64,000 nucleotides of DNA from Silvibacterium acidisoli (GTDB taxonomy: Bacteria; Acidobacteriota; Terriglobia; Terriglobales; Acidobacteriaceae), in NCBI GenBank assembly GCA_022870745.1, contig CP085323.1, positions 2,480,001 through 2,544,000 on the forward strand, in the 5' to 3' direction. The translations under genes and the position numbers were made by a program. Positions 1-64,000 of the stretch are shown here, one piece after another; positions within the stretch are counted from its first letter, which is position 1, and every line of letters begins with the position of its first letter. The notes under the pieces are model-generated. The model was not told the origin of the DNA. It saw only the letters and a list, made by a program, of their open reading frames with translations, and made no database searches.

Positions 1-339
1 AAAAATCCCGACGGACTACCGCCGTTTTCACTGGGCGGGTCGTTCCATCTCCCCGCCTACAACACGAATGAACTGCTGACCAACCAATACTTTCTGTTCC
101 AGGGTGGTTATGCGCGTAAGCTGGGCGCTCTTTCGCCGCTCGCAGGTGGCCGTGTGCTGGCCTTTGCGGGTGCGGATGTCGGTAAGGCCTACTATCTTCA
201 AGGGGTTTCGCATTTGCCATCGGATGTCGCAGGGGGACTGATGGTGAACACCCTGCTTGGGCCGATCACGCTGGGTGCAGCCGTTGGCGACTCGGGCCAC
301 TACAAGTTTTTCTTCCAGATCGGACGAGCCTACTTCTGA
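1..339 (+). CDS. Patatin-like phospholipase, C-terminal outer-membrane barrel (5' truncated)
   Basis: The frame is open from the first base of the window and stops at 339, so only the last 112 residues are visible. They show alternating hydrophobic and aromatic beta-strand patterns with Gly-rich turns (PFSLGGSFHLPAYNTNELL near the start) and end in a terminal Phe preceded by aromatic residues, the classic outer-membrane barrel signature. The pattern resembles the C-terminal Omp85-like barrel of RssA/PlpD-type patatin phospholipases. The patatin catalytic domain would lie upstream of the window, so the enzymatic assignment is inference. Another BamA/TamA-family barrel is the main alternative. 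Confidence 0.65.
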   Translation, partial: KNPDGLPPFSLGGSFHLPAYNTNELLTNQYFLFQGGYARKLGALSPLAGGRVLAFAGADVGKAYYLQGVSHLPSDVAGGLMVNTLLGPITLGAAVGDSGHYKFFFQIGRAYF

Positions 340-391
340 CGGCCATAGGATTTTCGTAGCACAGCAATTATCCTGAAGGTTCAGGACAAGC

Positions 392-1177
392 ATGCCGGCA
401 ACACTTTCTATCGCAATGATCGCTCGCAACGAGGAGGCGAATCTGCCGCGAACGCTCGACAGCGTTCGTTGGGCGGACCAGATCGTCATCGTCGACTCGG
501 GATCCGTGGATCGCACGCCTGAAATAGCGCGCGAGTTCGGCGCGGAGCACTCCTTCAACCGCGATTTTCGCGGGCACCCCGAGCAGAAAAACATTGCGAT
601 TGGAAAATGTACCAGTGACTGGATCTTATTGCTGGATGCGGACGAGGTCGTAAGCCCCGCGCTTGCAGAAGAGATTCAGAGGACGATTCAGAATCCGCAG
701 TATGAAGCCTACTGGATCCCACGCCTGAACCTGTTCATGACGCGATGGATTCGGCACGGTGGATTCTATCCCGATCACAAGCTGCGCCTTTATCGCCGCG
801 GCAGCGCGCAGATGGAGCAGGGCGTAGGGCCGCACGGAACCCCGCAGTATGACGGTCCCAAAGGCACTTTGAAGCACGACCTGGTTCACTATGCCTATCC
901 CAGCTTCGAAAACTACCTGAGCCACATGAACGACTACAGCTCAGAGAATGTCTATGCGCTGGTGAACCGCGGAAAGGGCAGGACCCTGGGCGCTTTCATC
1001 CGGCTCGGGCTGGTCAATCCGGTTGCGACCTTTATCAAGAACTACTTCTTCCGGCTCGGATTTCTCGACGGCGTAGAAGGCCTGATCTATCACCTGAATC
1101 ATTCTGTCTATATTCACTGGAAGTATGTGAAGGCGTGGGATGCTCAGAATGGTCGCGAGCTGCGCGCTCCGAAGTAG
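392..1177 (+). CDS. Family 2 glycosyltransferase (WaaE/KdtX-like)
   Basis: A 261-residue GT-A glycosyltransferase. The N-terminus reads LSIAMIARNEEANLPRTLDS, the usual nucleotide-sugar binding start of GT2 enzymes, and the acidic metal-binding motif LLLDADE lies near residue 82. The overall form (RHGGFYPDHKLRLYRRG, then HPEQKN earlier) matches the WaaE/KdtX group that adds sugars to LPS core or other surface glycans. It acts at the cytoplasmic face of the inner membrane with a sugar-nucleotide donor. It begins 52 bases after the barrel gene and could be co-transcribed with it. The exact sugar and acceptor cannot be read from sequence. Confidence 0.88.
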   Translation: MPATLSIAMIARNEEANLPRTLDSVRWADQIVIVDSGSVDRTPEIAREFGAEHSFNRDFRGHPEQKNIAIGKCTSDWILLLDADEVVSPALAEEIQRTIQNPQYEAYWIPRLNLFMTRWIRHGGFYPDHKLRLYRRGSAQMEQGVGPHGTPQYDGPKGTLKHDLVHYAYPSFENYLSHMNDYSSENVYALVNRGKGRTLGAFIRLGLVNPVATFIKNYFFRLGFLDGVEGLIYHLNHSVYIHWKYVKAWDAQNGRELRAPK

Positions 1178-1180
1178 CGA

Positions 1181-1831
1181 TCAGTTTGTGAGAACGTTGC
1201 TCGAAATCGTAACAACGCCTGTATCCTGAAATTCTTTCTCTATCGTTTCGAGTGAGTCTCCTGTGTCGATGGCTCGAGACGCATCCTTGATCACGATCGC
1301 CTCGAACCCCAGTCGCCGCGCGTCGATGGCAGAAAATCCCACGCAGAAGTCGTAAGCCAATCCCGCAAGAAAGACTCTTCTGAACTGCCGCTCGCTCAGA
1401 TAGCCCGCAAGCCCGGTCGAAGTCTTCCGGTCGTTCTCGAAAAACGCAGAGTAGGAGTCGATCTCCTTGCGAAAGCCCTTGCGCAGAATCAGCTCTGCCT
1501 TCGGAATGTGCAGGGAAGATACAAGTTCTGCGCCGGAGGTTTTCTGGACGCAGTGATCGGGCCACAGCGTCTGCTTGCCGTAGGAGACATCGCCGCTCTC
1601 AAACGGCGCTTTGCCGGGATGAGTAGATGCAAAGGAGAGATGGCCGGCAGGGTGCCAATCCTGCGTGAGGATGACATGCTCGAAGCTCCCGGCAATCCGG
1701 TTGATGAGTGGAACCACAGCTTCGCCATCCGGCACCGCGAGCTTTCCACCGGAACAGAAGTCATTCTGGACGTCGATGACCAGCAGGACATCATCGGGGC
1801 GCACATCGATGGCAGAGGATGTCATTTTCAC
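1181..1831 (-). CDS. pncA: Nicotinamidase (isochorismatase family)
   Basis: A 216-residue cysteine hydrolase converting nicotinamide to nicotinate for NAD salvage. Family motifs are present: catalytic Asp in IDVQNDFCSGG, the metal-binding stretch QDWHPAGHLSFAS, the catalytic Lys region (LRKGF), WPDHCVQ and the nucleophile Cys in LAYDFCVGFSA. Length fits the family. The GTG start at 1831 overlaps the stop codon of the upstream larA gene by 4 bases (GTGA), indicating translational coupling; an ATG two codons further in (1825) is an alternative start. The coupling to a lactate racemase is unusual in theme. It may only reflect operon packing. Confidence 0.92.
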   Translation of the reverse strand: MKMTSSAIDVRPDDVLLVIDVQNDFCSGGKLAVPDGEAVVPLINRIAGSFEHVILTQDWHPAGHLSFASTHPGKAPFESGDVSYGKQTLWPDHCVQKTSGAELVSSLHIPKAELILRKGFRKEIDSYSAFFENDRKTSTGLAGYLSERQFRRVFLAGLAYDFCVGFSAIDARRLGFEAIVIKDASRAIDTGDSLETIEKEFQDTGVVTISSNVLTN

Positions 1832-3102
1832 TCAGACTTGGCGCGGGCGTAGGCGTATGGTCCATCAGGAACAACCGCGACCGTTGCACCAGCCGGCAAG
1901 CCTTCCAGCAGATTCGCAATGGCTGCAGCGGCAGTGGAGAAGGCATTCTGCGCCATGCCGCCAAGCTCGGCGGATGGAATTCCGGGGACATAAAACGAAA
2001 CCGGATTCCGCAGCGAGACCATGGCAAGCTTCTCCAATTGCCACTGATCGATCTCTACAGGCGTGTTGGCGATCTCGTCGAGGAACTCCTGTGGACCTTT
2101 GTAGCCACGAACCTTATTTGCGAACTCGGGCGAGCCGACGCCTTCCTGGCATTCGCTGACAATCAGGATCTTGCCGCCGGGCTTTACAAAATGCTGCACC
2201 GCGGTGACGCCCTTCACCGTCTGGTAGAAGGTCATGTCGAGCGGATAGCCCGCGGCGCTGGTAATTACAGCATCCACGAGGCCGGGCAGCTCCTTGAGCG
2301 ATGAGCTGCGTAGAAAGTTCACGCCTGCAGCATGGGCCTGCACGGGATCGCCGGCGAAGATGCCGGTGATGTTGCGAGCCTTGTCGAGCGTGACATCGAG
2401 CATGAAGTGATGCCCTGCCATCGCCGCAATCTCCAGCAGTTCGGCATGGAGCGGGTTGTTCTCGATAGAGCCTTCCGTGGCGAGGCTCTCGCGCATGAAG
2501 CGCGGCGAATGGATGGTCTTGATCGTCTCCTGGCCTGCTACTCCCGGCGCAACCAGTTTCCTGCCGCCTGAGAAGCCGAGCATCAGGTGCTGCTCGATAA
2601 AGCCGAGCGTAATGTGCAGGTCGGCATCGAGCAGGCCACGGTCGATGTAGACCGGCGTACCGCGCTTCGTTGTACCGATGAAGCGATTGTCTTCTGTCGA
2701 GCGCGCATCGTGGTTCACGATACGGTACGTGGCTGCAATCTCAGGCCCAAGAATGGTGTCGAGCTCTTCCGGCGTTGCGGGACGATGGAGCCCGGTCGCG
2801 ATGAGAATGGTGATGTCTTCACGCACGATGCCAGCCCGCTGCAGCTCCGCAAGCAGAGGCGGAAGCGTGACGCGATTCGGAGCGGGTCGTGTGATGTCGC
2901 AGACGGAAATGGCTGCAGACTTCCTGCCTCGCGCCAACTCCGCGAGTGCAGGGCTGCCTATCGGATTTTTCAACGCGTTCACGATCGCGGCCGGTGCATC
3001 GTCGACTGGGACCGCATCGTGAACGTTGATCACCTGATAGTTCGGGCCTTCCGGCAGGTCAAGCTTTAGTCCGCTCTTTCCAAATGCGACAGCGATTTCC
3101 AT
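1828..3102 (-). CDS. larA: Nickel-pincer lactate racemase family protein
   Basis: A 424-residue LarA-family protein interconverting D- and L-lactate (or a related 2-hydroxyacid). The residues that hold the nickel-pincer nucleotide cofactor in Lactobacillus LarA (H108, H174, K184, H200) appear here as H106 (GLHRP), H172, K182 (FSGGRKLVAPG) and H198 (TIHSP), all with the same offset of two. No larB, larC or larE cofactor-synthesis genes are in the window. The neighbouring divergent lactate permease supports a lactate role. The minus-strand hexamer GATAAT lies 6 bases before the ATG and no Shine-Dalgarno is visible, so the mRNA may be leaderless. Other LarA homologues racemise different hydroxyacids, so the substrate is inferred from context. 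Confidence 0.88.
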   Translation of the reverse strand: MEIAVAFGKSGLKLDLPEGPNYQVINVHDAVPVDDAPAAIVNALKNPIGSPALAELARGRKSAAISVCDITRPAPNRVTLPPLLAELQRAGIVREDITILIATGLHRPATPEELDTILGPEIAATYRIVNHDARSTEDNRFIGTTKRGTPVYIDRGLLDADLHITLGFIEQHLMLGFSGGRKLVAPGVAGQETIKTIHSPRFMRESLATEGSIENNPLHAELLEIAAMAGHHFMLDVTLDKARNITGIFAGDPVQAHAAGVNFLRSSSLKELPGLVDAVITSAAGYPLDMTFYQTVKGVTAVQHFVKPGGKILIVSECQEGVGSPEFANKVRGYKGPQEFLDEIANTPVEIDQWQLEKLAMVSLRNPVSFYVPGIPSAELGGMAQNAFSTAAAAIANLLEGLPAGATVAVVPDGPYAYARAKSE

Positions 3103-3146
3103 ACGCTCATTATCCCACGCAGTGAGACATCAAGCCGCATCGTGCC

Positions 3147-3175
3147 TTGACACGATTGGTCCGACCAAATAACGT
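3147..3175 (+). promoter_or_regulatory. lctP promoter with LldR-like operator in the spacer
   Basis: A perfect -35 box TTGACA (3147-3152) is followed after exactly 17 bases by TAACGT (3170-3175), a partial -10. The spacer contains the palindrome TTGGTCCGACCAA (3156-3168), which has 5-base arms and a 3-base centre. FadR-subfamily GntR repressors such as LldR bind palindromes of the TTGG-N-CCAA / TNGT-N3-ACNA type, so this is a good candidate lactate-responsive operator. A repressor bound here would block RNA polymerase directly. No GntR-type gene lies in the window, so the regulator would act in trans. Confidence 0.7.
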
Positions 3176-3212
3176 GGGAGGGCCTCATAGACTGGCTGTT
3201 GAGAGCGCTTCC

Positions 3213-4868
3213 GTGATCTGGAACCAGACATATATTCTCTTTGGTCACGGACTGCTTTTCTCCGCGGCCATTGCTTCGCTTCCGATCGTCACCCTGCTGC
3301 TGCTGTTAGGAGTGATGCGGAGGCCTGCATGGCTCGCCGGGCTTATCGGACTGGCTGTTTCGTTGCTCGTCGCCGTCTTCGCCTATGGGATGCCTTTGCA
3401 TCTTGCCTGGAGCGCCGCGGCCTATGGCGTTGCGTTTGGACTCTTCCCCATCTCATGGATCATCTTCTGGGCCATCGCGCTCTTTCGCCTGACGGTGGAG
3501 ACGGGCCGCTTCGACATCATCCGCGATTCCGTTGCCAGGCTGAGCCCCGATCCTCGTCTACAGGCCCTGCTCATCGCGTTTGCATTCGGTGCATTCCTCG
3601 AAGGCGGCGCAGGCTTTGGAACGCCGGTTGCGATTGCCGCGACCATGCTGGTGGGACTCGGTTTCTCTCCGTTCAGCGCTTCGGCTATCTGTCTGCTTGC
3701 GAATACCGCTCCGGTCGCCTTCGGATCGATCGGCATTCCAATCGTGACGCTGGCCGCAACCACTGGCCTGCCGGTCAATGACTTAAGCGTCGCTGTCGGG
3801 CGTACATGTGCGCCGCTTTCCATGTGGATCCCTCTTTACGTGATCGTGGCGACGGCTGGATGGAAGTCGCTCAAGGGAATAGTAGTGCCGGTGATCGGGC
3901 TGGGCGTGGTTTTCGCGGGAGTACAGTTTGCTGTCTCGAATTTCCTGGGACCGCAACTCGCCGATATCCTCGCTTCGCTTTCCTCGATAGCCGCTTTGCT
4001 GGTTTATCTGCGTACGGCCAGGACCGAAGCCATCGCCCTGTCGGACGAAATTCGTTACTGCCTTGAGGATTCGGGGGCGGCTCCGCCGGCTCTGCCTTCC
4101 CTTCCCAGGGCCCACAGCGTGAAGCAGATTCTCAGCGGCTGGATGCCCTATGGATTCCTCGTGGCTTGCGTGCTGCTGTGGGGCCTGGCTCCGGTTCAGG
4201 CGTGGCTGAACTCTTTCACTGTGACCGTCGGTTGGCCGGGCCTGAACGACCTTATCGGACGAGTGCCGCCGATCACGCTGAAGGCAACGCCATACCACGC
4301 GCTCTACAATCTGAACCTGCTCTCAGCTGCGGGCACAGCATGCATGGCAGCGACGCTGCTTACAGCGGTCGTAGCACGGGTGTCGCCGCTTCGCTTCTGT
4401 AAGCTGATCGCTGCGGTTGCATGGCAGCTCGCGTTGCCCATCCTCACGATCGTATCGGTTCTGGCAATTGCCTTCGTGATGAACTACTGCGGCGCAACGG
4501 CAACGCTGGGGCTTACCTTCGCAGCGACCGGAGCGATGTTCCCATTCTTCAGTGCCATGCTCGGGTGGCTGGGCGTTTTCCTGACGGGGTCTGACACCGC
4601 ATCCAATGCTCTCTTCGGGAATCTGCAGGTCGTTACTGCGGGAAGACTGTCACTGAGCCCCGCTTTGATGGCTGGCGCAAACTCCACCGGCGGCGTGATG
4701 GGAAAGATGATCAGCCTGCAGACGATTGCTGTTGCGGCGGCTGCGACAGGACTTGCCACGACGCAACAATCAAGATTGTTTCGGTTTACGCTGAAACATA
4801 GCCTTCTGCTCGCAGGCGCCACCGGCCTGCTGGCGATGATTTATACATACGCGTTTCACATGAGATAG
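3213..4868 (+). CDS. lctP: L-lactate permease
   Basis: An integral membrane lactate:proton symporter of the LctP/LldP family with about 12-14 hydrophobic segments. Hallmarks include FGAFLEGGAGFGTPVAIAA, NTAPVAFGSIGIPI, GWLGVFLTGSDTASNALF and GKMISLQTIAVA. The GTG at 3213 is preferred as start: it gives VIWNQTY, aligning with the LldP N-terminus, yields 551 residues (the length of E. coli LldP) and has GAGAG eight bases upstream. The longer reading from TTG 3147 would begin inside the -35 box. It is divergent from larA and 15 bases ahead of the dehydrogenase gene, forming a lactate uptake module. Confidence 0.95.
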   Translation: MIWNQTYILFGHGLLFSAAIASLPIVTLLLLLGVMRRPAWLAGLIGLAVSLLVAVFAYGMPLHLAWSAAAYGVAFGLFPISWIIFWAIALFRLTVETGRFDIIRDSVARLSPDPRLQALLIAFAFGAFLEGGAGFGTPVAIAATMLVGLGFSPFSASAICLLANTAPVAFGSIGIPIVTLAATTGLPVNDLSVAVGRTCAPLSMWIPLYVIVATAGWKSLKGIVVPVIGLGVVFAGVQFAVSNFLGPQLADILASLSSIAALLVYLRTARTEAIALSDEIRYCLEDSGAAPPALPSLPRAHSVKQILSGWMPYGFLVACVLLWGLAPVQAWLNSFTVTVGWPGLNDLIGRVPPITLKATPYHALYNLNLLSAAGTACMAATLLTAVVARVSPLRFCKLIAAVAWQLALPILTIVSVLAIAFVMNYCGATATLGLTFAATGAMFPFFSAMLGWLGVFLTGSDTASNALFGNLQVVTAGRLSLSPALMAGANSTGGVMGKMISLQTIAVAAAATGLATTQQSRLFRFTLKHSLLLAGATGLLAMIYTYAFHMR

Positions 4869-4883
4869 CGAAGAGGAGCGGAT

Positions 4884-5774
4884 ATGGCAAAACTTGGTTT
4901 TATTGGCCTGGGAATTATGGGCGGTCCAATGGCGCAGCATTTGATCAAGGCCGGCCACCAGGTAGCGCTTTGGTCTTACAGTGCAGAGAAGGCCGAGAAG
5001 CTGGCTGGTAGCGGAGCCGCCGCATGCAAGACACCCGCGGAAGTTGCACAGCAAAGCGAATGCGTCTTCCTTTGCGTGGGCGACACGAAGATGTCCCGCG
5101 AAGTCATTCTCGGCAAGGATGGATTGGTGAACGGCGCTCAGAAAGGCCTTGTGATCGTTGACTGCAGCACTGTATCGCCTGCAGAAAGCCGCCAGATTTC
5201 CGCCGAGTTGAAGCAGAAGGGAATCGACTTTCTCGACGCGCCGTGTACAGGTTCACGGGCGGGCGCGGAGAATGCGACTCTGACCTTTATGGTGGGTGGG
5301 GATTCTGCTGTCTTCGAAAAGACGAAGCCCTATTTCCAGGTGATGGGCAAGCAGCTTTACTACTGTGGTGAAAGCGGCATGGGGCTGCAGGCCAAGCTTT
5401 CGCAGAACATGATCCTCGGCAACCTGCTGCAGGCCTTCAACGAGAGCCTTGTGTTGAGCACCAAGGGAGGAGTGCCTCCGGAGCTCATGCTCGAGATCCT
5501 CGACAACAGCGCAGCGAAATCAGGGCTGATTACCGCGAAGGCCCCATTCGTTCTCGCCCGCGACTTCTCGACGAAGTTCTCTGTGAAGTGGCTGGAAAAA
5601 GATATGGGCTTGATGCTCGACTCTGCTGCCGAGCTGAATGTTCCCGCGCCTCTCACGGCCTTGTCGCGCCAGCTCTATCGCGCCGCAATTGCGAAGGGCT
5701 ACGGGGAAGAAGATATCTGCGGATCGATTCGGGTTCTTGAGGAGATTGCCGGTTGCGAGGTCAGCAAGAAGTAG
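4884..5774 (+). CDS. NAD(P)-dependent beta-hydroxyacid dehydrogenase (GarR/GLYR/HIBADH family)
   Basis: A 296-residue oxidoreductase. The Rossmann motif GFIGLGIMGGPMA opens the protein, the substrate-binding signature FLDAPCTGSRAGAENATLTFMVGG lies near residues 115-137, and the catalytic Lys is in GLQAKLSQNMIL near 172. Such enzymes reduce tartronate semialdehyde, glyoxylate or succinic semialdehyde, or oxidise 3-hydroxyisobutyrate. A GAGGAG ribosome site precedes the ATG, and the gene starts 15 bases after lctP, so the two are probably co-transcribed. The context suggests handling of short hydroxyacids, but the substrate cannot be fixed from sequence. Confidence 0.9.
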   Translation: MAKLGFIGLGIMGGPMAQHLIKAGHQVALWSYSAEKAEKLAGSGAAACKTPAEVAQQSECVFLCVGDTKMSREVILGKDGLVNGAQKGLVIVDCSTVSPAESRQISAELKQKGIDFLDAPCTGSRAGAENATLTFMVGGDSAVFEKTKPYFQVMGKQLYYCGESGMGLQAKLSQNMILGNLLQAFNESLVLSTKGGVPPELMLEILDNSAAKSGLITAKAPFVLARDFSTKFSVKWLEKDMGLMLDSAAELNVPAPLTALSRQLYRAAIAKGYGEEDICGSIRVLEEIAGCEVSKK

Positions 5775-5777
5775 CCG

Positions 5778-7580
5778 TCAGTTACATGCGTCGGTGGTGA
5801 AGGAGGGCTGAGACGTTGACTTCTGCCGGCATATGAATCGCATCAGGTCGTCGTAGGGCATGGGGCGCGCGATGAAATATCCCTGCGCCTCATCGCAGCC
5901 GGCCTGCTGCACCCTTTTCCACTCATTTGCCGACTCTACTCCTTCGGCAAGCAAGGGGATGCACACTTCGCGCGCGAACGCGGTCATTGCTTCGAGCACT
6001 CGCGCCCGGTGCTTCGACATGTTGACGAAAAACTTGTCGAGCTTGATCCGGTTGATCGGATACCGCAGCAGGTAATGCATGTTCGAGTAGCCGGTTCCGA
6101 AATCATCGATGCTGATGCCTACGCCGATATGCCGCAATTCACGAAGATTCTTCTTCGTAGTGTGGCAGTCTTTCATCAGCACGCGCTCGGTGATTTCTAT
6201 CTCCATGCAATCCGGAGGCAGTCCGCCGTTCTTCAATGCGGTCTTGACTGTCTGTACAAAATCCTCGGTATCGATCTGTTGCGGAGTTACGTTAACAGCC
6301 AGCCGGATATCTTTGCCGAATGCCTTTCGCAATGAAGCTGCCTGCTCGCATGCGTGATCCACAACCCACTGTCCAAGCGGGAGAATGACATTGCTCTGTT
6401 CCGCGATAGGGATAAAGTGCGCGGGCGGCACCAGTGTGTCACTGTGCTTCCATCGCAGCAGAGCTTCGACGCCGCTGACTTCACCACTGCGCAACGCCAC
6501 GATTGGCTGATACACGAGAGTCAACTCATCGCGTGGAATCGCCGCGCGCAATGCGCGCAGAAGCGCTGGCGGGCTGGACAGCGCTTCGCTTGTGATTGCT
6601 GCTGCCTTCTTGTCGACCACAAAAGAAGGAAGGGCGGTCGACCGGTACCATTCCACCGTTCGCTTCAGGCCCTCTTCGAACGGCACAGCAGGTTTGTAGC
6701 CAAAAGCTTCGTTCGCCGCGGTAATGTCAGACAGGGAACTGCTTGCTTCGTCCGCAAGCGCAGGAACCTTGACCGCACAGCTTTGATAGCCGGTAAGTCT
6801 GGCGATATTGCGAAACGTTTCATCGATACTGTGTGACTGCCCGCTTCCGATGTTGAACGAGCGGCCGGCAACGCGGTCCGCGGGAGCGTGCATAGCCGCG
6901 AGATTCGCGGCTACTACGTCGTCGATGTAGACAAAGTCACGCGACTGCTCGCCACTGCCAAGAATCGTGAGCTGCTCTGCGCCGCCGCATTCGAGCATTT
7001 GCGAAACAAAGCGGGCGATCACGCCGGAATGTGGAGACGACGAGTTTTGCCGTGGCCCGAAGACGTTAAAGTAACGAAGTGTCACGGTCTCCAGCCCGTG
7101 AAGGATAAAGGCGCTTGAGAGCATCTGCTCTGAGGCAAGCTTGTGGATGGCAAAGGGAGACAGCGGATGCGGCGAGTAGTTTTCCTTCAGCGGGAGAGCC
7201 GGTTGGTTGCCATAGACGGCGGACGATCCAGCGAAGACGATACGTCTTACATCGTGTTTGCGCGCAGCCTCAATCAGTCTCCCGGTGCCCGTCAGGTTTA
7301 CATCGAGAGTGCCCAGCGGATCCTGGATACTCTGCTCGGCCGACGCGATGGCCGCCTGATGAAAGACGTAGTCGATACCCTTGCAGGCGTCTTCCACGTC
7401 TTCCTGCTGGCGCATGTCGCCGAAGCGCAGCTCGATGCGATCGACCAGATCGGTAAGATTGCCGATCGAGCCAGTCGAGAGATTGTCAAAGCAGCGAACC
7501 TTGTCGCCCCGTGCGACCAGGGCGCGAACGAGGGACGAGCCGATAAAGCCGGCGGCGCCCGTAACGAGATAGTTGGCCAT
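5778..7580 (-). CDS. Fusion: UDP-sugar epimerase-like SDR domain + EAL c-di-GMP phosphodiesterase
   Basis: One uninterrupted 600-codon frame holds two domains. Residues 1-315 form an extended SDR of the UDP-glucose/UDP-GlcNAc 4-epimerase type (TGAAGFIGSS at 7-16, AGSSAVYG at 117-124, RYFNVFGPRQN near 169-179). The catalytic YxxxK is FAIHK: residue 143 is Phe (codon TTT at 7154-7152) while K147 is kept, so ordinary epimerase chemistry is unlikely. Residues 340-585 form an EAL domain with the expected catalytic set: EALLRW at 372, N430, EITER, DDFGTGYS at 492, K516 and K-containing KLDK, E546 in AEGVES and Q566 in QGYFIARP. A UDP-sugar- or NAD-sensing phosphodiesterase is inferred. The gene is divergent from the hydroxyacid oxidase and convergent with the dehydrogenase. 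Confidence 0.9.
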   Translation of the reverse strand: MANYLVTGAAGFIGSSLVRALVARGDKVRCFDNLSTGSIGNLTDLVDRIELRFGDMRQQEDVEDACKGIDYVFHQAAIASAEQSIQDPLGTLDVNLTGTGRLIEAARKHDVRRIVFAGSSAVYGNQPALPLKENYSPHPLSPFAIHKLASEQMLSSAFILHGLETVTLRYFNVFGPRQNSSSPHSGVIARFVSQMLECGGAEQLTILGSGEQSRDFVYIDDVVAANLAAMHAPADRVAGRSFNIGSGQSHSIDETFRNIARLTGYQSCAVKVPALADEASSSLSDITAANEAFGYKPAVPFEEGLKRTVEWYRSTALPSFVVDKKAAAITSEALSSPPALLRALRAAIPRDELTLVYQPIVALRSGEVSGVEALLRWKHSDTLVPPAHFIPIAEQSNVILPLGQWVVDHACEQAASLRKAFGKDIRLAVNVTPQQIDTEDFVQTVKTALKNGGLPPDCMEIEITERVLMKDCHTTKKNLRELRHIGVGISIDDFGTGYSNMHYLLRYPINRIKLDKFFVNMSKHRARVLEAMTAFAREVCIPLLAEGVESANEWKRVQQAGCDEAQGYFIARPMPYDDLMRFICRQKSTSQPSFTTDACN

Positions 7581-7661
7581 GTTTAAGCAACCCGGGAATA
7601 ATCTGGGCGAATCGTGATGCCAGGACTGCGGTAAGTTCGCTATGCTTTCGGGAAAGCGAGG

Positions 7662-8768
7662 GTGAACGTGGATATCTCTGCCAGATCAATGTTGCTCTGC
7701 CTGGACGACTATGAGGTTACGGCTCGGGAGCTGCTCAATAAGGCGGCCTATGAATATATCGCCAGTGGCGCAGCAGACGAGAAAACGCTGAAGGCAAATC
7801 GTGCAGCCTTCGATGAAATCGAAATTCTCCCGCAGGTTCTTGTGGATGTCAGTTCCATCGATACATCCCGCACCATCTTTGGAAGAAAGCATGATTACCC
7901 GATACTGCTCGCCCCTACCGGATACCATCGGCTGTTTCACGAGAGGGGTGAGATCGAGTCGGTGTACGGGGCAAATCGCAGCAACACCACGCTGATTGCC
8001 TCCACGTTCAGCACGGTTTCCTTCGAGGCGATGCAGCGGGCTTCTGCTGCTCCCCTGTGGTTTCAGCTTTACATGCAGCGCGACCGCGGATTCACGCGCG
8101 AACTTGTGCGGCGGGTAACGGAAGCGGGTTGTGAAGCAATCTGCCTGACAGTGGACCTGGCGGTAAATTCACCCCGCGATCGTGAGCTACGTGCCGGCTT
8201 TGAATTGCCGGCCGGCATGGTGCGCGAAAATCTTATAGACATGGGCAGAGAGACGGCCAGTGCGGCGCATAGCGGTGGCGTGGGCATGCTTTACAACCAG
8301 GTGAGAGCACCCAACGTTACCTGGAAAGATGTGGAATGGTTGCGCGATGAACTGACCATCCCGCTTCTGTTGAAAGGAGTGCTGCGCCCTGAAGATGCGG
8401 AGACGGCGCGGCAGTTGGGTTGCGATGGCGTCATCGTTTCGAACCACGGTGGTCGCGCACTCGACGGCGTGCCTTCCACGATGAGTATGTTGCCTAAGAT
8501 CGCAGACAAGGTAGGAGGCAGCCTGGCTCTTTTTCTCGATGGCGGAATTCGCCGCGGCACGGACGTCTTTGCCGCCCTGGCAATGGGAGCGGATGCCGTA
8601 ATGGTCGGCCGTTCCTACCTCTATGCATTGGCAGTAGACGGAGCAGAGGGCATTGAGCGGATGATGGCGATTTTGAAGACGGAGTTCGAAATGGCCATGG
8701 GGCTTGCGGGCTGCACCGCCCTCTCGACTATTGAGAGGGCGATGTTGCAGATGAGGCCAGCCCGTTGA
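7662..8768 (+). CDS. FMN-dependent alpha-hydroxyacid oxidase/dehydrogenase (LldD/lactate oxidase family)
   Basis: A 368-residue TIM-barrel flavoenzyme oxidising an L-2-hydroxyacid such as L-lactate or glycolate to the 2-oxoacid. The catalytic His and Arg lie in SNHGGRALDGVPSTM, and the FMN phosphate-binding end is LDGGIRRGTDVFAALAMGADAVMVGR. The N-terminal ELLNKAAYEYIASGAADE is typical of the family. The GTG at 7662 has GCGAGG just upstream; an ATG at 7689 is possible. Together with LctP and LarA it would complete uptake, racemisation and oxidation of lactate. Mandelate or glycolate oxidase activity remains possible. Confidence 0.9.
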   Translation: MNVDISARSMLLCLDDYEVTARELLNKAAYEYIASGAADEKTLKANRAAFDEIEILPQVLVDVSSIDTSRTIFGRKHDYPILLAPTGYHRLFHERGEIESVYGANRSNTTLIASTFSTVSFEAMQRASAAPLWFQLYMQRDRGFTRELVRRVTEAGCEAICLTVDLAVNSPRDRELRAGFELPAGMVRENLIDMGRETASAAHSGGVGMLYNQVRAPNVTWKDVEWLRDELTIPLLLKGVLRPEDAETARQLGCDGVIVSNHGGRALDGVPSTMSMLPKIADKVGGSLALFLDGGIRRGTDVFAALAMGADAVMVGRSYLYALAVDGAEGIERMMAILKTEFEMAMGLAGCTALSTIERAMLQMRPAR

Positions 8769-8936
8769 AAGTCCCGTCCGTCGTCCGGCAACAGGTCCAA
8801 GGGGGAAGTCAAAGAACGATGTCTAACTTCAGGACCGTGCGCGGATTAATGTTGAGAACCAAGGTATTGAAATCAAGTCATTACTAAGGGCCCGGTGTTG
8901 CCAGCGTAATCGTCGATAGCTCCCGTGGGAGATATC

Positions 8937-9593
8937 TTATTTGGCAATTGCTCGCAACGACTCACGTCCATGGTGGCGCTTGCGGATAAGCCGGCTGAGA
9001 TGCTCTGGGGTGATGCCAAGCAGTTTGGCGATATCCATCTGCTTCATCAGCGGCCACGGGTCCAGCGTCGTCCAGCGCTCCTGGTGAGCATCTCGCTCCT
9101 GCATGAAGCGCTCAAGGCGGTCCTCGGCGCTGCTCGCCATAAGTTCCAGTTGCGCGCGCGACTGGGAAACGTGTTCCTGGCACAGAACGCTGATGAAATG
9201 GATCGTCGCCTTTGGGTTTTGCATGAGGTAATAAGAGATATTGCGCACCGGGATGCGCGATACCGAGCAGGCGACAACTGTTTCAACCGTGTAGGGAGCC
9301 GGGGTGTTGAGCAGGGCCGACGCGGCCCCGGCATACCAGCCTTCGGTTCTTAGGCCCAGTGTAACTTCATGGCCTGAGTCGCTTAGGTAACTCAGCTTAA
9401 CTAGCCCGTCCTGGATGAGATACACCGTCTTAACAGGTTCATCCTGGCGCAGGAGTGCTGTTCCCTTCACGACGTGGAGTGGCGGCGGCAGCTCCTCGAC
9501 AAATTGCATGTTGTCTAGAGGAGAGATAACCGGCGCAAAAGCAGGAATTTGCAGCGACGACGTCTCTTTTTCTAAGCAGTTATTTGCTTGCAT
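8937..9593 (-). CDS. Crp/Fnr family transcriptional regulator
   Basis: A 218-residue regulator with an N-terminal cyclic-nucleotide-binding-like beta roll (KTVYLIQDGLVKLSYLSDSGHEVTLGLRTEGW) and a C-terminal winged helix with the recognition helix ITPEHLSRLIRKR. No Cys cluster of the Fnr type is seen in the N-terminus, so the ligand is unknown. The ATG at 9593 is chosen because GAGG lies upstream at good spacing; an upstream in-frame ATG would add six residues. The gene is convergent with the hydroxyacid oxidase. The inverted repeat at 9668-9687 upstream could be an autoregulatory site. Confidence 0.85.
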   Translation of the reverse strand: MQANNCLEKETSSLQIPAFAPVISPLDNMQFVEELPPPLHVVKGTALLRQDEPVKTVYLIQDGLVKLSYLSDSGHEVTLGLRTEGWYAGAASALLNTPAPYTVETVVACSVSRIPVRNISYYLMQNPKATIHFISVLCQEHVSQSRAQLELMASSAEDRLERFMQERDAHQERWTTLDPWPLMKQMDIAKLLGITPEHLSRLIRKRHHGRESLRAIAK

Positions 9594-9667
9594 ATGGGTC
9601 CTCATTAGCAATCTGATCCGGAGTCGAAGGCCGATGCCCCGCCGGTAACATCAAGTTAATTACTTGT

Positions 9668-9687
9668 ATCATGCAAAGTAACATGAT
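9668..9687. promoter_or_regulatory. Inverted repeat upstream of the Crp/Fnr gene
   Basis: The 252 bases between the Crp/Fnr start and the DegT stop hold no gene and are AT-rich. Within them ATCATG (9668-9673) and CATGAT (9682-9687) form a perfect 6-base inverted repeat with an 8-base spacer, about 75 bases upstream of the start codon. Dyad sites of this size are typical for dimeric Crp/Fnr proteins. Binding by the adjacent gene product is inference only. Confidence 0.35.
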
Positions 9688-9845
9688 GGCGGATATGATG
9701 CTATAGCTCTAGCAGGTAACTTGCGCAATTTTAGATATGCATTTGATGGGGCAAAATTTTGTTTCTGTATGCCATACGCTGACATAGTCCGGAACGCGAC
9801 ATTGTCATAGGTGAATCGCAACATTCTGGATTGCGGAATCTTCTC

Positions 9846-11021
9846 TTACAGCTCGAATCCCTGTTGATGATCGTTGAGGACGATATCGCGAATCTCCGTA
9901 CAGATCGCGGTGATCGTCTGATCGGACAATGACTCGTAAATCGGAAGATTCACCACTCCTTCGGAGACGTGTTCTGTCACAGGAAGCGGAAGGTCGGTCG
10001 AGTGATGATACGAACTGAAGATCTTTTGCTGGTGCAGAGGGGGATAGTAATAGCGCTGGGTCGGCACGCTGCGTTTGTGCAGCAGGTAGCAGAGCCGATC
10101 GCTGCTCAGCTTACGGTTGGGAACAATGTGCAGTGAGAAGTCCTTGTATGTGGACACATTGTCCCCGCGAACATGCTGGAAAGTGATGCCTGGCAGATCG
10201 CTGAGAAGGCGCGTGTACATCTGTGCGATCTCGTTGTGCCGGATGATTTTCTTCTTAAGCAGCGGCATGCCGGATATGGCCAGGGCCGCGTTGAACTCGG
10301 ACATTCGTGCGTTAAGACCCTGCAACTCCGGATCATACCCACCGAGATCCCCGTAGTTACGTGCAGCGCGGAGCCGCCGGGCCAGGAACGAATCGTCTGT
10401 TGTAACCAGGCCGCCCTCGCCGGCTACCAGCAGCTTGGTGGGTGAGAGTGAAAAGACCTCGGCGTCGCCGAAGGTGCCGATCGGCTTGCCCTGCTGTGTG
10501 CTGCCGAAAGCGTGCGCGGAGTCGAAGATCAGCTTGAGATCGGATCGCGACGCGATACGAGTAAGCGATTCGGTATCGGCTGGATTGCCGTGAATGTGTA
10601 CGCCGAGGATGGCTGTCGTTCGTGAAGTGATGCGCCGGGCCACGTCGAGCGGATCGATGTTCCAGGTGTCGGGCTCGCAATCGGCAAACACCGGGCGGAT
10701 GCCGTTCCAGAGCAGGGCTTCACCCGAAGCAGAAAACGTGAATGATGGAACGATGACTTCGCCTGCGATGCCGAGCGCTTTGAAGACAAGCATTAGTCCG
10801 GATGTACAGCTCGAGACGGCGACACAGTGTTTCACGCGCAGCCGTTCCGCGACAACGCTCTCCAGCCTTTCAACAAGCTCCGCATTCGTAATCAGCCCGG
10901 ACTTGTAAACTTCCCGGTAGAGGGAAGCCACATCTTCCCACGCGGGAAGAGTCGGCTGCATGAAACGCAGCGATGGGGTCTGTCGCTCGCGAGCGATAGC
11001 CGGCATGATTAAAGGATTCAT
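9846..11021 (-). CDS. DegT/DnrJ/EryC1/StrS-type sugar aminotransferase
   Basis: A PLP-dependent aminotransferase acting on a keto-sugar nucleotide. Motifs include SSCTSGLMLVFKALGI, VIVPSFTFSASGEAL, LIFDSAHAFGS and the PLP-binding Lys in SLSPTKLLVAGEGG (about K196). The ATG at 11021 is preferred: it begins MNPLIMPAIARER and gives 391 residues, the usual family length, whereas the longer frame adds a basic tail without homology character. It is last in the operon upxY - methyltransferase - aminotransferase, which suggests production of an amino sugar for an exopolysaccharide or O-antigen. Confidence 0.9.
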   Translation of the reverse strand: MNPLIMPAIARERQTPSLRFMQPTLPAWEDVASLYREVYKSGLITNAELVERLESVVAERLRVKHCVAVSSCTSGLMLVFKALGIAGEVIVPSFTFSASGEALLWNGIRPVFADCEPDTWNIDPLDVARRITSRTTAILGVHIHGNPADTESLTRIASRSDLKLIFDSAHAFGSTQQGKPIGTFGDAEVFSLSPTKLLVAGEGGLVTTDDSFLARRLRAARNYGDLGGYDPELQGLNARMSEFNAALAISGMPLLKKKIIRHNEIAQMYTRLLSDLPGITFQHVRGDNVSTYKDFSLHIVPNRKLSSDRLCYLLHKRSVPTQRYYYPPLHQQKIFSSYHHSTDLPLPVTEHVSEGVVNLPIYESLSDQTITAICTEIRDIVLNDHQQGFEL

Positions 11022-11137
11022 AGAGCCCCCAGTTGAAATGAGAAGTCGTTTCCGATTGAGAAAGTGCTGCCCCGTGCAGATGTGCGGGCCATGCACGATG
11101 GCTTTATTTCCGGAAACGGCGTTGAGTCAGAGACTGT

Positions 11138-11845
11138 TCAGTGCTTCTTTGGCTTCGCGAGCACCATTAAGGAAAAACCGCCAAGAATCAGGGCCGCTGC
11201 ATCCGGATGCATTTTGAAAAAGAGTTGCCGTGGCAGCTTCGCCAAGGCTGTGCGCAAAGATCGTGCAGGCCGCTCGGTTGTGGTACCGGTATATCGCCAG
11301 TCGATAACGTCAAAGCCGCATTCTTCCATCACATCGAGAAAGAGTGGACGGGTGAAATAGTGGAGATGTCCGGCGGTCTTTCTCAACGTCTGCGGAAGAC
11401 CGCGTATCAGTGCCTGCACGGAAAGATCCAGCGGCATGTGCACAATGCAGTAACTCGCTCTTTCACGCAGTGAACGCAGAAAGCGGAAGTAGTCGTCCAC
11501 ATGCTCCACGATGTCGAGTGCGAGCACCAGGTCGCAGTGCCCGACAGCGTGGCTGTCCGAGTCGCCCATAACAAAGCCCAGGCGATCGTTCACTCGATTG
11601 AGGCACGCTGCAAATGCCTGCGGAGAGACTTCAAGGCCGATAAACCTGCAATGCGATGGCAGTGCCTTCTGCATCTCCACCAATACCTGGCCCGAACCAC
11701 AGCCGATCTCACAGATCAACTCCGGATCAATTCTGTTCTTCCTGAGAAGCGACAATGCATGCGTGGCTTTCCATGCGGAGTCTTCCAAATGCCATGAGGG
11801 GCGCAGGTTCTCGTAGTGTCCAACGGTATAGAGCGCTGACGCCAT
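11138..11845 (-). CDS. Class I SAM-dependent methyltransferase
   Basis: A 235-residue methyltransferase with motif I EIGCGSGQVLVEM, the acidic end of strand 2 (GLEVSP) and motif DLVLALDIVEHVDDYFRFLRSL. This form is common in polysaccharide and glycan-modifying clusters. Its position between the NusG paralogue and a sugar aminotransferase suggests it methylates a sugar or glycan intermediate. The substrate is unknown. A GTG- or ATG-proximal start is consistent with the family. Confidence 0.85.
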   Translation of the reverse strand: MASALYTVGHYENLRPSWHLEDSAWKATHALSLLRKNRIDPELICEIGCGSGQVLVEMQKALPSHCRFIGLEVSPQAFAACLNRVNDRLGFVMGDSDSHAVGHCDLVLALDIVEHVDDYFRFLRSLRERASYCIVHMPLDLSVQALIRGLPQTLRKTAGHLHYFTRPLFLDVMEECGFDVIDWRYTGTTTERPARSLRTALAKLPRQLFFKMHPDAAALILGGFSLMVLAKPKKH

Positions 11846-11974
11846 TTCAGAATCGAATCTCTTTTATGTGCCGTGTCTGATCGCCGTCAATCGGCACTGG
11901 TTGATGTGAGCGAGAACGCGGTCGCCAAACGCAACTGCGGAGGGGCGTGGAGGCAGCAGGATACGGAACGTTTG

Positions 11975-12544
11975 TCAGGCTGGATTGCGTTGTATCACGA
12001 TGTCGTCGTATTGCACTTCCACACTCACCGAGCGATTGAGCATCGCAACTGACAGGATGAGCCGTGTCTGGTTCTGTATTCTTTCGAGAATTCCTTCAAG
12101 GCCCGCAAGCGGCCCAGTTTTCAGACGCACTTTATTCCCAATCACAAGACGCGGAATTGACTCCATATGAGCCTTGCTCGCGACGGCAATACGAATCGCT
12201 TCTATCTCCGCTGTATCGACTTCCAGCAGCGTTTTCCCTGAGCTGACGATGCCGAGCACGCCGGGAACCTGCAGCACCGGAAGCCTGTTCTCCGGATTAA
12301 GCCGGCAAAAGATGTAGCCCGGAAACAACGGCACTTCCACGCGCTTTTTCCGGTCTGCCCAGCGATGCACTTCCATGGTCTTTGGGGAGAAAATCTCGTA
12401 GGACTTCGAAGTCAGCGACGTTTCGCACCGATAGAGATCGCGTTGCCGTATCTGTAAGGCAAACCAGGGATAGATCGGTTCTGTCCTGGGGGTCTCGATC
12501 ATTCCGGAAAGGCCGATGTCGTTTTTGGGGCAAGCTACCGCCAT
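11975..12544 (-). CDS. UpxY/RfaH-type NusG paralogue (transcription antiterminator)
   Basis: A 189-residue specialised NusG. The NGN domain (residues 24-115) reads YPWFALQIRQRDLYRCE... with VEVPLFPGYIFCRL and VLGIVSSG, and the C-terminal KOW motif is IGNKVRLKTGPLAGLEGIL. UpxY and RfaH proteins travel with RNA polymerase through long polysaccharide operons and suppress termination. Here it leads a short operon with a methyltransferase and an aminotransferase, fitting a cis-acting polysaccharide regulator. Its first codons contain an ops-like sequence (separate entry). Confidence 0.88.
   Translation of the reverse strand: MAVACPKNDIGLSGMIETPRTEPIYPWFALQIRQRDLYRCETSLTSKSYEIFSPKTMEVHRWADRKKRVEVPLFPGYIFCRLNPENRLPVLQVPGVLGIVSSGKTLLEVDTAEIEAIRIAVASKAHMESIPRLVIGNKVRLKTGPLAGLEGILERIQNQTRLILSVAMLNRSVSVEVQYDDIVIQRNPA
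12530..12542 (-). promoter_or_regulatory. ops-like element at the start of the NusG paralogue
   Basis: Read on the minus strand from the G of the start codon, the sequence is GGCGGTAGCTTGC. It matches the enterobacterial ops element GGCGGTAGCGTGC at 12 of 13 positions. In E. coli, ops pauses RNA polymerase and recruits RfaH, a NusG paralogue. Finding it in the first codons of a NusG-paralogue gene is suggestive of autoregulatory recruitment. UpxY specificity need not follow ops, so a chance match to the coding sequence is possible. Confidence 0.35.
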
Positions 12545-12776
12545 TAGAGTTACAGCACCCGAATGGTAACTGGAAGTCGACCAATAAATACGCGCACTGG
12601 TAACTTGCAGTTAGTGCCAGATGAAACGTTAGTTACTATGACTTTCGCCCCATTCGAGCGTCATTGATACACATCAAGAGCCCTTGAGGCGCCCCGGCAG
12701 GGAACGGGTCGACAATCCGAGCGGATAGTGAGACCAGCGGTTTATTGCTCTCATTCGATTGTGTTTATAAGCGGAG

Positions 12777-12794
12777 TGACGGCTGCGGCCGTCA
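12777..12794 (-). terminator. Hairpin downstream of the serine hydrolase gene
   Basis: TGACGGC (12777-12783) and GCCGTCA (12788-12794) form a 7-base-pair stem with a 4-base loop, located just beyond the stop of the minus-strand beta-lactamase-like gene. There is no strong U-tract, so Rho-independent termination is only likely. The rest of 12545-12815 is the upxY leader and shows no gene; TAACT/AGTTA half-repeats lie at 12601-12613. Confidence 0.45.
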
Positions 12795-12815
12795 GAGCCT
12801 GCAGTGTGACTTACG

Positions 12816-13757
12816 TCACTGTGGCCAGGGAGCCAGTCCTTCCGGAGACCAGGCGGCGATGATAACTCTGGCTATCTTCGCAATCGTTATTTCACCTTCC
12901 TGCTCTGCCCCCCATGAATGATCGGCATTGTCATAAGTGAACGCCGAGATTACGACCATTCCCTGTTTTGTCGAAACTGCGCCGACATCGTTTCGTACTG
13001 CTTCGAGCGACCCGGTTTTGTTGGCAATTGACTCTTCGGTGGCTCCCGGCAATGTGTCCAGATAACGCGGAATGCCGCCGCGGTAGAACTGCAGGTGCAG
13101 CATCTTCTGGGCAGCCCCGCACAATGCGCGATCCTCGGGTTTCGCTGGTGCGCCGAGCTGGCAGGTTGCCAGGCGCGTCATCAAGGTGGCCATCTCGCGT
13201 GCGGTCGTCTTGCCAAGCCCAAAGCGTTTCTGGTCTTCAGGCATAGTTACGCCCGGTGGAACAGGGGTGAAGATCTTTTTATAAAGATAGGTGTTGTTCA
13301 GCCCGAGGGCCGCGATGGTTTTATCGATGTTTTCGATTCCAAGATGATCGATGGCGAGGTTCGTCGCCGTGTTGTCGCTCATTACGATCATCATGGTGAG
13401 CGCATCTTTGAACGTGATCCTGGTGGGGGTATCGAGAAAGAGCAGAACGCCCGACCCCGGAACCTGGTCTTTAGACGATAGTGCGATCGGGTCGGAGAAG
13501 CTGGCCTTGCCTTCCCGTATTTGTCGCAGTGCCTCGTACAGAATTGCGAGTTTGATGACCGATGCCGTCTGAACAGGCTCGTCGGGGTGAATGGCAACAG
13601 TCTCGTGAGTGCGCAGGTTCTCCGCGTAGAGCGTCACGTGCCCGCGGTGTGACTCGGCGATCTGGTTTACCTGTTGCTGCAGCGCGCCAATGTCGGCTGC
13701 ATCCGCAGGCTTGAACGTACAAAAAAACAGCAGCACAAGAAGGCCCGGAATCCGCAT
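12816..13757 (-). CDS. Beta-lactamase class A-like serine hydrolase, exported
   Basis: A 313-residue secreted protein with a signal peptide (MRIPGLLVLLFFCTFKPADA, cleavage near 20). The penicilloyl-serine transferase motifs are complete: S66-V-I-K69, S127-D-N129 and K247-T-G249. The omega-loop E166-x-x-L-N of classical class A enzymes is not visible: the equivalent segment is about KKIFTPVPPGVTMPEDQKRFG. Without that general base, deacylation of penicillins should be poor, so a DD-peptidase-like or other serine hydrolase role is possible. It is divergent from the phytochrome gene. Confidence 0.8.
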   Translation of the reverse strand: MRIPGLLVLLFFCTFKPADAADIGALQQQVNQIAESHRGHVTLYAENLRTHETVAIHPDEPVQTASVIKLAILYEALRQIREGKASFSDPIALSSKDQVPGSGVLLFLDTPTRITFKDALTMMIVMSDNTATNLAIDHLGIENIDKTIAALGLNNTYLYKKIFTPVPPGVTMPEDQKRFGLGKTTAREMATLMTRLATCQLGAPAKPEDRALCGAAQKMLHLQFYRGGIPRYLDTLPGATEESIANKTGSLEAVRNDVGAVSTKQGMVVISAFTYDNADHSWGAEQEGEITIAKIARVIIAAWSPEGLAPWPQ

Positions 13758-13914
13758 GGCGGAATTCTATGCGACTCAAGCCTCCCCCCGTCGAGATTGG
13801 GTAGAGGCAGTGCTTTCGCTACAATGGGAAAGGCCGTCCAGGCCAGTGTCTTCACTATGCCGCTGTATGCAGCGGGGTCAAAAAACTTTTTGATAACCTC
13901 GCCGCAGAACCAGG

Positions 13915-16257
13915 ATGTCAGTCGAAATGAGCTTGGGCGACACCGCTACCGTAGACCTAACAAACTGTGATCGAGAGCCGATTCATATTCCCGGCAGTAT
14001 CCAGAGCCACGGCTTCCTGCTCGGCCTGAAGCTGCAGCCGGATGGACGATTGCACGTCGTTACCGCCAGTGAGAACGCAGCCCAGTACCTCTCGCTTCCG
14101 CTCGATCGCATTCTCGACGCAGAGTTGAACAACCTCGTAGAGCACGACCTCGTCGAGGCTCTTCATAAGGGGTTGCTCTCGGAAGGTTCAGCTGGAGATT
14201 TCGTTCGTTTCATCGGCACTGCCCGTCTGCCTGTTAGTGGAAGTCAACGGCACGATTTTCAGATCGTAGGGCATCGTCTTGCCGAACTGTTCATCCTTGA
14301 GTTTGAACGCACCGAGCACTCGGTAAGCCAGGCCGAGTTGAATGCTGTCCTCTCGAACTTTGTCGGCTCGATTGAAGAGCTCGATGATCGTACAGCGCTC
14401 TGCCAGGCGGTCACCTCGCAGATACGCGCTCTTACCGGTTTCGATCGCATTATGCTGTATCAGTTCGACGAAGAAGGCCATGGCACCGTTCTGGCTGAGG
14501 ATAGAAATGACAAGCTGCCTTCTTACCTCGGACTTCATTTTCCGGCGACCGATATTCCGCAGCAGGCGCGCGCCCTCTATGTTCTGAATCGCATCCGCAT
14601 CATCCCCGATGTCGATTACGAACCGTCGCCTTTGCTCTCCGTGCCGGAGATGAAAGACGCGCCGCCACTCGATCTTTCTTTGTCGATTCTGCGCAGCGTT
14701 TCGCCGATTCATCGCGAGTACATGCGAAACATGGGCACCGTCTCATCCATGTCCATCTCGTTGGTCACTGAGGGCCGCCTCTGGGGGCTTATCTCCGGCC
14801 ATCATCACGAACCGCGCACGGTTCCGTACCTGGTCCGCTCAGCCTCTGAGGTCCTCAGCCGCATCACCACCTCGCATCTGCTCGCTCTCCATCGCTCGTC
14901 GCAGATGGCCCATGCGATTCGTCTCAAGTCGGTGCACGGCCAACTGCTCTCTTTCATGGCGGCTGGCGAGAACTACATCGACGGCCTCGCCCGGCATCCG
15001 GTAGAGTTGCTTGCCGTTACCGGTGCACAAGGCGCTGCTATCGTCGTCGGCGAGCGTTGCATCCTGCTGGGCAAAACACCGTCTCAGCAGGCGGTGCTTG
15101 CGTTTGCGCAGTGGTTCTCAAAACGCGGCCGCGAGGACGTCTTTGCCACCAACCAGATTGAATTGGAATGCGGAGAGGTTGAAGAGCTTCGGACTGAAGC
15201 CAGCGGCATCCTGGCGATCTCGCTTTCCCAGGTGCATCGCATGCAGATTCTATGGTTCCGGCCGGAGATCCTGCAGACGGTGCAGTGGGCCGGTGAGCCT
15301 GCGAAGAGCGAGGAGTTTGTCAACGGTGTCCGTCAGATCCATCCCCGCAATTCCTTCTCGTCGTGGAAGGAGATTGTTCGGGGCAAATCGCTTGCCTGGA
15401 CATCGGTTGAGATCGAATCAGCCAGGGAATTCCGCAGCATCGTGCTCGAAATTGTGCTGAAGCGTGCCGAAGAGCTGGCGGAGATGGCCTCTGAGCTGGA
15501 GTCTTCGAACCGTGAGCTTGAGGCATTCTCCTATTCGGTATCGCATGACCTGCGGGCGCCATTCCGCCACATCTCGGGTTTTGCGGAATTACTGCTGGAG
15601 AACGAAGCATCGCGCCTGAGCGACACGGGCCGCCGCCACCTCGCCACCATAGCGCAGTCAGCACAGTTCGCGGGCCTGCTGGTGGATAGCCTGTTGAATT
15701 TCTCCCGCATATCGCGCACGCAGTTGGAGATCCACTCCATGGCGATGAAGCCGCTGGTGGAGGATGTGTGGCGCGATGTCGTGCAACAGGAGATTGGAGA
15801 GAGGCAGGTTGAAATGGTCATCGGCGACCTGCCTGTCGTCGAAGCGGACCTGAACCTGCTGCGGCAGGTATGGCGCAACCTCATCTCCAATGCGGTGAAA
15901 TATACCCGCCCCTGCGATCACGCCCGAATCGAAGTCAGTTGTGAGCAGACTCCCGACGAGTACGTTTTTGCCGTACGTGACAACGGGGTTGGATTTGAGG
16001 GCGAGTACGCGCATAAGCTCTTCGGCGCATTCCAGCGGCTGCATCGAATGGAAGAATTCGAAGGCACAGGTATTGGCCTGGCGAACGTCCGCCGCATCAT
16101 AGCAAGGCACAACGGAAGAACCTGGGCGACCGGGGAGGTAGGAAAGGGTGCGGTCATCTCTTTCAGCCTTCCGGCCGTTCAATCTATAAGCCGTCGTGGC
16201 TCAGTTCCCGATTCGGAGGGAACCGAAGCCCCGCAAACACCGAAACTGGACGCTTGA
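13915..16257 (+). CDS. bphP: Bacteriophytochrome histidine kinase
   Basis: A 780-residue red/far-red photoreceptor. The biliverdin-attachment Cys is C18 in DLTNCDREPIHIPGSIQSHG, followed by the PAS domain. The GAF domain (about 140-310) has the PATDIP motif near 209-214 and SGHHHEP. The PHY domain carries the tongue motif PRNSF near 476-480. The kinase core has the H-box SVSHDLRAPFRH with H544, N-box NLISNAVKYT, and the G-boxes DNGVGFEGEYAHKLF and GTGIGLANVRRI. All features of an active light-regulated kinase are present. The next gene (4 bases on) encodes a receiver protein and the operon ends with heme oxygenase, which makes biliverdin. Confidence 0.97.
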   Translation: MSVEMSLGDTATVDLTNCDREPIHIPGSIQSHGFLLGLKLQPDGRLHVVTASENAAQYLSLPLDRILDAELNNLVEHDLVEALHKGLLSEGSAGDFVRFIGTARLPVSGSQRHDFQIVGHRLAELFILEFERTEHSVSQAELNAVLSNFVGSIEELDDRTALCQAVTSQIRALTGFDRIMLYQFDEEGHGTVLAEDRNDKLPSYLGLHFPATDIPQQARALYVLNRIRIIPDVDYEPSPLLSVPEMKDAPPLDLSLSILRSVSPIHREYMRNMGTVSSMSISLVTEGRLWGLISGHHHEPRTVPYLVRSASEVLSRITTSHLLALHRSSQMAHAIRLKSVHGQLLSFMAAGENYIDGLARHPVELLAVTGAQGAAIVVGERCILLGKTPSQQAVLAFAQWFSKRGREDVFATNQIELECGEVEELRTEASGILAISLSQVHRMQILWFRPEILQTVQWAGEPAKSEEFVNGVRQIHPRNSFSSWKEIVRGKSLAWTSVEIESAREFRSIVLEIVLKRAEELAEMASELESSNRELEAFSYSVSHDLRAPFRHISGFAELLLENEASRLSDTGRRHLATIAQSAQFAGLLVDSLLNFSRISRTQLEIHSMAMKPLVEDVWRDVVQQEIGERQVEMVIGDLPVVEADLNLLRQVWRNLISNAVKYTRPCDHARIEVSCEQTPDEYVFAVRDNGVGFEGEYAHKLFGAFQRLHRMEEFEGTGIGLANVRRIIARHNGRTWATGEVGKGAVISFSLPAVQSISRRGSVPDSEGTEAPQTPKLDA

Positions 16258-16261
16258 ATAC

Positions 16262-16723
16262 ATGCTTAAGCCAATTTTGCTGGTGGAAGACAACCCCAAC
16301 GATCTCGAGCTGAGCCTTGCAGCGCTCGCCAAGAGCGGTCTTGCGAATGACGTGATCGTCGCCCGGGACGGTGCGGAAGCCAGGGATTACCTTTTCTGCA
16401 CCGGCGTTTACGCTGGCCGGCCTGCGGGCCTGCCCGCAGTAGTTTTGCTTGATCTCAAGCTGCCCAAGGTGGATGGACTCGAGTTGCTTCACATCATCCG
16501 CAACAGCCCTGAAACGAATCGTCTGCCGGTCGTCATCCTCACCTCGTCCCGTGAAGAGAGCGACGTTGCTTCCGGTTATCGCCTGGGCAGCAATGCGTAT
16601 GTAGTCAAACCTGTAGAGTTTTCGGCATTTTTCAAAGCCATTCAGGATTTAGGGATATTTTGGGCGGTATTGAATGAACCGCCCCCGGTTCCCCGAGGAA
16701 AGCCGAACAATGGGCAGCAGTAA
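16262..16723 (+). CDS. Single-domain response regulator (Rcp1-like, phytochrome partner)
   Basis: A 153-residue receiver without output domain. It starts at ATG 16262 (MLKPILLVEDNPNDLEL), four bases after the phytochrome stop; a longer upstream reading would overlap bphP. The acidic pair ED is at 9-10, the phosphoacceptor is D64 in VVLLDLKLPK, the switch Thr is in VILTSS near 94 and the conserved Lys is K116 (YVVKPVEF). This is the form of cyanobacterial Rcp1 proteins that accept phosphate from phytochromes. It ends 14 bases inside the next gene, indicating coupled translation. Confidence 0.95.
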   Translation: MLKPILLVEDNPNDLELSLAALAKSGLANDVIVARDGAEARDYLFCTGVYAGRPAGLPAVVLLDLKLPKVDGLELLHIIRNSPETNRLPVVILTSSREESDVASGYRLGSNAYVVKPVEFSAFFKAIQDLGIFWAVLNEPPPVPRGKPNNGQQ

Positions 16724-18197
16724 CACACTAGAAAAACAATATTTATTTCTCCATCTTGAAGACAATCCACTGGACGCCGAGTTGACTGTCAGCCGTCTCT
16801 CTGCCGCCGGAATTTCGTGTGGCGTGACGGTGGTTTCTTCACGAACGGCATTTGAAGAAGCCTTCGCGAATGGAAGCTTTGACCTGGTTCTCGCCGACTA
16901 TTCTCTGCCCGATTTCGATGGTCTTGCCGCGCTGAAAATTGTCCGGCAAATTTCAGCGCGCATCCCGTTCATCTTCGTCTCCGGAGTCCTTGGAGAAGAC
17001 GTTGCAGTGGAAACGCTGCTCTCCGGGGCAACCGATTATGTGATCAAGCAGAAGATGGATCGCCTTGTTCCTGCCGTCCTTCGTGCGCTTTCCGAGCACG
17101 AGGAATACAAGTCGCGCCAGCGGGCTGAGGTTGAGGCCCGCGAAGGTGAAGAGCGATTCAAGAAGCTTACCAACAGTCTGCCCGCGATGGTGTGGACCTG
17201 CGATCTCGAGGGCAGGCTGACCTATACCAACCTGCAGTGGGATCGCAATGTCGGCGGCGCAAAGCTCTGGTGCGATCCTGAGATTATCCATGCGTCCGAT
17301 TTGGAAGTCTGCGAAGCTCTCTGGTCAGGAGCCCAAAAGCAGCAGGAGCCTTTCGAGGTGGATTGCCGTTTCAGGATGCGCAACGGCGAGTATCGCTGGA
17401 ACCTTGTCTGGGCAGCGCCTATCCATAACGACAAGAAACAGGTAACGGGATGGGTGGGCACCTGCACGGATACCGAGCAGCAGCGCTTTCGCGACGCCCA
17501 GTTCCGGACCGCCGAGAAGCTCGCCCTTACCGGTCGCATGGCTTCCGTCATCGCACACGAGATCAACAATCCGCTCGAAGCAATGACGAATCTCTTCTAC
17601 CTGCTTCGTAACGAAGTAGAGGCCACAGAGAAAGGCCAGGTTTATTTCTCGCAGGTAGAGCACGAGCTTCTGCGCATCTCCACCATTACGAAGCTTACCC
17701 TGCAATGGTCCCGCGAGGGCGGCATGGTTACGCGTCAGCGCGCGGTGAGCCTTGTCGATGAAACCCTGCGCCTCTTCCAGGGAAAACTGGCGAACCGCAA
17801 CATTCATCTCGACAGAGAGATCGAAGATGTGGAGTTCTTCGCCGTCGGTGGAGAGATCCGCCAGGTGCTTGCGAACCTGCTGAGTAATGCCATCGATGCA
17901 GTCGATCTTGGGGGGCACATCACCCTGGGTGCAAGATCGCTGCAACGGGACGGGATTCAATTCGTAGAGCTGTCCGTGCAGGACGACGGTGCGGGGATCG
18001 AACCCGAACGTCTGCCCGCTCTTTTCGGTCCGTTCCACAGCACCAAGGGTGCTCTCGGCAACGGCCTGGGCCTCTACATCTCGAAGGAAATCGTAGACCG
18101 CCATGGCGGACAGCTCATTCCAGAATCGACCGTAGGGCTCGGCACCACCATGCGCGTTCTTCTTCCGGCAAATCAGCCCGGCACGGCGAAGGAGTAG
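16710..18197 (+). CDS. Hybrid sensor kinase: receiver - PAS - HisKA - HATPase
   Basis: A 495-residue protein. The N-terminal receiver has D63 (LVLADYSLPDFDG) as phosphoacceptor, a PAS domain spans about 150-265, the phosphoacceptor His is H283 in SVIAHEINNPLEAM, and the ATP-binding core has NLLSNAIDAV, DDGAGI and GNGLGLYISKEI. The ATG at 16710 is chosen because GAGGAAA lies upstream; an ATG at 16674 would add 12 residues. Receiver-first architecture lets the kinase be an effector of an upstream kinase such as the phytochrome. Genes on both sides overlap or nearly abut, so the four-gene operon is well supported. Confidence 0.93.
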   Translation: MGSSNTLEKQYLFLHLEDNPLDAELTVSRLSAAGISCGVTVVSSRTAFEEAFANGSFDLVLADYSLPDFDGLAALKIVRQISARIPFIFVSGVLGEDVAVETLLSGATDYVIKQKMDRLVPAVLRALSEHEEYKSRQRAEVEAREGEERFKKLTNSLPAMVWTCDLEGRLTYTNLQWDRNVGGAKLWCDPEIIHASDLEVCEALWSGAQKQQEPFEVDCRFRMRNGEYRWNLVWAAPIHNDKKQVTGWVGTCTDTEQQRFRDAQFRTAEKLALTGRMASVIAHEINNPLEAMTNLFYLLRNEVEATEKGQVYFSQVEHELLRISTITKLTLQWSREGGMVTRQRAVSLVDETLRLFQGKLANRNIHLDREIEDVEFFAVGGEIRQVLANLLSNAIDAVDLGGHITLGARSLQRDGIQFVELSVQDDGAGIEPERLPALFGPFHSTKGALGNGLGLYISKEIVDRHGGQLIPESTVGLGTTMRVLLPANQPGTAKE

Positions 18198-18199
18198 CT

Positions 18200-18769
18200 T
18201 TGTCGACCAAGGGAATCGCAACAGCGCTTAGAAGTGGAACTGCGGAGGCGCACGAGGCTCTCGAAGGCGAGTTGCGCCTCGCCAGCTCCGCTCTCTCGCT
18301 GGCCGAATATGTCCATACCCTGCAGACTTTCGAAGGCTTTGTCTCACGTTGGGAAGATGAAGCGGAGCAGGCATGTCCCCCTCATCTGAAGCCCACCTTC
18401 GAACAGCGCCGCCGCGCACGCCTCTTACAGGGTGACCTACGGCACTTCGACGCGTCGAAGGCAGAGGAGCAACCGCGGATTCCGCCAATTACGAATACCG
18501 CTGCATTCCTCGGCAGCATGTATGTGATGGAGGGTTCCACGCTCGGCGGACAGATGATCGCGCGCCACGTCGAATCGCATCTGCACCTCAGCAATGGTGA
18601 TGGATACAGCTACTTCCTCGGACACGGAGCCAACACCGGCAGGATGTGGAAGGAATTCATCGAAATTCTTAATCGCGAATCGCAGGATCTACCCGAAGCC
18701 GAGATCGTGTCGTCCGCCAGGCGAACGTTCGAATCCTTCCGCGCCTTCATTCAATCGCGGCAGGGGTAA
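18200..18769 (+). CDS. bphO: Biliverdin-producing heme oxygenase
   Basis: A 189-residue heme oxygenase that opens heme to biliverdin, the phytochrome chromophore. The proximal heme ligand is H18 in TAEAHEALEG, and the distal helix has the motif YVMEGSTLGGQMIARHV. It starts at TTG 18200, with AAGGAG at 18189-18194 at 5-base spacing, two bases after the kinase stop. The presence of chromophore synthesis in the same operon as bphP confirms the photoreceptor assignment. Confidence 0.93.
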   Translation: MSTKGIATALRSGTAEAHEALEGELRLASSALSLAEYVHTLQTFEGFVSRWEDEAEQACPPHLKPTFEQRRRARLLQGDLRHFDASKAEEQPRIPPITNTAAFLGSMYVMEGSTLGGQMIARHVESHLHLSNGDGYSYFLGHGANTGRMWKEFIEILNRESQDLPEAEIVSSARRTFESFRAFIQSRQG

Positions 18770-18779
18770 GAGGAAAACC

Positions 18780-18792
18780 AGGGGAAATCCCT
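18780..18792. promoter_or_regulatory. GGG-N-CCC palindrome upstream of the NarL-type regulator
   Basis: The sequence AGGGGAAATCCCT (18780-18792), followed by AGT, is a dyad about 105 bases upstream of the response regulator start. Similar dyads occur at 23816-23831, 25371-25382 and 26847-26859 in the same signalling region. A recognition site for a dimeric regulator is inferred. The adjacent NarL-type protein is one candidate. Confidence 0.4.
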
Positions 18793-18894
18793 AGTGGTTC
18801 GCCTGGAGCATTTACTGTACTGTCGCTGCGGAGCCAGCTTATGTTGGCTCTGCTACAAGTTCATGCACTAATCGCCTGTGGAAGGGGTGTTCCC

Positions 18895-19545
18895 ATGGCC
18901 CTCCAACGAAAAAAGACACTTCTGATCGCCGATGACCATCCTCTGATGGCCGAAGGAATTGCGCGCCTGCTCGCCGGCGAGTACGAGATCATTGGCCTCT
19001 CGTCGAATGGCCGCCAGCTGTTGACAGACGCGGTCGCTCTGAAGCCGGACATGATCGTGCTCGACATCAGCATGCCCGATCTGAACGGCATTGAGGCCGC
19101 GAGGCGGCTACGCGAGATCGATCCAGCGGTAAAGCTTATTTTTGTGACGCAGCAACTGGACCCGCAGTACCTGAAAGCCGCCTTTCGAGCGGGCGCTTCC
19201 GCCTACGTGGTGAAGCAGTCCGTCTCCAAAGAGCTGATCCTGGCCGTCCGGCAGGTGGCGATGGGGATGTGCTACGTCACCCCGTTTCTCGAAGAAGCGG
19301 TTGGTTTCGCGCCGGTTTCCGAACTGCGCCGCAGTCTTCCGCAGGCCGGAGAGCTCACCAACCGCCAAAGAGAGGTTCTTCAGCTGGTCGCTGAAGGCAA
19401 ATCTGCCCGCGAGATTGCTTCCGCCTTGAACATCGCATGCAAGACCGTGGAGTTTCACAAGAAGGCACTTATGGACCAGACCGGTCTGCGGACAACTGCT
19501 GAGCTCACGCGATACGCAATCATGCATGGCATAACGCCTATCTAA
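18895..19545 (+). CDS. NarL/FixJ-family response regulator
   Basis: A 216-residue receiver plus LuxR-type helix-turn-helix. Acidic pair DD is at 13-14, the phosphoacceptor is D57 in MIVLDISMPDLNG, and the HTH reads LTNRQREVLQLVAEGKSAREIASALNIACKTVEFH. ATG 18895 has AAGGGG upstream and gives the usual length. The gene converges on the CheB-CheR-kinase gene across a shared terminator. That kinase has the DesK/NarX-type HisKA_3 domain that pairs with NarL-type regulators, so the two are probably partners. Confidence 0.93.
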   Translation: MALQRKKTLLIADDHPLMAEGIARLLAGEYEIIGLSSNGRQLLTDAVALKPDMIVLDISMPDLNGIEAARRLREIDPAVKLIFVTQQLDPQYLKAAFRAGASAYVVKQSVSKELILAVRQVAMGMCYVTPFLEEAVGFAPVSELRRSLPQAGELTNRQREVLQLVAEGKSAREIASALNIACKTVEFHKKALMDQTGLRTTAELTRYAIMHGITPI

Positions 19546-19564
19546 ATAATGCGCTTCCCATTCG

Positions 19565-19607
19565 AACGAAGAGGAGTGCCGGATATGACCTGGCACTCCT
19601 TTTCGTT
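19565..19607. terminator. Bidirectional terminator between convergent signalling genes
   Basis: Arms 19565-19580 and 19592-19607 form a 16-base-pair stem with a single G-T wobble and an 11-base loop, flanked by A/T-rich bases on both sides. It lies between the stop of the response regulator and the stop of the convergent kinase and can serve both. Confidence 0.85.
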
Positions 19608-19613
19608 TTGCCC

Positions 19614-22600
19614 TTAATGCTCCAGCGGAATGCGAACGGTAATCGTGGTTCCATGGCCGGGGGAGGATTGAATCTGGCAGGTGCCCCCCACGAGCCGCGC
19701 TCTTTCCTGCATGCTGATCAGGCCAAGGCCGGACGCTCCGTTCTTGGAGTCGGGATCGAAGCCCTCGCCGAAGTCCATGATCTTCAGCTCCACGGCCCCG
19801 TTCGACCCGCCCAGCGCAATCTTCACGTGGGTGCGCCCCGCATGCTTTGCCACGTTGCGCAGACCCTCCTGCGATATCCGGTAGATCGCTGTCACAACGT
19901 TCATGGGAAGGTCTTCCGGCAGTTCGCCGGGGTTAAACGTCGTCGGCATGCCTTCACGGCTTTCGAACTCTTCGACCAGTGACCTTAAGGCCACGGACAG
20001 GCCCAGGTCTTTCAGGATCGCCGGGTGCAGCCTGTGCGACATCTGGCTCACATCCGTGTTGATCGCCTGCAGCTCGTGCCTCGCCGATTCGACCTGCTCT
20101 GAGACAGGCCTGGTTTCGCCGGATGCATCGAGGGTAGAAAGCAGCATGTCCAGCAGGCTGAGACGCTGGCTCACATCGTCGTGCAGTTCGCGTGCAATTC
20201 TCTCGCGCTCTTCCTCCTGCACCTTAAACAGGTGACCGGTCAGCCCGCGCAGCTCTTCTTTCGTTCGATTCAGCCGGAAGGCGGCCTGCTCGATCTCGGA
20301 TTCCAGTTCTTCTTTCTGGCGGGAGATCATCTGTTCTGCTTCGCGGCGAAGAGTGATGTCCTCAACCATCAGCAGAAGGACCTTGTGTCCGTCAGTCGCC
20401 AGAACCTGGCCTTTGATGGAGAGGATCTTTTTGTGCGACGTGCGAGAATCATGCTCGAACTCCATGCGGGACCCCGGCGATTCTAAAAGCCCTTTCAGGC
20501 GTTCGGACATATAATCGAGCCCCCACATGAAATAGAAGAGATCAGGCAGAGAACGGCCTTCCAGCTCCTTGGCGCCCAGCTGAACCAGTTCGCGAAATGC
20601 GGTATTCGCGCTCTGAATCTCATTGTTCTGCTTCAACACCACGATCGGTACAGGCACACTCTCAACCACCGTGCTGGCGAAGTCGTTGGCTTCGAGCAGG
20701 TGCTGCTGGCTTCGGCGAAGCTGATCGATATCCAGCAGAACGACGACCAGCCCCTCGATCTTATTGTCTGCCGTTCGATACGGGCGGACGCGCAGCAGAT
20801 ACCACCTGCCCTGCCTGTCCTGCACTTCAACTTCGCGAGTTCCCAGCGAATCCAGAACCTCATGCAGAATCGGCTCGATATCGTCGATGCTCAATTGAAG
20901 CCGGATTTCGGTAATCGAACGGCCGATGTCCGCCGCTCTCACACTGAGCAGCCGCTGCATCGGCGGCGTGAACTGCCTGATATGCAGATCGCTGGTAAGC
21001 ATGAGCAGTGGGATATTCACGCTGTTCAACAGGTTCGTAAGATCGTTCCCTGTCTGGGTCAACACGTTATTGCGCTGCTGGAGCTCTTCGTTTACCGTCT
21101 GCAGTTCTTCGTTCGCCGACTGCAGCTCTTCCTTCGTCGTTTCGAGCTCCTCGTTCGTGCTTTGCAGCTCTTCGTTCGCCGATTGAATCTCTTCATTGGC
21201 CGACACCAGTTCCTGATTGCGCGCATCGCGCTCTTCTACCAGCGATTGCAGGTGGAACCGTGTCGAGGTGAGGTCCTGCCGGAGCTGGGCGATCAGCTTG
21301 TCCTTCTCGTCCGTGGAGAGACTCGATGCTCCCGTCTGGTCGAAGGGTCTGGTCTGTGCAGCCTTATTTGCCGATTGAAACAGCACCAGGAAGCAGCGCG
21401 GTCTGGCGACAGCGCTCGTGATCGGCAGCACATCGATCTGAACGCTTTCTTCGCCTGTCTCTTCGTCAATCAGCGTGGCGGTTGCGGTGGTAGGCACGTT
21501 CTCGCGTATGGTGCGCTGTATTGCGTTGCGAGCTTCGCCCGCGATTCCCTCTTTCAGAACGCGGAGCAGGTTCCAGCTCACGCCTCCTGGCGCCAGCTCC
21601 ACGTAGGGGCCGGTTTGCCCTCGGGACTGCAGGACGTTCAATCGTTCATCCACAATCAGGCCGGGGGGGCCGAACCGCGCCAGGACAATTCTATCGGCGG
21701 ATCGCTGCAATTCCAGCTCAGGCCAGATGTTCGTCTCAATCGGCATTACCGGGTTTGATGATCGCGAGAGCCCGGGCGTTTGCGAGAGCGCGTAGCTGCG
21801 CGGCAGATCGTAAATGTGCGGAAGGCTCGCTCCCGACTTCATGTAGATCTTGTGCTTCCGATCGACGGTGCTGAAGATGTCGCTATAGTCTCGTAATCCC
21901 TCCGACATGCCGAGCAGCATGTAACCACCAGGCTCAAGCGCATAGTGAAAGGTGACCATCACCTGCCTTTGAAGAATCTGGTTGAAATAGATCATCACGT
22001 TGCGGCAGCTGAGGATGTCTATATGCGAGAACGGAGGATCGCTGCAGAGATTCTGGCGGGCGAAAATGCAGGTGTCACGGACACGTTTTGAAACCTGATA
22101 CCCACGATCTGCTTTCACAAAGAAGCGTCGCAGGCGCTCAGCGGAAATCTCTTCGATCAGCGTCTCCGGATAGATGGCGACACGGGCCATTTCAATGGAC
22201 TGCTCGCTCGCATCGGTTCCGAATATCTGAATCGGAACATCCAGGTTTTTCGAGGAGAGATACTCGATGAGCGTGATGGCCAGCGAGTAAGCTTCCTCGC
22301 CGGTGGAGCATCCCGCACACCAGACGCGGATAGGCTTGTCCGGCTGCCTGTTTTGCAGCAGCGTCGGCAGAACATTTTCGCGAAGAGATGCCCAGAATCC
22401 TGTATCGCGAAAGAACCGGGTCACATTGATGAGAAGTTCTTCCTGCAGGATGCGGACTTCATCGGGCCGGATCTGAAGGAACTTGTAGTATTCAGCCAGG
22501 CTCTCCTTGCGAAGCAGGATCAGGCGCCTGGCCATTCGACGTCGCAATGTCTCGGGCTTGTACTGCCGAAGCTCCAGTCCCGATGTACTGCGTAACAGTT

Positions 22601-23429
22601 GCAAAATACGCTGAAAAGATTGCTCATCATCCGGTGGTGTGATTCCCTCTTCTAAAGAGCGGACCTCCGGGCGCGCAAACTGCGTTGCGAGTTTGCCAAG
22701 TTCGATGGCGATCTGATCAGGCGGCACCACGAGATCTACATGGTCCGCTGCGATCGAATTGCGAGGCATCCCCGGCTGCGCCGCCGTTCCAGGACTTTGC
22801 ACCAGCGCGAAACCGCCCTCGCCTTTAATTGCCTTCAGTCCCAGTGCTCCGTCGCTGTCCGCTCCGGACAGCACAACGCCAACCGCGTGGTTTTTCTGCT
22901 CCGCCGCGAGCGAGCGGAAAAACGTATCGATGACCAGCGAGTGCGCCGTGCCCGAGGTGCGGCTTTCCACGTGAAAGTTTCCGCCCCGCAGTTGCAGCCT
23001 CTGGTCAGGCTGCAATATGTAGATGTTATTCGGTTCAGGCCGCGTCCCGTGCGTTACCGGACGCACCGGCATCCGTGTGTATCGCTCCAGTATCTCGCTG
23101 AGAAAGCTCTTGTGATCTGGAGACAGGTGCGTCACCAGCACAAACGACATGCCGGTTTGGACATCCAGGTTTTCCAGAATCTCGCGAAGCGCCGCAAGGC
23201 CCCCTGCTGACGCACCGATGCCAACCACCGGGTAGGGAAGCACCGGCGGCTGATTCTCTTCGGATGACTCTATTGAGAGTTCCGGAAGAGCTTCCTCCGC
23301 GAGCCCGCTAATTACCCCACTCTGCTCTGGCGCGGTTTCCAGCTCTGTCGATTCCGTTTCTGAAATCGCGTCATGATCAACCGTATCCAACTCGTCTGGC
23401 GCTTCTGGTTTTTGCGTCTCGTCTGGCAT
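19614..23429 (-). CDS. CheB-CheR-PAS-NarX-type histidine kinase fusion
   Basis: A 1271-residue signalling protein. Domains in order: acidic N-terminal tail (1-60); CheB methylesterase (about 65-250, catalytic Ser in IGASAGG near 74, His in THLSPDH, Asp in LSGADSDGALG); CheR methyltransferase (about 270-540, SAM motif VWCAGCSTGEEAYSLA); a long coiled coil of repeated SANEELQSTNEEL-type heptads (about 720-790); PAS domains (about 790-1040); HisKA_3 with H1083 in RIARELHDDVSQRL; and HATPase with SGLGLISMQERA. It is cytoplasmic, with no membrane segment. It likely phosphorylates the neighbouring NarL-type regulator. Demethylation or methylation targets are unknown; no MCP gene is in the window. 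Confidence 0.95.
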   Translation of the reverse strand: MPDETQKPEAPDELDTVDHDAISETESTELETAPEQSGVISGLAEEALPELSIESSEENQPPVLPYPVVGIGASAGGLAALREILENLDVQTGMSFVLVTHLSPDHKSFLSEILERYTRMPVRPVTHGTRPEPNNIYILQPDQRLQLRGGNFHVESRTSGTAHSLVIDTFFRSLAAEQKNHAVGVVLSGADSDGALGLKAIKGEGGFALVQSPGTAAQPGMPRNSIAADHVDLVVPPDQIAIELGKLATQFARPEVRSLEEGITPPDDEQSFQRILQLLRSTSGLELRQYKPETLRRRMARRLILLRKESLAEYYKFLQIRPDEVRILQEELLINVTRFFRDTGFWASLRENVLPTLLQNRQPDKPIRVWCAGCSTGEEAYSLAITLIEYLSSKNLDVPIQIFGTDASEQSIEMARVAIYPETLIEEISAERLRRFFVKADRGYQVSKRVRDTCIFARQNLCSDPPFSHIDILSCRNVMIYFNQILQRQVMVTFHYALEPGGYMLLGMSEGLRDYSDIFSTVDRKHKIYMKSGASLPHIYDLPRSYALSQTPGLSRSSNPVMPIETNIWPELELQRSADRIVLARFGPPGLIVDERLNVLQSRGQTGPYVELAPGGVSWNLLRVLKEGIAGEARNAIQRTIRENVPTTATATLIDEETGEESVQIDVLPITSAVARPRCFLVLFQSANKAAQTRPFDQTGASSLSTDEKDKLIAQLRQDLTSTRFHLQSLVEERDARNQELVSANEEIQSANEELQSTNEELETTKEELQSANEELQTVNEELQQRNNVLTQTGNDLTNLLNSVNIPLLMLTSDLHIRQFTPPMQRLLSVRAADIGRSITEIRLQLSIDDIEPILHEVLDSLGTREVEVQDRQGRWYLLRVRPYRTADNKIEGLVVVLLDIDQLRRSQQHLLEANDFASTVVESVPVPIVVLKQNNEIQSANTAFRELVQLGAKELEGRSLPDLFYFMWGLDYMSERLKGLLESPGSRMEFEHDSRTSHKKILSIKGQVLATDGHKVLLLMVEDITLRREAEQMISRQKEELESEIEQAAFRLNRTKEELRGLTGHLFKVQEEERERIARELHDDVSQRLSLLDMLLSTLDASGETRPVSEQVESARHELQAINTDVSQMSHRLHPAILKDLGLSVALRSLVEEFESREGMPTTFNPGELPEDLPMNVVTAIYRISQEGLRNVAKHAGRTHVKIALGGSNGAVELKIMDFGEGFDPDSKNGASGLGLISMQERARLVGGTCQIQSSPGHGTTITVRIPLEH

Positions 23430-23534
23430 GGCAGTTTCACCCTTTCACCGACTAAAGAATACATCTTCGGAGATAAAATCGAGCGTGTAAGACCGGTTGG
23501 TAAGTCACCCTTGAAGTGCCGAGAAGAAGGCCAT

Positions 23535-23810
23535 ATGCGCACATTCAGTCGCCTGCAACAGGAATCGAACAGAATAGGTGCGGAGTTTCTCATCACCAAG
23601 CTCGATACTGCTTTGATCCTGCTGAATACGGCTGACACAACCGGATCGGAAGAGGCACGACGGCGGATACGAAGTTACGCTCAGGATGCCTATGATTCTG
23701 TGGTGCCACTGCAACAGCGGGTGATCATGACGCCACTTCAGAAAGAGCTGTATCAGCAAAGGATAAGCGCGCTTCAGCTGAGGCTGAAGGCCGATACGAA
23801 GACAGCCTGA
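23535..23810 (+). CDS. Small hypothetical protein in chemosensory cluster
   Basis: A 91-residue, probably helical protein. Nothing in it is recognised. The ATG at 23535 follows GAAGG at suitable spacing; a longer frame would run back across the divergent kinase start. It is charged, with an Arg-rich middle (SEEARRRIRSYAQDAYDSV) and no signal peptide or Cys. It lies between two CheB-containing genes, so an accessory signalling role is possible but unproven. Confidence 0.6.
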   Translation: MRTFSRLQQESNRIGAEFLITKLDTALILLNTADTTGSEEARRRIRSYAQDAYDSVVPLQQRVIMTPLQKELYQQRISALQLRLKADTKTA

Positions 23811-23815
23811 GCACT

Positions 23816-23831
23816 CTGGGGGAAACCCCAG
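23816..23831. promoter_or_regulatory. Perfect dyad CTGGGG-GAAA-CCCCAG upstream of cheB
   Basis: CTGGGG (23816-23821) and CCCCAG (23826-23831) are exact inverted repeats around GAAA. The site lies 40 bases upstream of the cheB start and just after the stop of the small hypothetical gene. It resembles the dyad upstream of the NarL-type regulator. It could be an operator or a short terminator-like stem; no T-run follows. Confidence 0.45.
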
Positions 23832-23870
23832 CGATTAAGACTGAATCTCCTGCGAGGCATCTAAACTCGC

Positions 23871-24800
23871 ATGTCAGCCAGAAATGTTGTCGTCATCGGA
23901 GCTTCCGCGGGCGGAGTTGAGGCTGTTCGCAAGCTGATATCTCTTTTGCCTGCCGATCTCCCGGCCGCCGTCTTCATCACCCTCCACCTGCCAGAGCGTG
24001 GCCAGTCGCCCCTCACGGATATCTTCAGTCGAGAGAGCGCTCTGCCTGTAATTCACCCATGGGAAGAAACAGAGATCCAGGAAGGTCACATCTACGTGGC
24101 TCCTCCCGACTTCCATCTGCTTCCCGGTTCTCACACTGTTCGGTTGAGCCGCGGGCCCAAGGAAAATCTGATGAGGCCATGTATCAACACGATGTTCCGG
24201 TCGGCTGCAGAGGCGCACGCGGAACGAGTCATAGGCGTGGTGCTCACCGGGCTTCTCGATGACGGAGCAGCAGGGCTGTGGGAGATTCAACAGCGGGGAG
24301 GCGTAACGGTCGTCCAGCATCCCGAAGAAGCTACTTTCAGCTCGATGCCTCAAAACGCAATTCGAGGCGTGAAGGTGCAACATATCCTGCGCATTGCCGA
24401 GATTCCGGCCGTCATATCAGAGGTTGTCAGGCGAGAAAACATGGCACATATCGCTCCAGTAAGGGAGCCGGTAACAGAGGAACCCGCAATCCAGTCATGT
24501 CCGGAATGCCAGGGTGCGATGAAACGCCATACCTTCGGGCGTCTCATCGGCTACTCCTGTCACATCGGACATCGCTTCAGTCAGCTTTCCATGATCGCCG
24601 AGAAAAGCGCCGTCGTCGAACAGTCGTTATGGAAAGCTCTCTCGCAAAGTGAAGAACTTGTCGTCCTGCTGGAAGAGGTTTACCTGGATGCAGATGAGGC
24701 AAGCGCGCCTGCCCTGCTCAGGGAGATCCATCAAAGAAAGGCAAGCCACGCCGTGCTGGAGCGCATGATGGAACGGAGCTCGGAGACGCCTCTGCTTTAG
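23871..24800 (+). CDS. CheB-type protein-glutamate methylesterase with C-terminal zinc-ribbon-like region
   Basis: A 309-residue stand-alone CheB catalytic domain without receiver. Catalytic residues are S12 (VIGASAGGVEAV), His in TLHLPERG and Asp in LLDDGAAGLWEIQQRGG. After residue 200 comes a Cys/His cluster CPECQG...YSCHIGHRFS, a likely zinc site, then a helical tail. This architecture recurs in stand-alone CheB-like proteins outside motility operons. Together with the CheB-CheR kinase it suggests methylation-based tuning of a non-flagellar pathway. No flagellar or MCP genes are visible. Confidence 0.88.
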   Translation: MSARNVVVIGASAGGVEAVRKLISLLPADLPAAVFITLHLPERGQSPLTDIFSRESALPVIHPWEETEIQEGHIYVAPPDFHLLPGSHTVRLSRGPKENLMRPCINTMFRSAAEAHAERVIGVVLTGLLDDGAAGLWEIQQRGGVTVVQHPEEATFSSMPQNAIRGVKVQHILRIAEIPAVISEVVRRENMAHIAPVREPVTEEPAIQSCPECQGAMKRHTFGRLIGYSCHIGHRFSQLSMIAEKSAVVEQSLWKALSQSEELVVLLEEVYLDADEASAPALLREIHQRKASHAVLERMMERSSETPLL

Positions 24801-24855
24801 CGCTTCCCGGTCGCAGGCACCGTCGTCCATCGGTACGGCATCGCACAAGCCGCGC

Positions 24856-25275
24856 TCAGTCCTTGTGAACGATGTGCTTCAGTATCGGAAGAAGACAAGC
24901 TGGGTGTGTCGGAACAACCGGCATCACCTGTGTCTCCCGGTAGCGCCTTCTGACACTGGGTCCATCCAGCTGCAGGATCCTGCCCGTGGAGAATTGATCT
25001 TTCAACCGCTGAATCAGCTGCTCCCACTCGTCGTCCCTTACTGAATGACAGAGGACTGCCAGGTCCGCAGCCGGCATGATCTTCAGCCTGATGAGGTCTT
25101 TCGTCTGGAACGAAACGACTCCATACCCGGAGCCCTCAAAAAGCATTTTTCTGGACTCGAGGAGGCACTGGTCATCTCCAACCAACAGCAACTTGTAGCC
25201 GGGCTCTTTGTGTTTTGGGAAATGAATCAGCACGGGATACCTTCTCGCGAACGCATCTTCGAATGAAGCCGGCAA
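24856..25275 (-). CDS. Hypothetical protein with degenerate receiver-like fold
   Basis: A 139-residue protein of which residues 27-100 resemble a response-regulator receiver: YKLLLVGDDQCLLESRKMLFEGSGYGVVSF has the strand-1 form with an acidic pair. The expected phosphoacceptor segment is AVLCHSV rather than a D-containing turn, so phosphorylation is not expected. It would therefore be a pseudo-receiver. It lies between cheB and a Crp/Fnr regulator. The start codon is uncertain. Confidence 0.55.
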   Translation of the reverse strand: MPASFEDAFARRYPVLIHFPKHKEPGYKLLLVGDDQCLLESRKMLFEGSGYGVVSFQTKDLIRLKIMPAADLAVLCHSVRDDEWEQLIQRLKDQFSTGRILQLDGPSVRRRYRETQVMPVVPTHPACLLPILKHIVHKD

Positions 25276-25640
25276 AGTGTCCTGCCGCTCAGGCTGCTAT
25301 CCGTCACGGTCAAGAATGATTCTCCGCCGGGCATATATCAACCCGGATGACTCCCAGTATTCGCGCACCGAGGGAGTTCCCTAGCTCACAGGCGGCAAGC
25401 CAGCAAATACACTCGGAGCGTTTCGCATTGTCGTGGGGCGTTATTGCAGTGCAAACGGGAGCGATCGCGAGAAACAAGGGTCTGAATCGGCCGCTTGTCA
25501 TTGCCAGGTTAGACAAGGCATGAAGCCCGGTTCACCTCAAATTAGAAATGAAAGTATGTCACCACTGACGCCCTCTTTGTCAGCGTCTTCCCCCTTGATG
25601 CGGGGGCCAAACGAGTTCTGTATCTCAGAGGAGACAGGTC
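25276..25640. other. Divergent intergenic region with GGG-N4-CCC palindrome
   Basis: No gene is supported in this 365-base stretch between the pseudo-receiver gene and the Crp/Fnr gene. It must hold promoters for both. AGGGA-GT-TCCCT (25371-25382), followed by AG, is a perfect dyad similar to those upstream of the NarL-type regulator and cheB. Confidence 0.5.
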
Positions 25641-26381
25641 TTGCACGACGATCCGAGTAATGGCGCGGCTTCAATCTCAATCTTCGGAACCGAAAAGATT
25701 CTAACGGGGCATGCTCAGCGCATAAGTCTGCCCAAGGGGGCTGCGATACGTCAGCATCCTGAAACTCCCCGCTTTGCGCATGTATTGTTGTCTGGTCTCA
25801 TCGCAACATCTCTCCGTTTCAAAGAAGGTAGATCCGTATTCACCCGGGTGCAGTCAGCAGGCGATCTCATTGAGATCGACCACGTGCTGGGTTGCTATCA
25901 GGCAGATACCGTGAGTCGAGTGCTTATTCCCGGCGTAGCCGTGCGCATTCCATTTGCAACCCTGCAATCCACGATTGAAGAAGATGCCGGCTTAAGGAAG
26001 GGCCTGCTTCGTTCGCTTGGTCAACGCGTGCTTGAAGCGGAATGTTTGTCTGCGTGTAACCTGGTGCATCCACTGGAGCAACGGCTTGCGCGGTATCTCC
26101 TCGACATCGCGCAAAGGATGAACGTAATCTCCATTCCGCTGACACAAGGGCAACTCGCGCAACTGCTGGGGGTGCGACGTACTTCCATCGTTTTCACCGC
26201 CGGAGAGTTGCGCAGAAAGAAGCTGATCGATTTTCGCCGGGCCTCCATCCTGATCCAGGACAGCCTGCAACTTGAGCAGGCGGCTTGCGATTGTTATCGG
26301 AAGATCGCTAACTATCGGGTGGTGGATGCAGGGGCTTCGGCATCAGGCGATCTCGCCCTGGCTGAACAGCAGGTTGCGTAG
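25641..26381 (+). CDS. Crp/Fnr family transcriptional regulator
   Basis: A 246-residue regulator. The N-terminal beta roll includes RISLPKGAAIRQHPETPRFAHVLLSGLIATS, and the winged helix contains LTQGQLAQLLGVRRTSIVFTAGELRRK as HTH. Start is TTG 25641, with GAGGAG at 25628-25633 and 7-base spacing. The C-terminus carries two Cys residues (AACDCYRK), but no four-Cys Fnr cluster is apparent. It ends the signalling block; its ligand and targets are unknown. Confidence 0.82.
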   Translation: MHDDPSNGAASISIFGTEKILTGHAQRISLPKGAAIRQHPETPRFAHVLLSGLIATSLRFKEGRSVFTRVQSAGDLIEIDHVLGCYQADTVSRVLIPGVAVRIPFATLQSTIEEDAGLRKGLLRSLGQRVLEAECLSACNLVHPLEQRLARYLLDIAQRMNVISIPLTQGQLAQLLGVRRTSIVFTAGELRRKKLIDFRRASILIQDSLQLEQAACDCYRKIANYRVVDAGASASGDLALAEQQVA

Positions 26382-27243
26382 ACAAGTGCGCTCCTGGAGC
26401 GTAGTGATCCATGGACTTCATGTTTCTCTACGCTGGATGAAGAGCAGTATTTTTTCGATATCTATGAAGTGCCGGAAACAAGAAAGCTGCACGCCGTTCT
26501 TGCCATGCATCAATTCATGGATGCACAGCCTCTCAAGGCAGGACCTGGCGTTGCTTATCGAACAAACAAGTTATCTCGCAAAATCGTCTTCTGCGATCGC
26601 CGAGGACGGGCAGGCAATTGTCCGGATTAGTCGTTCGAGGATTCTCGAATCGTGGATTTGCCTTTCGCAGTCCGTTTCGATTCTAAGCTGGCGTCTGGAT
26701 CAAAACGGTGAAGAGATTAGTGCTTGATCATGGCTGTGAAATATCTCACGTGACCGGGTAAGCGCTATAACGCAAGTTGCCTGCGGTAATGCTCCTGTCG
26801 ATATGAGTTAACTCTTCAGGAATGTTTTGTCTCTCATGCTTAAAACAGGGTAAGTCCCCAGTATTTTTCCATTTTGCTGCTTACTAAGATCGCGACACAT
26901 GGTGAGCCTCCCCCAGTCTCATTTCCTTACCACTGTTTCGCGTTGGTTGGATCGACCGAGCAGACTACGTTCCGTGTGCATCGAGTTGTCGAACTGCTGT
27001 GTTGCTGTTTCTGCAGCAGGCAATAAGAACGGCTATATGCGGCCGCTGGAAGACAACGAACACTCAGATCGCTGAAACTTCCTGGCTGGAAGCAGTTCAC
27101 CATGAGTCTGGCCGTCAGTGACTGCGGCCAGGTAGGGCTAAGTTTCTGGAGATGGATAGGGCTCCCGCATTGTAAGTGGCACTCAGGCCTTCGCTGGCCG
27201 TCCCTTCCGTACGGCCAGCACTTTTTGCCGAATCGGAGAAGTT
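26382..27243. other. Long stretch without a convincing gene
   Basis: About 860 bases hold no reading frame with recognisable protein character and a good start. The crp frame stays open for 82 codons after its stop and reads plausibly (LDEEQYFFDIYEVPETRKLH) but has no start; the +1 frame continues similarly to 26727 (IEQTSYLAKSSSAIAEDGQ). This might be a frameshifted remnant. A dyad AGGG-TAAGT-CCCC lies at 26847-26859. Nothing else is seen. Confidence 0.4.
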
Positions 27244-27528
27244 ATGTTCGAAACCCTCGCCGTATTTTGCCTGCGTTACGAAACACCCAACGAGATCATT
27301 CAGCGTGTCGTCTATGTCGAGAAATACGATGGGGCTTACGACCTTGTGATTGCGCAGGCTCCCAGGAAGAAAGACGCACGCCACTTCACAGATCCTTGTT
27401 TCATCGGGAAAAAGGAAAAATTTGTGTCCGGCCATGAAGCGATGGTCAACGCGGAGAGCCTCGTCGACTGCTATCAGAAGCAGGGCTGGCTGCTGGTAGG
27501 CGGCAACCTCGAACAGCTGGCGAATTAG
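27244..27528 (+). CDS. Small hypothetical protein
   Basis: A 94-residue soluble protein starting MFETLAVFCLRYETPNEIIQ. GGAGAAG lies just upstream of the ATG, supporting the start. No signal peptide or known motif is seen; it contains ADL-like alternating strands and a C-terminal QGWLLVGGNLEQL. A hairpin follows 20 bases after the stop. Function is unknown. Confidence 0.6.
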   Translation: MFETLAVFCLRYETPNEIIQRVVYVEKYDGAYDLVIAQAPRKKDARHFTDPCFIGKKEKFVSGHEAMVNAESLVDCYQKQGWLLVGGNLEQLAN

Positions 27529-27547
27529 AGAAGCTAAGGACACGCTC

Positions 27548-27571
27548 CAGGGTAAACGCCCGTTTACTCTG
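27548..27571 (+). terminator. Hairpin after the small hypothetical gene
   Basis: CAGGGTAAAC (27548-27557) pairs with GTTTACTCTG (27562-27571) over ten positions with one wobble and a 4-base loop. The following bases are not a T-run, so it may be a weak terminator. Confidence 0.4.
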
Positions 27572-27706
27572 CGCATCGTAGTTGACTCAAAGACGAAAGC
27601 AACAGCCATTAGCATTCGACCGGTTGATCGAGAGATAACCGGGACTGCAATAGACGATCAGCTCCCTGACCGGCAGTTTACTTACTCATTTGGAAGGGAA
27701 AGTTTC

Positions 27707-27799
27707 TGGCGGAGAGAGGGGGATTCGAACCCCCGATAGAGCTTTAGACCCTATAACGGTTTAGCAAACCGCCGCCTTCAGCCACTCGGCCATCTCTCC
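27707..27799 (-). tRNA. tRNA-Ser (anticodon GCU)
   Basis: Read on the minus strand, the 7-base acceptor stem GGAGAGA pairs with TCTCTCC, followed by G and an encoded CCA. The T-arm is GGGGGTTCGAATCCCCC, the anticodon loop TTTGCTAAA gives GCU, and a long variable arm (about TATAGGGTCTAAAGCTCTA) is typical of class II serine tRNAs. It decodes AGC/AGU codons. Confidence 0.97.
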
Positions 27800-28016
27800 T
27801 GGTTGGACTGACCCAGTATACCGAACTTTTTGCCGAAACCGGCAAGTCTTCTGGGCAACCCCTCCAAGCAGGCGTGTTTTAGGCGTTTCAGGGGCATCTC
27901 CATCGCCCTCGAGGGGGCATCCTAGTTTTTGGTCGACAGGTTTCAAGCATGCACGGCCCGGCGCGGAAGATTTACCGGGCGCCTGAGCCTACGGAATTTC
28001 CTAATGAGGTGCTGCT

Positions 28017-28952
28017 ATGAGCGACAAATATACGGATCAGACTCTAACCGGAACCACCGTCGTTGCCCACTTTGCCGATGGAGAGAGCGCGCATCGCGCC
28101 ATCCTCGAACTGCGTGATATGGGTTTTGACACCAGCACGATCGGCGCCGCTTTTCACAGCAATCCTGGCGGCGGAACCAACGAGCATTTCGACACAATTG
28201 GTAAGGTCGGTTCACACTTCGAAGCTGCGGGAGCAACTTCAGACACCAGCGCCGTTACCCCCAGCGGGCTCGCAACTGGCGCCGGCAGCACTGGAGCGGG
28301 TGCATCCCGCCCCGGACCGATTCCGGGCGGTGGCATCCCGAGCACGCTGCCGCATTCGATTCCGAGCACCATCCCAAGCACGCTGCACCCCGAGTCTGTA
28401 GCGCCTAACACCGCTAAGCCGATTTCTGCGGTTCCTGCCGCGACCGGGGTAAGGGCTGACTGGTCCGACCGCCTCAATCCCATCTTCTCGAGCGAACCCA
28501 CTTCGAGCAGCCGCAAACCGGTTGCCGATCCGGCAAAGGAAGCCAGGAAGGATGAAAAGGCAGCCGTAAGTGCGGCGAAGGCGGAAGAGAAGAGCAAGTC
28601 AGAATTCGGTACCGGCCAGGGCCGTCTTGGCCTCGAGCCGGTTTACCACCCCTATTCGGGAGCCGCATTCGAAACATCTTTTTCCAATATGGGAGCAACG
28701 CAGTCGCACGCGCGCCGCGTTTCCCAGGAACTGAGCCGCGGCGGTGCGGTGGTGACGGTGAACGCCGGTTCACGGCTGGCAGACGCCGAGCAGATCATCG
28801 GCCGGCACAACGGTGTCATTCGCTACGAAGAAGGCAATGCGGTGACGGGCGAGTCCGCTTATAACGCCACCCCGGCTCGCATGGAGCTCTTTGGCGAGAT
28901 GCGTCGCGCCTACCCGCTCGATCCGGAAGCACCTGTCCGTAAGGCATCCTAA
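28017..28952 (+). CDS. YflT-like general stress protein with low-complexity linker
   Basis: A 311-residue soluble protein. The N-terminal lobe (about 12-55) reads TVVAHFADGESAHRAILELRDMGFDTSTIG and matches the YflT/heat-induced stress domain pattern. A Pro/Ser/Thr/Gly-rich linker with IPST repeats spans about 80-140, followed by a charged Lys/Ala region. A C-terminal lobe (about 225-290) again has the alternate pattern GGAVVTVNAGSRLADAEQIIGRHNG. GAGGTG precedes the ATG. A role in stress response is inferred from family resemblance only. Confidence 0.6.
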   Translation: MSDKYTDQTLTGTTVVAHFADGESAHRAILELRDMGFDTSTIGAAFHSNPGGGTNEHFDTIGKVGSHFEAAGATSDTSAVTPSGLATGAGSTGAGASRPGPIPGGGIPSTLPHSIPSTIPSTLHPESVAPNTAKPISAVPAATGVRADWSDRLNPIFSSEPTSSSRKPVADPAKEARKDEKAAVSAAKAEEKSKSEFGTGQGRLGLEPVYHPYSGAAFETSFSNMGATQSHARRVSQELSRGGAVVTVNAGSRLADAEQIIGRHNGVIRYEEGNAVTGESAYNATPARMELFGEMRRAYPLDPEAPVRKAS

Positions 28953-28971
28953 CCAGCTAGTCGCGACACAA

Positions 28972-29000
28972 TGGGCCTGCGCACGCGACGCAGGCCCATA
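28972..29000 (+). terminator. Terminator after the stress protein gene
   Basis: ATGGGCCTGCG (28972-28982) and CGCAGGCCCAT (28990-29000) form a perfect 11-base-pair stem with a 7-base loop, followed by ATTTCTGTTTT. It lies 20 bases after the stop codon. Confidence 0.85.
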
Positions 29001-29047
29001 TTTCTGTTTTCCAGCCTCACACGCCGCGTTACTCTGGAATCCACCTC

Positions 29048-30436
29048 TTGGAGATTCCGGCAGTCACCCGCGTCCCCCAATCCGCACGAAAGCCAGCCAC
29101 AGGACGCCTTCGCATGCTTCCGCTTGCGGCGGCCACCTTCTTCATGGTGTCCGGCGGCCCATACGGTATCGAAGACATCCTCGGAGGCGCGGGTTATCTT
29201 AAAGCGCTCGCCATTCTCGCGATCCTGCCATTCCTGTGGAGTTTCCCGACGGCGCTCATGATGGGTGAGCTCACCAGCGCCATCCCCTGCGAGGGAGGGT
29301 TCTACGTCTGGGTGCGGCGGGCTCTCGGTCCCTTCTGGGGATACCAGGAGGCCTGGCTTTCGCTCTCAGCCAGCATCTTCGACATGGCAATCTACCCCAC
29401 GCTCTTTGTTCTCTACCTGAGCAAGGTTTATCCGGCCTGGACAGCCGGCTGGCGAGGCACTGCGTGGGAGCTGGCGCTGATCGCGGCCTGCTGTCTCTGG
29501 AATCTTCGCGGAGCTCCCGCCGTGGGCAGGGGATCCATCGTGTTGCTGGTTGTCCTGCTGGCGCCGTTTGGCGTTCTCGTGGGGCTTGCCTTCTGGCACG
29601 GCTGGCATCTGACCTCCGACCCGGCATGGAAGTCGCATAGCCCAACCGAAGCAGGACTTTCCACCGCCATCATCGTGGCGCTGTGGAACTACATGGGCTG
29701 GGATAACGCCTCTACCATTGCCCAGGAGGTGGAAAATCCCCAGCGCCAGTACGTCCGCGCCGTCTTCCTGAGCGCGATTGCTGTCGCGGTCATCTATATC
29801 GTTCCATTGCTGGCGATGGGCTATTCGGGATTCACCATCAAGGAGTTTTCGACGGGCTCGTGGGCAGATGCCGCGACCGCTCTCGGCGGCCCGCACCTGG
29901 GCCGGATCATTGCCCTCGGCGGAACGCTTACCGGGCTGGGCATGTTCAATTCGCTGATGATGTCCTACACGCGTCTCCCCGTGGTTCTGGCAGAAGATGG
30001 CATGCTGCCCGCCTTCATGATGCGGCGCAATCGCTACGGAGTTCCCTGGGTAGCTATGATCTTCTGTGCCGTAGCCTGGGCCATGGCGCTTCAGTTCAGC
30101 TTTGAACGGCTGATCTCGATCGACCTGGTTTTGTACGGTGGCAGCCTGATTCTGGAGTTTGTCGCGCTGGTCGTCCTGCGACTCAGGGAACCGGGCCTTG
30201 AGCGCCCGTTCCGTGCAGGAAATCTGCCCACGGCGATCTGCCTCGGCCTGATGCCGACCATGCTGATTGTGTATGCGGCTGTTTCTTCGCGGGACGAGAA
30301 AGTGGGGAAAATCTCGGCCCTGCTCTTTGCCGGGCTCGTCGCCCTGGCCGGACCGGTTTTCTATTCGATATCCCGCCGGCTGTGGGCGCCGCCGTCCGCT
30401 CCGCAGGAGCTTGAGGCGACGTCCTCCGGCGACTGA
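29048..30436 (+). CDS. APC-family amino acid permease
   Basis: An integral membrane transporter of up to 462 residues with about 12 hydrophobic segments. The first helix carries the unwound-helix motif MVSGGPYGIEDILGG, typical of APC amino acid/polyamine permeases, and GWDNASTIAQEVENPQRQYVRA is the conserved cytoplasmic loop. The TTG at 29048 is a weak start; ATG 29114 (MLPLAAATFF) is a reasonable alternative. The substrate is unknown. Confidence 0.88.
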   Translation: MEIPAVTRVPQSARKPATGRLRMLPLAAATFFMVSGGPYGIEDILGGAGYLKALAILAILPFLWSFPTALMMGELTSAIPCEGGFYVWVRRALGPFWGYQEAWLSLSASIFDMAIYPTLFVLYLSKVYPAWTAGWRGTAWELALIAACCLWNLRGAPAVGRGSIVLLVVLLAPFGVLVGLAFWHGWHLTSDPAWKSHSPTEAGLSTAIIVALWNYMGWDNASTIAQEVENPQRQYVRAVFLSAIAVAVIYIVPLLAMGYSGFTIKEFSTGSWADAATALGGPHLGRIIALGGTLTGLGMFNSLMMSYTRLPVVLAEDGMLPAFMMRRNRYGVPWVAMIFCAVAWAMALQFSFERLISIDLVLYGGSLILEFVALVVLRLREPGLERPFRAGNLPTAICLGLMPTMLIVYAAVSSRDEKVGKISALLFAGLVALAGPVFYSISRRLWAPPSAPQELEATSSGD

Positions 30437-30439
30437 AAG

Positions 30440-30982
30440 CTACTTCTTGCTGCTGGCTTCCTTGTTCTTCTGGAAGTTCGCTGCTGCCTTCACGATGTGG
30501 TCGCGGGCATAAGCAGCATCGTGCCATCCATGAATCTCGACGCGCTTACCTTCCAGATCCTTGTAGATGGAGAAGAAGTGCGTGATTTCCTTGAGAATGT
30601 GCGGGTAAATCTCCGAGTAGTTCCAGACATCGGCATAGCGGGGATTGTTCTTACCGACCGCCAGCACCTTTTCGTCGAGAACGCCCTGATCGAGCATTTC
30701 CAGCAGGCCGATCGGCCGGACTTCCATCACGCATCCGGGGAAGCTCGCTGCATCCACGAGCACCAGCACGTCAAGCGGGTCGCCATCGTCGCTCAGAGTG
30801 GAGGGAATGAAACCGTAATCGCCCGGATAGTGGACGGGAGAATAAAGATTGCGATCCAGCCGAAAAACGCCCAGCTTCTTGTCGTATTCGTACTTGTTGA
30901 TTCCCTCGGCGGGAATCTCAATGACCGCTTCAACGACTTCCGGCATCTTCGGGCCGACCGGCAATTCTAAATAATTAACCAT
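30440..30982 (-). CDS. ppa: Inorganic pyrophosphatase, family I
   Basis: A 180-residue soluble enzyme hydrolysing pyrophosphate to phosphate. The active-site signature DDGDPLDVLVL is present, along with EIPAEGINKYEYDKKLGVFRLDR and YPGDYGFIP. Length matches bacterial hexameric enzymes. It is convergent with the permease (3-base gap) and divergent from purS. Confidence 0.97.
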   Translation of the reverse strand: MVNYLELPVGPKMPEVVEAVIEIPAEGINKYEYDKKLGVFRLDRNLYSPVHYPGDYGFIPSTLSDDGDPLDVLVLVDAASFPGCVMEVRPIGLLEMLDQGVLDEKVLAVGKNNPRYADVWNYSEIYPHILKEITHFFSIYKDLEGKRVEIHGWHDAAYARDHIVKAAANFQKNKEASSKK

Positions 30983-31047
30983 GCTCTTCCTGTTTTGGAA
31001 TTTTAGCCCTGACGGTGGTAACCGTGCAGGGGAGAGTTCTCAGAGTT

Positions 31048-31053
31048 TATAAT
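31048..31053 (+). promoter_or_regulatory. Consensus -10 box of purS, probably leaderless
   Basis: A perfect TATAAT ends 8 bases before the purS ATG and no Shine-Dalgarno sequence lies between. Transcription would begin at or next to the ATG. No good -35 is visible. Confidence 0.5.
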
Positions 31054-31061
31054 CGGGCACG

Positions 31062-31313
31062 ATGAAGGCTCATGTCTATGTAACGCTGAAGCGAACCGTC
31101 CTCGATCCCCAGGGACAGGCAATCCATAACGCATTAAAGAAGATGCAATACGCAGAAATCGAGGATATACGTCAGGGAAAATACTTCGTGTTAACGCTGG
31201 GTGATTCTCTTGACGCAGTGGCGGCGAAAAACGAAGTGGAGCGTATTGCCCGGGAAGTTCTAACCAATCCCGTGATCGAGGAATTTACGTTTCATCTCGA
31301 GGACGGCGAGTAG
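31062..31313 (+). CDS. purS: Phosphoribosylformylglycinamidine synthase subunit PurS
   Basis: An 83-residue protein that bridges PurL and PurQ in the FGAM synthase complex of purine synthesis. The sequence MKAHVYVTLKRTVLDPQGQAIHNALKKMQY and the middle IRQGKYFVLTL match PurS. Its partners PurQ and PurL are not adjacent here. The stop at 31313 is followed by an uninformative leader of ychF. Confidence 0.93.
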   Translation: MKAHVYVTLKRTVLDPQGQAIHNALKKMQYAEIEDIRQGKYFVLTLGDSLDAVAAKNEVERIAREVLTNPVIEEFTFHLEDGE

Positions 31314-31482
31314 TTCCGCTGGCCCCGACTTTCCTGTCGTATCCCTATAATAAAGTATAGAAACCGCAGAGGTCTGGCTGCTTTTCACACCGGCGCGCCC
31401 GCGCGCGTCTTCAACCTCGCGTGCCGGTGTAGTCTCGCCTCCTGCCCGGCCGTCTTGAAGTCTTAAACAGAAGGAACCTGGA

Positions 31483-32580
31483 ATGCCTCTCAATTGCGGA
31501 ATCGTCGGCCTGCCGAATGTGGGCAAGAGCACTATTTTTAACGCCCTCACGTCGGCCAAAGCCGTTGCCGCGAACTATCCCTTCTGCACCATCGACCCCA
31601 ACGTAGGTGTCGTCACGGTTCCCGATCCGCGCCTCGATAAGATCGCGCAGCTCATCCAGCCGAAGAGCCTCGTTCCTACGACGATGGAGTTCATCGACAT
31701 CGCCGGCCTCGTCGCCGGGGCCAGCAAGGGAGAAGGGCTGGGCAACCAGTTCCTCGGCCACATTCGCCAGACCGACGCGATCGCGCATGTCGTCCGCTGC
31801 TTTGAAGATGACAACGTCATCCACGTAGCCGGCGGCGTCAACCCTCTGCACGACATCGACGTCATCAATACCGAACTGCTGCTCGCCGACCTTGACACCG
31901 TCGAGAAGCGCTTCCAGAAGGTCGAGAAGGCCGCCCGCAACACCAGCGACGCCAAGGTGCTGGCTGAGGCCTCCGGGCTCAAGAAGCTGCTCGAAGCCTT
32001 GCAGGAGGGCAAGCCTGCCCGGACCGTGGAGCTGGCCGACGAGGAAAAGATCAGCGCCCGCGACCTGCACCTGATCACCGCCAAGCCGATGCTCTACGTC
32101 GCCAATGTCGACGAAGCCGGCCTCCACGGCGAAAACAAGTACGTAGCGATGGTCGAGAAGCGCGCACAGGAAGAGAACGGCCAGGTCGTCCGCATCTGCG
32201 GTGCGATGGAGTCTGAAATTGCACTGCTCGAGCCGGAAGAGCGTAACGAGTTTCTGAAGGAAATGAACCTCGAAGAGCCGGGCCTGAACCGCCTGATCCA
32301 TTCGGCCTACCGGCTGCTCGACCTCTTCACCTACTTCACTGCGGGAGTGCAGGAAGTCCGCGCCTGGACGATTCGTCGCGGCACCAAGGCTCCCGGAGCG
32401 GCGGGCGTTATCCACTCGGACTTTGAGCGTGGCTTCATCCGCGCCGAAGCTTATAGCTGCGAAGACCTCTTCGCGCTGGGCAGCGAACAGGCCGTGAAGG
32501 AAAAGGGACTCTACCGCTCCGAAGGTAAGGAATACGTCGTCCGTGACGGCGACATCCTCTTCTTCAAGTTCAACGTGTAA
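31483..32580 (+). CDS. ychF: YchF/Ola1-type nucleotide-binding protein
   Basis: A 365-residue Obg-family P-loop protein that usually prefers ATP and is linked to ribosomes and stress. Motifs: P-loop GLPNVGKSTIFNAL, switch regions TIDPNVG and DIAGLVAGASKGEGLGNQFL, and the G4-equivalent NVDE in YVANVDEAG. The C-terminal TGS domain ends AYSCEDLFALGSEQAVKEKG. AGAAGGAA precedes the ATG. Confidence 0.97.
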   Translation: MPLNCGIVGLPNVGKSTIFNALTSAKAVAANYPFCTIDPNVGVVTVPDPRLDKIAQLIQPKSLVPTTMEFIDIAGLVAGASKGEGLGNQFLGHIRQTDAIAHVVRCFEDDNVIHVAGGVNPLHDIDVINTELLLADLDTVEKRFQKVEKAARNTSDAKVLAEASGLKKLLEALQEGKPARTVELADEEKISARDLHLITAKPMLYVANVDEAGLHGENKYVAMVEKRAQEENGQVVRICGAMESEIALLEPEERNEFLKEMNLEEPGLNRLIHSAYRLLDLFTYFTAGVQEVRAWTIRRGTKAPGAAGVIHSDFERGFIRAEAYSCEDLFALGSEQAVKEKGLYRSEGKEYVVRDGDILFFKFNV

Positions 32581-32625
32581 TTTTTCTTCAAGGTTCTAAG
32601 ACAAAATCCTGTTGCTTCAAAGCTC

Positions 32626-32653
32626 AAACGCCTTCCGGTGACGGAAGGCGTTT
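32626..32653 (+). terminator. Terminator after ychF
   Basis: AAACGCCTTCCG (32626-32637) and CGGAAGGCGTTT (32642-32653) form a perfect 12-base-pair stem with a GTGA loop, followed by TGCTGTTT. Confidence 0.88.
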
Positions 32654-32783
32654 TGCTGTTTCGCATCCAAACAGTTTGAATGCGCATTGCATTTTCAAGT
32701 CTCGACTGAAGTATCGAGGAGAAAAGCATCGGAAATTCGCGGTAGGCTTGTGTTTTCAATTTTCACGGGGCAGGAAACCAGCT

Positions 32784-34076
32784 ATGAATCGTCGCAGTTT
32801 TCTTCGGACGGCTACCAGCACCACCATCGCCGGTTTTACTGCGGCCGCTGCACCGCAGACCAGCGATCAACATCAGCAGGGGCGCGATCAGCAGGCTCGG
32901 GCCGGGGATGCGCCCGCCGGACTTTATGGCCCTTCCGCAACGGAAGCGCATTTCACGGAGTCCCGTCTTCGTGCCGCACTTGGTCTGGATAGCCCGGGCG
33001 GCAAACTTCGGAAGCCATCTGTTGAAGTCGTCGTTTTCAATTTTCCCAGCTGGCATTCCTCTCCGTATATGGAAGCGCGATTTGGCAAAGGCTGGACTGA
33101 ATGGGACACCCTTCGCAATGCACGAACTCTTTTTCCGGGTCACACGATGCCGCACTATCCGCTGTGGGGCTACTTCAACGAAGCGGACCCTGAGTGGTCT
33201 GCCCGCGAGATCGATCTCGCCGTCGCTCATGGTATCCATGCCTGGATGATCGATTGGTACTGGCACGAGGGCACGCAGTTCTACCATGAGCAGATCGAGC
33301 AGGGTCTTCTGCGCGCACCCAACCGTGACAAGCTGAAGTTTGCCGTCATGTGGGCTAATCATGACTGGAAGAATGTCTATCCGGCTCGTTCGCCCAACGA
33401 TGCAGCCATCCTGCTGCCACAGGTGCACACACTTCCCGATTTCGATCGCGTCGCCAACTACTGCGCCGAGCACTATTTCAAGGAACCGAACTATCTCCGC
33501 ATTGACGATGCGCCCGTCTTTGCCATCTTCGACTGCGCCAAAATCATCGACCAGCTCGGCATCGGTGGTTTGCAGGAAGGCCTGGAGCGCATGCGCAAGC
33601 GCGCTCATGCCCTGGGTTTTCCCGCCCTTCATCTGCAGACTGTCGGCGGCTACGGCCGTTATGCCAGTCAGCTCCGCACCTTCGGCTTTGACAGCGCAAC
33701 GGAATACGGAGCCTTCGGCTGGACCTACGGTTCGAGACCTCCCGGCTCACGAACCCCATACGGCATCGGAGCCTTCGAGGCAGCGAAAGGCTGGGCCGAT
33801 AAGCACAATAGCCTGCCGCTCCCGTTCTTTCCCTGTGCCCAGGTGGGCTGGGATGACAGCCCGCGCTTTGAAGACTTCGCCGCCATTGCCATCAACCGCT
33901 CTCCCGATCAGTTCGAATGTCTCGTTCGCGCCGCACGTCACAGCGTAGCTGATGCAAAGCGGCCAATTATCTACGTGACCTCATGGAACGAGTGGACTGA
34001 AGACCACGTTCTCCTTCCCGACTCCATCTGGGGTTACAGCTACCTCGAAGCGCTGCAACGCGCGGCCCACGATTAA
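32784..34076 (+). CDS. Tat-exported WbsX/GH99-like glycan enzyme
   Basis: A 430-residue protein beginning with a Tat signal, NRRSFLRTATSTTIAGFTAAAA. The mature part shows the WbsX/GH99-like pattern: VVVFNFPSWHSSPYMEARFGKGWTEWDTLRNA, HYPLWGYFNEADPEWSAREIDLAVAHGI and late TSWNEWTEDHVLLPD. WbsX proteins are called glycosyltransferases, but the fold is that of endo-mannosidase-type hydrolases, and Tat export argues for an extracytoplasmic hydrolase. ATG 32784 has AGGAAA upstream; the longer frame would bury the signal peptide. Confidence 0.82.
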   Translation: MNRRSFLRTATSTTIAGFTAAAAPQTSDQHQQGRDQQARAGDAPAGLYGPSATEAHFTESRLRAALGLDSPGGKLRKPSVEVVVFNFPSWHSSPYMEARFGKGWTEWDTLRNARTLFPGHTMPHYPLWGYFNEADPEWSAREIDLAVAHGIHAWMIDWYWHEGTQFYHEQIEQGLLRAPNRDKLKFAVMWANHDWKNVYPARSPNDAAILLPQVHTLPDFDRVANYCAEHYFKEPNYLRIDDAPVFAIFDCAKIIDQLGIGGLQEGLERMRKRAHALGFPALHLQTVGGYGRYASQLRTFGFDSATEYGAFGWTYGSRPPGSRTPYGIGAFEAAKGWADKHNSLPLPFFPCAQVGWDDSPRFEDFAAIAINRSPDQFECLVRAARHSVADAKRPIIYVTSWNEWTEDHVLLPDSIWGYSYLEALQRAAHD

Positions 34077-34255
34077 GCCTCACGCTTGTGCAGATTCCAG
34101 ACTTCAGCAAAATCGCTCGCTGTATCTTCAGGGCGTCTCATCTGTGCCATGTTAGTCCCCGCAGCCACGGATGTTAAAAGCGCCCCACGCAATAACAAGT
34201 ACTTTTCATAAGACAAATCCAGCTGAATCGGCCGGCTGATCTCTGTTGTAAACAT
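34073..34255 (-). CDS. Possible small protein
   Basis: A 60-residue frame overlapping the previous convergent stop by 4 bases and starting 36 bases from the divergent peroxidase. It reads LDLSYEKYLLLRGALLTSV in the middle, which looks helical. No ribosome-binding site is visible. It may be spurious. Confidence 0.25.
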   Translation of the reverse strand: MFTTEISRPIQLDLSYEKYLLLRGALLTSVAAGTNMAQMRRPEDTASDFAEVWNLHKREA

Positions 34256-34291
34256 GCAGGAGCGCCCGGCCAGGATAGGTATACTTCAGGC

Positions 34292-35176
34292 ATGAAAACG
34301 GCGCAGGCAGGCATTTTCGCCCTCGGAACCTCTTCGCATGTTTACTTGGAGTTCGACCTCGTAGACAAGAAGCAGTGCAAGGAATTTGCTTCCGCTATCG
34401 CTGCAATCCGCGAGCCTCGAACGACTACCGGCGGCGTCAACTTCGTTATCGGATTCCGTCCGGAACTTTGGCACCAGATGGCGCCGGAGGATTCGCCCGC
34501 TCATGTCCAGGGGTTCGATAAGGATATTGCGGGTTCGGAAGGTTTTGTGATGCCTGCGACGCAGCACGATGCACTCGTGTGGATGTCTGGCAGCGCCTAT
34601 GACGTGGTCTTCGACATGGGCAAGACGGTGATTAAGGATCTCGCTGGAAAGGCCACGCTGAAGGAAGAGACGTCAAGCTGGGCCTATCGCCACGACCGCG
34701 ACCTTACGGGCTTTGTAGACGGGTCGGAGAATCCAACGCTTCTGGACGCACCGGGTTATGCGCTTCTCCCGGATGGCGTACCGGGTGCTGCGGGTTCCGT
34801 TCTGCTTCTGCAGAAGTGGAAACACAGGACCATGGAATGGGAGTCGTTGCCGGTGACGAAACAGGAGCTGGTGATGGGAAGAACGAAAGCCGAGAGCATC
34901 GAGTTGAAGAACAAGCCCGCGGACTCGCATGTCGCGAGAACGGACCAGGACAAGTTCGGAAACATCTTCCGGCGCAATATGCCCTACGGGAATGTAGAAG
35001 AACATGGCACGGTATTTGTCGGCTTCAGCGCCGAACAGGATCGGCTCGCCAGGATGCTCAACAGCATGGCCGGTGTGCTGGACGGCACGCGCGACGCACT
35101 GACGCGCTACACGCAGCCAGTGACGGGTGCATACTATTTCGTGCCTTCGGTTGAAGGCCTTCGAGAGCTGCGCTAG
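34292..35176 (+). CDS. DyP-type heme peroxidase
   Basis: A 294-residue dye-decolourising peroxidase. The signature GFVDGSENP (distal Asp) is near residue 134, the proximal heme His is in ADSHVARTD near 211, and the distal Arg is in IFRRNMPYG near 228. There is no signal peptide, so it is cytoplasmic. The hexamer TATACT ends 6 bases before the ATG and no Shine-Dalgarno is seen, suggesting a leaderless mRNA. No encapsulin gene or cargo tag is visible. Confidence 0.93.
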   Translation: MKTAQAGIFALGTSSHVYLEFDLVDKKQCKEFASAIAAIREPRTTTGGVNFVIGFRPELWHQMAPEDSPAHVQGFDKDIAGSEGFVMPATQHDALVWMSGSAYDVVFDMGKTVIKDLAGKATLKEETSSWAYRHDRDLTGFVDGSENPTLLDAPGYALLPDGVPGAAGSVLLLQKWKHRTMEWESLPVTKQELVMGRTKAESIELKNKPADSHVARTDQDKFGNIFRRNMPYGNVEEHGTVFVGFSAEQDRLARMLNSMAGVLDGTRDALTRYTQPVTGAYYFVPSVEGLRELR

Positions 35177-35250
35177 ATCGGCTATCACGGTCGTGCCGCT
35201 CATTGAATCGGGAGCAGAGTCACTCGATCCAACTCAGGCATATTCATGTG

Positions 35251-35284
35251 AATGGCCCTTGCAGTAATCACTGCAAGGGCCATT
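35251..35284 (+). terminator. Strong terminator after the DyP gene
   Basis: Arms 35251-35265 and 35270-35284 form a perfect 15-base-pair stem with the tetraloop AATC, followed by TATTGTTTT. It separates the peroxidase from the convergent serC. Confidence 0.92.
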
Positions 35285-35362
35285 TATTGTTTTCGCGCCG
35301 ACAATCGCTTCTATGCCCAGGTCCACATCGGAACGATGACTTAGTTTCTGCTGCGCTGGTTC

Positions 35363-36526
35363 TTACGAATTGGCAACAGCGCTCTTGCTTGTGCTGAAGG
35401 CGTAGTCGAGCCACTCAAGCAGCAGCTTGATGTCGCTCGTCTCCACCGTGCCGCCGCCCCAGATTCTCAGTCCGGCGGGAGCATCGCGGTAGGATCCGAT
35501 ATCGAGCCCGGCGCCTTCGCTTTCGACCAGGCCTGTCAGCGATTTCAGGAAGGCAGCCTGCTTCTTGCTGTCCCACGTCGCGAAGTCAGCGTCATTGACC
35601 GCGAGACAGATCGAGGTCGAAGACCGCGTTGCAGGATCGGACGCCAGGAAGGTCGCCCAGGTGCTTGTCTGCTGCCAATCGCTAATGGCCTTGAGGTTCG
35701 CTTCCGACCTTGCAATCAACTGGCTGAGGCCGCCGATGGACTTCGCCCACTTCAATCCATCCAACGCATCTTCGACCGCCAGCATCGACGGAGTATTGAT
35801 CGTCTCTCCGCTGAAGATGCCTTCGATCAGTTCGGTACCCTTCACGAGGCGGAAGATCTTGGGCAACGGGCGCTGCGGCTTGAAGGAGGTCAGGCGTTCT
35901 ACCGCGCGCGGGCTCAGGACCAGCATGCCGTGCGCACCTTCGCCGCCGAGCACCTTCTGCCACGACCAGGTGATGACGTCCAGCTTCTTCCAGGGCAGGT
36001 CCATGGCGAAGACCGCCGAGGTCGCGTCGCAGAAGGTCAGCCCCTCGCGCGAGTCAGAGATCCAGTCGCCGTTCGGCACCCGGACACCCGAAGTAGTTCC
36101 GTTCCAGGTGAAAACGACATCCCGGTTCGTATCGACCTTGGCAAGGTCTGGAATCTCGCCATAAGGCGCTTCGTAGACGTTCACATCGGCCAGCTTGAGC
36201 TGCTTGGTGATGTCCGTGACCCACTCCTTGCCGAAGCTTTCCCATGCCAGCACGTCAACGCCCCGCGCTCCAAGCATCGACCAGAGTGCCATTTCAATCG
36301 CGCCCGTATCCGAACCAGGAACGATGCCAATACGGTAGTCTTCGGGAATCCCCAAAACTTCACGGGAGAGATTGATCACCTCTTGAAGCTTTGCTTTGCC
36401 CGGCTTCGAGCGATGCGAACGTCCGACCAGGGCGTCGCTGAGAGCAGACAAAGACCAACCGGGCCGTTTTGCGCACGGTCCTGAGGAAAAGTCTGGGTTA
36501 GTCGGTAGGTTTGCAGGTCGAGTCAT
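35363..36526 (-). CDS. serC: Phosphoserine aminotransferase
   Basis: A class V PLP aminotransferase of 387 residues converting phosphohydroxypyruvate to phosphoserine. The N-terminus [15 protein letters not shown] and the PLP Lys in [16 protein letters not shown] match the alphaproteobacterial/methanogen SerC subtype, as do [14 protein letters not shown] and [12 protein letters not shown] 36526 is preferred; an upstream ATG adds seven residues (MMQLENS). It is a single gene, with no serA adjacent. Confidence 0.92.
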
Positions 36527-36661
36527 CGAATTTTCCAATTGCATCAATCACCATCTCTGGCCGCTTATTGAGATTTCGCGACACATCCATAGGATAAATG
36601 CTCCGCCAGCCGCGCCGGGCCGGCCCAGTCTCACAGGATGGGATGATCGAATCCCGGGCGC

Positions 36662-36758
36662 CCCACCCATCGAGTCTGATGGGTGGGAACCCCAGACCTG
36701 GACAGGTGGCCCATTCAAGCCGCTTTTGGCTTGAGTGGGGCAGTAGGAACCCCAGACC
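36662..36758. repeat. Tandem palindromic repeat (two units)
   Basis: Unit A is a perfect 10-base-pair hairpin (36662-36671 with 36678-36687) and unit B a 13-base-pair hairpin with one wobble (36709-36721 with 36728-36740). Each is followed by the direct repeat GGAACCCCAGACC (36686-36698 and 36746-36758). Unit B overlaps the 3' end of the MBL gene and contains its stop codon. A third related hairpin is at 51942-51973. Confidence 0.8.
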
Positions 36759-37725
36759 CGGGTGAGTTCTTCTCACTGCCGCCGGTAGCTGGATCCTCGT
36801 AGACGTTCTTCACAAACCCGGAAGCATTCGTGTTGTGCCAGTCAGGATGCTCCTGCTTGAGCTTCGCGCTGATCTGTGTCCCGGCCTCGTCCGCGCTCAC
36901 GCCGCGCAACTTCATATCGATGGCGCGCGCGCGAATCTCCCCGATCAGCTTTTCTTCCTTCGTGACCAGCGAACCATCGCCCGGGTAGCTGTGGTCTGGC
37001 ACGACATGCTCGGCATGGAGCGCCTGGAGCTTTTCGACAACGTGCAGCCATGAGGTTGGTGTTCCGCCTTTGCCTTGCCCGGTGTAGATCATTGGCAAGG
37101 TCGCGTTCTGCACCACGTCACCCGAGATCAGAGTTTTATCCGGATCGACGAAAGTCAGCTCGTCGCCTTCGGTATGTGCGCCGCCCAGCCACATCAGCCG
37201 CACCATTACACCGCCGCCAAGATCGACCTTTGCCTCGTCGTGAAAGGTCACGTCAGGCATCCGGAAAGCCACGTCTTTCAGCAGGTCGCGATTCTCCTCC
37301 GAATGCTCCATGAATGCCTTCACCATGTCCATGCCATCGTGCTCGACTTCCATCTGCTGCACGTCGTTGCGGATGAGGATCGTATCGGCAGGGAAGCCGC
37401 TGTCGCCGGCCGCGTGCTCCGGATGGAAATGTGTCGTCGTCAGGTAAAGCCGCTTGCCCGGCGCGAGCTTCGCAGCGAAGCCGGCTGCAATGCGACCCAT
37501 TGCTGGTCCCATGCCGGTGTCGACAACCATAGCCGAGCGCGAGCCCACGATGATGGCGATGTTGGGATTACCCTTGACCATCCATACATGCTCGGAGATG
37601 CGGCTGGGCGTGTCCGTTGCCGTCATCTTCCACTGGTGCGGATCTCCGGCAGGAGGCGGAGCCTGCGCGAAAGCGGCAATGGCAAACCATGAAGCGGCAA
37701 TGAAACTGGCGACTGGTCTCTTCAT
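36715..37725 (-). CDS. Secreted MBL-fold metallohydrolase
   Basis: A 336-residue metallo-beta-lactamase-fold protein with a signal peptide (MKRPVASFIAASWFAIAAFA). Zinc motifs are THFHPEHAAGD, GGAHTEGDEL with SGDVVQ, and VPDHSYPG. The family spans B3-like lactamases and quinoprotein-associated hydrolases; the substrate is unknown. The last residues PTAPLKPKAA and the stop codon fall in the palindromic repeat unit B, so this tail is probably not conserved in homologues. Confidence 0.87.
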   Translation of the reverse strand: MKRPVASFIAASWFAIAAFAQAPPPAGDPHQWKMTATDTPSRISEHVWMVKGNPNIAIIVGSRSAMVVDTGMGPAMGRIAAGFAAKLAPGKRLYLTTTHFHPEHAAGDSGFPADTILIRNDVQQMEVEHDGMDMVKAFMEHSEENRDLLKDVAFRMPDVTFHDEAKVDLGGGVMVRLMWLGGAHTEGDELTFVDPDKTLISGDVVQNATLPMIYTGQGKGGTPTSWLHVVEKLQALHAEHVVPDHSYPGDGSLVTKEEKLIGEIRARAIDMKLRGVSADEAGTQISAKLKQEHPDWHNTNASGFVKNVYEDPATGGSEKNSPGSGVPTAPLKPKAA

Positions 37726-37890
37726 GCCACTAATCTACAGCGGTTCGGGAAGAGCAGCTACGAGGTTTCCGTTGATCGTTCGCGGAGGCGCAGCTAGAAT
37801 CGCCAGCGGAGTTGACCCGGCGCAACTTTCCACCTCTGTCGAACGTAAATGGATGTGGATTTCAAGCTGCGCGGAGAGCTGGAGGCCCGA

Positions 37891-39489
37891 ATGGTTCATC
37901 GTGTTGGTGGAGCGCTGTCAGCGCTGTTGGTGGCCGGTTGCATCAGCGGATGGGCCCAGAATCAAAGCGCAGAGCCTGCGCCGGATGGCCAACCCGGGCA
38001 GTACACCCTGCGCACCGAATCGCGTGTCGTACTCAACGACGTGATGGTGACCGATAGCCAGGGGAATCCGGTCCGCGGATTGCCTGGCACAAGCTTTCGC
38101 GTCTACGACAACGGAAAGCTCCAGAAGGTCAACTCCTTCGAGGAGCACACACCGCAGCCCGGCGAAAAGTATGAGCCAGCCGCCCAATCCGGAGCGCCTG
38201 GCACTTTCTCGAATGCCAACCTGAAGCATCTGCCGCCGGTTGTGAATGTCGTGGTCATCGACATTGCCAACCTCGACATCGTCGACCAGATGTTCCTCTA
38301 CGCGCAGCTGAAGAAATTCTTTGAGCAGGCGCCGCTCGACCAGCCCATTGCGATCTACCTGCGCGCCGCCGCCGGGTGTTTCCCGGTGCAGGACTTCACC
38401 GCCGACCGGGAAGTGCTGCTCGCAGCCTTGCGACGCACTATCCCGCGTGTTCCGCCGACTGGTAAGGAGTGGCTGAACGACCTGGACACCATGCACCGTC
38501 TTGCACTTCTTCTCGGGCCAGTACAGGGCCGCAAAAATGTGCTGTGGTTCTCGGGCGGTTCTACGCTCTTTCTGAACGCTGCAAAGAGCATGAATTCGCC
38601 GGATGTAACCGAGAACCTGCAGTTGATGGGAAATGACTCCAACTGGCGGCAACTCTACGACGAGCTGGAACAGGAGCGCATCGCCCTCTATCCCGTCGAT
38701 GCCCGTGGACTGATGGTAGAGGTGGATCCGAGTATCCGCCGCCAGCACGAGCTCATGAACGAGATGGCGCAGGCCACGGGCGGGCAGGCCATCGTCAACA
38801 CCAATGCCCTGCAGGAAGCCGCGGCGCGCCTGATGGACACCGATCGCAGCTACTACACGCTGTCCTACACGCCACAGAACTTCAAAGAAGATAACAAGTA
38901 TCACAGGATCCGGATCGAACTCGATAATGGCAGCCACTACCAGCTGAGCTACCGGCAGGGTTATTACGCCGACGGTAGCAAGGGCGGCTCAGTCGACGTA
39001 AACGCCGTGCCCGGATCTCGCACCCGGCTGCTGAGCGACGGACAGAAGCTCACACTGCCCGGCCTGGGCCAGGAGCCAATCACCTTCCAGGCGCGCCTGC
39101 TCGATGCATCCAGCCCGGAGCTGGCGCAGCGAAAGGCGACCTCCACCCTCCAGGCAGAGCCTCCGCGAAAGAATTCGAAGTCCTACGTGGTCCGTTACTC
39201 GGTGCCGGCTTCCGGCCTGTCCCTGGTGCCCGATGGAGAGAAGCAGAAGCTGAGCATCGACGTGGCTTCGATCAAGCTCAGCGATACAGGAAACCTCACC
39301 GGCAAGCACGCCGAGGAGGTAGCCCTCACGCTCGGCGGAGACGCGTCCGCGCGCATCAAGGGCAAGTCGATCCTCATCGATCAACCGGTCAATCTGCGCG
39401 GAGAAGACAAGTATCTTTATCTGGCCGTCTGGGATCCGGTCAACGGAAGAACCGGCACCATGCAGGTGCCGGTCGATATTCCCAGGTAA
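37891..39489 (+). CDS. Acidobacterial VWA-domain secreted protein
   Basis: A 532-residue protein of the acidobacterial VWFA family. ATG 37891 has GGAGG at 37881-37885. The N-terminus MVHRVGGALSALLVAGC ends in a lipobox-like VAGC, so a lipoprotein is possible. The pre-domain LRTESRVVLNDVMVTDSQGNPVRGLP and the VWA-like core (VNVVVIDIANLDIVDQ, NVLWFSGGSTLF, ALYPVDARGLMVEV) follow. The C-terminal half is a beta-rich region. Function is unknown. Confidence 0.87.
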   Translation: MVHRVGGALSALLVAGCISGWAQNQSAEPAPDGQPGQYTLRTESRVVLNDVMVTDSQGNPVRGLPGTSFRVYDNGKLQKVNSFEEHTPQPGEKYEPAAQSGAPGTFSNANLKHLPPVVNVVVIDIANLDIVDQMFLYAQLKKFFEQAPLDQPIAIYLRAAAGCFPVQDFTADREVLLAALRRTIPRVPPTGKEWLNDLDTMHRLALLLGPVQGRKNVLWFSGGSTLFLNAAKSMNSPDVTENLQLMGNDSNWRQLYDELEQERIALYPVDARGLMVEVDPSIRRQHELMNEMAQATGGQAIVNTNALQEAAARLMDTDRSYYTLSYTPQNFKEDNKYHRIRIELDNGSHYQLSYRQGYYADGSKGGSVDVNAVPGSRTRLLSDGQKLTLPGLGQEPITFQARLLDASSPELAQRKATSTLQAEPPRKNSKSYVVRYSVPASGLSLVPDGEKQKLSIDVASIKLSDTGNLTGKHAEEVALTLGGDASARIKGKSILIDQPVNLRGEDKYLYLAVWDPVNGRTGTMQVPVDIPR

Positions 39490-39498
39490 CCTGCGGGA

Positions 39499-40152
39499 TC
39501 AATAGCCGTTGGCGATCAGGTATCCGACGGTCAGCTCAAACGCCGGCTTTGGCTCAAGCTTCTGCTGTGCCATCTTGATCAGGATGTCTGCTTCAAGATT
39601 TACCGGCGAGCCGGGCGCGAGTGTGTGCAGGTTCGTAGCCGCGTAGGTATGCGGAATAATGGCCACGCTCAGCTTCTCGCCATCCCACCTCGCAATCGTC
39701 AGGCTGATACCCTCGATCGCGACGGAGCCCTTCTCGACCATGAACGGGCGCAGGCTTTCGGGGACCTCGATCTCCAGCCACCAGTCGGTCTGGTTAGTGC
39801 TGTCGGCGTGAATCGGCTTTAGTGAAATCAGCGTACCCGTTGTATCGACGTGCCCCTGCACCACGTGGCCACCCAGCGGAGCGCCCGCAGGCGTCGGCAG
39901 CTCAAGATTCACCTTTGTGCCTGGAGCGAGGCGCGTCAGGGAAGTGCGCGCAACCGTTTCAGCAGCAAGATCGGCATGAAAGATAGGAGCAGCGATATCG
40001 AGCGCCGTAAGGCAGACACCGCTTACCGCGATGCTGTCGCCGGTGGAGAGCTTCGCAGCCAGTCCGGGAGCTTCCACGGTAATGCGCCGCGAGCCGGCGC
40101 GTTCTTCGATCGCAAGCACGGTTCCTACAGCTTCAATAAGGCCTGTAAACAT
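39499..40152 (-). CDS. ribE: Riboflavin synthase alpha chain
   Basis: A 217-residue enzyme joining two lumazine molecules into riboflavin. It has the family start MFTGLIEAVGTV and two homologous barrels, the first with DSIAVSGVCLTAL and GGHVVQGHVDTTG, the second with VAIEGISLTI. It lies 9 bases after ribD, at the end of the long minus-strand array. Confidence 0.96.
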   Translation of the reverse strand: MFTGLIEAVGTVLAIEERAGSRRITVEAPGLAAKLSTGDSIAVSGVCLTALDIAAPIFHADLAAETVARTSLTRLAPGTKVNLELPTPAGAPLGGHVVQGHVDTTGTLISLKPIHADSTNQTDWWLEIEVPESLRPFMVEKGSVAIEGISLTIARWDGEKLSVAIIPHTYAATNLHTLAPGSPVNLEADILIKMAQQKLEPKPAFELTVGYLIANGY

Positions 40153-40161
40153 ACTCCAAGT

Positions 40162-41328
40162 TTACGACGGACCCGAATCCGCCGCCGCCCACGGATCGCG
40201 GATGTATCCCTCGAAGGAGATATCCGGGCCGGAAGGTTTCAGATTTACGTGGAGCAACTCCGGCCGAAGCGGTTCCAAAGGGCCAAGTACCGGCACCGCC
40301 GTTTCGCCAAGAAAGACCGGTGCGTAGAAGATATGCATTTTATCGACCAGCCCCAGGCCCAGTGCCGAGGTGTTGAGCTGCGAGCCGGCCTCGATCATGG
40401 CGCTGGTAATGTTCATGCTGCCCAGCCGCTCCAGCACCTTCTTCAGATCAATACGTCTACTGCCTCCGGTGCCATCGAGGCGTTCGACGCGGACTCCCAT
40501 AGCCTCCAGCACATGCTGGCGTTCCGGCACTGGAGCGGTGCAGAAAACGAGTACATCCTCTGAAGCCGTCCGCACGATCTTCGAATCCAGGCGCAGTTGC
40601 AGCGACGAGTCGAGAATCACACGTAACAGCTTGCGGCGGCGTGGCAGCCCGGTGCGATCCGTCAGCAGGGGATCGTCGGCAAGCACAGTGTTGATGCCAG
40701 TAATCAGCGCATCGGACCGGTGCCGCATCGCCTGCACGGCCGCGAGCGATTCCTCGCCGGTAAGCATGTAAGGAGCGCCCGCCGGAACCTTCCCCGGCGC
40801 CGGAGCGATTCGACCATCGAGAGACATCGCCGTTTTGAGCGTGACAAAAGGGCGGTGATGCTGGATGAAGTGCGCGAAGCCATCGTTCAAGGCACGCGCT
40901 TCGCGCTCAAGCAGTCCAAAGGCAGTCGGGATGCCCGCCGCTTCCAGCTTTCCAAGTCCCTGCCCATTTACTGATGGATTGGGATCCTTCGTCGCGCAGA
41001 TAACCCTGGCGACACCCGCAGCGATCAGCGCATCGGCGCACGGGCCGGTGCGTCCGGTATGGCTGCATGGCTCCAGCGTGACGTACGCGGTGCTTCCCCT
41101 GGCTGCGTCGCCGGCTTCGTTCAACGCGACGATCTCGGCGTGATCGCGCTTGTCGTAGACATGTGCTCCGCGGCCGATGATCCTGCCGTTTTTTACGAGC
41201 ACGCAGCCGACAGAGGGATTCGGCGAGGCAAGCCCGAACGCCTCCTGCGCCAGTTGCAGCGCAAGCCGCATCCATTGCTCGTCGTCCGGCGAAAATACCA
41301 CTGGGTTCAACGCACGATCCTGTGACAC
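40162..41328 (-). CDS. ribD: Bifunctional riboflavin deaminase/reductase
   Basis: A 388-residue protein. The N-terminal deaminase has the zinc motif KRDHAEIVAL and PCSHTGRTGPCADAL; the C-terminal reductase starts near FVTLKTAMSLDGRIAP and has DALITGINTVLADDPLLTDR. It works with RibE in riboflavin synthesis. No FMN riboswitch is visible upstream, and the gene follows ftsY by 30 bases. Confidence 0.96.
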   Translation of the reverse strand: MSQDRALNPVVFSPDDEQWMRLALQLAQEAFGLASPNPSVGCVLVKNGRIIGRGAHVYDKRDHAEIVALNEAGDAARGSTAYVTLEPCSHTGRTGPCADALIAAGVARVICATKDPNPSVNGQGLGKLEAAGIPTAFGLLEREARALNDGFAHFIQHHRPFVTLKTAMSLDGRIAPAPGKVPAGAPYMLTGEESLAAVQAMRHRSDALITGINTVLADDPLLTDRTGLPRRRKLLRVILDSSLQLRLDSKIVRTASEDVLVFCTAPVPERQHVLEAMGVRVERLDGTGGSRRIDLKKVLERLGSMNITSAMIEAGSQLNTSALGLGLVDKMHIFYAPVFLGETAVPVLGPLEPLRPELLHVNLKPSGPDISFEGYIRDPWAAADSGPS

Positions 41329-41358
41329 AGACTTACCTCTCAGCCTGCGAGGGAGAAG

Positions 41359-42324
41359 CTAGGCACCAAGCAGTGAATCGACAAAAGCATCGCTGTTGAA
41401 GGGCAGAAGATCGTCAATCTTCTCGCCTACACCGATGTAGCGCACGGGCAGTTTCAACTCGCGCGCAATGGCGATGGCAATGCCGCCTTTGGCCGTGCCA
41501 TCGAGTTTGGTCAGCACGATTCCCGTCACCCCGGCTGCTTCGGTAAAGAGCCGGGCCTGCTGTAAGCCGTTCTGGCCAGTGGTCGCGTCCATCACCAGCA
41601 GCACTTCGTGGGGCGCATCCGGAATGATGCGCTGGGTGGTGCGGCGCATCTTGTCCAGCTCGTCCATCAGGCCGCTCTTGGTGTGCAGGCGTCCTGCTGT
41701 ATCCACGATCAGGTAATCGCGGCCGCGGGCCTTCGAGGCCTGCAGGGCGTCAAAGAGCACGGCCGAAGGGTCGGCGCCCTGCTTCGACTTGATCATCTCT
41801 ACGCCGCTGCGCTCGCTCCATACCTCGAGCTGCTCAATTGCCGCCGCGCGGAAGGTATCGGCTGCGCACAGCATGACCGATTTGCCCTGTTCGCGGAAAT
41901 GCGCGCAGAGTTTGCCGCTGGTGGTCGTCTTGCCAGTGCCGTTCACGCCGACCATCATGATCACTTCCGGTACGGTGGCAACGGCGCGCGGAGGCCGCTG
42001 CTGCTCATCGAGAATGTTTTTGAGTTGTTCCTTGAGAAGCGTCTTTAGCTCGGCGCCATTCTCGATCTGCTGGCGCTTGGCGCGTTCGCGCAGGTTGCCA
42101 ATGATCTCACCGGCGGTATTCACCCCGAGGTCCGAGGCGATCAGGCTCATCTCGAGTTCTTCGAGCGCGTCCTCATCCACCGCGCGGGTCATCGAGAGGA
42201 CGCCTTCGATGCGATCCTCCAGGCTCTCGCGCGTACGCGAGACCGCCTGCTTCATCCTGTCGAAAAATCCCTGCTTAGGTGGTTCTTCCGCCTCTTTGAG
42301 GCTGCCAAACAGCGTTTGAATCAT
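41359..42324 (-). CDS. ftsY: Signal recognition particle receptor FtsY
   Basis: A 321-residue SRP-type GTPase. N and G domains are complete: [18 protein letters not shown] (G1), [30 protein letters not shown] and [11 protein letters not shown], ending [14 protein letters not shown]. The acidic A-domain is short, as in many non-enteric bacteria. Its SRP RNA partner gene lies at 50696-50792 in this window. Confidence 0.97.
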
Positions 42325-42372
42325 GACTCGGAGTACCTCACTGCTACTCTCTCGAGTTTAGCGCGGGAGTGG

Positions 42373-43365
42373 CTAAACGACTTCCGAGAGGACGCGGCGT
42401 TGGGGGAATGACAGGGGCTGGCGCGGGTTTTTCGCGACGATCTCGCCGCGGCGGACAAGCTCGATCAGGGCATCGACAGCGTTAGGGTCATAACGCTTGT
42501 CTGCCAGCCGTTTCAGCACCTCGAGCACATAAGCGGGATCCATCGCCGCCTGATATGGGCGAGCGGTCGTCATGGCGTCGAAGCTGTCGGCCACGGCAAT
42601 CACACGCGCCATCATGGGGATCTCGTCGCCCCGCAGGCCGTAAGGATAGCCCTGCCCATCGAGCGATTCGTGATGCAGCTCCACCCCGGGGATCAGATCC
42701 TTCAGCGCTTCGATGGGCCGCAGGATGGCCGCGCCCTTCACCGTGTGGGCCTTTACGATGTCGAACTCCTCCGGGGTCAGAGGAGTATCTTTACGTACAA
42801 TGGCGTCCTCGATACCGACGGTACCGATGTCATGCAGCAGCGCTGCCAGACGAATGCGCTCCACTTTTGCAGGCTCGATGCCAAGCTCGGTGGCGATCTG
42901 TGCGGAGTACCCGGCAACGCGGCCTGAGTGTCCTCGAAGGTAACTCGTCCGCTCGTCAACCGCCTTCGCGACCATGTGCATCAGCTCGGCCAGCGTAGCG
43001 CGATGCTGTTCGGCTTCGGACTGCTTTTCGAAGATCGAGTCCTGGAGCTTGCGCAGTGCGTTCTGCCAGGCAGTGGCCGGTTCTTCATAGACGCTGCCGC
43101 GCAGGTCTCGCGCCACAAGTTCCGCATGGCTAAGCAGTTCGGACTCAATCGCGAGCGCCAGCTTGTTCGAGTCGTGAGAGAACTTCCAGGTGAAAAGTGC
43201 GGCAAAAAACAGGCAAAGCCCGAGGACAGACAGCACCGGGACATAGAGCGGCCATCCCTCGACCAGGGCGAGACGATGCACACCGAACATGGCCCCGGAG
43301 ACCAGACCGAGAACGAGGAGCGACTGCAGGAAGATGATCCAGCGGATTTTAGATGTGCGAGTCAT
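42373..43365 (-). CDS. Membrane-anchored HD-GYP phosphodiesterase
   Basis: A 330-residue protein with two N-terminal membrane helices (about 10-28 and 40-60) and a helical linker. The HD-GYP domain has LLHDIGTVGIEDAIVRK and HHESLDGQGYPYGLRGDEIP, so the metal and GYP residues are intact. It should hydrolyse cyclic di-GMP. It is placed between gpsA and ftsY in a housekeeping array. Confidence 0.92.
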   Translation of the reverse strand: MTRTSKIRWIIFLQSLLVLGLVSGAMFGVHRLALVEGWPLYVPVLSVLGLCLFFAALFTWKFSHDSNKLALAIESELLSHAELVARDLRGSVYEEPATAWQNALRKLQDSIFEKQSEAEQHRATLAELMHMVAKAVDERTSYLRGHSGRVAGYSAQIATELGIEPAKVERIRLAALLHDIGTVGIEDAIVRKDTPLTPEEFDIVKAHTVKGAAILRPIEALKDLIPGVELHHESLDGQGYPYGLRGDEIPMMARVIAVADSFDAMTTARPYQAAMDPAYVLEVLKRLADKRYDPNAVDALIELVRRGEIVAKNPRQPLSFPQRRVLSEVV

Positions 43366-43516
43366 CAGGGCAGTCGGGTGAGGTGAGAGCCTCTCTCGCT
43401 ACCAAGTCTAGTGTTTTCAGCCCTGATTGAATCTCACACGAAAGTCGTAGTCTGTGCGTACTCTTGCCGTCAACAGTGTGCAGATCATCGCTCAGAGTGT
43501 GCAAAAACAGGACAGA

Positions 43517-44524
43517 TTATTCATCCCGTCCGGGCCGGCGCATCAGTTCCTGGATCGCCTGCACCGGCAACCTCTCGCCATTCAGGATCGCGGCCATCTG
43601 GGAGGCGATGGGCAGCTCCACCCCGTACTGCTCGGCAAGCCCGAGCGCGGCAAAGGTGGTTCTGACTCCCTCGGCGACCTTGCCGTTCAGCCCGGCCAGG
43701 ATCTCCGGCAGCGTCTTTCCCCGCCCCAACTCGATACCCACCCAGCGGTTGCGGGAGAGCCCTCCGGTGCAGGTGAGCACCAGGTCGCCGAGACCGGCGA
43801 GGCCGGACAGGGTTTCCCTGCGGCCTCCGCAGGCTACTGCCAGACGGGTTACTTCCGCGATACCCCGGGTGATAAGTGCTGCAGTACTGTTGTGACCAAG
43901 TTCAAGTCCCGAAACGATACCCGAGGCGATGGCGATGACGTTCTTCAGTGCCCCGCCGAGTTCCACTCCTATCACGTCTTCGTTGGTGTAGACCCGCAGG
44001 CTGGAGCTGCCGAAGTCATTCTGAATCCGGGCGGCCACGTCGTGGCCGGCAGACGCCACGGTGAGAGCCGTCGGTGCGCCCACAGCGACCTCCTGCGCGA
44101 ACGACGGTCCGCTCAGCACAGCCAGCGGCAGGCGCTTACCGAAGCGCGCAAGCGTATCGCCGATGACCTCGCTCATACGGAGGTAGGTCTGGTCTTCGAC
44201 GCCTTTGGTAGCGCTGACCAGGATCTGGCCCTCACGCAGGTGTGGCGCAAAGAGCGAATAGGATTCGCGTACATGATGCGAAGGCATCACGCTGAGCAGA
44301 ACGTCGGCCTCGCTGAGCGCCGCTGGAATATCACTGGTGACGGCGATACTCTCCGGAATCGGAATTCCGGGCAGGTATGCCGAATTGATGCGGTTGCGCG
44401 CAATGCCGTCGGCCACCGCATCGGTGTGAGACCAGAGAGTCACCTGGTGATCGCCGCGGCGGTCAATGCTCAACGCCAGCGCGGTGCCCCAGGCACCCGC
44501 GCCCATGACTGCGATTCTGCTCAT
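43517..44524 (-). CDS. gpsA: NAD(P)H glycerol-3-phosphate dehydrogenase
   Basis: A 335-residue enzyme making glycerol-3-phosphate for phospholipids. Rossmann motif AVMGAGAWGTALA, SATKGVE, GPSFAQEVAVGAPTA, GGALKNVIAIASGI and GLAGLGDLVLTCTG are all typical. The ATG at 44524 overlaps the plsY stop (ATGA), so the frame extending to 44947 is not used. It is coupled to plsY, whose product acylates its product. Confidence 0.97.
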   Translation of the reverse strand: MSRIAVMGAGAWGTALALSIDRRGDHQVTLWSHTDAVADGIARNRINSAYLPGIPIPESIAVTSDIPAALSEADVLLSVMPSHHVRESYSLFAPHLREGQILVSATKGVEDQTYLRMSEVIGDTLARFGKRLPLAVLSGPSFAQEVAVGAPTALTVASAGHDVAARIQNDFGSSSLRVYTNEDVIGVELGGALKNVIAIASGIVSGLELGHNSTAALITRGIAEVTRLAVACGGRRETLSGLAGLGDLVLTCTGGLSRNRWVGIELGRGKTLPEILAGLNGKVAEGVRTTFAALGLAEQYGVELPIASQMAAILNGERLPVQAIQELMRRPGRDE

Positions 44525-45159
44525 GCGGTTGCGGCTCCGCTCTTCTTGCCGAAACGGTATTCGGTGCCGCGAACCAGCCGCCCGATGTTCTGGTGATGCT
44601 TGGCGATCACGATTACGGCTGCGAGAAAGATCACCGCCGTGAGCCAGCTTCCGTAAGCCGGGTGCCGCAAGACCATGGCAAAGCAGGGAAAGGCGATGGC
44701 GGCGAGAATCGAAGCCAGTGAGACATACTTCGACAGCAGGAAGACCACCGCAAAGACGCCCAGCGACGCCAGAGCTGCGAGGGGAGCGATAGCGACGAAT
44801 ACGCCGAAGGCCGTCGCCACGCCCTTGCCGCCTTTGAACCGTAGCCAGACCGTATAGATGTGGCCGAGGATCGCGAAGAGTGCGGCGATGGCCAGCAGGT
44901 TCTGGCGGGAGACTCCCTGACCGGCAGGAACGAACTGCGTCAGCCATACCGCGAGGAAACCCTTGCAGGCGTCGAGCAGGAAAGTCAGCGCCCCCAGCCC
45001 CTTGTTTCCGCTGCGCAGAACATTGGTAGCGCCGATGTTTCCGCTACCCTTCGAGCGGATGTCTTCTTTCAGTACTGCGCGCACCAGGAGAAACCCGAAG
45101 GGAATAGACCCGAGCAGGTATGCTCCCACGGCAACGAAAAAGTAAGTCGATAAGGGCAT
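44521..45159 (-). CDS. plsY: Glycerol-3-phosphate acyltransferase PlsY
   Basis: A 212-residue membrane protein with about five helices. The signature GSIPFGFLLVRAVLKEDIRSKGSGNIGATNVLR, KGFLAVWL and FKGGKGVATAFG motifs are present. It uses acyl-phosphate to acylate glycerol-3-phosphate, and its stop overlaps gpsA. Confidence 0.97.
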   Translation of the reverse strand: MPLSTYFFVAVGAYLLGSIPFGFLLVRAVLKEDIRSKGSGNIGATNVLRSGNKGLGALTFLLDACKGFLAVWLTQFVPAGQGVSRQNLLAIAALFAILGHIYTVWLRFKGGKGVATAFGVFVAIAPLAALASLGVFAVVFLLSKYVSLASILAAIAFPCFAMVLRHPAYGSWLTAVIFLAAVIVIAKHHQNIGRLVRGTEYRFGKKSGAATA

Positions 45160-45172
45160 TGCACTTATGAGT

Positions 45173-46426
45173 CTAGCAGTCCTGCATCAGGCGGCGGCGA
45201 ACCTGGTCGAGCGCTGTCTGGCTGGCGTAGGCGCGGATGCGCGCCCGGTCACCGCTGAAGCGGCGCTCGATCACTTCGGTATTCTTTCCGTCACTCACGC
45301 CAATGTAGACGAGCCCGACCGGCTTTTCTTCTGAGCCGCCGGTTGGACCAGCGATTCCCGTTACGCCCAGCCCGTAGGTTGTGTCGCAGCGCAGGCGGAT
45401 GCCTTCAGCAAGCGCCCCTGCTACCTCGCGGCTGACTGCGCCATGCCGCTCGATCATGTCGGCCGGAACTCCGGCCAGCTCCGTCTTCAGCTCATTGCTG
45501 TAAACGACCGCACCGCCCCAGAACGACCTTGATGCTCCGCTTATGCTCGTCAGCCTTTCGGCGACGAGGCCGCCGGTGCAGCTCTCCGCAACAGAAAGCG
45601 TCGAAGCCTTCATGCCGAGGTAGTAGAGAACGATCTGTTCCAGCGTCTCGCCTTCCGAGGAATAGATCAGGTCTTCGAGCTCTTCTTCGATCTTTCCGGC
45701 CAGCTCGTCCACGCGCGCCCGCGCTGCCGGCATCGTGGCTTTGGTGCAGACCAGGCTTAGCTGAATGTCTCCGAGATGCGCGAGAATCGTCGTCTCCACG
45801 TCGGAATACTGCTGATAGATCGGGGCAATGCGCGCATCGGCCGCCGATTCGCCGATTAGTGCCACTTTGAGCGTGCGAACGGCCATGAAGCGATTCGGCA
45901 GCAGCTCCTTGAACAGCGGCATGCACTGTTCATCGAACATCGGCTTCAGCTCAGATGGAGGTCCGGGAAGCAGCAGTACCAGCTTGCGGTGCTTGCCGTA
46001 GACCGTATCGAGCCACTGGCCGGGAGCCGTTCCGCGTGGGTTCTCGAGAACGATTGCTCCTTCGAGAATGTCGGACTGCTTTTCGTTGTTCCGCGTCATT
46101 GTGCTGCGGCGTTCGGCGGCACGCGTGTAAAGCCCCGCGAGGATGGTATGGTCCCGCTTCAATGCGATGCCGAGGGAGTGGGCCGCGGCTTCGCGGGTCA
46201 GGTCGTCCTCGGTGGGGCCAAGCCCGCCCATGATGACGATGATGTCCGTCCGGGAAAGCGCGGTCTGGATCGCGGAGATGAGGTGCCGCGGGCGGTCGCC
46301 GACGATGGTCTTGAAGACCACGCTTACACCCAGCGTATTCAGCCGTTCCGTAACGAAAAGGGAGTTAGTGTCCTGCCGGTGCGGCGTCAGCAACTCCGAG
46401 CCAATTGCAATGATCTCCGAGTTCAT
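45173..46426 (-). CDS. cinA: CinA-like nicotinamide-nucleotide amidase
   Basis: A 417-residue protein with an N-terminal MoCF-type domain (IIAIGSELLTPHRQDTNS, MGGLGPTEDDLTREA) and the C-terminal CinA deamidase domain (LSVAESCTGGLVAERLTSI, VVYSNELK, GVTGIAGPTGG). It recycles NMN and is linked to competence in some species; dprA is also in this window. The gene follows the propeller gene by 43 bases. Confidence 0.95.
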   Translation of the reverse strand: MNSEIIAIGSELLTPHRQDTNSLFVTERLNTLGVSVVFKTIVGDRPRHLISAIQTALSRTDIIVIMGGLGPTEDDLTREAAAHSLGIALKRDHTILAGLYTRAAERRSTMTRNNEKQSDILEGAIVLENPRGTAPGQWLDTVYGKHRKLVLLLPGPPSELKPMFDEQCMPLFKELLPNRFMAVRTLKVALIGESAADARIAPIYQQYSDVETTILAHLGDIQLSLVCTKATMPAARARVDELAGKIEEELEDLIYSSEGETLEQIVLYYLGMKASTLSVAESCTGGLVAERLTSISGASRSFWGGAVVYSNELKTELAGVPADMIERHGAVSREVAGALAEGIRLRCDTTYGLGVTGIAGPTGGSEEKPVGLVYIGVSDGKNTEVIERRFSGDRARIRAYASQTALDQVRRRLMQDC

Positions 46427-46469
46427 CGAGCTCCAGACAGTCGCGAGAAATCAAATGGAATCGCGAGCC

Positions 46470-47516
46470 TCATCCCTGAAGGACGTGGTAGCCCTCAATC
46501 CCCAACGCTACATCATATATGGCCTTGCTGGTTGCAACCAACGCACTTCCGCCGGGTACAAACGCAAAGCCGACAATCCCCGAACCAGCAACTGCAAGGT
46601 GAGCGTCTCCCGACTGGGGCAGGCATACGATGCCTCGCCTGCCGCCGATGGAGGCCGCCACATAGACGCTTCCGGCGATGTCCACGGCAATACCCTGCGG
46701 GCGCCCAAGGCCACGATAATAAACGGAAATTTCACCGTTGCCATTGATGGCGTAGACATTGTCGAAGCTCGAAGTCGTAGGACCGGTCACATACAGCGTT
46801 CCGTCTAGGCCGAAAGCCAGATGGTATGCCGATACGCTCGGTTCAAGGGTGGCAAAGACGAAGATCTGCCGGTCCGGAGCGATCTTGAAGATGGTTCCGC
46901 TACGGTCGCCTACGTAGAGGTTCCGCTGCGCGTCGAAGGCCATGCCGGTCGCAACGCCCATGCCTTCGGCATATACCGATACCGCGCCAGCAGGAGTGAC
47001 GCGATAGATCACGCCTTCATGCCGTGACGACACGTAAAGCGTGCCCTCGTCGTCGAGCGCCAGGCCGGTCGCGTTGATGATGTCGCTCGCAAAGGCCTGC
47101 GATTCGCCGCTGGCATCGATGCGGAAGATCGAGACCGGAGTCTCCTGCCCGCGTGCTCCGGAAAACGTGGCGAAGATATTGCCATTGGCGTCGACTGCCG
47201 GATTCGCAACCATGTGCACCTCATTTGCGATAAGGTTGCCGATAGCCACGTCAGCCGTGTTGCTCTGCGCACCGTTCTGCAGAATGCGCAGCGTGCCGCC
47301 CTCGGCTTCTTCCGGAATCTGCAGCACCAGGCGGCTCTCACGGCTCAGCAGCACCTGTGCAGCGAGGTCCCCGACCATTGCTACTGGACGGCGGTTGGCA
47401 ACCGGGCCGAGATTGGTTCCGTGAATTTCGATTTCACCACCCGGCAGCACCGCCGTCGGATCGATTTCTTCGATGTGAGGAGCGGGGCCGGTTTCGGGTT
47501 TGATGAGAGACACCAT
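46470..47516 (-). CDS. IPT/TIG plus NHL/SMP-30-type beta-propeller protein
   Basis: A 348-residue protein. Residues 10-95 look like an IPT/TIG Ig-like domain (PHIEEIDPTAVLPGGEIEIHG). The rest has six or so repeats such as TGLALDDEGTLYVSSR, TGMAFDAQRNLYVGDR and QGIAVDIAGSVYVAAS, typical of NHL/SMP-30 propellers. No signal peptide is seen, which is unusual. Function is unknown. Confidence 0.82.
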   Translation of the reverse strand: MVSLIKPETGPAPHIEEIDPTAVLPGGEIEIHGTNLGPVANRRPVAMVGDLAAQVLLSRESRLVLQIPEEAEGGTLRILQNGAQSNTADVAIGNLIANEVHMVANPAVDANGNIFATFSGARGQETPVSIFRIDASGESQAFASDIINATGLALDDEGTLYVSSRHEGVIYRVTPAGAVSVYAEGMGVATGMAFDAQRNLYVGDRSGTIFKIAPDRQIFVFATLEPSVSAYHLAFGLDGTLYVTGPTTSSFDNVYAINGNGEISVYYRGLGRPQGIAVDIAGSVYVAASIGGRRGIVCLPQSGDAHLAVAGSGIVGFAFVPGGSALVATSKAIYDVALGIEGYHVLQG

Positions 47517-47545
47517 ATTCGACTGCTTCCAACTCTCCGCGCCAT

Positions 47546-48052
47546 CTAGTGCCAGAAGCGCATGATCATAGCGAAAACGAGCAATCCGTAAAAGCCCGCG
47601 GCCACGTCATCCATCATGATACCCAAGCCGCCATGCAGACTCTCAAGCTGCCGTGCAGGAGGTGGCTTCAAAATATCGAAAAGCCGGAAGAGCGCCAGCC
47701 CGAGCGCAGCGTGAGCAAGATCGACAGGGCACAGAATCAGGGTGATCCACTGGCCGGCCACCTCGTCGATGACGACGTGCTGCGGGTCTTCGCGACCGCT
47801 CTCCTTCTCGACAATCGAGGCGGCCGCAATACCGGCGACCGTGGCAACGGCAGCCGCGACAATCGTGGAGATTCTAAGCGAGGTGGTGGAAGGATGGGCC
47901 AGTTTCGCGGCAGCGAACCAGAGAATGACAGCTGCGACTGATCCCCACGTTCCCGGGCCGGGCTTGATCAGTCCTGCGCCAAAGAATGTTCCGAGAGCCC
48001 AGGCCCAGCCGGTCCTCTTCGTCGTGGCGTTAGTTGCGGAAGTCGTCGTCAT
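47546..48052 (-). CDS. pgpA: Phosphatidylglycerophosphatase A
   Basis: A 168-residue membrane enzyme dephosphorylating PGP to phosphatidylglycerol. GTFFGAGLIKPGPGTWGS, DEVAGQW and FRLFDILKPPPARQLESLHGGLGIMMDDVAAG are characteristic. ATG 48052 is chosen; it lies inside the 3' end of yacG (23-base overlap). Confidence 0.93.
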   Translation of the reverse strand: MTTTSATNATTKRTGWAWALGTFFGAGLIKPGPGTWGSVAAVILWFAAAKLAHPSTTSLRISTIVAAAVATVAGIAAASIVEKESGREDPQHVVIDEVAGQWITLILCPVDLAHAALGLALFRLFDILKPPPARQLESLHGGLGIMMDDVAAGFYGLLVFAMIMRFWH

Positions 48053-48260
48053 CGTCACCGCGGGGCCGTTGCATTTCGCCGAGACCTTCCAATACATCCG
48101 GGTCAAGAATCGGCGAGGAAATCTTGTAAGCGCCGCTTGCCCACTTGCCAAGATCAATCACGCGGCACTTGTCGCTGCAGAAGGGGAAATTCTCGTCCGT
48201 GGCCGTGACCAGCGTGCGGCAGGTCGGGCAGCGCAGTACGACTTTTTTCTTTGCGGGCAT
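48030..48260 (-). CDS. yacG: YacG-type zinc-binding protein (DNA gyrase inhibitor family)
   Basis: A 76-residue protein with four zinc Cys in CPTC and FCSDKC, then RVIDLGKWASGAYKI. E. coli YacG binds GyrB. ATG 48260 starts MPAKKKVVLRC; the longer frame is rejected because it overlaps rimO. The tail is very acidic (DDDDDF). Confidence 0.9.
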   Translation of the reverse strand: MPAKKKVVLRCPTCRTLVTATDENFPFCSDKCRVIDLGKWASGAYKISSPILDPDVLEGLGEMQRPRGDDDDDFRN

Positions 48261-48270
48261 ACTTAACCTG

Positions 48271-49812
48271 TTATTCCGATTCGGGGCTTGCCGCGATAAC
48301 CCGGGCGACCACATCGTAGTCGTGGCTTTCGGTGATCTCGCAGCGGTAGAAGCGGCCCGGAGTCAGGCTTTCGAAGGGGCCGAAATCGTTGATGTAAACG
48401 GTGCCGTCAATCTCGGGGGCGTGAAACTGGCTGCGCGCCTCCCACAGCATCGGAGTTTCTTCCGACTCGCCCTCAACCAGCACGTCAAGCTCGCGGCCTA
48501 CCCATGCGTTCTTGGCCTTCTTGCTGATCTTCTGCTGGATCTTCATCAGTTCGCGCTTACGGCGTTCGATAGTGCGCTGCGGAACCTTCTCGCCCAGGTC
48601 GAAAGCTTTGGAACCCTCTTCATCGGAGTAGGTGAAAACGCCCAGCCAGTCGAACTTCGCCTCGCGAACGAAGTTGCACAGCGTTTCGAAGTCCTCCTCG
48701 GTTTCACCCGGGAAGCCAACGATGAACGAAGTGCGCAGGGCGACATCCGGAACAGCCTCACGAACCTTGGCGACCGTCTTGAGGAAGATCTCGGCGTTCG
48801 CGCCGCGCTTCATGCTCTTCAGCACCGGTCCGGCAGCATGCTGCAGCGGAACGTCGAGGTACTTGACGATATTCGGGTGCTTGGCGATGGTCTCAAGCAG
48901 CTTGCCTGTGACCTTGTTGGGATAGGCGTAGAGGAAGCGCAGCCAGGTGAGATTCGGTATCTGCGCCAGCCGGTCGAGCAGTGTCGCCAGGCCGTCCTTC
49001 ATGCCCATGTCTTCGCCGTAGCAGGTCGTGTCCTGCCCGATCAGCGTAATCTCGCGCACTCCCTGCGCTACCAGGCTTTCGGCTTCAGCGATGACCGACT
49101 CGAAGCGCCGCGAGCGGAACTTGCCGCGCAGGTTCGGAATCACGCAGAAGGCGCAGGGATGGTCGCAGCCTTCGGCAATCTTGATGTAAGCCGAAGCCTT
49201 CTTCGTCGCCAGCAAACGCGGCGTGGTGTGGTCGTACAGATACTGCGGAAGCTGCGCCTCGGCACCATCCCAATCAGTTCGCGCAAAGCGTCCCTGCGAT
49301 TCGCGCAGGTCGCCTTCGGCACGCGCAGCCTGCGAGGCAGAGAGGATTGTGAATGGCGTAGGCTCCTGTATCTGCGGAGCAGGTGCTGAAAGTCCGGCGG
49401 CGGCGAGAATATTCTCAAGCTCGCCCGTCCCCACGACCGCGTCTACCTCGGGGATATTTTTGCGGATCTCATCGCGGTAGCGCTCGACGAGGCAGCCGGC
49501 GACGATCAGCTTGCGCGCCTTGCCCGTGGTCTTGTGCTGCGCCATCTCGAGGATGGTATCGACCGATTCCTGCTTGGCGGCGTCGATGAACGAGCAGGTG
49601 TTGACGACCAGGATCTCCGCGGCTTCGACGTCAGAGGTCATCTGAGCGCCGGCGCGGTCGAGCAGGCCCATCATCACTTCGCTGTCGACAAGGTTTTTGG
49701 GGCAGCCAAGGCTGACGAAGCCGATCTTGGGCTTCGCGGCGGAATTTTCGGTTTTTGCGGAGTCGACGCCCGTAACAGGGCCATCGAGAAGGAGTTCGGT
49801 CACAAGCTCCAT
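48271..49812 (-). CDS. rimO: Ribosomal protein S12 methylthiotransferase RimO
   Basis: A 513-residue radical SAM enzyme modifying Asp of ribosomal protein S12. MTTase N-domain: GFVSLGCPKNLVDSE, NTCSFIDAAKQESVDT, AGCLVERY. Radical SAM CxxxCxxC: EGCDHPCAFCVIP. A TRAM domain ends the protein. It is longer than E. coli RimO (441) because of an insertion of about 60 residues (about 150-210) between the MTTase and radical SAM domains. Confidence 0.95.
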   Translation of the reverse strand: MELVTELLLDGPVTGVDSAKTENSAAKPKIGFVSLGCPKNLVDSEVMMGLLDRAGAQMTSDVEAAEILVVNTCSFIDAAKQESVDTILEMAQHKTTGKARKLIVAGCLVERYRDEIRKNIPEVDAVVGTGELENILAAAGLSAPAPQIQEPTPFTILSASQAARAEGDLRESQGRFARTDWDGAEAQLPQYLYDHTTPRLLATKKASAYIKIAEGCDHPCAFCVIPNLRGKFRSRRFESVIAEAESLVAQGVREITLIGQDTTCYGEDMGMKDGLATLLDRLAQIPNLTWLRFLYAYPNKVTGKLLETIAKHPNIVKYLDVPLQHAAGPVLKSMKRGANAEIFLKTVAKVREAVPDVALRTSFIVGFPGETEEDFETLCNFVREAKFDWLGVFTYSDEEGSKAFDLGEKVPQRTIERRKRELMKIQQKISKKAKNAWVGRELDVLVEGESEETPMLWEARSQFHAPEIDGTVYINDFGPFESLTPGRFYRCEITESHDYDVVARVIAASPESE

Positions 49813-50097
49813 TTTACCGGAAAACGGGCGAAATCGGCGGCTGGATTACGTGGTTCCTTCGTGCCATCCCGGACCGAATATTCCGCCACGGCATAGGGAA
49901 CACAGAGGGTTCTGCGCCCAGCCAAAAGCCTCGGCCTTGTCCGGATGACAAACGACGCCCCGGCGACCTTGGCGAAACCTTTGCGTCGTTGCGGTGAACA
50001 ACTCTGTCAATTCACCGCAAAGACGCAAAGGAACGCAAAGAAAACCCGCAAAGATTTTCTCTGTGCTCTCTGTGTCCTCTGTGGTAAATCGCTTTGC
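49813..50097. repeat. Intergenic repeat cassette with long inverted repeat and CGCAAAG/TCTGTG repeats
   Basis: No gene is present. Arms 49978-49998 and 50011-50031 form a 21-base inverted repeat with one mismatch and a 12-base loop. CGCAAAG occurs at 50016, 50024, 50034 and 50047, and TCTGTG at 50060, 50069 and 50078 with 9-base period. Imperfect outer repeats resembling CCATCCCGGAC/GTCCGGATGAC lie near 49863 and 49939. The text resembles a dispersed repeat seen in many genomes, inferred from memory. Confidence 0.7.
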
Positions 50098-50610
50098 TCA
50101 GTCGAGCAGAGCCTCGATCTCGGCAATCTCGAAACGCATCGCATCTTCGGCCGCGCCGAAGGTCGTAGCGAGCTCCAGCTTTCCGGCAAGGTACCGGTAA
50201 GCCTGCTTCGTCTCCGGATCGATCACCCATATCTGCGGGATACCCATTGCCGAGTAATCGTCGAGCTTGCGCATTACGCGCGTCATCGTGTCCTCGGGCG
50301 AAAGAACCTCAAAGACCGCAACCGGCGGATGCGTGATCACCTGCTCGACCGGCAGGCTGCGATCCAGCACCGTGACATCGGGAATGCGGAAGCGGGTGGG
50401 CTTTATCTGCACCCGCAATTCGGGACGCACCCTGACTCCCCACTTCTGCTCGTGCTTCCAGAAAAAGCGCTGAATGGCTTGTTGCCAGGAGGCGTGATCG
50501 TACTCACCCATAGGCCGTTCTTCTATCTCCCCGTCGACATATTCAGCATCGGGTTCGTATTGGGAGGAGCGCAGATAGACCTCCACTGGAACAAAGGCAT
50601 GTGCTGCCAT
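50098..50610 (-). CDS. Uma2-family (DUF820) nuclease-like protein
   Basis: A 170-residue PD-(D/E)XK-like protein. FRIPDVTVLDRS, VAVFEVLSPEDTMTRVMRKLDDYSAMGIPQIWVID is the Uma2 signature. ATG 50610 has GGAGGG upstream. Uma2 proteins are widespread and of unknown role. Its 3' end abuts the repeat cassette. Confidence 0.88.
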   Translation of the reverse strand: MAAHAFVPVEVYLRSSQYEPDAEYVDGEIEERPMGEYDHASWQQAIQRFFWKHEQKWGVRVRPELRVQIKPTRFRIPDVTVLDRSLPVEQVITHPPVAVFEVLSPEDTMTRVMRKLDDYSAMGIPQIWVIDPETKQAYRYLAGKLELATTFGAAEDAMRFEIAEIEALLD

Positions 50611-50695
50611 GGTGGTCCCTCCTGTGCAAAAGTCTAGCACCGGCTCTGGATACAGGGCATGTGTAACGCGGCTTCAAGGTGTTACCATAGGACGT

Positions 50696-50792
50696 GTGCC
50701 GGGTCCTACGCGGCGAAATCTCGTGAACCCCGCCAGGTCCGGAAGGAAGCAACGGTAACGGGCTAGTACGTGCGCAGTAGGTCACCCGGTAC
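50696..50792 (+). ncRNA. ffs: Signal recognition particle RNA (small bacterial type)
   Basis: The apical loop motif CAGGTCCGGAAGGAAGCA is nearly identical to the conserved SRP RNA hairpin. The ends GTGCCGGGT (50696-50704) and ACCCGGTAC (50784-50792) pair, and CCTACGCG pairs with CGCAGTAGG inside. A T-rich run (ATTTTCGTTTCC) follows. It forms SRP with Ffh and docks with FtsY. Confidence 0.95.
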
Positions 50793-50908
50793 ATTTTCGT
50801 TTCCTTTCAACTCTCTCCAGTCGCCATTCGCTCCCCGTTCGTGGACAGCAATCCGCTAAGTCGGCGAAAATCATACTGTTCAAATTCGTTTTATCCTGGA
50901 GAACCTCA

Positions 50909-51925
50909 TTGAGTCTTGTCGTGCGTCCGCGTGTTTCACGACGCGCTAAAATCAGTGCTCTTGGAACATACGTTCCCCCGCGTCTTCTCACGAACAAAGA
51001 CCTCGAAAAGATGGTCGACACCACCGACGAGTGGATTTTCAGCCGCGTCGGCATCCGCGAACGCCATATTGTCGAAAAAGGCACCCCAACCAGCGAACTT
51101 GCCTACCAGGCAACTGTGAAATGCCTTGCCGACCGCGGCATTGACGGCTCCCAGGTCGACGCCATTATCGTCGCTACCATTACACCGGATATGTTCTTCC
51201 CCGCGACCGCTTGCATCGTGCAGGACCGCATCGGTGCGAAGGGTGCCTGGGGGTTCGATCTTTCCGCAGCTTGTTCCGGATTCGTCTACGCCCTGCAGGT
51301 CGGCGCCAAGCTGGTCGAAAGCGGGGCGCATGAAAAAGTGCTGGTCATCGGCGCGGACACCATGTCGTCCATCATCGACTACACCGATCGTTCCACCTGC
51401 GTGCTCTTCGGAGATGGCGCTGGAGCCGTGCTGATCGAGCCGGCCGAAGAAGGCGAGATCGGCATGGTCGATTTTGTGCATGAGATCGACGGCTCGGGCG
51501 CAAACGCGCTCAAGATGCCCGGTGGAGGCAGCCTGCATCCGGCGAGCGAAGCGACCGTTCTCGACCGCCTGCACTATGTCCACCAGGACGGACAGGCCGT
51601 CTACAAGTTTGCCGTGCGCAAGATGGTTGAGACCTCGGAAGCGGTTCTGAACCGCAACGGAGTCAGCATCGACCAGATCGCCTGCTTTGTGCCGCACCAG
51701 GCAAATCGCCGCATCATCGAGTCCAGCGCCGAACGCCTTGGCCTGCCGCTCGAGCGCGTCGCCATCAACATCGATCGCTACGGCAACACTACGGCGGGAA
51801 CCATTCCGCTGGCCATGGGAACCGCCCGCGAAGAAAACCGCCTGCACAAGGGAGATCTGGTGCTGGCAACCAGCGTCGGAGCCGGATTTACCGTAGGCTC
51901 CTGCCTGCTGCGCTGGGAGATTTAA
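50909..51925 (+). CDS. fabH: 3-oxoacyl-ACP synthase III
   Basis: A 338-residue KAS III initiating fatty acid synthesis. The catalytic triad is C122 (SAACSGF), H263 (VPHQANRRI) and N293 ([10 protein letters not shown]). Start TTG 50909 has GGAGAA at 50898-50903. It lies just downstream of the SRP RNA and ends before a palindromic repeat. Confidence 0.96.
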
Positions 51926-51934
51926 GACTGAAAG

Positions 51935-51981
51935 CCGGGCGGCCCACTCAAGCGCGAACTTGGCTTGAGTGGGGCACCCGG
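51935..51981. repeat. Palindromic repeat, third copy
   Basis: CCCACTCAAGC (51943-51953) pairs with GCTTGAGTGGG (51963-51973), with an outer CCGGG/CCCGG pair (51935-51939 and 51977-51981). It is the same core as unit B at 36709-36740. It lies between fabH and dedA and contains the dedA stop codon; it may act as terminator for both. Confidence 0.8.
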
Positions 51982-52556
51982 TCCCGTCTGAATTTCCAGA
52001 TTCCGAAGATCACGGCCGCAATCAGCAGGCTGAAGAAAACCCACAAAACCGGTGTCGACCAGCCGGCCAGGTAATGCGACCAGAGGCGTATCACCCGTCT
52101 GCCATACGTCGCGCCAAGCCACGCAAGAAATCCGTAACGCGCAGCCCTCGCCAGCGAGAAGGACGCGAGGAACTGCCGCTTTGAAACGCCGAGCGCTCCG
52201 GATGCCACGAGGAATGGCATCAGTGGAATCGGAGGCGGCAAAATGGCCGCGGTTCCTACTGCGACCATGCCGCGCCCTTGAACCCAACGGCTGATTGGCT
52301 TGAGAAAACGCGCCGGGACATATCGCTGCAGCATGGCCTCGCCGCCCTTTTTCCCGGCAGCCCAGGTCATGTATCCCCCGATAATGCTGCCGGTGATCGC
52401 AAGTCCCCCCAGCAGCCACGGATTTCCGCGGTTCGCCGTCAGCAAGAGAAGCAGAAGATCTGTGCTGCCCGGCAGAGGAAGCGGGACGATCGAAGCATCG
52501 ATAAAAGAGACCACAAAAACGCCGACCCCACCCAGATGGATGAGCCAGTGCGGCAT
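51948..52556 (-). CDS. DedA/VTT-family membrane protein
   Basis: A 202-residue integral membrane protein with about five helices. VSFIDASIVPLPLPGSTDLLLLLL and the VTT region GRGMVAVGTAAILPPPIPLMPFLVASGALGVSKRQF match the family, implicated in lipid scrambling or transport. ATG 52556 (MPHWLIHLGG) is preferred over 52595. The last residues PHSSQVRA lie in the palindromic repeat. Confidence 0.87.
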   Translation of the reverse strand: MPHWLIHLGGVGVFVVSFIDASIVPLPLPGSTDLLLLLLTANRGNPWLLGGLAITGSIIGGYMTWAAGKKGGEAMLQRYVPARFLKPISRWVQGRGMVAVGTAAILPPPIPLMPFLVASGALGVSKRQFLASFSLARAARYGFLAWLGATYGRRVIRLWSHYLAGWSTPVLWVFFSLLIAAVIFGIWKFRRDRVPHSSQVRA

Positions 52557-52645
52557 CAGGTGGCGGTGCGCGGCGTGTTGCGGAGCGAAGCCCACGCCGT
52601 TTATGACGCGTGAAACCTCTTTAAAGTCAGAAATCTAATTGCGAT

Positions 52646-53515
52646 TTATAGAAATTTGAGTTCGGGAATGTTCGTGAGGGCGCCGCACTCGGCCGCATAG
52701 CGATAAAACATCCCGAGGCCTTCGAGGCACGGCTGGTCCAGTACGTAATGAATGTTGCTGGAGAGATAGGTGCGCAGGGTGTCGGCCGGAACAGGTACCC
52801 GCACCGCCCACTCGCGAACCAGGTCCTCGATATGGGCCAGTCCATGGTCGCGCGATCGCTGGAAGTCTTCGACCAGTTCAACAGGGCTGACAGTTCCAGA
52901 ATGGAACGCCTCACCACGCACGGCCCAGAAGGCCGAAACCCACGGCACGCCTGCCCAGCGGACCCATTCTTCGCCGAGGTCCAGATAGTCAAGCTTTTCG
53001 CCGGTTCGCTCTTCCCGCTCTTCACGATCTTCAAGAGCCAGCAGCGCCGGATCGCCGATCAACAGGGCGGCATCGGCGTTCTGCAACATGAGGTCGAGTT
53101 GCGGCGCGTGATTCACAAATTCCGGATCCGCCTTCCATAACTTTCGGAAGAGGATGCGCGTATACGTTGCGGAAGTGAGCGACGAGGTGTCGAGCGCAAC
53201 CTTGCGAATGCCGGACAGGTCCGCGCCAGCGCGGGTCACCAGCAGAATCGACCGGATGTGGCCAAGCGAAGCCACCGTGCATCCGGGGATGATCTTCGCT
53301 CCCCCGATCCGTTCGTAGCCGGCTGCGGGAATCAGACCCACATCGGCCGAGCCTTCGGCGACACGGCGTGCGCATTCCGCTGGCGTGGAGAAGTGGATCT
53401 CATACCGCTGGAGCAGCTCGCTCCGCCTCGGTTCGTGTTCAAAATCCCACATCAGCGGGGCAGGATTGATGAAATCGATAGCAGCAAGAATGAACTTATT
53501 CTGAAAGTGACTCAC
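52646..53515 (-). CDS. mqnA: Chorismate dehydratase of the futalosine menaquinone pathway
   Basis: A 289-residue periplasmic-binding-protein-like enzyme without signal peptide. AAIDFINPAPLMW, the substrate-binding GLIPAAGYERI, and KVALDTSSLTSATYTRIL match MqnA. It makes 3-enolpyruvylbenzoate from chorismate. Other mqn genes are not in the window; MqnD is the alternative but the DTSSxTS motif favours MqnA. Confidence 0.85.
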   Translation of the reverse strand: MSHFQNKFILAAIDFINPAPLMWDFEHEPRRSELLQRYEIHFSTPAECARRVAEGSADVGLIPAAGYERIGGAKIIPGCTVASLGHIRSILLVTRAGADLSGIRKVALDTSSLTSATYTRILFRKLWKADPEFVNHAPQLDLMLQNADAALLIGDPALLALEDREEREERTGEKLDYLDLGEEWVRWAGVPWVSAFWAVRGEAFHSGTVSPVELVEDFQRSRDHGLAHIEDLVREWAVRVPVPADTLRTYLSSNIHYVLDQPCLEGLGMFYRYAAECGALTNIPELKFL

Positions 53516-53659
53516 TCCCCAGTTTAGAACAGGCTTAGCCTTCCGTAACCGGAAGACCTCCGCCGCCTATTGACTTCGCATCAGGCGGACAATACTCTCC
53601 GAGAAAATCCTTCATTTCAAACAGGTTTTGCGGACTCCGCTCCGCGCAACGGAGAATCG

Positions 53660-54835
53660 ATGACACTGCTGACTTCGTCCGCATCGGCTGTTTCTGCCCT
53701 GACGGAAGAGCGCGTGAGCTGGCTTGCGCTTGCCCTTACCCCCCAGCTGGGCCCGCGTAGGATTTTGCGCGCGGTTGGCCGCGCTGGTTCTGCTGCCAGG
53801 GTTCTCGCGCTCGGCCTGACAGAGCTCGAGGCCCTTCAGCTCCCGGCAGAAAGCGTGCAGTTTATCGCCGACGGGCAGGCGCGGCGGGCTGCCGATCAAC
53901 AGATTGAGGCCCTCGCGGCGACCGGCGGCGACTTCCTCACCTACTCCGACGATCTTTACCCGGAACGTCTTCGTGAGATCTTCGACCCGCCGGCCTTACT
54001 TTGGGTGCGCGGCAACGTCGAACTCCTGAGTGAGCCATCGATCGCCGTCGTCGGCACCCGCCACCCCACTCCCTATGGAACGGGTATGGCGGAGATGCTT
54101 TCGCGCGATCTGGCGCACAAAGGGCTCGTTATTTTGAGTGGAATGGCGCGAGGTGTGGACACGGCAGCACATAAAGGAGCACTCGCGGCCAAGGCCCCGA
54201 CCATCGCCGTCTGGGGAACAGGCGTAGATGTGGTCTATCCGAAAGAAAATAAATCACTTGCCGAGCAGATCATTGCAGGCGGAGGGTCGATCGTCTCTGA
54301 ATATCCGTTGGGGACCTATCCGGCCCCGCCCAACTTTCCTCGCCGGAATCGCATTTTGAGCGGAATGAGTGTTGGCGTTCTGGTAATCGAAGCAGCGGAG
54401 TACAGCGGCACCCGGGTGACCGCCCGCTGCGCGATCGAGCAGAACCGGGACGTCTATGCCGTTCCCGGAAATGTAACCACCAAGAACGCATGGGGCCCTA
54501 ACACATTGATAAAGCAGGGTGCTAAGTTGACCGCGACCTGGGAGGATGTCTGGGAAGACCTGTCGACACCGGTGCGCGTGGCTCTGGAATCTCGTCACGG
54601 GGTTGCATCGGAAGTTAATACCACTGCATCTCTCTTTACGATTGAGCCGTTGCCCCCGAATGAATCCCGGGTAATGCAGGTGCTCCGCCACGACGAAGCC
54701 CTGCAACTTGACGAGATCATGGAAAAGCTGGAGGCTGACTTAAGCTCCTCCGAGGTATTTACGGCACTCTTCGAACTGGAACTTGCGGGCCGCATCCGTC
54801 AACTTCCGGGGAAGAATTACGTCAAGACCTTCTAG
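53660..54835 (+). CDS. dprA: DNA-processing protein DprA
   Basis: A 391-residue protein loading RecA on incoming DNA. The N-terminal HhH-like region is followed by the Rossmann fold: VVGTRHPTPYGTGMAE, LSGMARGVDTAAHKGAL, YPLGTYPAPPNFPRRNRILSG, and a C-terminal winged helix. ATG 53660 has GGAGAA upstream; the longer TTG reading adds 30 residues of no known character. topA lies downstream, a common arrangement. Confidence 0.94.
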   Translation: MTLLTSSASAVSALTEERVSWLALALTPQLGPRRILRAVGRAGSAARVLALGLTELEALQLPAESVQFIADGQARRAADQQIEALAATGGDFLTYSDDLYPERLREIFDPPALLWVRGNVELLSEPSIAVVGTRHPTPYGTGMAEMLSRDLAHKGLVILSGMARGVDTAAHKGALAAKAPTIAVWGTGVDVVYPKENKSLAEQIIAGGGSIVSEYPLGTYPAPPNFPRRNRILSGMSVGVLVIEAAEYSGTRVTARCAIEQNRDVYAVPGNVTTKNAWGPNTLIKQGAKLTATWEDVWEDLSTPVRVALESRHGVASEVNTTASLFTIEPLPPNESRVMQVLRHDEALQLDEIMEKLEADLSSSEVFTALFELELAGRIRQLPGKNYVKTF

Positions 54836-55015
54836 CCGAACAGGGCGGAAATCGGGCGGGGCGATGCAAGGCCATAACGGATCAGCGATTTACAGATTGT
54901 GGTATCGCCGGTTGAATCTGAAGGACAGTGACGAGCATCGAATGCGAACTGACAGCCGTCACTCCGGATGCACCGCGCACTCTGTTACTATCCGTTCCGG
55001 CTACAAAGGAAAATA

Positions 55016-57637
<2,622 letters not shown>

Positions 57638-57649
57638 TCGAAGACAAGC

Positions 57650-57679
57650 AGAGCCCGGTGGAATCCTCCGCCGGGCTCT
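57650..57679 (+). terminator. Hairpin after topA
   Basis: Arms 57650-57662 and 57667-57679 form a 13-base-pair stem with one wobble and a 4-base loop, 12 bases after the stop. No T-run follows. Confidence 0.6.
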
Positions 57680-57734
57680 GCGTGCGTCAAGTGAAGCAGT
57701 ATTTCAGCCCGGCAACATTTCGTGGGGAGCCCTG

Positions 57735-58655
57735 ATGACAAAGCTGCGTTTCGCCTCCGCTGTTTCCATATTGCTGTCGCTCGCCTCAGCAAACGGCATC
57801 GCCCAGTCCAATACCGAGAAGTTGAATCAGCAGCTGATCCAGGCAGCAGAAGATGGCAACGCCGGCGTTGTAAAGACACTGCTGGCGCAGGGTGCGGATG
57901 TGGAAGGCCGCGACGACAGCGAGCAGACTGCGTTGAAGGTTGCCGCTGAGCACGCGAACGTCGAAGTGGTACGGCTGTTGTTGAGCAAGGGCGCCAGCGT
58001 TGATGCGAAGTCCAACTCCAAGGGAACAGCCCTCAATTGGGCCGTCGGCGGAGATGGAAAGATTCCCCGCACCGAATACGCGAGCCGCCTGGAAATTGTG
58101 CACATACTGCTCGACAAGAAGGCAAATGTAGAAGCGCCGACCTCGAACGGATACACACCCCTCCTGCTGGCCGCGCTGAATTACCGGAACACCGACATCC
58201 TGCAGGCCCTGCTCGACAAGGGCGCGAACGTCGAAGCCAAAGAGAAGCGCGGTATGACGGCACTGATGCTCGCGGCCGACGAAGATCATACCGAGGCCGA
58301 AACCATGCTGCTGGCGCATGGCGCAAAGATCGAGGATCAGGACGCGGATGGAGAAACGGCGCTGATGCATGCTGTCAGCGAGGAGCGCGTCGATTCGGTG
58401 GAACTGCTGCTTTCCAAGGGCGCGAAGATCGATGCCGTGGATAATCAGGGCCAGACAGCCCTGTTTCGTGCCGCCATCGACGACGACTCGAACTTCGACT
58501 GGGGAGGGAATTATGTGGAGGTCACGAAACTCCTGCTCTCCAAGGGGGCTAACGTCAACGCCAAGGACGATCAGGGGCACAGGCCGCTGGAAATGGCAAT
58601 CAGGAACAGCAAAACCGAAGTCGCCAAGCTGCTGCAGGAGCACGGCGCCCATTAA
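57735..58655 (+). CDS. Exported ankyrin-repeat protein
   Basis: A 306-residue protein with a signal peptide (MTKLRFASAVSILLSLASANGIAQ) and about seven ankyrin repeats, for example QTALKVAAEHANVEVVRLLLSKGASVDAK and GETALMHAVSEERVDSVELLLSKGAKIDAV. It is probably periplasmic and binds another protein. The partner is unknown. Confidence 0.9.
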   Translation: MTKLRFASAVSILLSLASANGIAQSNTEKLNQQLIQAAEDGNAGVVKTLLAQGADVEGRDDSEQTALKVAAEHANVEVVRLLLSKGASVDAKSNSKGTALNWAVGGDGKIPRTEYASRLEIVHILLDKKANVEAPTSNGYTPLLLAALNYRNTDILQALLDKGANVEAKEKRGMTALMLAADEDHTEAETMLLAHGAKIEDQDADGETALMHAVSEERVDSVELLLSKGAKIDAVDNQGQTALFRAAIDDDSNFDWGGNYVEVTKLLLSKGANVNAKDDQGHRPLEMAIRNSKTEVAKLLQEHGAH

Positions 58656-58741
58656 CGACGTTTGGGGATTGCATGTAATCTCTACGAGTGCTGATTCTCG
58701 TTAAGATTGGCAAAACTGATTTCTGAACCACCGAGGGATTT

Positions 58742-59200
58742 ATGTTTGAATCGACTCTTGCCACGACCGATGACGCCGGCCTGATCCTGAAGCTGTACGA
58801 ACTGCGCACCGAGGAAACATTGCGCAAGGCCCGCTACTGGATGGTGATCCGGTACTTCCCGGAGACGGCCGAGGAAGTGCTTGCATTGCTGGCCGACGCG
58901 ACTTCGGAGAAGAATGCCTGGTTCCGGCAGGTGACTTCGTATTGGGACATGGCGGCATCCTTCGTTCTGCACGGCGCGCTGAACGCCGAGCTCTTCCTCG
59001 ACTGCAACACGGAGCCGTTCGCGCTGTTTGCCCGCTTCGAACCGATGCTGCCCCAGATTCGGACCAAGCGCCCCTGGTGCTTCACCAAGATCGAAAGGAT
59101 CGTCCAGGAGTTTCCCGAGGCCCGCACACTCGTGGACAATATGGCGAAGCTGATTCCGGAACGGCGCGAAGCAGCCCGCAAAGCTCCGCCGATGGACTAG
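58742..59200 (+). CDS. Hypothetical protein
   Basis: A 152-residue soluble helical protein (LYELRTEETLRKARYWMVIRYFPET). GAGGG lies just upstream of the ATG. No family is recognised. It has Trp-rich patches (WDMAASFVLHG, PWCF) and two Cys. Confidence 0.65.
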   Translation: MFESTLATTDDAGLILKLYELRTEETLRKARYWMVIRYFPETAEEVLALLADATSEKNAWFRQVTSYWDMAASFVLHGALNAELFLDCNTEPFALFARFEPMLPQIRTKRPWCFTKIERIVQEFPEARTLVDNMAKLIPERREAARKAPPMD

Positions 59201-59273
59201 GTAAAGGCAGGGCAGCCGAAAGATCTGGTAAGGTACCAGAGTCCGTATTTTTGGAAAAGAAGGTCTGGAAACA

Positions 59274-59558
59274 ATGGCAAAGGCAGTATGGAACGGCAAG
59301 GTTATCGCGGAGAGCGACAAGGTTGAAACCGTGGAGGGAAACCTTTATTTCCCCGAGAGTGCGGTCAATCGCGAATACCTGCGCCCCAGTTCGACCACCT
59401 CGACCTGTCCCTGGAAGGGACAGGCTCGCTACTACAGCCTGCTCGTCGATGGGCAGGAAAACCAGGATGCCGCATGGTATTACCCCGATCCAAAGCCTGC
59501 CGCCCGAAACATCAAAGGCCACATCGCCTTCTGGCGGGGCGTCGAGATCGAGAAGTAA
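59274..59558 (+). CDS. DUF427 protein
   Basis: A 94-residue protein with the DUF427 pattern: MAKAVWNGKVIAESD, YFPESAVNREYLRPSSTTSTCPWKGQARYYSL, DAAWYYPDPKPAARNIKGHIAFW. Role is unknown. AAGG is upstream of the ATG. Confidence 0.9.
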   Translation: MAKAVWNGKVIAESDKVETVEGNLYFPESAVNREYLRPSSTTSTCPWKGQARYYSLLVDGQENQDAAWYYPDPKPAARNIKGHIAFWRGVEIEK

Positions 59559-59675
59559 ATCGAGCCGCAGATGTGCTTGATTCCAGGAAAGTTAGTATTT
59601 CGGGTCTAGAATAAGGCGAGGGTGGCTTTGATTGGCTGCCCTCCGCGCTTTTTGCTCCCCAAAGGAGATAACCCA

Positions 59676-60632
59676 ATGAGTTCTTCATCCGCGGTCTACG
59701 CTGCTGTTCCTCCTATTCCAGGCGCCAGCCTTCGCGAAGATGTACAGATTTTCGAGTACAGCAAGGCCGCAAATCCCATCGAATCGGGTGCTACCCCCCG
59801 GATCCCTATTAAGGTTTTTGGGGCCGAACTCTACGCCGAGGGCGAAACACGCGCGGTACCCCTGAATCTTCAGGAAGATTTGCGCGTGCCTTATCCGGCG
59901 ACCGGTCCCGGACTGCTGGCGAGTTTTCTGCACATCAATAAGGGTGAGAAGCTCGCGACATCTCCGAATGCGGGCAGCGAATTTTACTTCGTCATTCGGG
60001 GTAAGGGGCGTTCCGAAACTGCTGAAGGTGCGATTTCCTGGAAGGCCGGCGATTTTCTCGTGCTTCCTGGCCTCGAAGCCATCCATTTCGCTGAAGAAGA
60101 TACCGCCTTTTACGTCGTCAACGATTCACCGCTCTTCGCCTATCTCGGAGCGCGCCGCTCGGAAAGCCGGTTTGCGCCTACGCTCTACACGCGTGAAAGC
60201 GTAATGGCGGAGCTCGAAGCAGCGAAGAACGATCCTGAAGCCTCCACGCGCAGCCGGGTGAGCGTGCTGCTGGCGAATAAGCGCTTTGCGCAGACGATGA
60301 CCATTACGCACACGCTGTGGACGATGTTTGGCATTATCACGCCAGGCACTCGGCAGCTGCCGCACCGCCATCAATCCGTCGCGCTCGATTTCGTGGTTTC
60401 GGCGCAACCGGGCGTCTACACCCTGGTGGGCGAAGAGCTCGGCGAAAACGGCCTGATCAAAGATCCTGTCCGCGTGGACTGGGTGACCGGCACCGCTTTT
60501 GTGACGCCTCCCGGCTACTGGCATGAGCATGTGAACGAATCAGGCGCTGACGCTTACGTGATGCCCATCCAGGACGCGGGTTTACACACCTACCTGCGCA
60601 CGCTGGACATCCAGTTTTACAAGGAAGACTAA
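59676..60632 (+). CDS. Bicupin protein
   Basis: A 318-residue double cupin. The first cupin holds GSEFYFVIRGKGRSETAEGAISWKAGDFLVLP; the second holds RQLPHRHQSVALDF and TPPGYWHEH, so the metal-binding His set is mainly in the second. It resembles gentisate-dioxygenase-like cupins but that function is not established. ATG 59676 has AAAGGAG upstream. Confidence 0.8.
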   Translation: MSSSSAVYAAVPPIPGASLREDVQIFEYSKAANPIESGATPRIPIKVFGAELYAEGETRAVPLNLQEDLRVPYPATGPGLLASFLHINKGEKLATSPNAGSEFYFVIRGKGRSETAEGAISWKAGDFLVLPGLEAIHFAEEDTAFYVVNDSPLFAYLGARRSESRFAPTLYTRESVMAELEAAKNDPEASTRSRVSVLLANKRFAQTMTITHTLWTMFGIITPGTRQLPHRHQSVALDFVVSAQPGVYTLVGEELGENGLIKDPVRVDWVTGTAFVTPPGYWHEHVNESGADAYVMPIQDAGLHTYLRTLDIQFYKED

Positions 60633-60650
60633 GCAGATATCTGAATCGGG

Positions 60651-60679
60651 AAGCCGCCGGAGGTTCAGCCCGGCGGCTT
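60651..60679 (+). terminator. Terminator after the bicupin gene
   Basis: AAGCCGCCGG (60651-60660) pairs perfectly with CCGGCGGCTT (60670-60679), a 9-base loop between, followed by TTTCCTTT. Confidence 0.85.
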
Positions 60680-60781
60680 TTCCTTTGCAGGATGCCGCAA
60701 GTCTGACCCCGCCTTTATGGCCTGATCCAAGACCTGCCGGTCTGTCCCTTTCTGCCCCTCATAACAGCTCATCCCACCATC

Positions 60782-62467
60782 ATGCAGGGGTTTCAGGGCA
60801 GGATTCGAGAGGCAGAACCAACGAAGTCCGACCTCCACAACAGGCGCTGGATTTATGTGCCCTACGACCGGTTCACCGAGCGTACCGGGCCACTCACCGA
60901 CCAGCCTGCAAAAGACACGGGCATCGTCATCGTCGAGTCGACGGCCAAGGCCCATCGGCGCCCTTATCACAAGAAAAAACTGGTGCTTTTGATCGCCAAC
61001 ATGCGCCACTTCGCTCTTGAGCAGGCCGAGCGCGGATGCAGCGTGCTCTATCATTTTTCTCCGAAGAGCCACGGTCAGGCGCTGGTTGCATTGCAGCCTG
61101 AGCGAGGCCTGCCTGAACTGACCATGATGCGTCCGGCGGAGCGCGAGTTACGCCTCGACATGGCGCAGGCGGTGCGTGACGGACTGAAGCTGAACGAGGT
61201 CCCGGACACCACGTGGCTCTCGACGGTAGAAGATTTCACCGGCGTCTTCGGGGCATACAAGGCGGGCAAGAGCTACGTGATGGACCGCTTCTATCGCCAC
61301 ATGCGCGAGAAGACCGGCATCCTGATGCAGCGAAGCAAAAAGCCTGTTGGAGGCAAGTTCTCTTTCGACACGGACAATCGCAGCCCGTTCAAGAACGAAG
61401 TCGCGGTGCCGATCCCTCCGGTCTATGAGCCGGATGCCATCACGCGCGAGGTCATTGCCTACATCGACAAGGAATACGCGCACCATTTTGGAACGACCGA
61501 AGGCTTCAACCTGCCCACGACACAGAAGGATTGCGACGCCATGTGGAAGTTCGTCGGCAAAAAGCTGCTGCCGATGTTCGGCCCATTTGAAGATGCGATG
61601 CGTGACGACCAGCCGCACCTCTTTCACAGCCGCATGTCGGCGCTCATCAATCTTGGGCGGCTGCTGCCTGCCGATCTGCTGCGAGAGGTGGCGGCGCAGG
61701 CGGATAAAGGAGAACTGCCGCTGGCGAGTGCCGAAGGGTTCATCCGCCAGATTCTGGGATGGCGTGAATTTATGCGCCATATCCACGAGCAGACCGATGG
61801 CTACCGGCTGCTCGATATCGCGCAGGAGAAACGCAGGAAACCTGTTCACGACAAGGCTTATCCAGCGCCCAGCGGCAAGCCCGATCCCTATGCGGGAGCC
61901 ACGCCGTCAGCGCTGGGCGCACACCTGCCGCTGCCTGCCGTCTATTGGGGCGTGAAGTCGGGCCTGCGCTGTATGGATACCGTGGTCGAGCAGGTAGTCC
62001 ACGAAGGATGGTCGCATCACATCACGCGGCTGATGGTGCTCTCGAACCTGGCGACGCTATGCGGATTCTCGCCGCGCGAGCTGACCGACTGGTTCTGGTT
62101 TGCCTATGTGGACGCCTATGACTGGGTCGTCGAAACGAACGTGCTGGGCATGGCCACTTACGCGGACGGAGGCGTGACCGCGACGAAGCCGTATGTCTCC
62201 GGTGCGGCATATATTAACCGCATGTCGAACTACTGCCGACGCTGTCAGTACGACCCTAAAAAGGCGACAGGAGAAGGTTCATGCCCATTTACCGCGCTTT
62301 ACTGGACCTTCCTGGAGCGCAATGAAAAAGTGTTGGGCAGCAACTTCCGACTGCAGATGCCGTACGTAACCCTGCGCAAAAAATCGAAAGACGAAATGCG
62401 GGCTTTGCGCGAGCGTGCCGATGAGGCGATCGCCCACCTGCGGAGTTTCAAGCTGCCTGAATATTGA
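60782..62467 (+). CDS. FeS-BCP cryptochrome/photolyase family protein
   Basis: A 561-residue protein of the prokaryotic (6-4) photolyase group. Cysteines C397, C485, C488 and C501 have the spacing 88-3-13, identical to the four 4Fe4S ligands of Agrobacterium PhrB (350, 438, 441, 454). FAD-pocket features LGWREFMRHIHE and DWVVETNVLGMATYADGG are present. It likely repairs (6-4) photoproducts with blue light and uses a lumazine antenna. The N-terminus differs from PhrB. Confidence 0.93.
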   Translation: MQGFQGRIREAEPTKSDLHNRRWIYVPYDRFTERTGPLTDQPAKDTGIVIVESTAKAHRRPYHKKKLVLLIANMRHFALEQAERGCSVLYHFSPKSHGQALVALQPERGLPELTMMRPAERELRLDMAQAVRDGLKLNEVPDTTWLSTVEDFTGVFGAYKAGKSYVMDRFYRHMREKTGILMQRSKKPVGGKFSFDTDNRSPFKNEVAVPIPPVYEPDAITREVIAYIDKEYAHHFGTTEGFNLPTTQKDCDAMWKFVGKKLLPMFGPFEDAMRDDQPHLFHSRMSALINLGRLLPADLLREVAAQADKGELPLASAEGFIRQILGWREFMRHIHEQTDGYRLLDIAQEKRRKPVHDKAYPAPSGKPDPYAGATPSALGAHLPLPAVYWGVKSGLRCMDTVVEQVVHEGWSHHITRLMVLSNLATLCGFSPRELTDWFWFAYVDAYDWVVETNVLGMATYADGGVTATKPYVSGAAYINRMSNYCRRCQYDPKKATGEGSCPFTALYWTFLERNEKVLGSNFRLQMPYVTLRKKSKDEMRALRERADEAIAHLRSFKLPEY

Positions 62468-62505
62468 GGCGTCTGAATAAGGCTGTAGACAGGCTACCGG
62501 CTCGG

Positions 62506-62524
62506 GATGTAGTGTCTCTACATC
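62506..62524. promoter_or_regulatory. PadR-type operator abutting the padR start codon
   Basis: GATGTAG (62506-62512) and CTACATC (62518-62524) form a perfect inverted repeat with a 5-base centre, ending one base before the ATG. It contains ATGT-N9-ACAT, close to the ATGT-N8-ACAT pattern of PadR-family operators. Autorepression is inferred. Confidence 0.6.
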
Positions 62525-62878
62525 ATGGCTCGTCAACAGTATCGCAATCGCATTGAAATTCTTCAGGGCACGCTCGATCTCCTGGTGCTCGAGACGCTCC
62601 GTTGGGGAGCCCAGCACGGCTACGGCATCAGCCAGGTGATCCGTGCGCGCTCCGGCGAGGTCTTTCAGGTAGAGACCGGCTCGCTGTATCCCGCGCTCCA
62701 TCGCATGGAGAAGCAGGGCTGGATCGAGAGCGAGTGGGGACAGACCGAGCAGAACCAGCGCGCGAAGTTCTACCAGCTCACCGCCGAAGGCAGGAAGCAG
62801 CTGGTGCGCGACCGCTCGAAATGGGAAACGCTGGTGGCCGCGATGGCCGGGGTGATGAGCCCCGAGACGGGAGCGTAA
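62525..62878 (+). CDS. PadR family transcriptional regulator
   Basis: A 117-residue winged-helix regulator: EILQGTLDLLVLETL, HGYGISQVIRARSGEVFQVETGSLYPALHRMEKQGWIESEW. It lies 3 bases before an ADOP permease, the usual pairing in acidobacteria. Confidence 0.94.
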   Translation: MARQQYRNRIEILQGTLDLLVLETLRWGAQHGYGISQVIRARSGEVFQVETGSLYPALHRMEKQGWIESEWGQTEQNQRAKFYQLTAEGRKQLVRDRSKWETLVAAMAGVMSPETGA

Positions 62879-62881
62879 ACC

Positions 62882-64000
62882 ATGAGCTCCTGGCGCAGAT
62901 TCTTCAGCAGTGAAGCGAAGCGGTCGGAGCTCGACGAGGAGATCGCCGCGCACCTGGCCATGGCCGAGGCCGATAATCGCGCCGCCGGAGCGGATGCTGC
63001 CACCGCCCACCACAAGGCAACAGCGGAGTTCGGCAACGCGGCGCTGGTGAAAGACGTCACCAGCAGTTCATGGGGATGGCAGAGGCTGGAATCCTTCGCG
63101 CAGGACGCGCGCTACGCGATCCGCCAGATGCGTAAAGGGCCGGGCTTCGCCTGCGCCGTGATCGGCACACTCGCGCTGGGTATCGGCGCAGCCACGGCGA
63201 TGTTCACCGTGGTGGATCGCACCATGTTGCGGCCTTTGCCGTACAAGCATCCGTCGCGGTTGGTAACCATCTCGCCGGCAGGCAAAGATCAGAGGCTGGG
63301 TTTCCAGACTTCGTTTCCGGATATTCAGGCCTGGCGTGAGCAGGCCAAGAGTTTCGAAGGATTCGCCTTTTACAGACAGGTAAGCGGGCGCAGCTTCCTG
63401 AATGTAGACGGCACAGCCACGCAGGTGGCACTCACACAGGTAAGCGGAAATCTCTTTGGCCTGCTCGGAGTGACTCCTCAATTCGGTTCCGGTTTGCGTG
63501 CGCGTCCGGATACGCTGGCCGTCGCTGGAGACGATCACACTGTCGTTATCAATGACTTAGCGTGGCGCGAGATTTTCCATTCGGATCGGGGAATCGTCGG
63601 CAGGACAGTCCAGATCAACGACGAGCCTTATCGCATCCTTGGAGTGATGCCGAAGGGCTTCTATTTCCCCTACAACTCGATTACTCCGCAGTTGTGGTCT
63701 CCGATACAGCTAGGCGCTGACGATGCCAAGCGCAGTTATGCGTCGCAGTATCAGGTGATGGGTCGCGTGAAGGCTGGAATCACCATCGCCCAGGCGAATG
63801 CGGAGATGCAGCAGATTCAAATGCGAATCCAAAAGAGCATCGCGCAGCCGGACTGGGCCAAGGATATCGATCACATCAAGATGGATCCGTTTGCATCGAT
63901 AGGCGCCGATAAGTCTACAAACCACGCGCTGCTTGCGTTGCTGGGTGCCTCGGGATTGCTCTGGCTGATCGCCTGTCTGAACGCAACCAACCTGCTTCTG
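62882..64000 (+). CDS. ADOP-family permease (3' truncated by window)
   Basis: The ATG at 62882 begins MSSWRRFFSSEAKRSELDEEIAAHLAM, the ADOP N-terminal region. A first MacB-type membrane helix (GFACAVIGTLALGIGAATAMFTVVDR) and the periplasmic MacB_PCD domain (about 100-340) follow. The frame is open for 373 codons to the window end. Family members are duplicated MacB/FtsX-like permeases of about 800 residues. Confidence 0.93.
   Translation, partial: MSSWRRFFSSEAKRSELDEEIAAHLAMAEADNRAAGADAATAHHKATAEFGNAALVKDVTSSSWGWQRLESFAQDARYAIRQMRKGPGFACAVIGTLALGIGAATAMFTVVDRTMLRPLPYKHPSRLVTISPAGKDQRLGFQTSFPDIQAWREQAKSFEGFAFYRQVSGRSFLNVDGTATQVALTQVSGNLFGLLGVTPQFGSGLRARPDTLAVAGDDHTVVINDLAWREIFHSDRGIVGRTVQINDEPYRILGVMPKGFYFPYNSITPQLWSPIQLGADDAKRSYASQYQVMGRVKAGITIAQANAEMQQIQMRIQKSIAQPDWAKDIDHIKMDPFASIGADKSTNHALLALLGASGLLWLIACLNATNLLL

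Follow-up and report, generated by a model that had tools for sequence, protein, structure and literature searches.

What does an epimerase-like SDR domain do at the front of a protein that ends in an EAL domain? The question is raised by one gene of Silvibacterium acidisoli, which lies in a 64,000-nucleotide stretch of the genome (the window; assembly GCA_022870745.1, contig CP085323.1, positions 2,480,001 to 2,544,000 of the forward strand). Many c-di-GMP enzymes answer to unknown signals, and to learn of a metabolic input for one of them would be progress. The SDR-EAL fusion described here has the look of a genuine, though uncommon, switch that senses metabolism.

Domains of the fusion protein

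The gene and its parts lie in the window as follows.

5778 to 7580, minus strand: SDR-EAL fusion ORF of 600 aa, in a single frame with an ATG start
6636 to 7580, minus strand: extended SDR domain, residues 1-315, of the GalE/PelX/WbpP type (Pfam Epimerase, fold matches)
6558 to 6635, minus strand: linker, about residues 316-341 (low pLDDT, poor conservation between this fusion and the second one described below)
5862 to 6557, minus strand: EAL domain, residues 342-573 (Pfam EAL, signature residues, BifA fold match)

The ORF and the Pfam matches bear out the preliminary description of this locus, in which one frame joined an epimerase-type SDR (residues 1-315) to an EAL domain: the Epimerase family covers residues 5-245 (E 4.8e-62) and the EAL family residues 342-573 (E 1e-69; 234.9 bits against a curated cut-off of 31.3). 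The score for the NCBIfam galE equivalog (TIGR01179) is 162.4 bits, below the cut-off of 262.3. Searches by fold matched the SDR part to UDP-hexose and UDP-GlcNAc 4-epimerases (PDB 4zrn, 6wjb from P. protegens, and 1sb8, which is WbpP), with 34-40% identity over the whole SDR part, and the EAL part to the EAL domain of BifA (8arv; 39% identity). We take the P. protegens enzyme 6wjb to be PelX, because the PelX of P. protegens Pf-5 is described as a UDP-GlcNAc C4-epimerase (PMC9135694). In the predicted structure (mean pLDDT 89.4) both domains are confident and linker residues 316-344 fall below a pLDDT of 50; at a pTM of 0.64, the prediction does not fix how the SDR and EAL domains lie with respect to each other. 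A linker this long and loose, as modeled, gives no hint of rigid coupling between the two domains.

Is the EAL domain, one of eight EAL matches in the host genome, likely to be active? All nine of its signature residues (E372, N430, E465, D492, D493, K513, E546, E549, and Q566), whose individual metal-, substrate-, and base-site roles we assume, equal the majority residue of 32 aligned EAL rows that include both fusions. The acidic and Lys residues reported earlier are thus all present. EAL domains that keep every signature residue are classed as active phosphodiesterases (PMC12900916), and the domain in the window is a predicted c-di-GMP phosphodiesterase.

An assembly error or chimera would explain the joined frame trivially. 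We rejected this explanation: the host genome is a single contig, 99.99% complete; a second fusion exists; and GC3 in the SDR part (0.682) and the EAL part (0.681) is no different from that of 13 other window genes, which span 0.626-0.702.

The SDR active site and its two ligand sides

The residues at issue in the SDR, with their counts in the SDR alignment, are these.

7152 to 7154, minus strand: codon TTT, which puts Phe143 where YxxxK has its catalytic Tyr
7140 to 7142, minus strand: Lys147 of YxxxK, kept (Lys in 30/30 SDR rows)
7224 to 7226, minus strand: Ser119, kept (Ser in 29/30 SDR rows, Thr in 1)
7338 to 7340, minus strand: Ala81 where homologs have Val (Val in 29/29 other SDR rows)
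6756 to 6758, minus strand: Leu275 in the RxG[D/E] motif (Arg or Lys in 25/29 other SDR rows; 4/29 without)
6750 to 6752, minus strand: Asp277 in the same RxG[D/E] motif (Gly in 27/29 other SDR rows)

Both the sequence and the alignments confirm what had been read from the letters: the catalytic Tyr is replaced by Phe143 (codon TTT at 7154-7152), while K147, S119, and S120 are present. We take Ser119 to be the catalytic Ser position. Across 120 loci with an SDR match, position 143 is Tyr in 116, Arg in 2, and Phe in 2; both Phe loci are fetched copies of the window locus itself, and hence Tyr stands in 116 of the 118 other loci and Arg in 2.

Does losing the Tyr make the SDR dead, as the preliminary description put it? 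The loss is real, but "strongly crippled" is the better term, and the changes exceed Tyr143. The Y149F variant of Bacillus cereus UDP-glucuronic acid 4-epimerase is reported to have retained NAD+ on purification, with activity ~1.2 x 10^3-fold lower (PMC7984243), and the titles of PDB entries 6wj9, 6zlj, and 8rdi name Tyr-to-Phe epimerase mutants with UDP-sugar-type or NAD ligands. Because these mutants hold ligands, loss of the Tyr alone leaves ligand binding in place. The host genome also encodes a separate, standalone SDR homolog with an intact YxxxK (L125; G000:C1:788932-789948; L190:8882-9907), so the fusion copy was free to lose catalysis.

The NAD side and the substrate side of the domain have fared differently. 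Conservation over 115 homologs reaches 93% or more at 40 positions; the window SDR keeps the usual residue at 38 of these and departs at two, V81A and Y143F. The NAD motif GxxGxxG and its acidic residue are intact (G8, G11, G14, and D32). On the substrate side, V81A is accompanied by R275L and G277D, positions 275 and 277 having been counted in a different alignment from the one behind the 115-homolog conservation count. By reference to E. coli GalE, we take an Arg at position 275 to be a UDP-phosphate contact. Because V81A, R275L, and G277D sit at conserved substrate-side positions, UDP-sugar binding by the window SDR is doubtful, and NAD(H) binding appears better supported than sugar-nucleotide binding, since the NAD motif is intact and the substrate side altered. 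The earlier expectation that the SDR should bind both NAD and a sugar nucleotide therefore keeps its first half, and its second is weakened by these three changes, which also lowered our estimate of a sugar-nucleotide sensor as the sole reading. The 46 closest homologs have 114 positions in common at a conservation of 95%; the window SDR differs at 25 of them, whereas no homolog exceeds 10 in a leave-one-out count. Some of these 25 departures reflect a position outside the homologs' clade, and some could reflect relaxed constraint. The standalone GalE/PelX/WbpP-type epimerases (4zrn, 6wjb, and 1sb8) thus resemble the window SDR in fold and NAD motif, whereas the window protein has a changed catalytic Tyr, V81, R275, and G277, plus a C-terminal EAL domain.

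A second fusion and the gene neighborhoods

Is the SDR-EAL architecture found elsewhere, and is the Tyr lost there too? We screened overlapping samples of 200 and 398 genomes from the family, 9 from the genus, 396 from the phylum, 397 from the order, 62 from the genus of the second fusion, and, with a two-row profile, 399 from the class. Among the matches listed, SDR-EAL fusions occurred in two genomes only. E-value limits of 1e-75 to 1e-115 applied in the screens of 398, 396, 397, 62, and 399 genomes, and at most three first-look candidates were scored per listed genome in those of 398, 396, 397, and 399, so distant fusions could be missed. No record among the 5000 best-scoring plasmid records had a place covering 80% of the query, and a search of genome contigs found no other fusion in 80 of 575 loci. 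The SDR match extends to residue 300 at 131 loci; apart from the two fusions, none of these has a C-terminal extension longer than 36 aa.

The second fusion (G767:C52:2178-4001; also L147:1501-3417; protein P0002, 638 aa) comes from a different genus of the same family and is 46% identical to the first. G767, the genome that carries it, is a draft in 150 contigs with 6% contamination, which makes the taxonomic assignment less certain than the sequence. The two proteins share 156 of 312 residues in the SDR, 3 of 25 in the linker (316-340), and 112 of 244 in the EAL domain. The search of SDR-EAL architectures at position 143 proposed in the preliminary description thus yielded a fusion with Tyr, Phe being found only in the window locus: the second SDR carries SPYATQK and ARPGE—that is, Tyr, Lys, Ser, and the RxGE motif are kept—and its EAL signature is intact. 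It departs from the 40 widely conserved positions at one, Q178T, and its TIGR01179 score of 178.5 bits is also below 262.3. Because this fusion keeps the Tyr and the Arg, a crippled SDR does not define the SDR-EAL architecture; it is the state of one member.

Did the two fusions arise once? They pair in the EAL tree with support of 100/99; the two changes counted there for the fusion group stem from L146, another copy of the window locus, which was left out of the group. They also pair in the SDR tree (99/92, with a long-branch warning; 93 in a first quick tree), and when either fusion is omitted the other is found at the same place, at the base of the family's standalone SDR clade. The simplest reading of these sequences would be one old fusion, with the Tyr then lost on the branch leading to the window. 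Terminal branches in the SDR tree measure 0.83 for the window protein and 1.40 for the Tyr-bearing one; because the former is not longer than the latter, there is no sign of faster decay after the loss of the Tyr.

How do the genes around the fusion bear on its function? The nearest features in the window are listed below.

1181 to 1831: nicotinamidase (over the NCBIfam cut-off)
1828 to 3102: LarA-like racemase (below equivalog cut-offs)
3147 to 4868, plus strand: LctP-family permease (Pfam Lactate_perm; passes the TIGR00795 subfamily cut-off but not those of the L-lactate and glycolate permease equivalogs)
4884 to 5774, plus strand: 3-hydroxyisobutyrate-dehydrogenase-like gene, convergent with the fusion and 3 bp away
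7581 to 7661: 81-bp gap between the fusion and the divergent FMN-dependent dehydrogenase gene, a possible common promoter region
7662 to 8768, plus strand: gene of the FMN-dependent 2-hydroxyacid dehydrogenase type, divergent from the fusion (Pfam FMN_dh over the cut-off; below the lactate dehydrogenase/oxidase NCBIfam cut-offs)

The stretch from 1181 to 8768 reads as an accessory lactate/2-hydroxyacid-type cluster that includes a nicotinamidase; lactate as the substrate of these genes is a guess from family names. In the eight other genomes of the genus, the protein of 4884-5774 had no match at E<=1e-60 and that of 7662-8768 had one, in a single genome (35% identity). A consensus scan of 5700-7900 gave three weak promoter-like matches, two of them overlapping on the plus strand at 7573-7602 and one on the minus strand at 7852-7824, against 0.9 expected, which is no evidence of function.

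The preliminary description had tied the fusion to exopolysaccharide (EPS) decisions. This link found no direct support: the neighbors are of the lactate/2-hydroxyacid type, for which reason we rejected an EPS-operon context, and PelG—the only component of EPS systems searched for—had no match in the host genome (the control search matched in 1 of 14 genomes). Around the standalone SDR of the host, no EPS cluster was apparent from reading the ORFs; one ORF nearby resembles, by reading, mannose-6-phosphate isomerase. A Crp-like, cNMP-binding gene and the divergent FMN dehydrogenase separate the fusion from a possible start of a surface-sugar cluster at 9846-12544 (minus strand), where a NusG-domain gene precedes genes for a methyltransferase and a DegT aminotransferase. 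The second fusion is flanked, again by reading, by an upstream ORF resembling glucose-6-phosphate dehydrogenase and a small downstream ORF. The neighborhoods of the two fusions point to no single pathway, though an NAD(H) sensor would be at home in a redox context.

Possible roles of the SDR

We propose, at what we judge to be even chances, that the window protein is an EAL c-di-GMP phosphodiesterase regulated by its N-terminal crippled GalE-type SDR, which would act as an NAD(H) metabolic or redox gate. The SDR most likely dimerizes and holds NAD(H); the NAD(H) state, possibly with a nucleotide sugar or another ligand in the altered pocket, would rearrange the two EAL domains, and this rearrangement would alter c-di-GMP hydrolysis through a putative allosteric coupling to the predicted phosphodiesterase. 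The rarity of the architecture counts against gating, as do the loose linker and the 25 departures from close homologs, which relaxed constraint could also explain.

Are there precedents for an SDR used in this way? NmrA is eukaryotic and acts on partner proteins. HSCARG/NMRAL1 and NmrA are described as SDR-fold regulators that sense NAD(P), a role proposed for MAT2B as well (PMC3793261); MAT2B and HSCARG are likewise eukaryotic and act on partner proteins, unlike the window SDR in not being fused to c-di-GMP enzymes, and MAT2B keeps its catalytic triad (PMC3793261). On the EAL side, BlrP1 (BLUF-EAL; PMC3989770) and DosP, the latter among the NCBIfam and PDB matches of the window protein, also place an N-terminal sensory module before a canonical EAL domain, and in BlrP1 the sensor is described as controlling the EAL domain via a conserved EAL dimer interface (PMC3989770). 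Their inputs, however, are BLUF or PAS domains, whereas that of the window protein is an SDR pseudo-epimerase and putative regulator.

The closest precedent, by domain description, is the PelD of Gram-positive bacteria. In the account of PMC7112168, Brevibacillus PelD starts with an SDR/UDP-glucose-4-epimerase-like domain that is predicted to work as an epimerase, whereas the N-terminal SDR of PelD from streptococci, clostridia, and actinobacteria has altered residues and is predicted to be inactive. PelD and the window protein thus share an epimerase-like SDR N-terminal to a c-di-GMP module, with a mix of SDRs predicted to be active and inactive. PelD, in contrast, is a c-di-GMP receptor (TM, GAF, degenerate GGDEF) encoded in pel loci. 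An SDR-bearing PelD has a GAF and a degenerate GGDEF domain after its SDR, in a pel locus; in the window an EAL phosphodiesterase domain follows the SDR, and the genome has no PelG match. By analogy with PelD and with MAT2B and NmrA, a regulatory role for the SDR is plausible, and the comparison with SDR-bearing PelD (PMC7112168) suggests that c-di-GMP modules have acquired epimerase-like domains on at least two occasions. An epimerase-like SDR joined to a c-di-GMP module was therefore already known. We found no SDR-EAL or epimerase-EAL fusion in the openly licensed literature (CC0/CC BY/CC BY-SA) searched, in the portions of it available, which does not imply absence from print; the main text of a c-di-GMP review (PMC10333796) contains none of the words "epimerase," "dehydrogenase," or "rossmann."

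How might such a gate have arisen? Since the second fusion keeps its Tyr, sensing by a noncatalytic SDR need not explain why the domains were joined. We hold tentatively, and at rather less than even chances, that a UDP-sugar epimerase was captured as a phosphodiesterase input domain and that in the window lineage the enzyme became an NAD(H)-dependent sensor through loss of the Tyr and of substrate contacts. If so, c-di-GMP would be controlled directly by the redox or carbon state of the cell, a counterpart to the SDR-bearing PelD receptors. The SDR-EAL pair, with the Tyr kept in one and lost in the other, offers a natural before-and-after set for studying the passage from metabolic enzyme to second-messenger sensor.

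Alternatively, the fusion may have begun as a bifunctional trigger enzyme, an active epimerase with a local phosphodiesterase; the second fusion would still be one, and the SDR of the window would be a relic or partial sensor. The Tyr, Lys, Ser, RxGE motif, and EAL signature of the second fusion speak for such a beginning, but its SDR activity is predicted from sequence, on a long branch and with the Q178T departure, and we consider this origin somewhat unlikely. Less probable still, though worth keeping in mind, is an SDR that merely pairs the EAL domains as a dimerization scaffold and senses no ligand. Extended SDRs are commonly dimers, and the substrate-side residues here are lost. A conserved dimer interface is described as central to EAL control (PMC3989770); a pure scaffold, however, would have no need of the NAD-motif residues that the domain has kept.

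Could the fusion have no present function and be drifting toward decay in an accessory region? Its rarity, the two flanking proteins (one unmatched elsewhere in the genus, the other matched weakly and once), and the 25 departures at positions conserved in close homologs would fit. We nevertheless regard decay as very improbable: 600 codons remain open, GC3 in both halves (0.68) lies within the range of the 13 other window genes, and the protein keeps all 9 EAL signature positions tested and 38 of the 40 SDR positions that are widely conserved. Finally, a single base change separates TTT from TAT, a Tyr codon, but a base-call error in an ordinary active epimerase is barely credible given that the same pocket carries independent changes at V81, R275, and G277 and that the one-contig genome is 99.99% complete.

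Farther along the window, an ORF resembling a class A beta-lactamase-type serine hydrolase lies at 12816-13757 (minus strand), and a bacteriophytochrome-like kinase, response regulators, and a heme-oxygenase-like ORF stand in a row at 13915-18769, all by reading.
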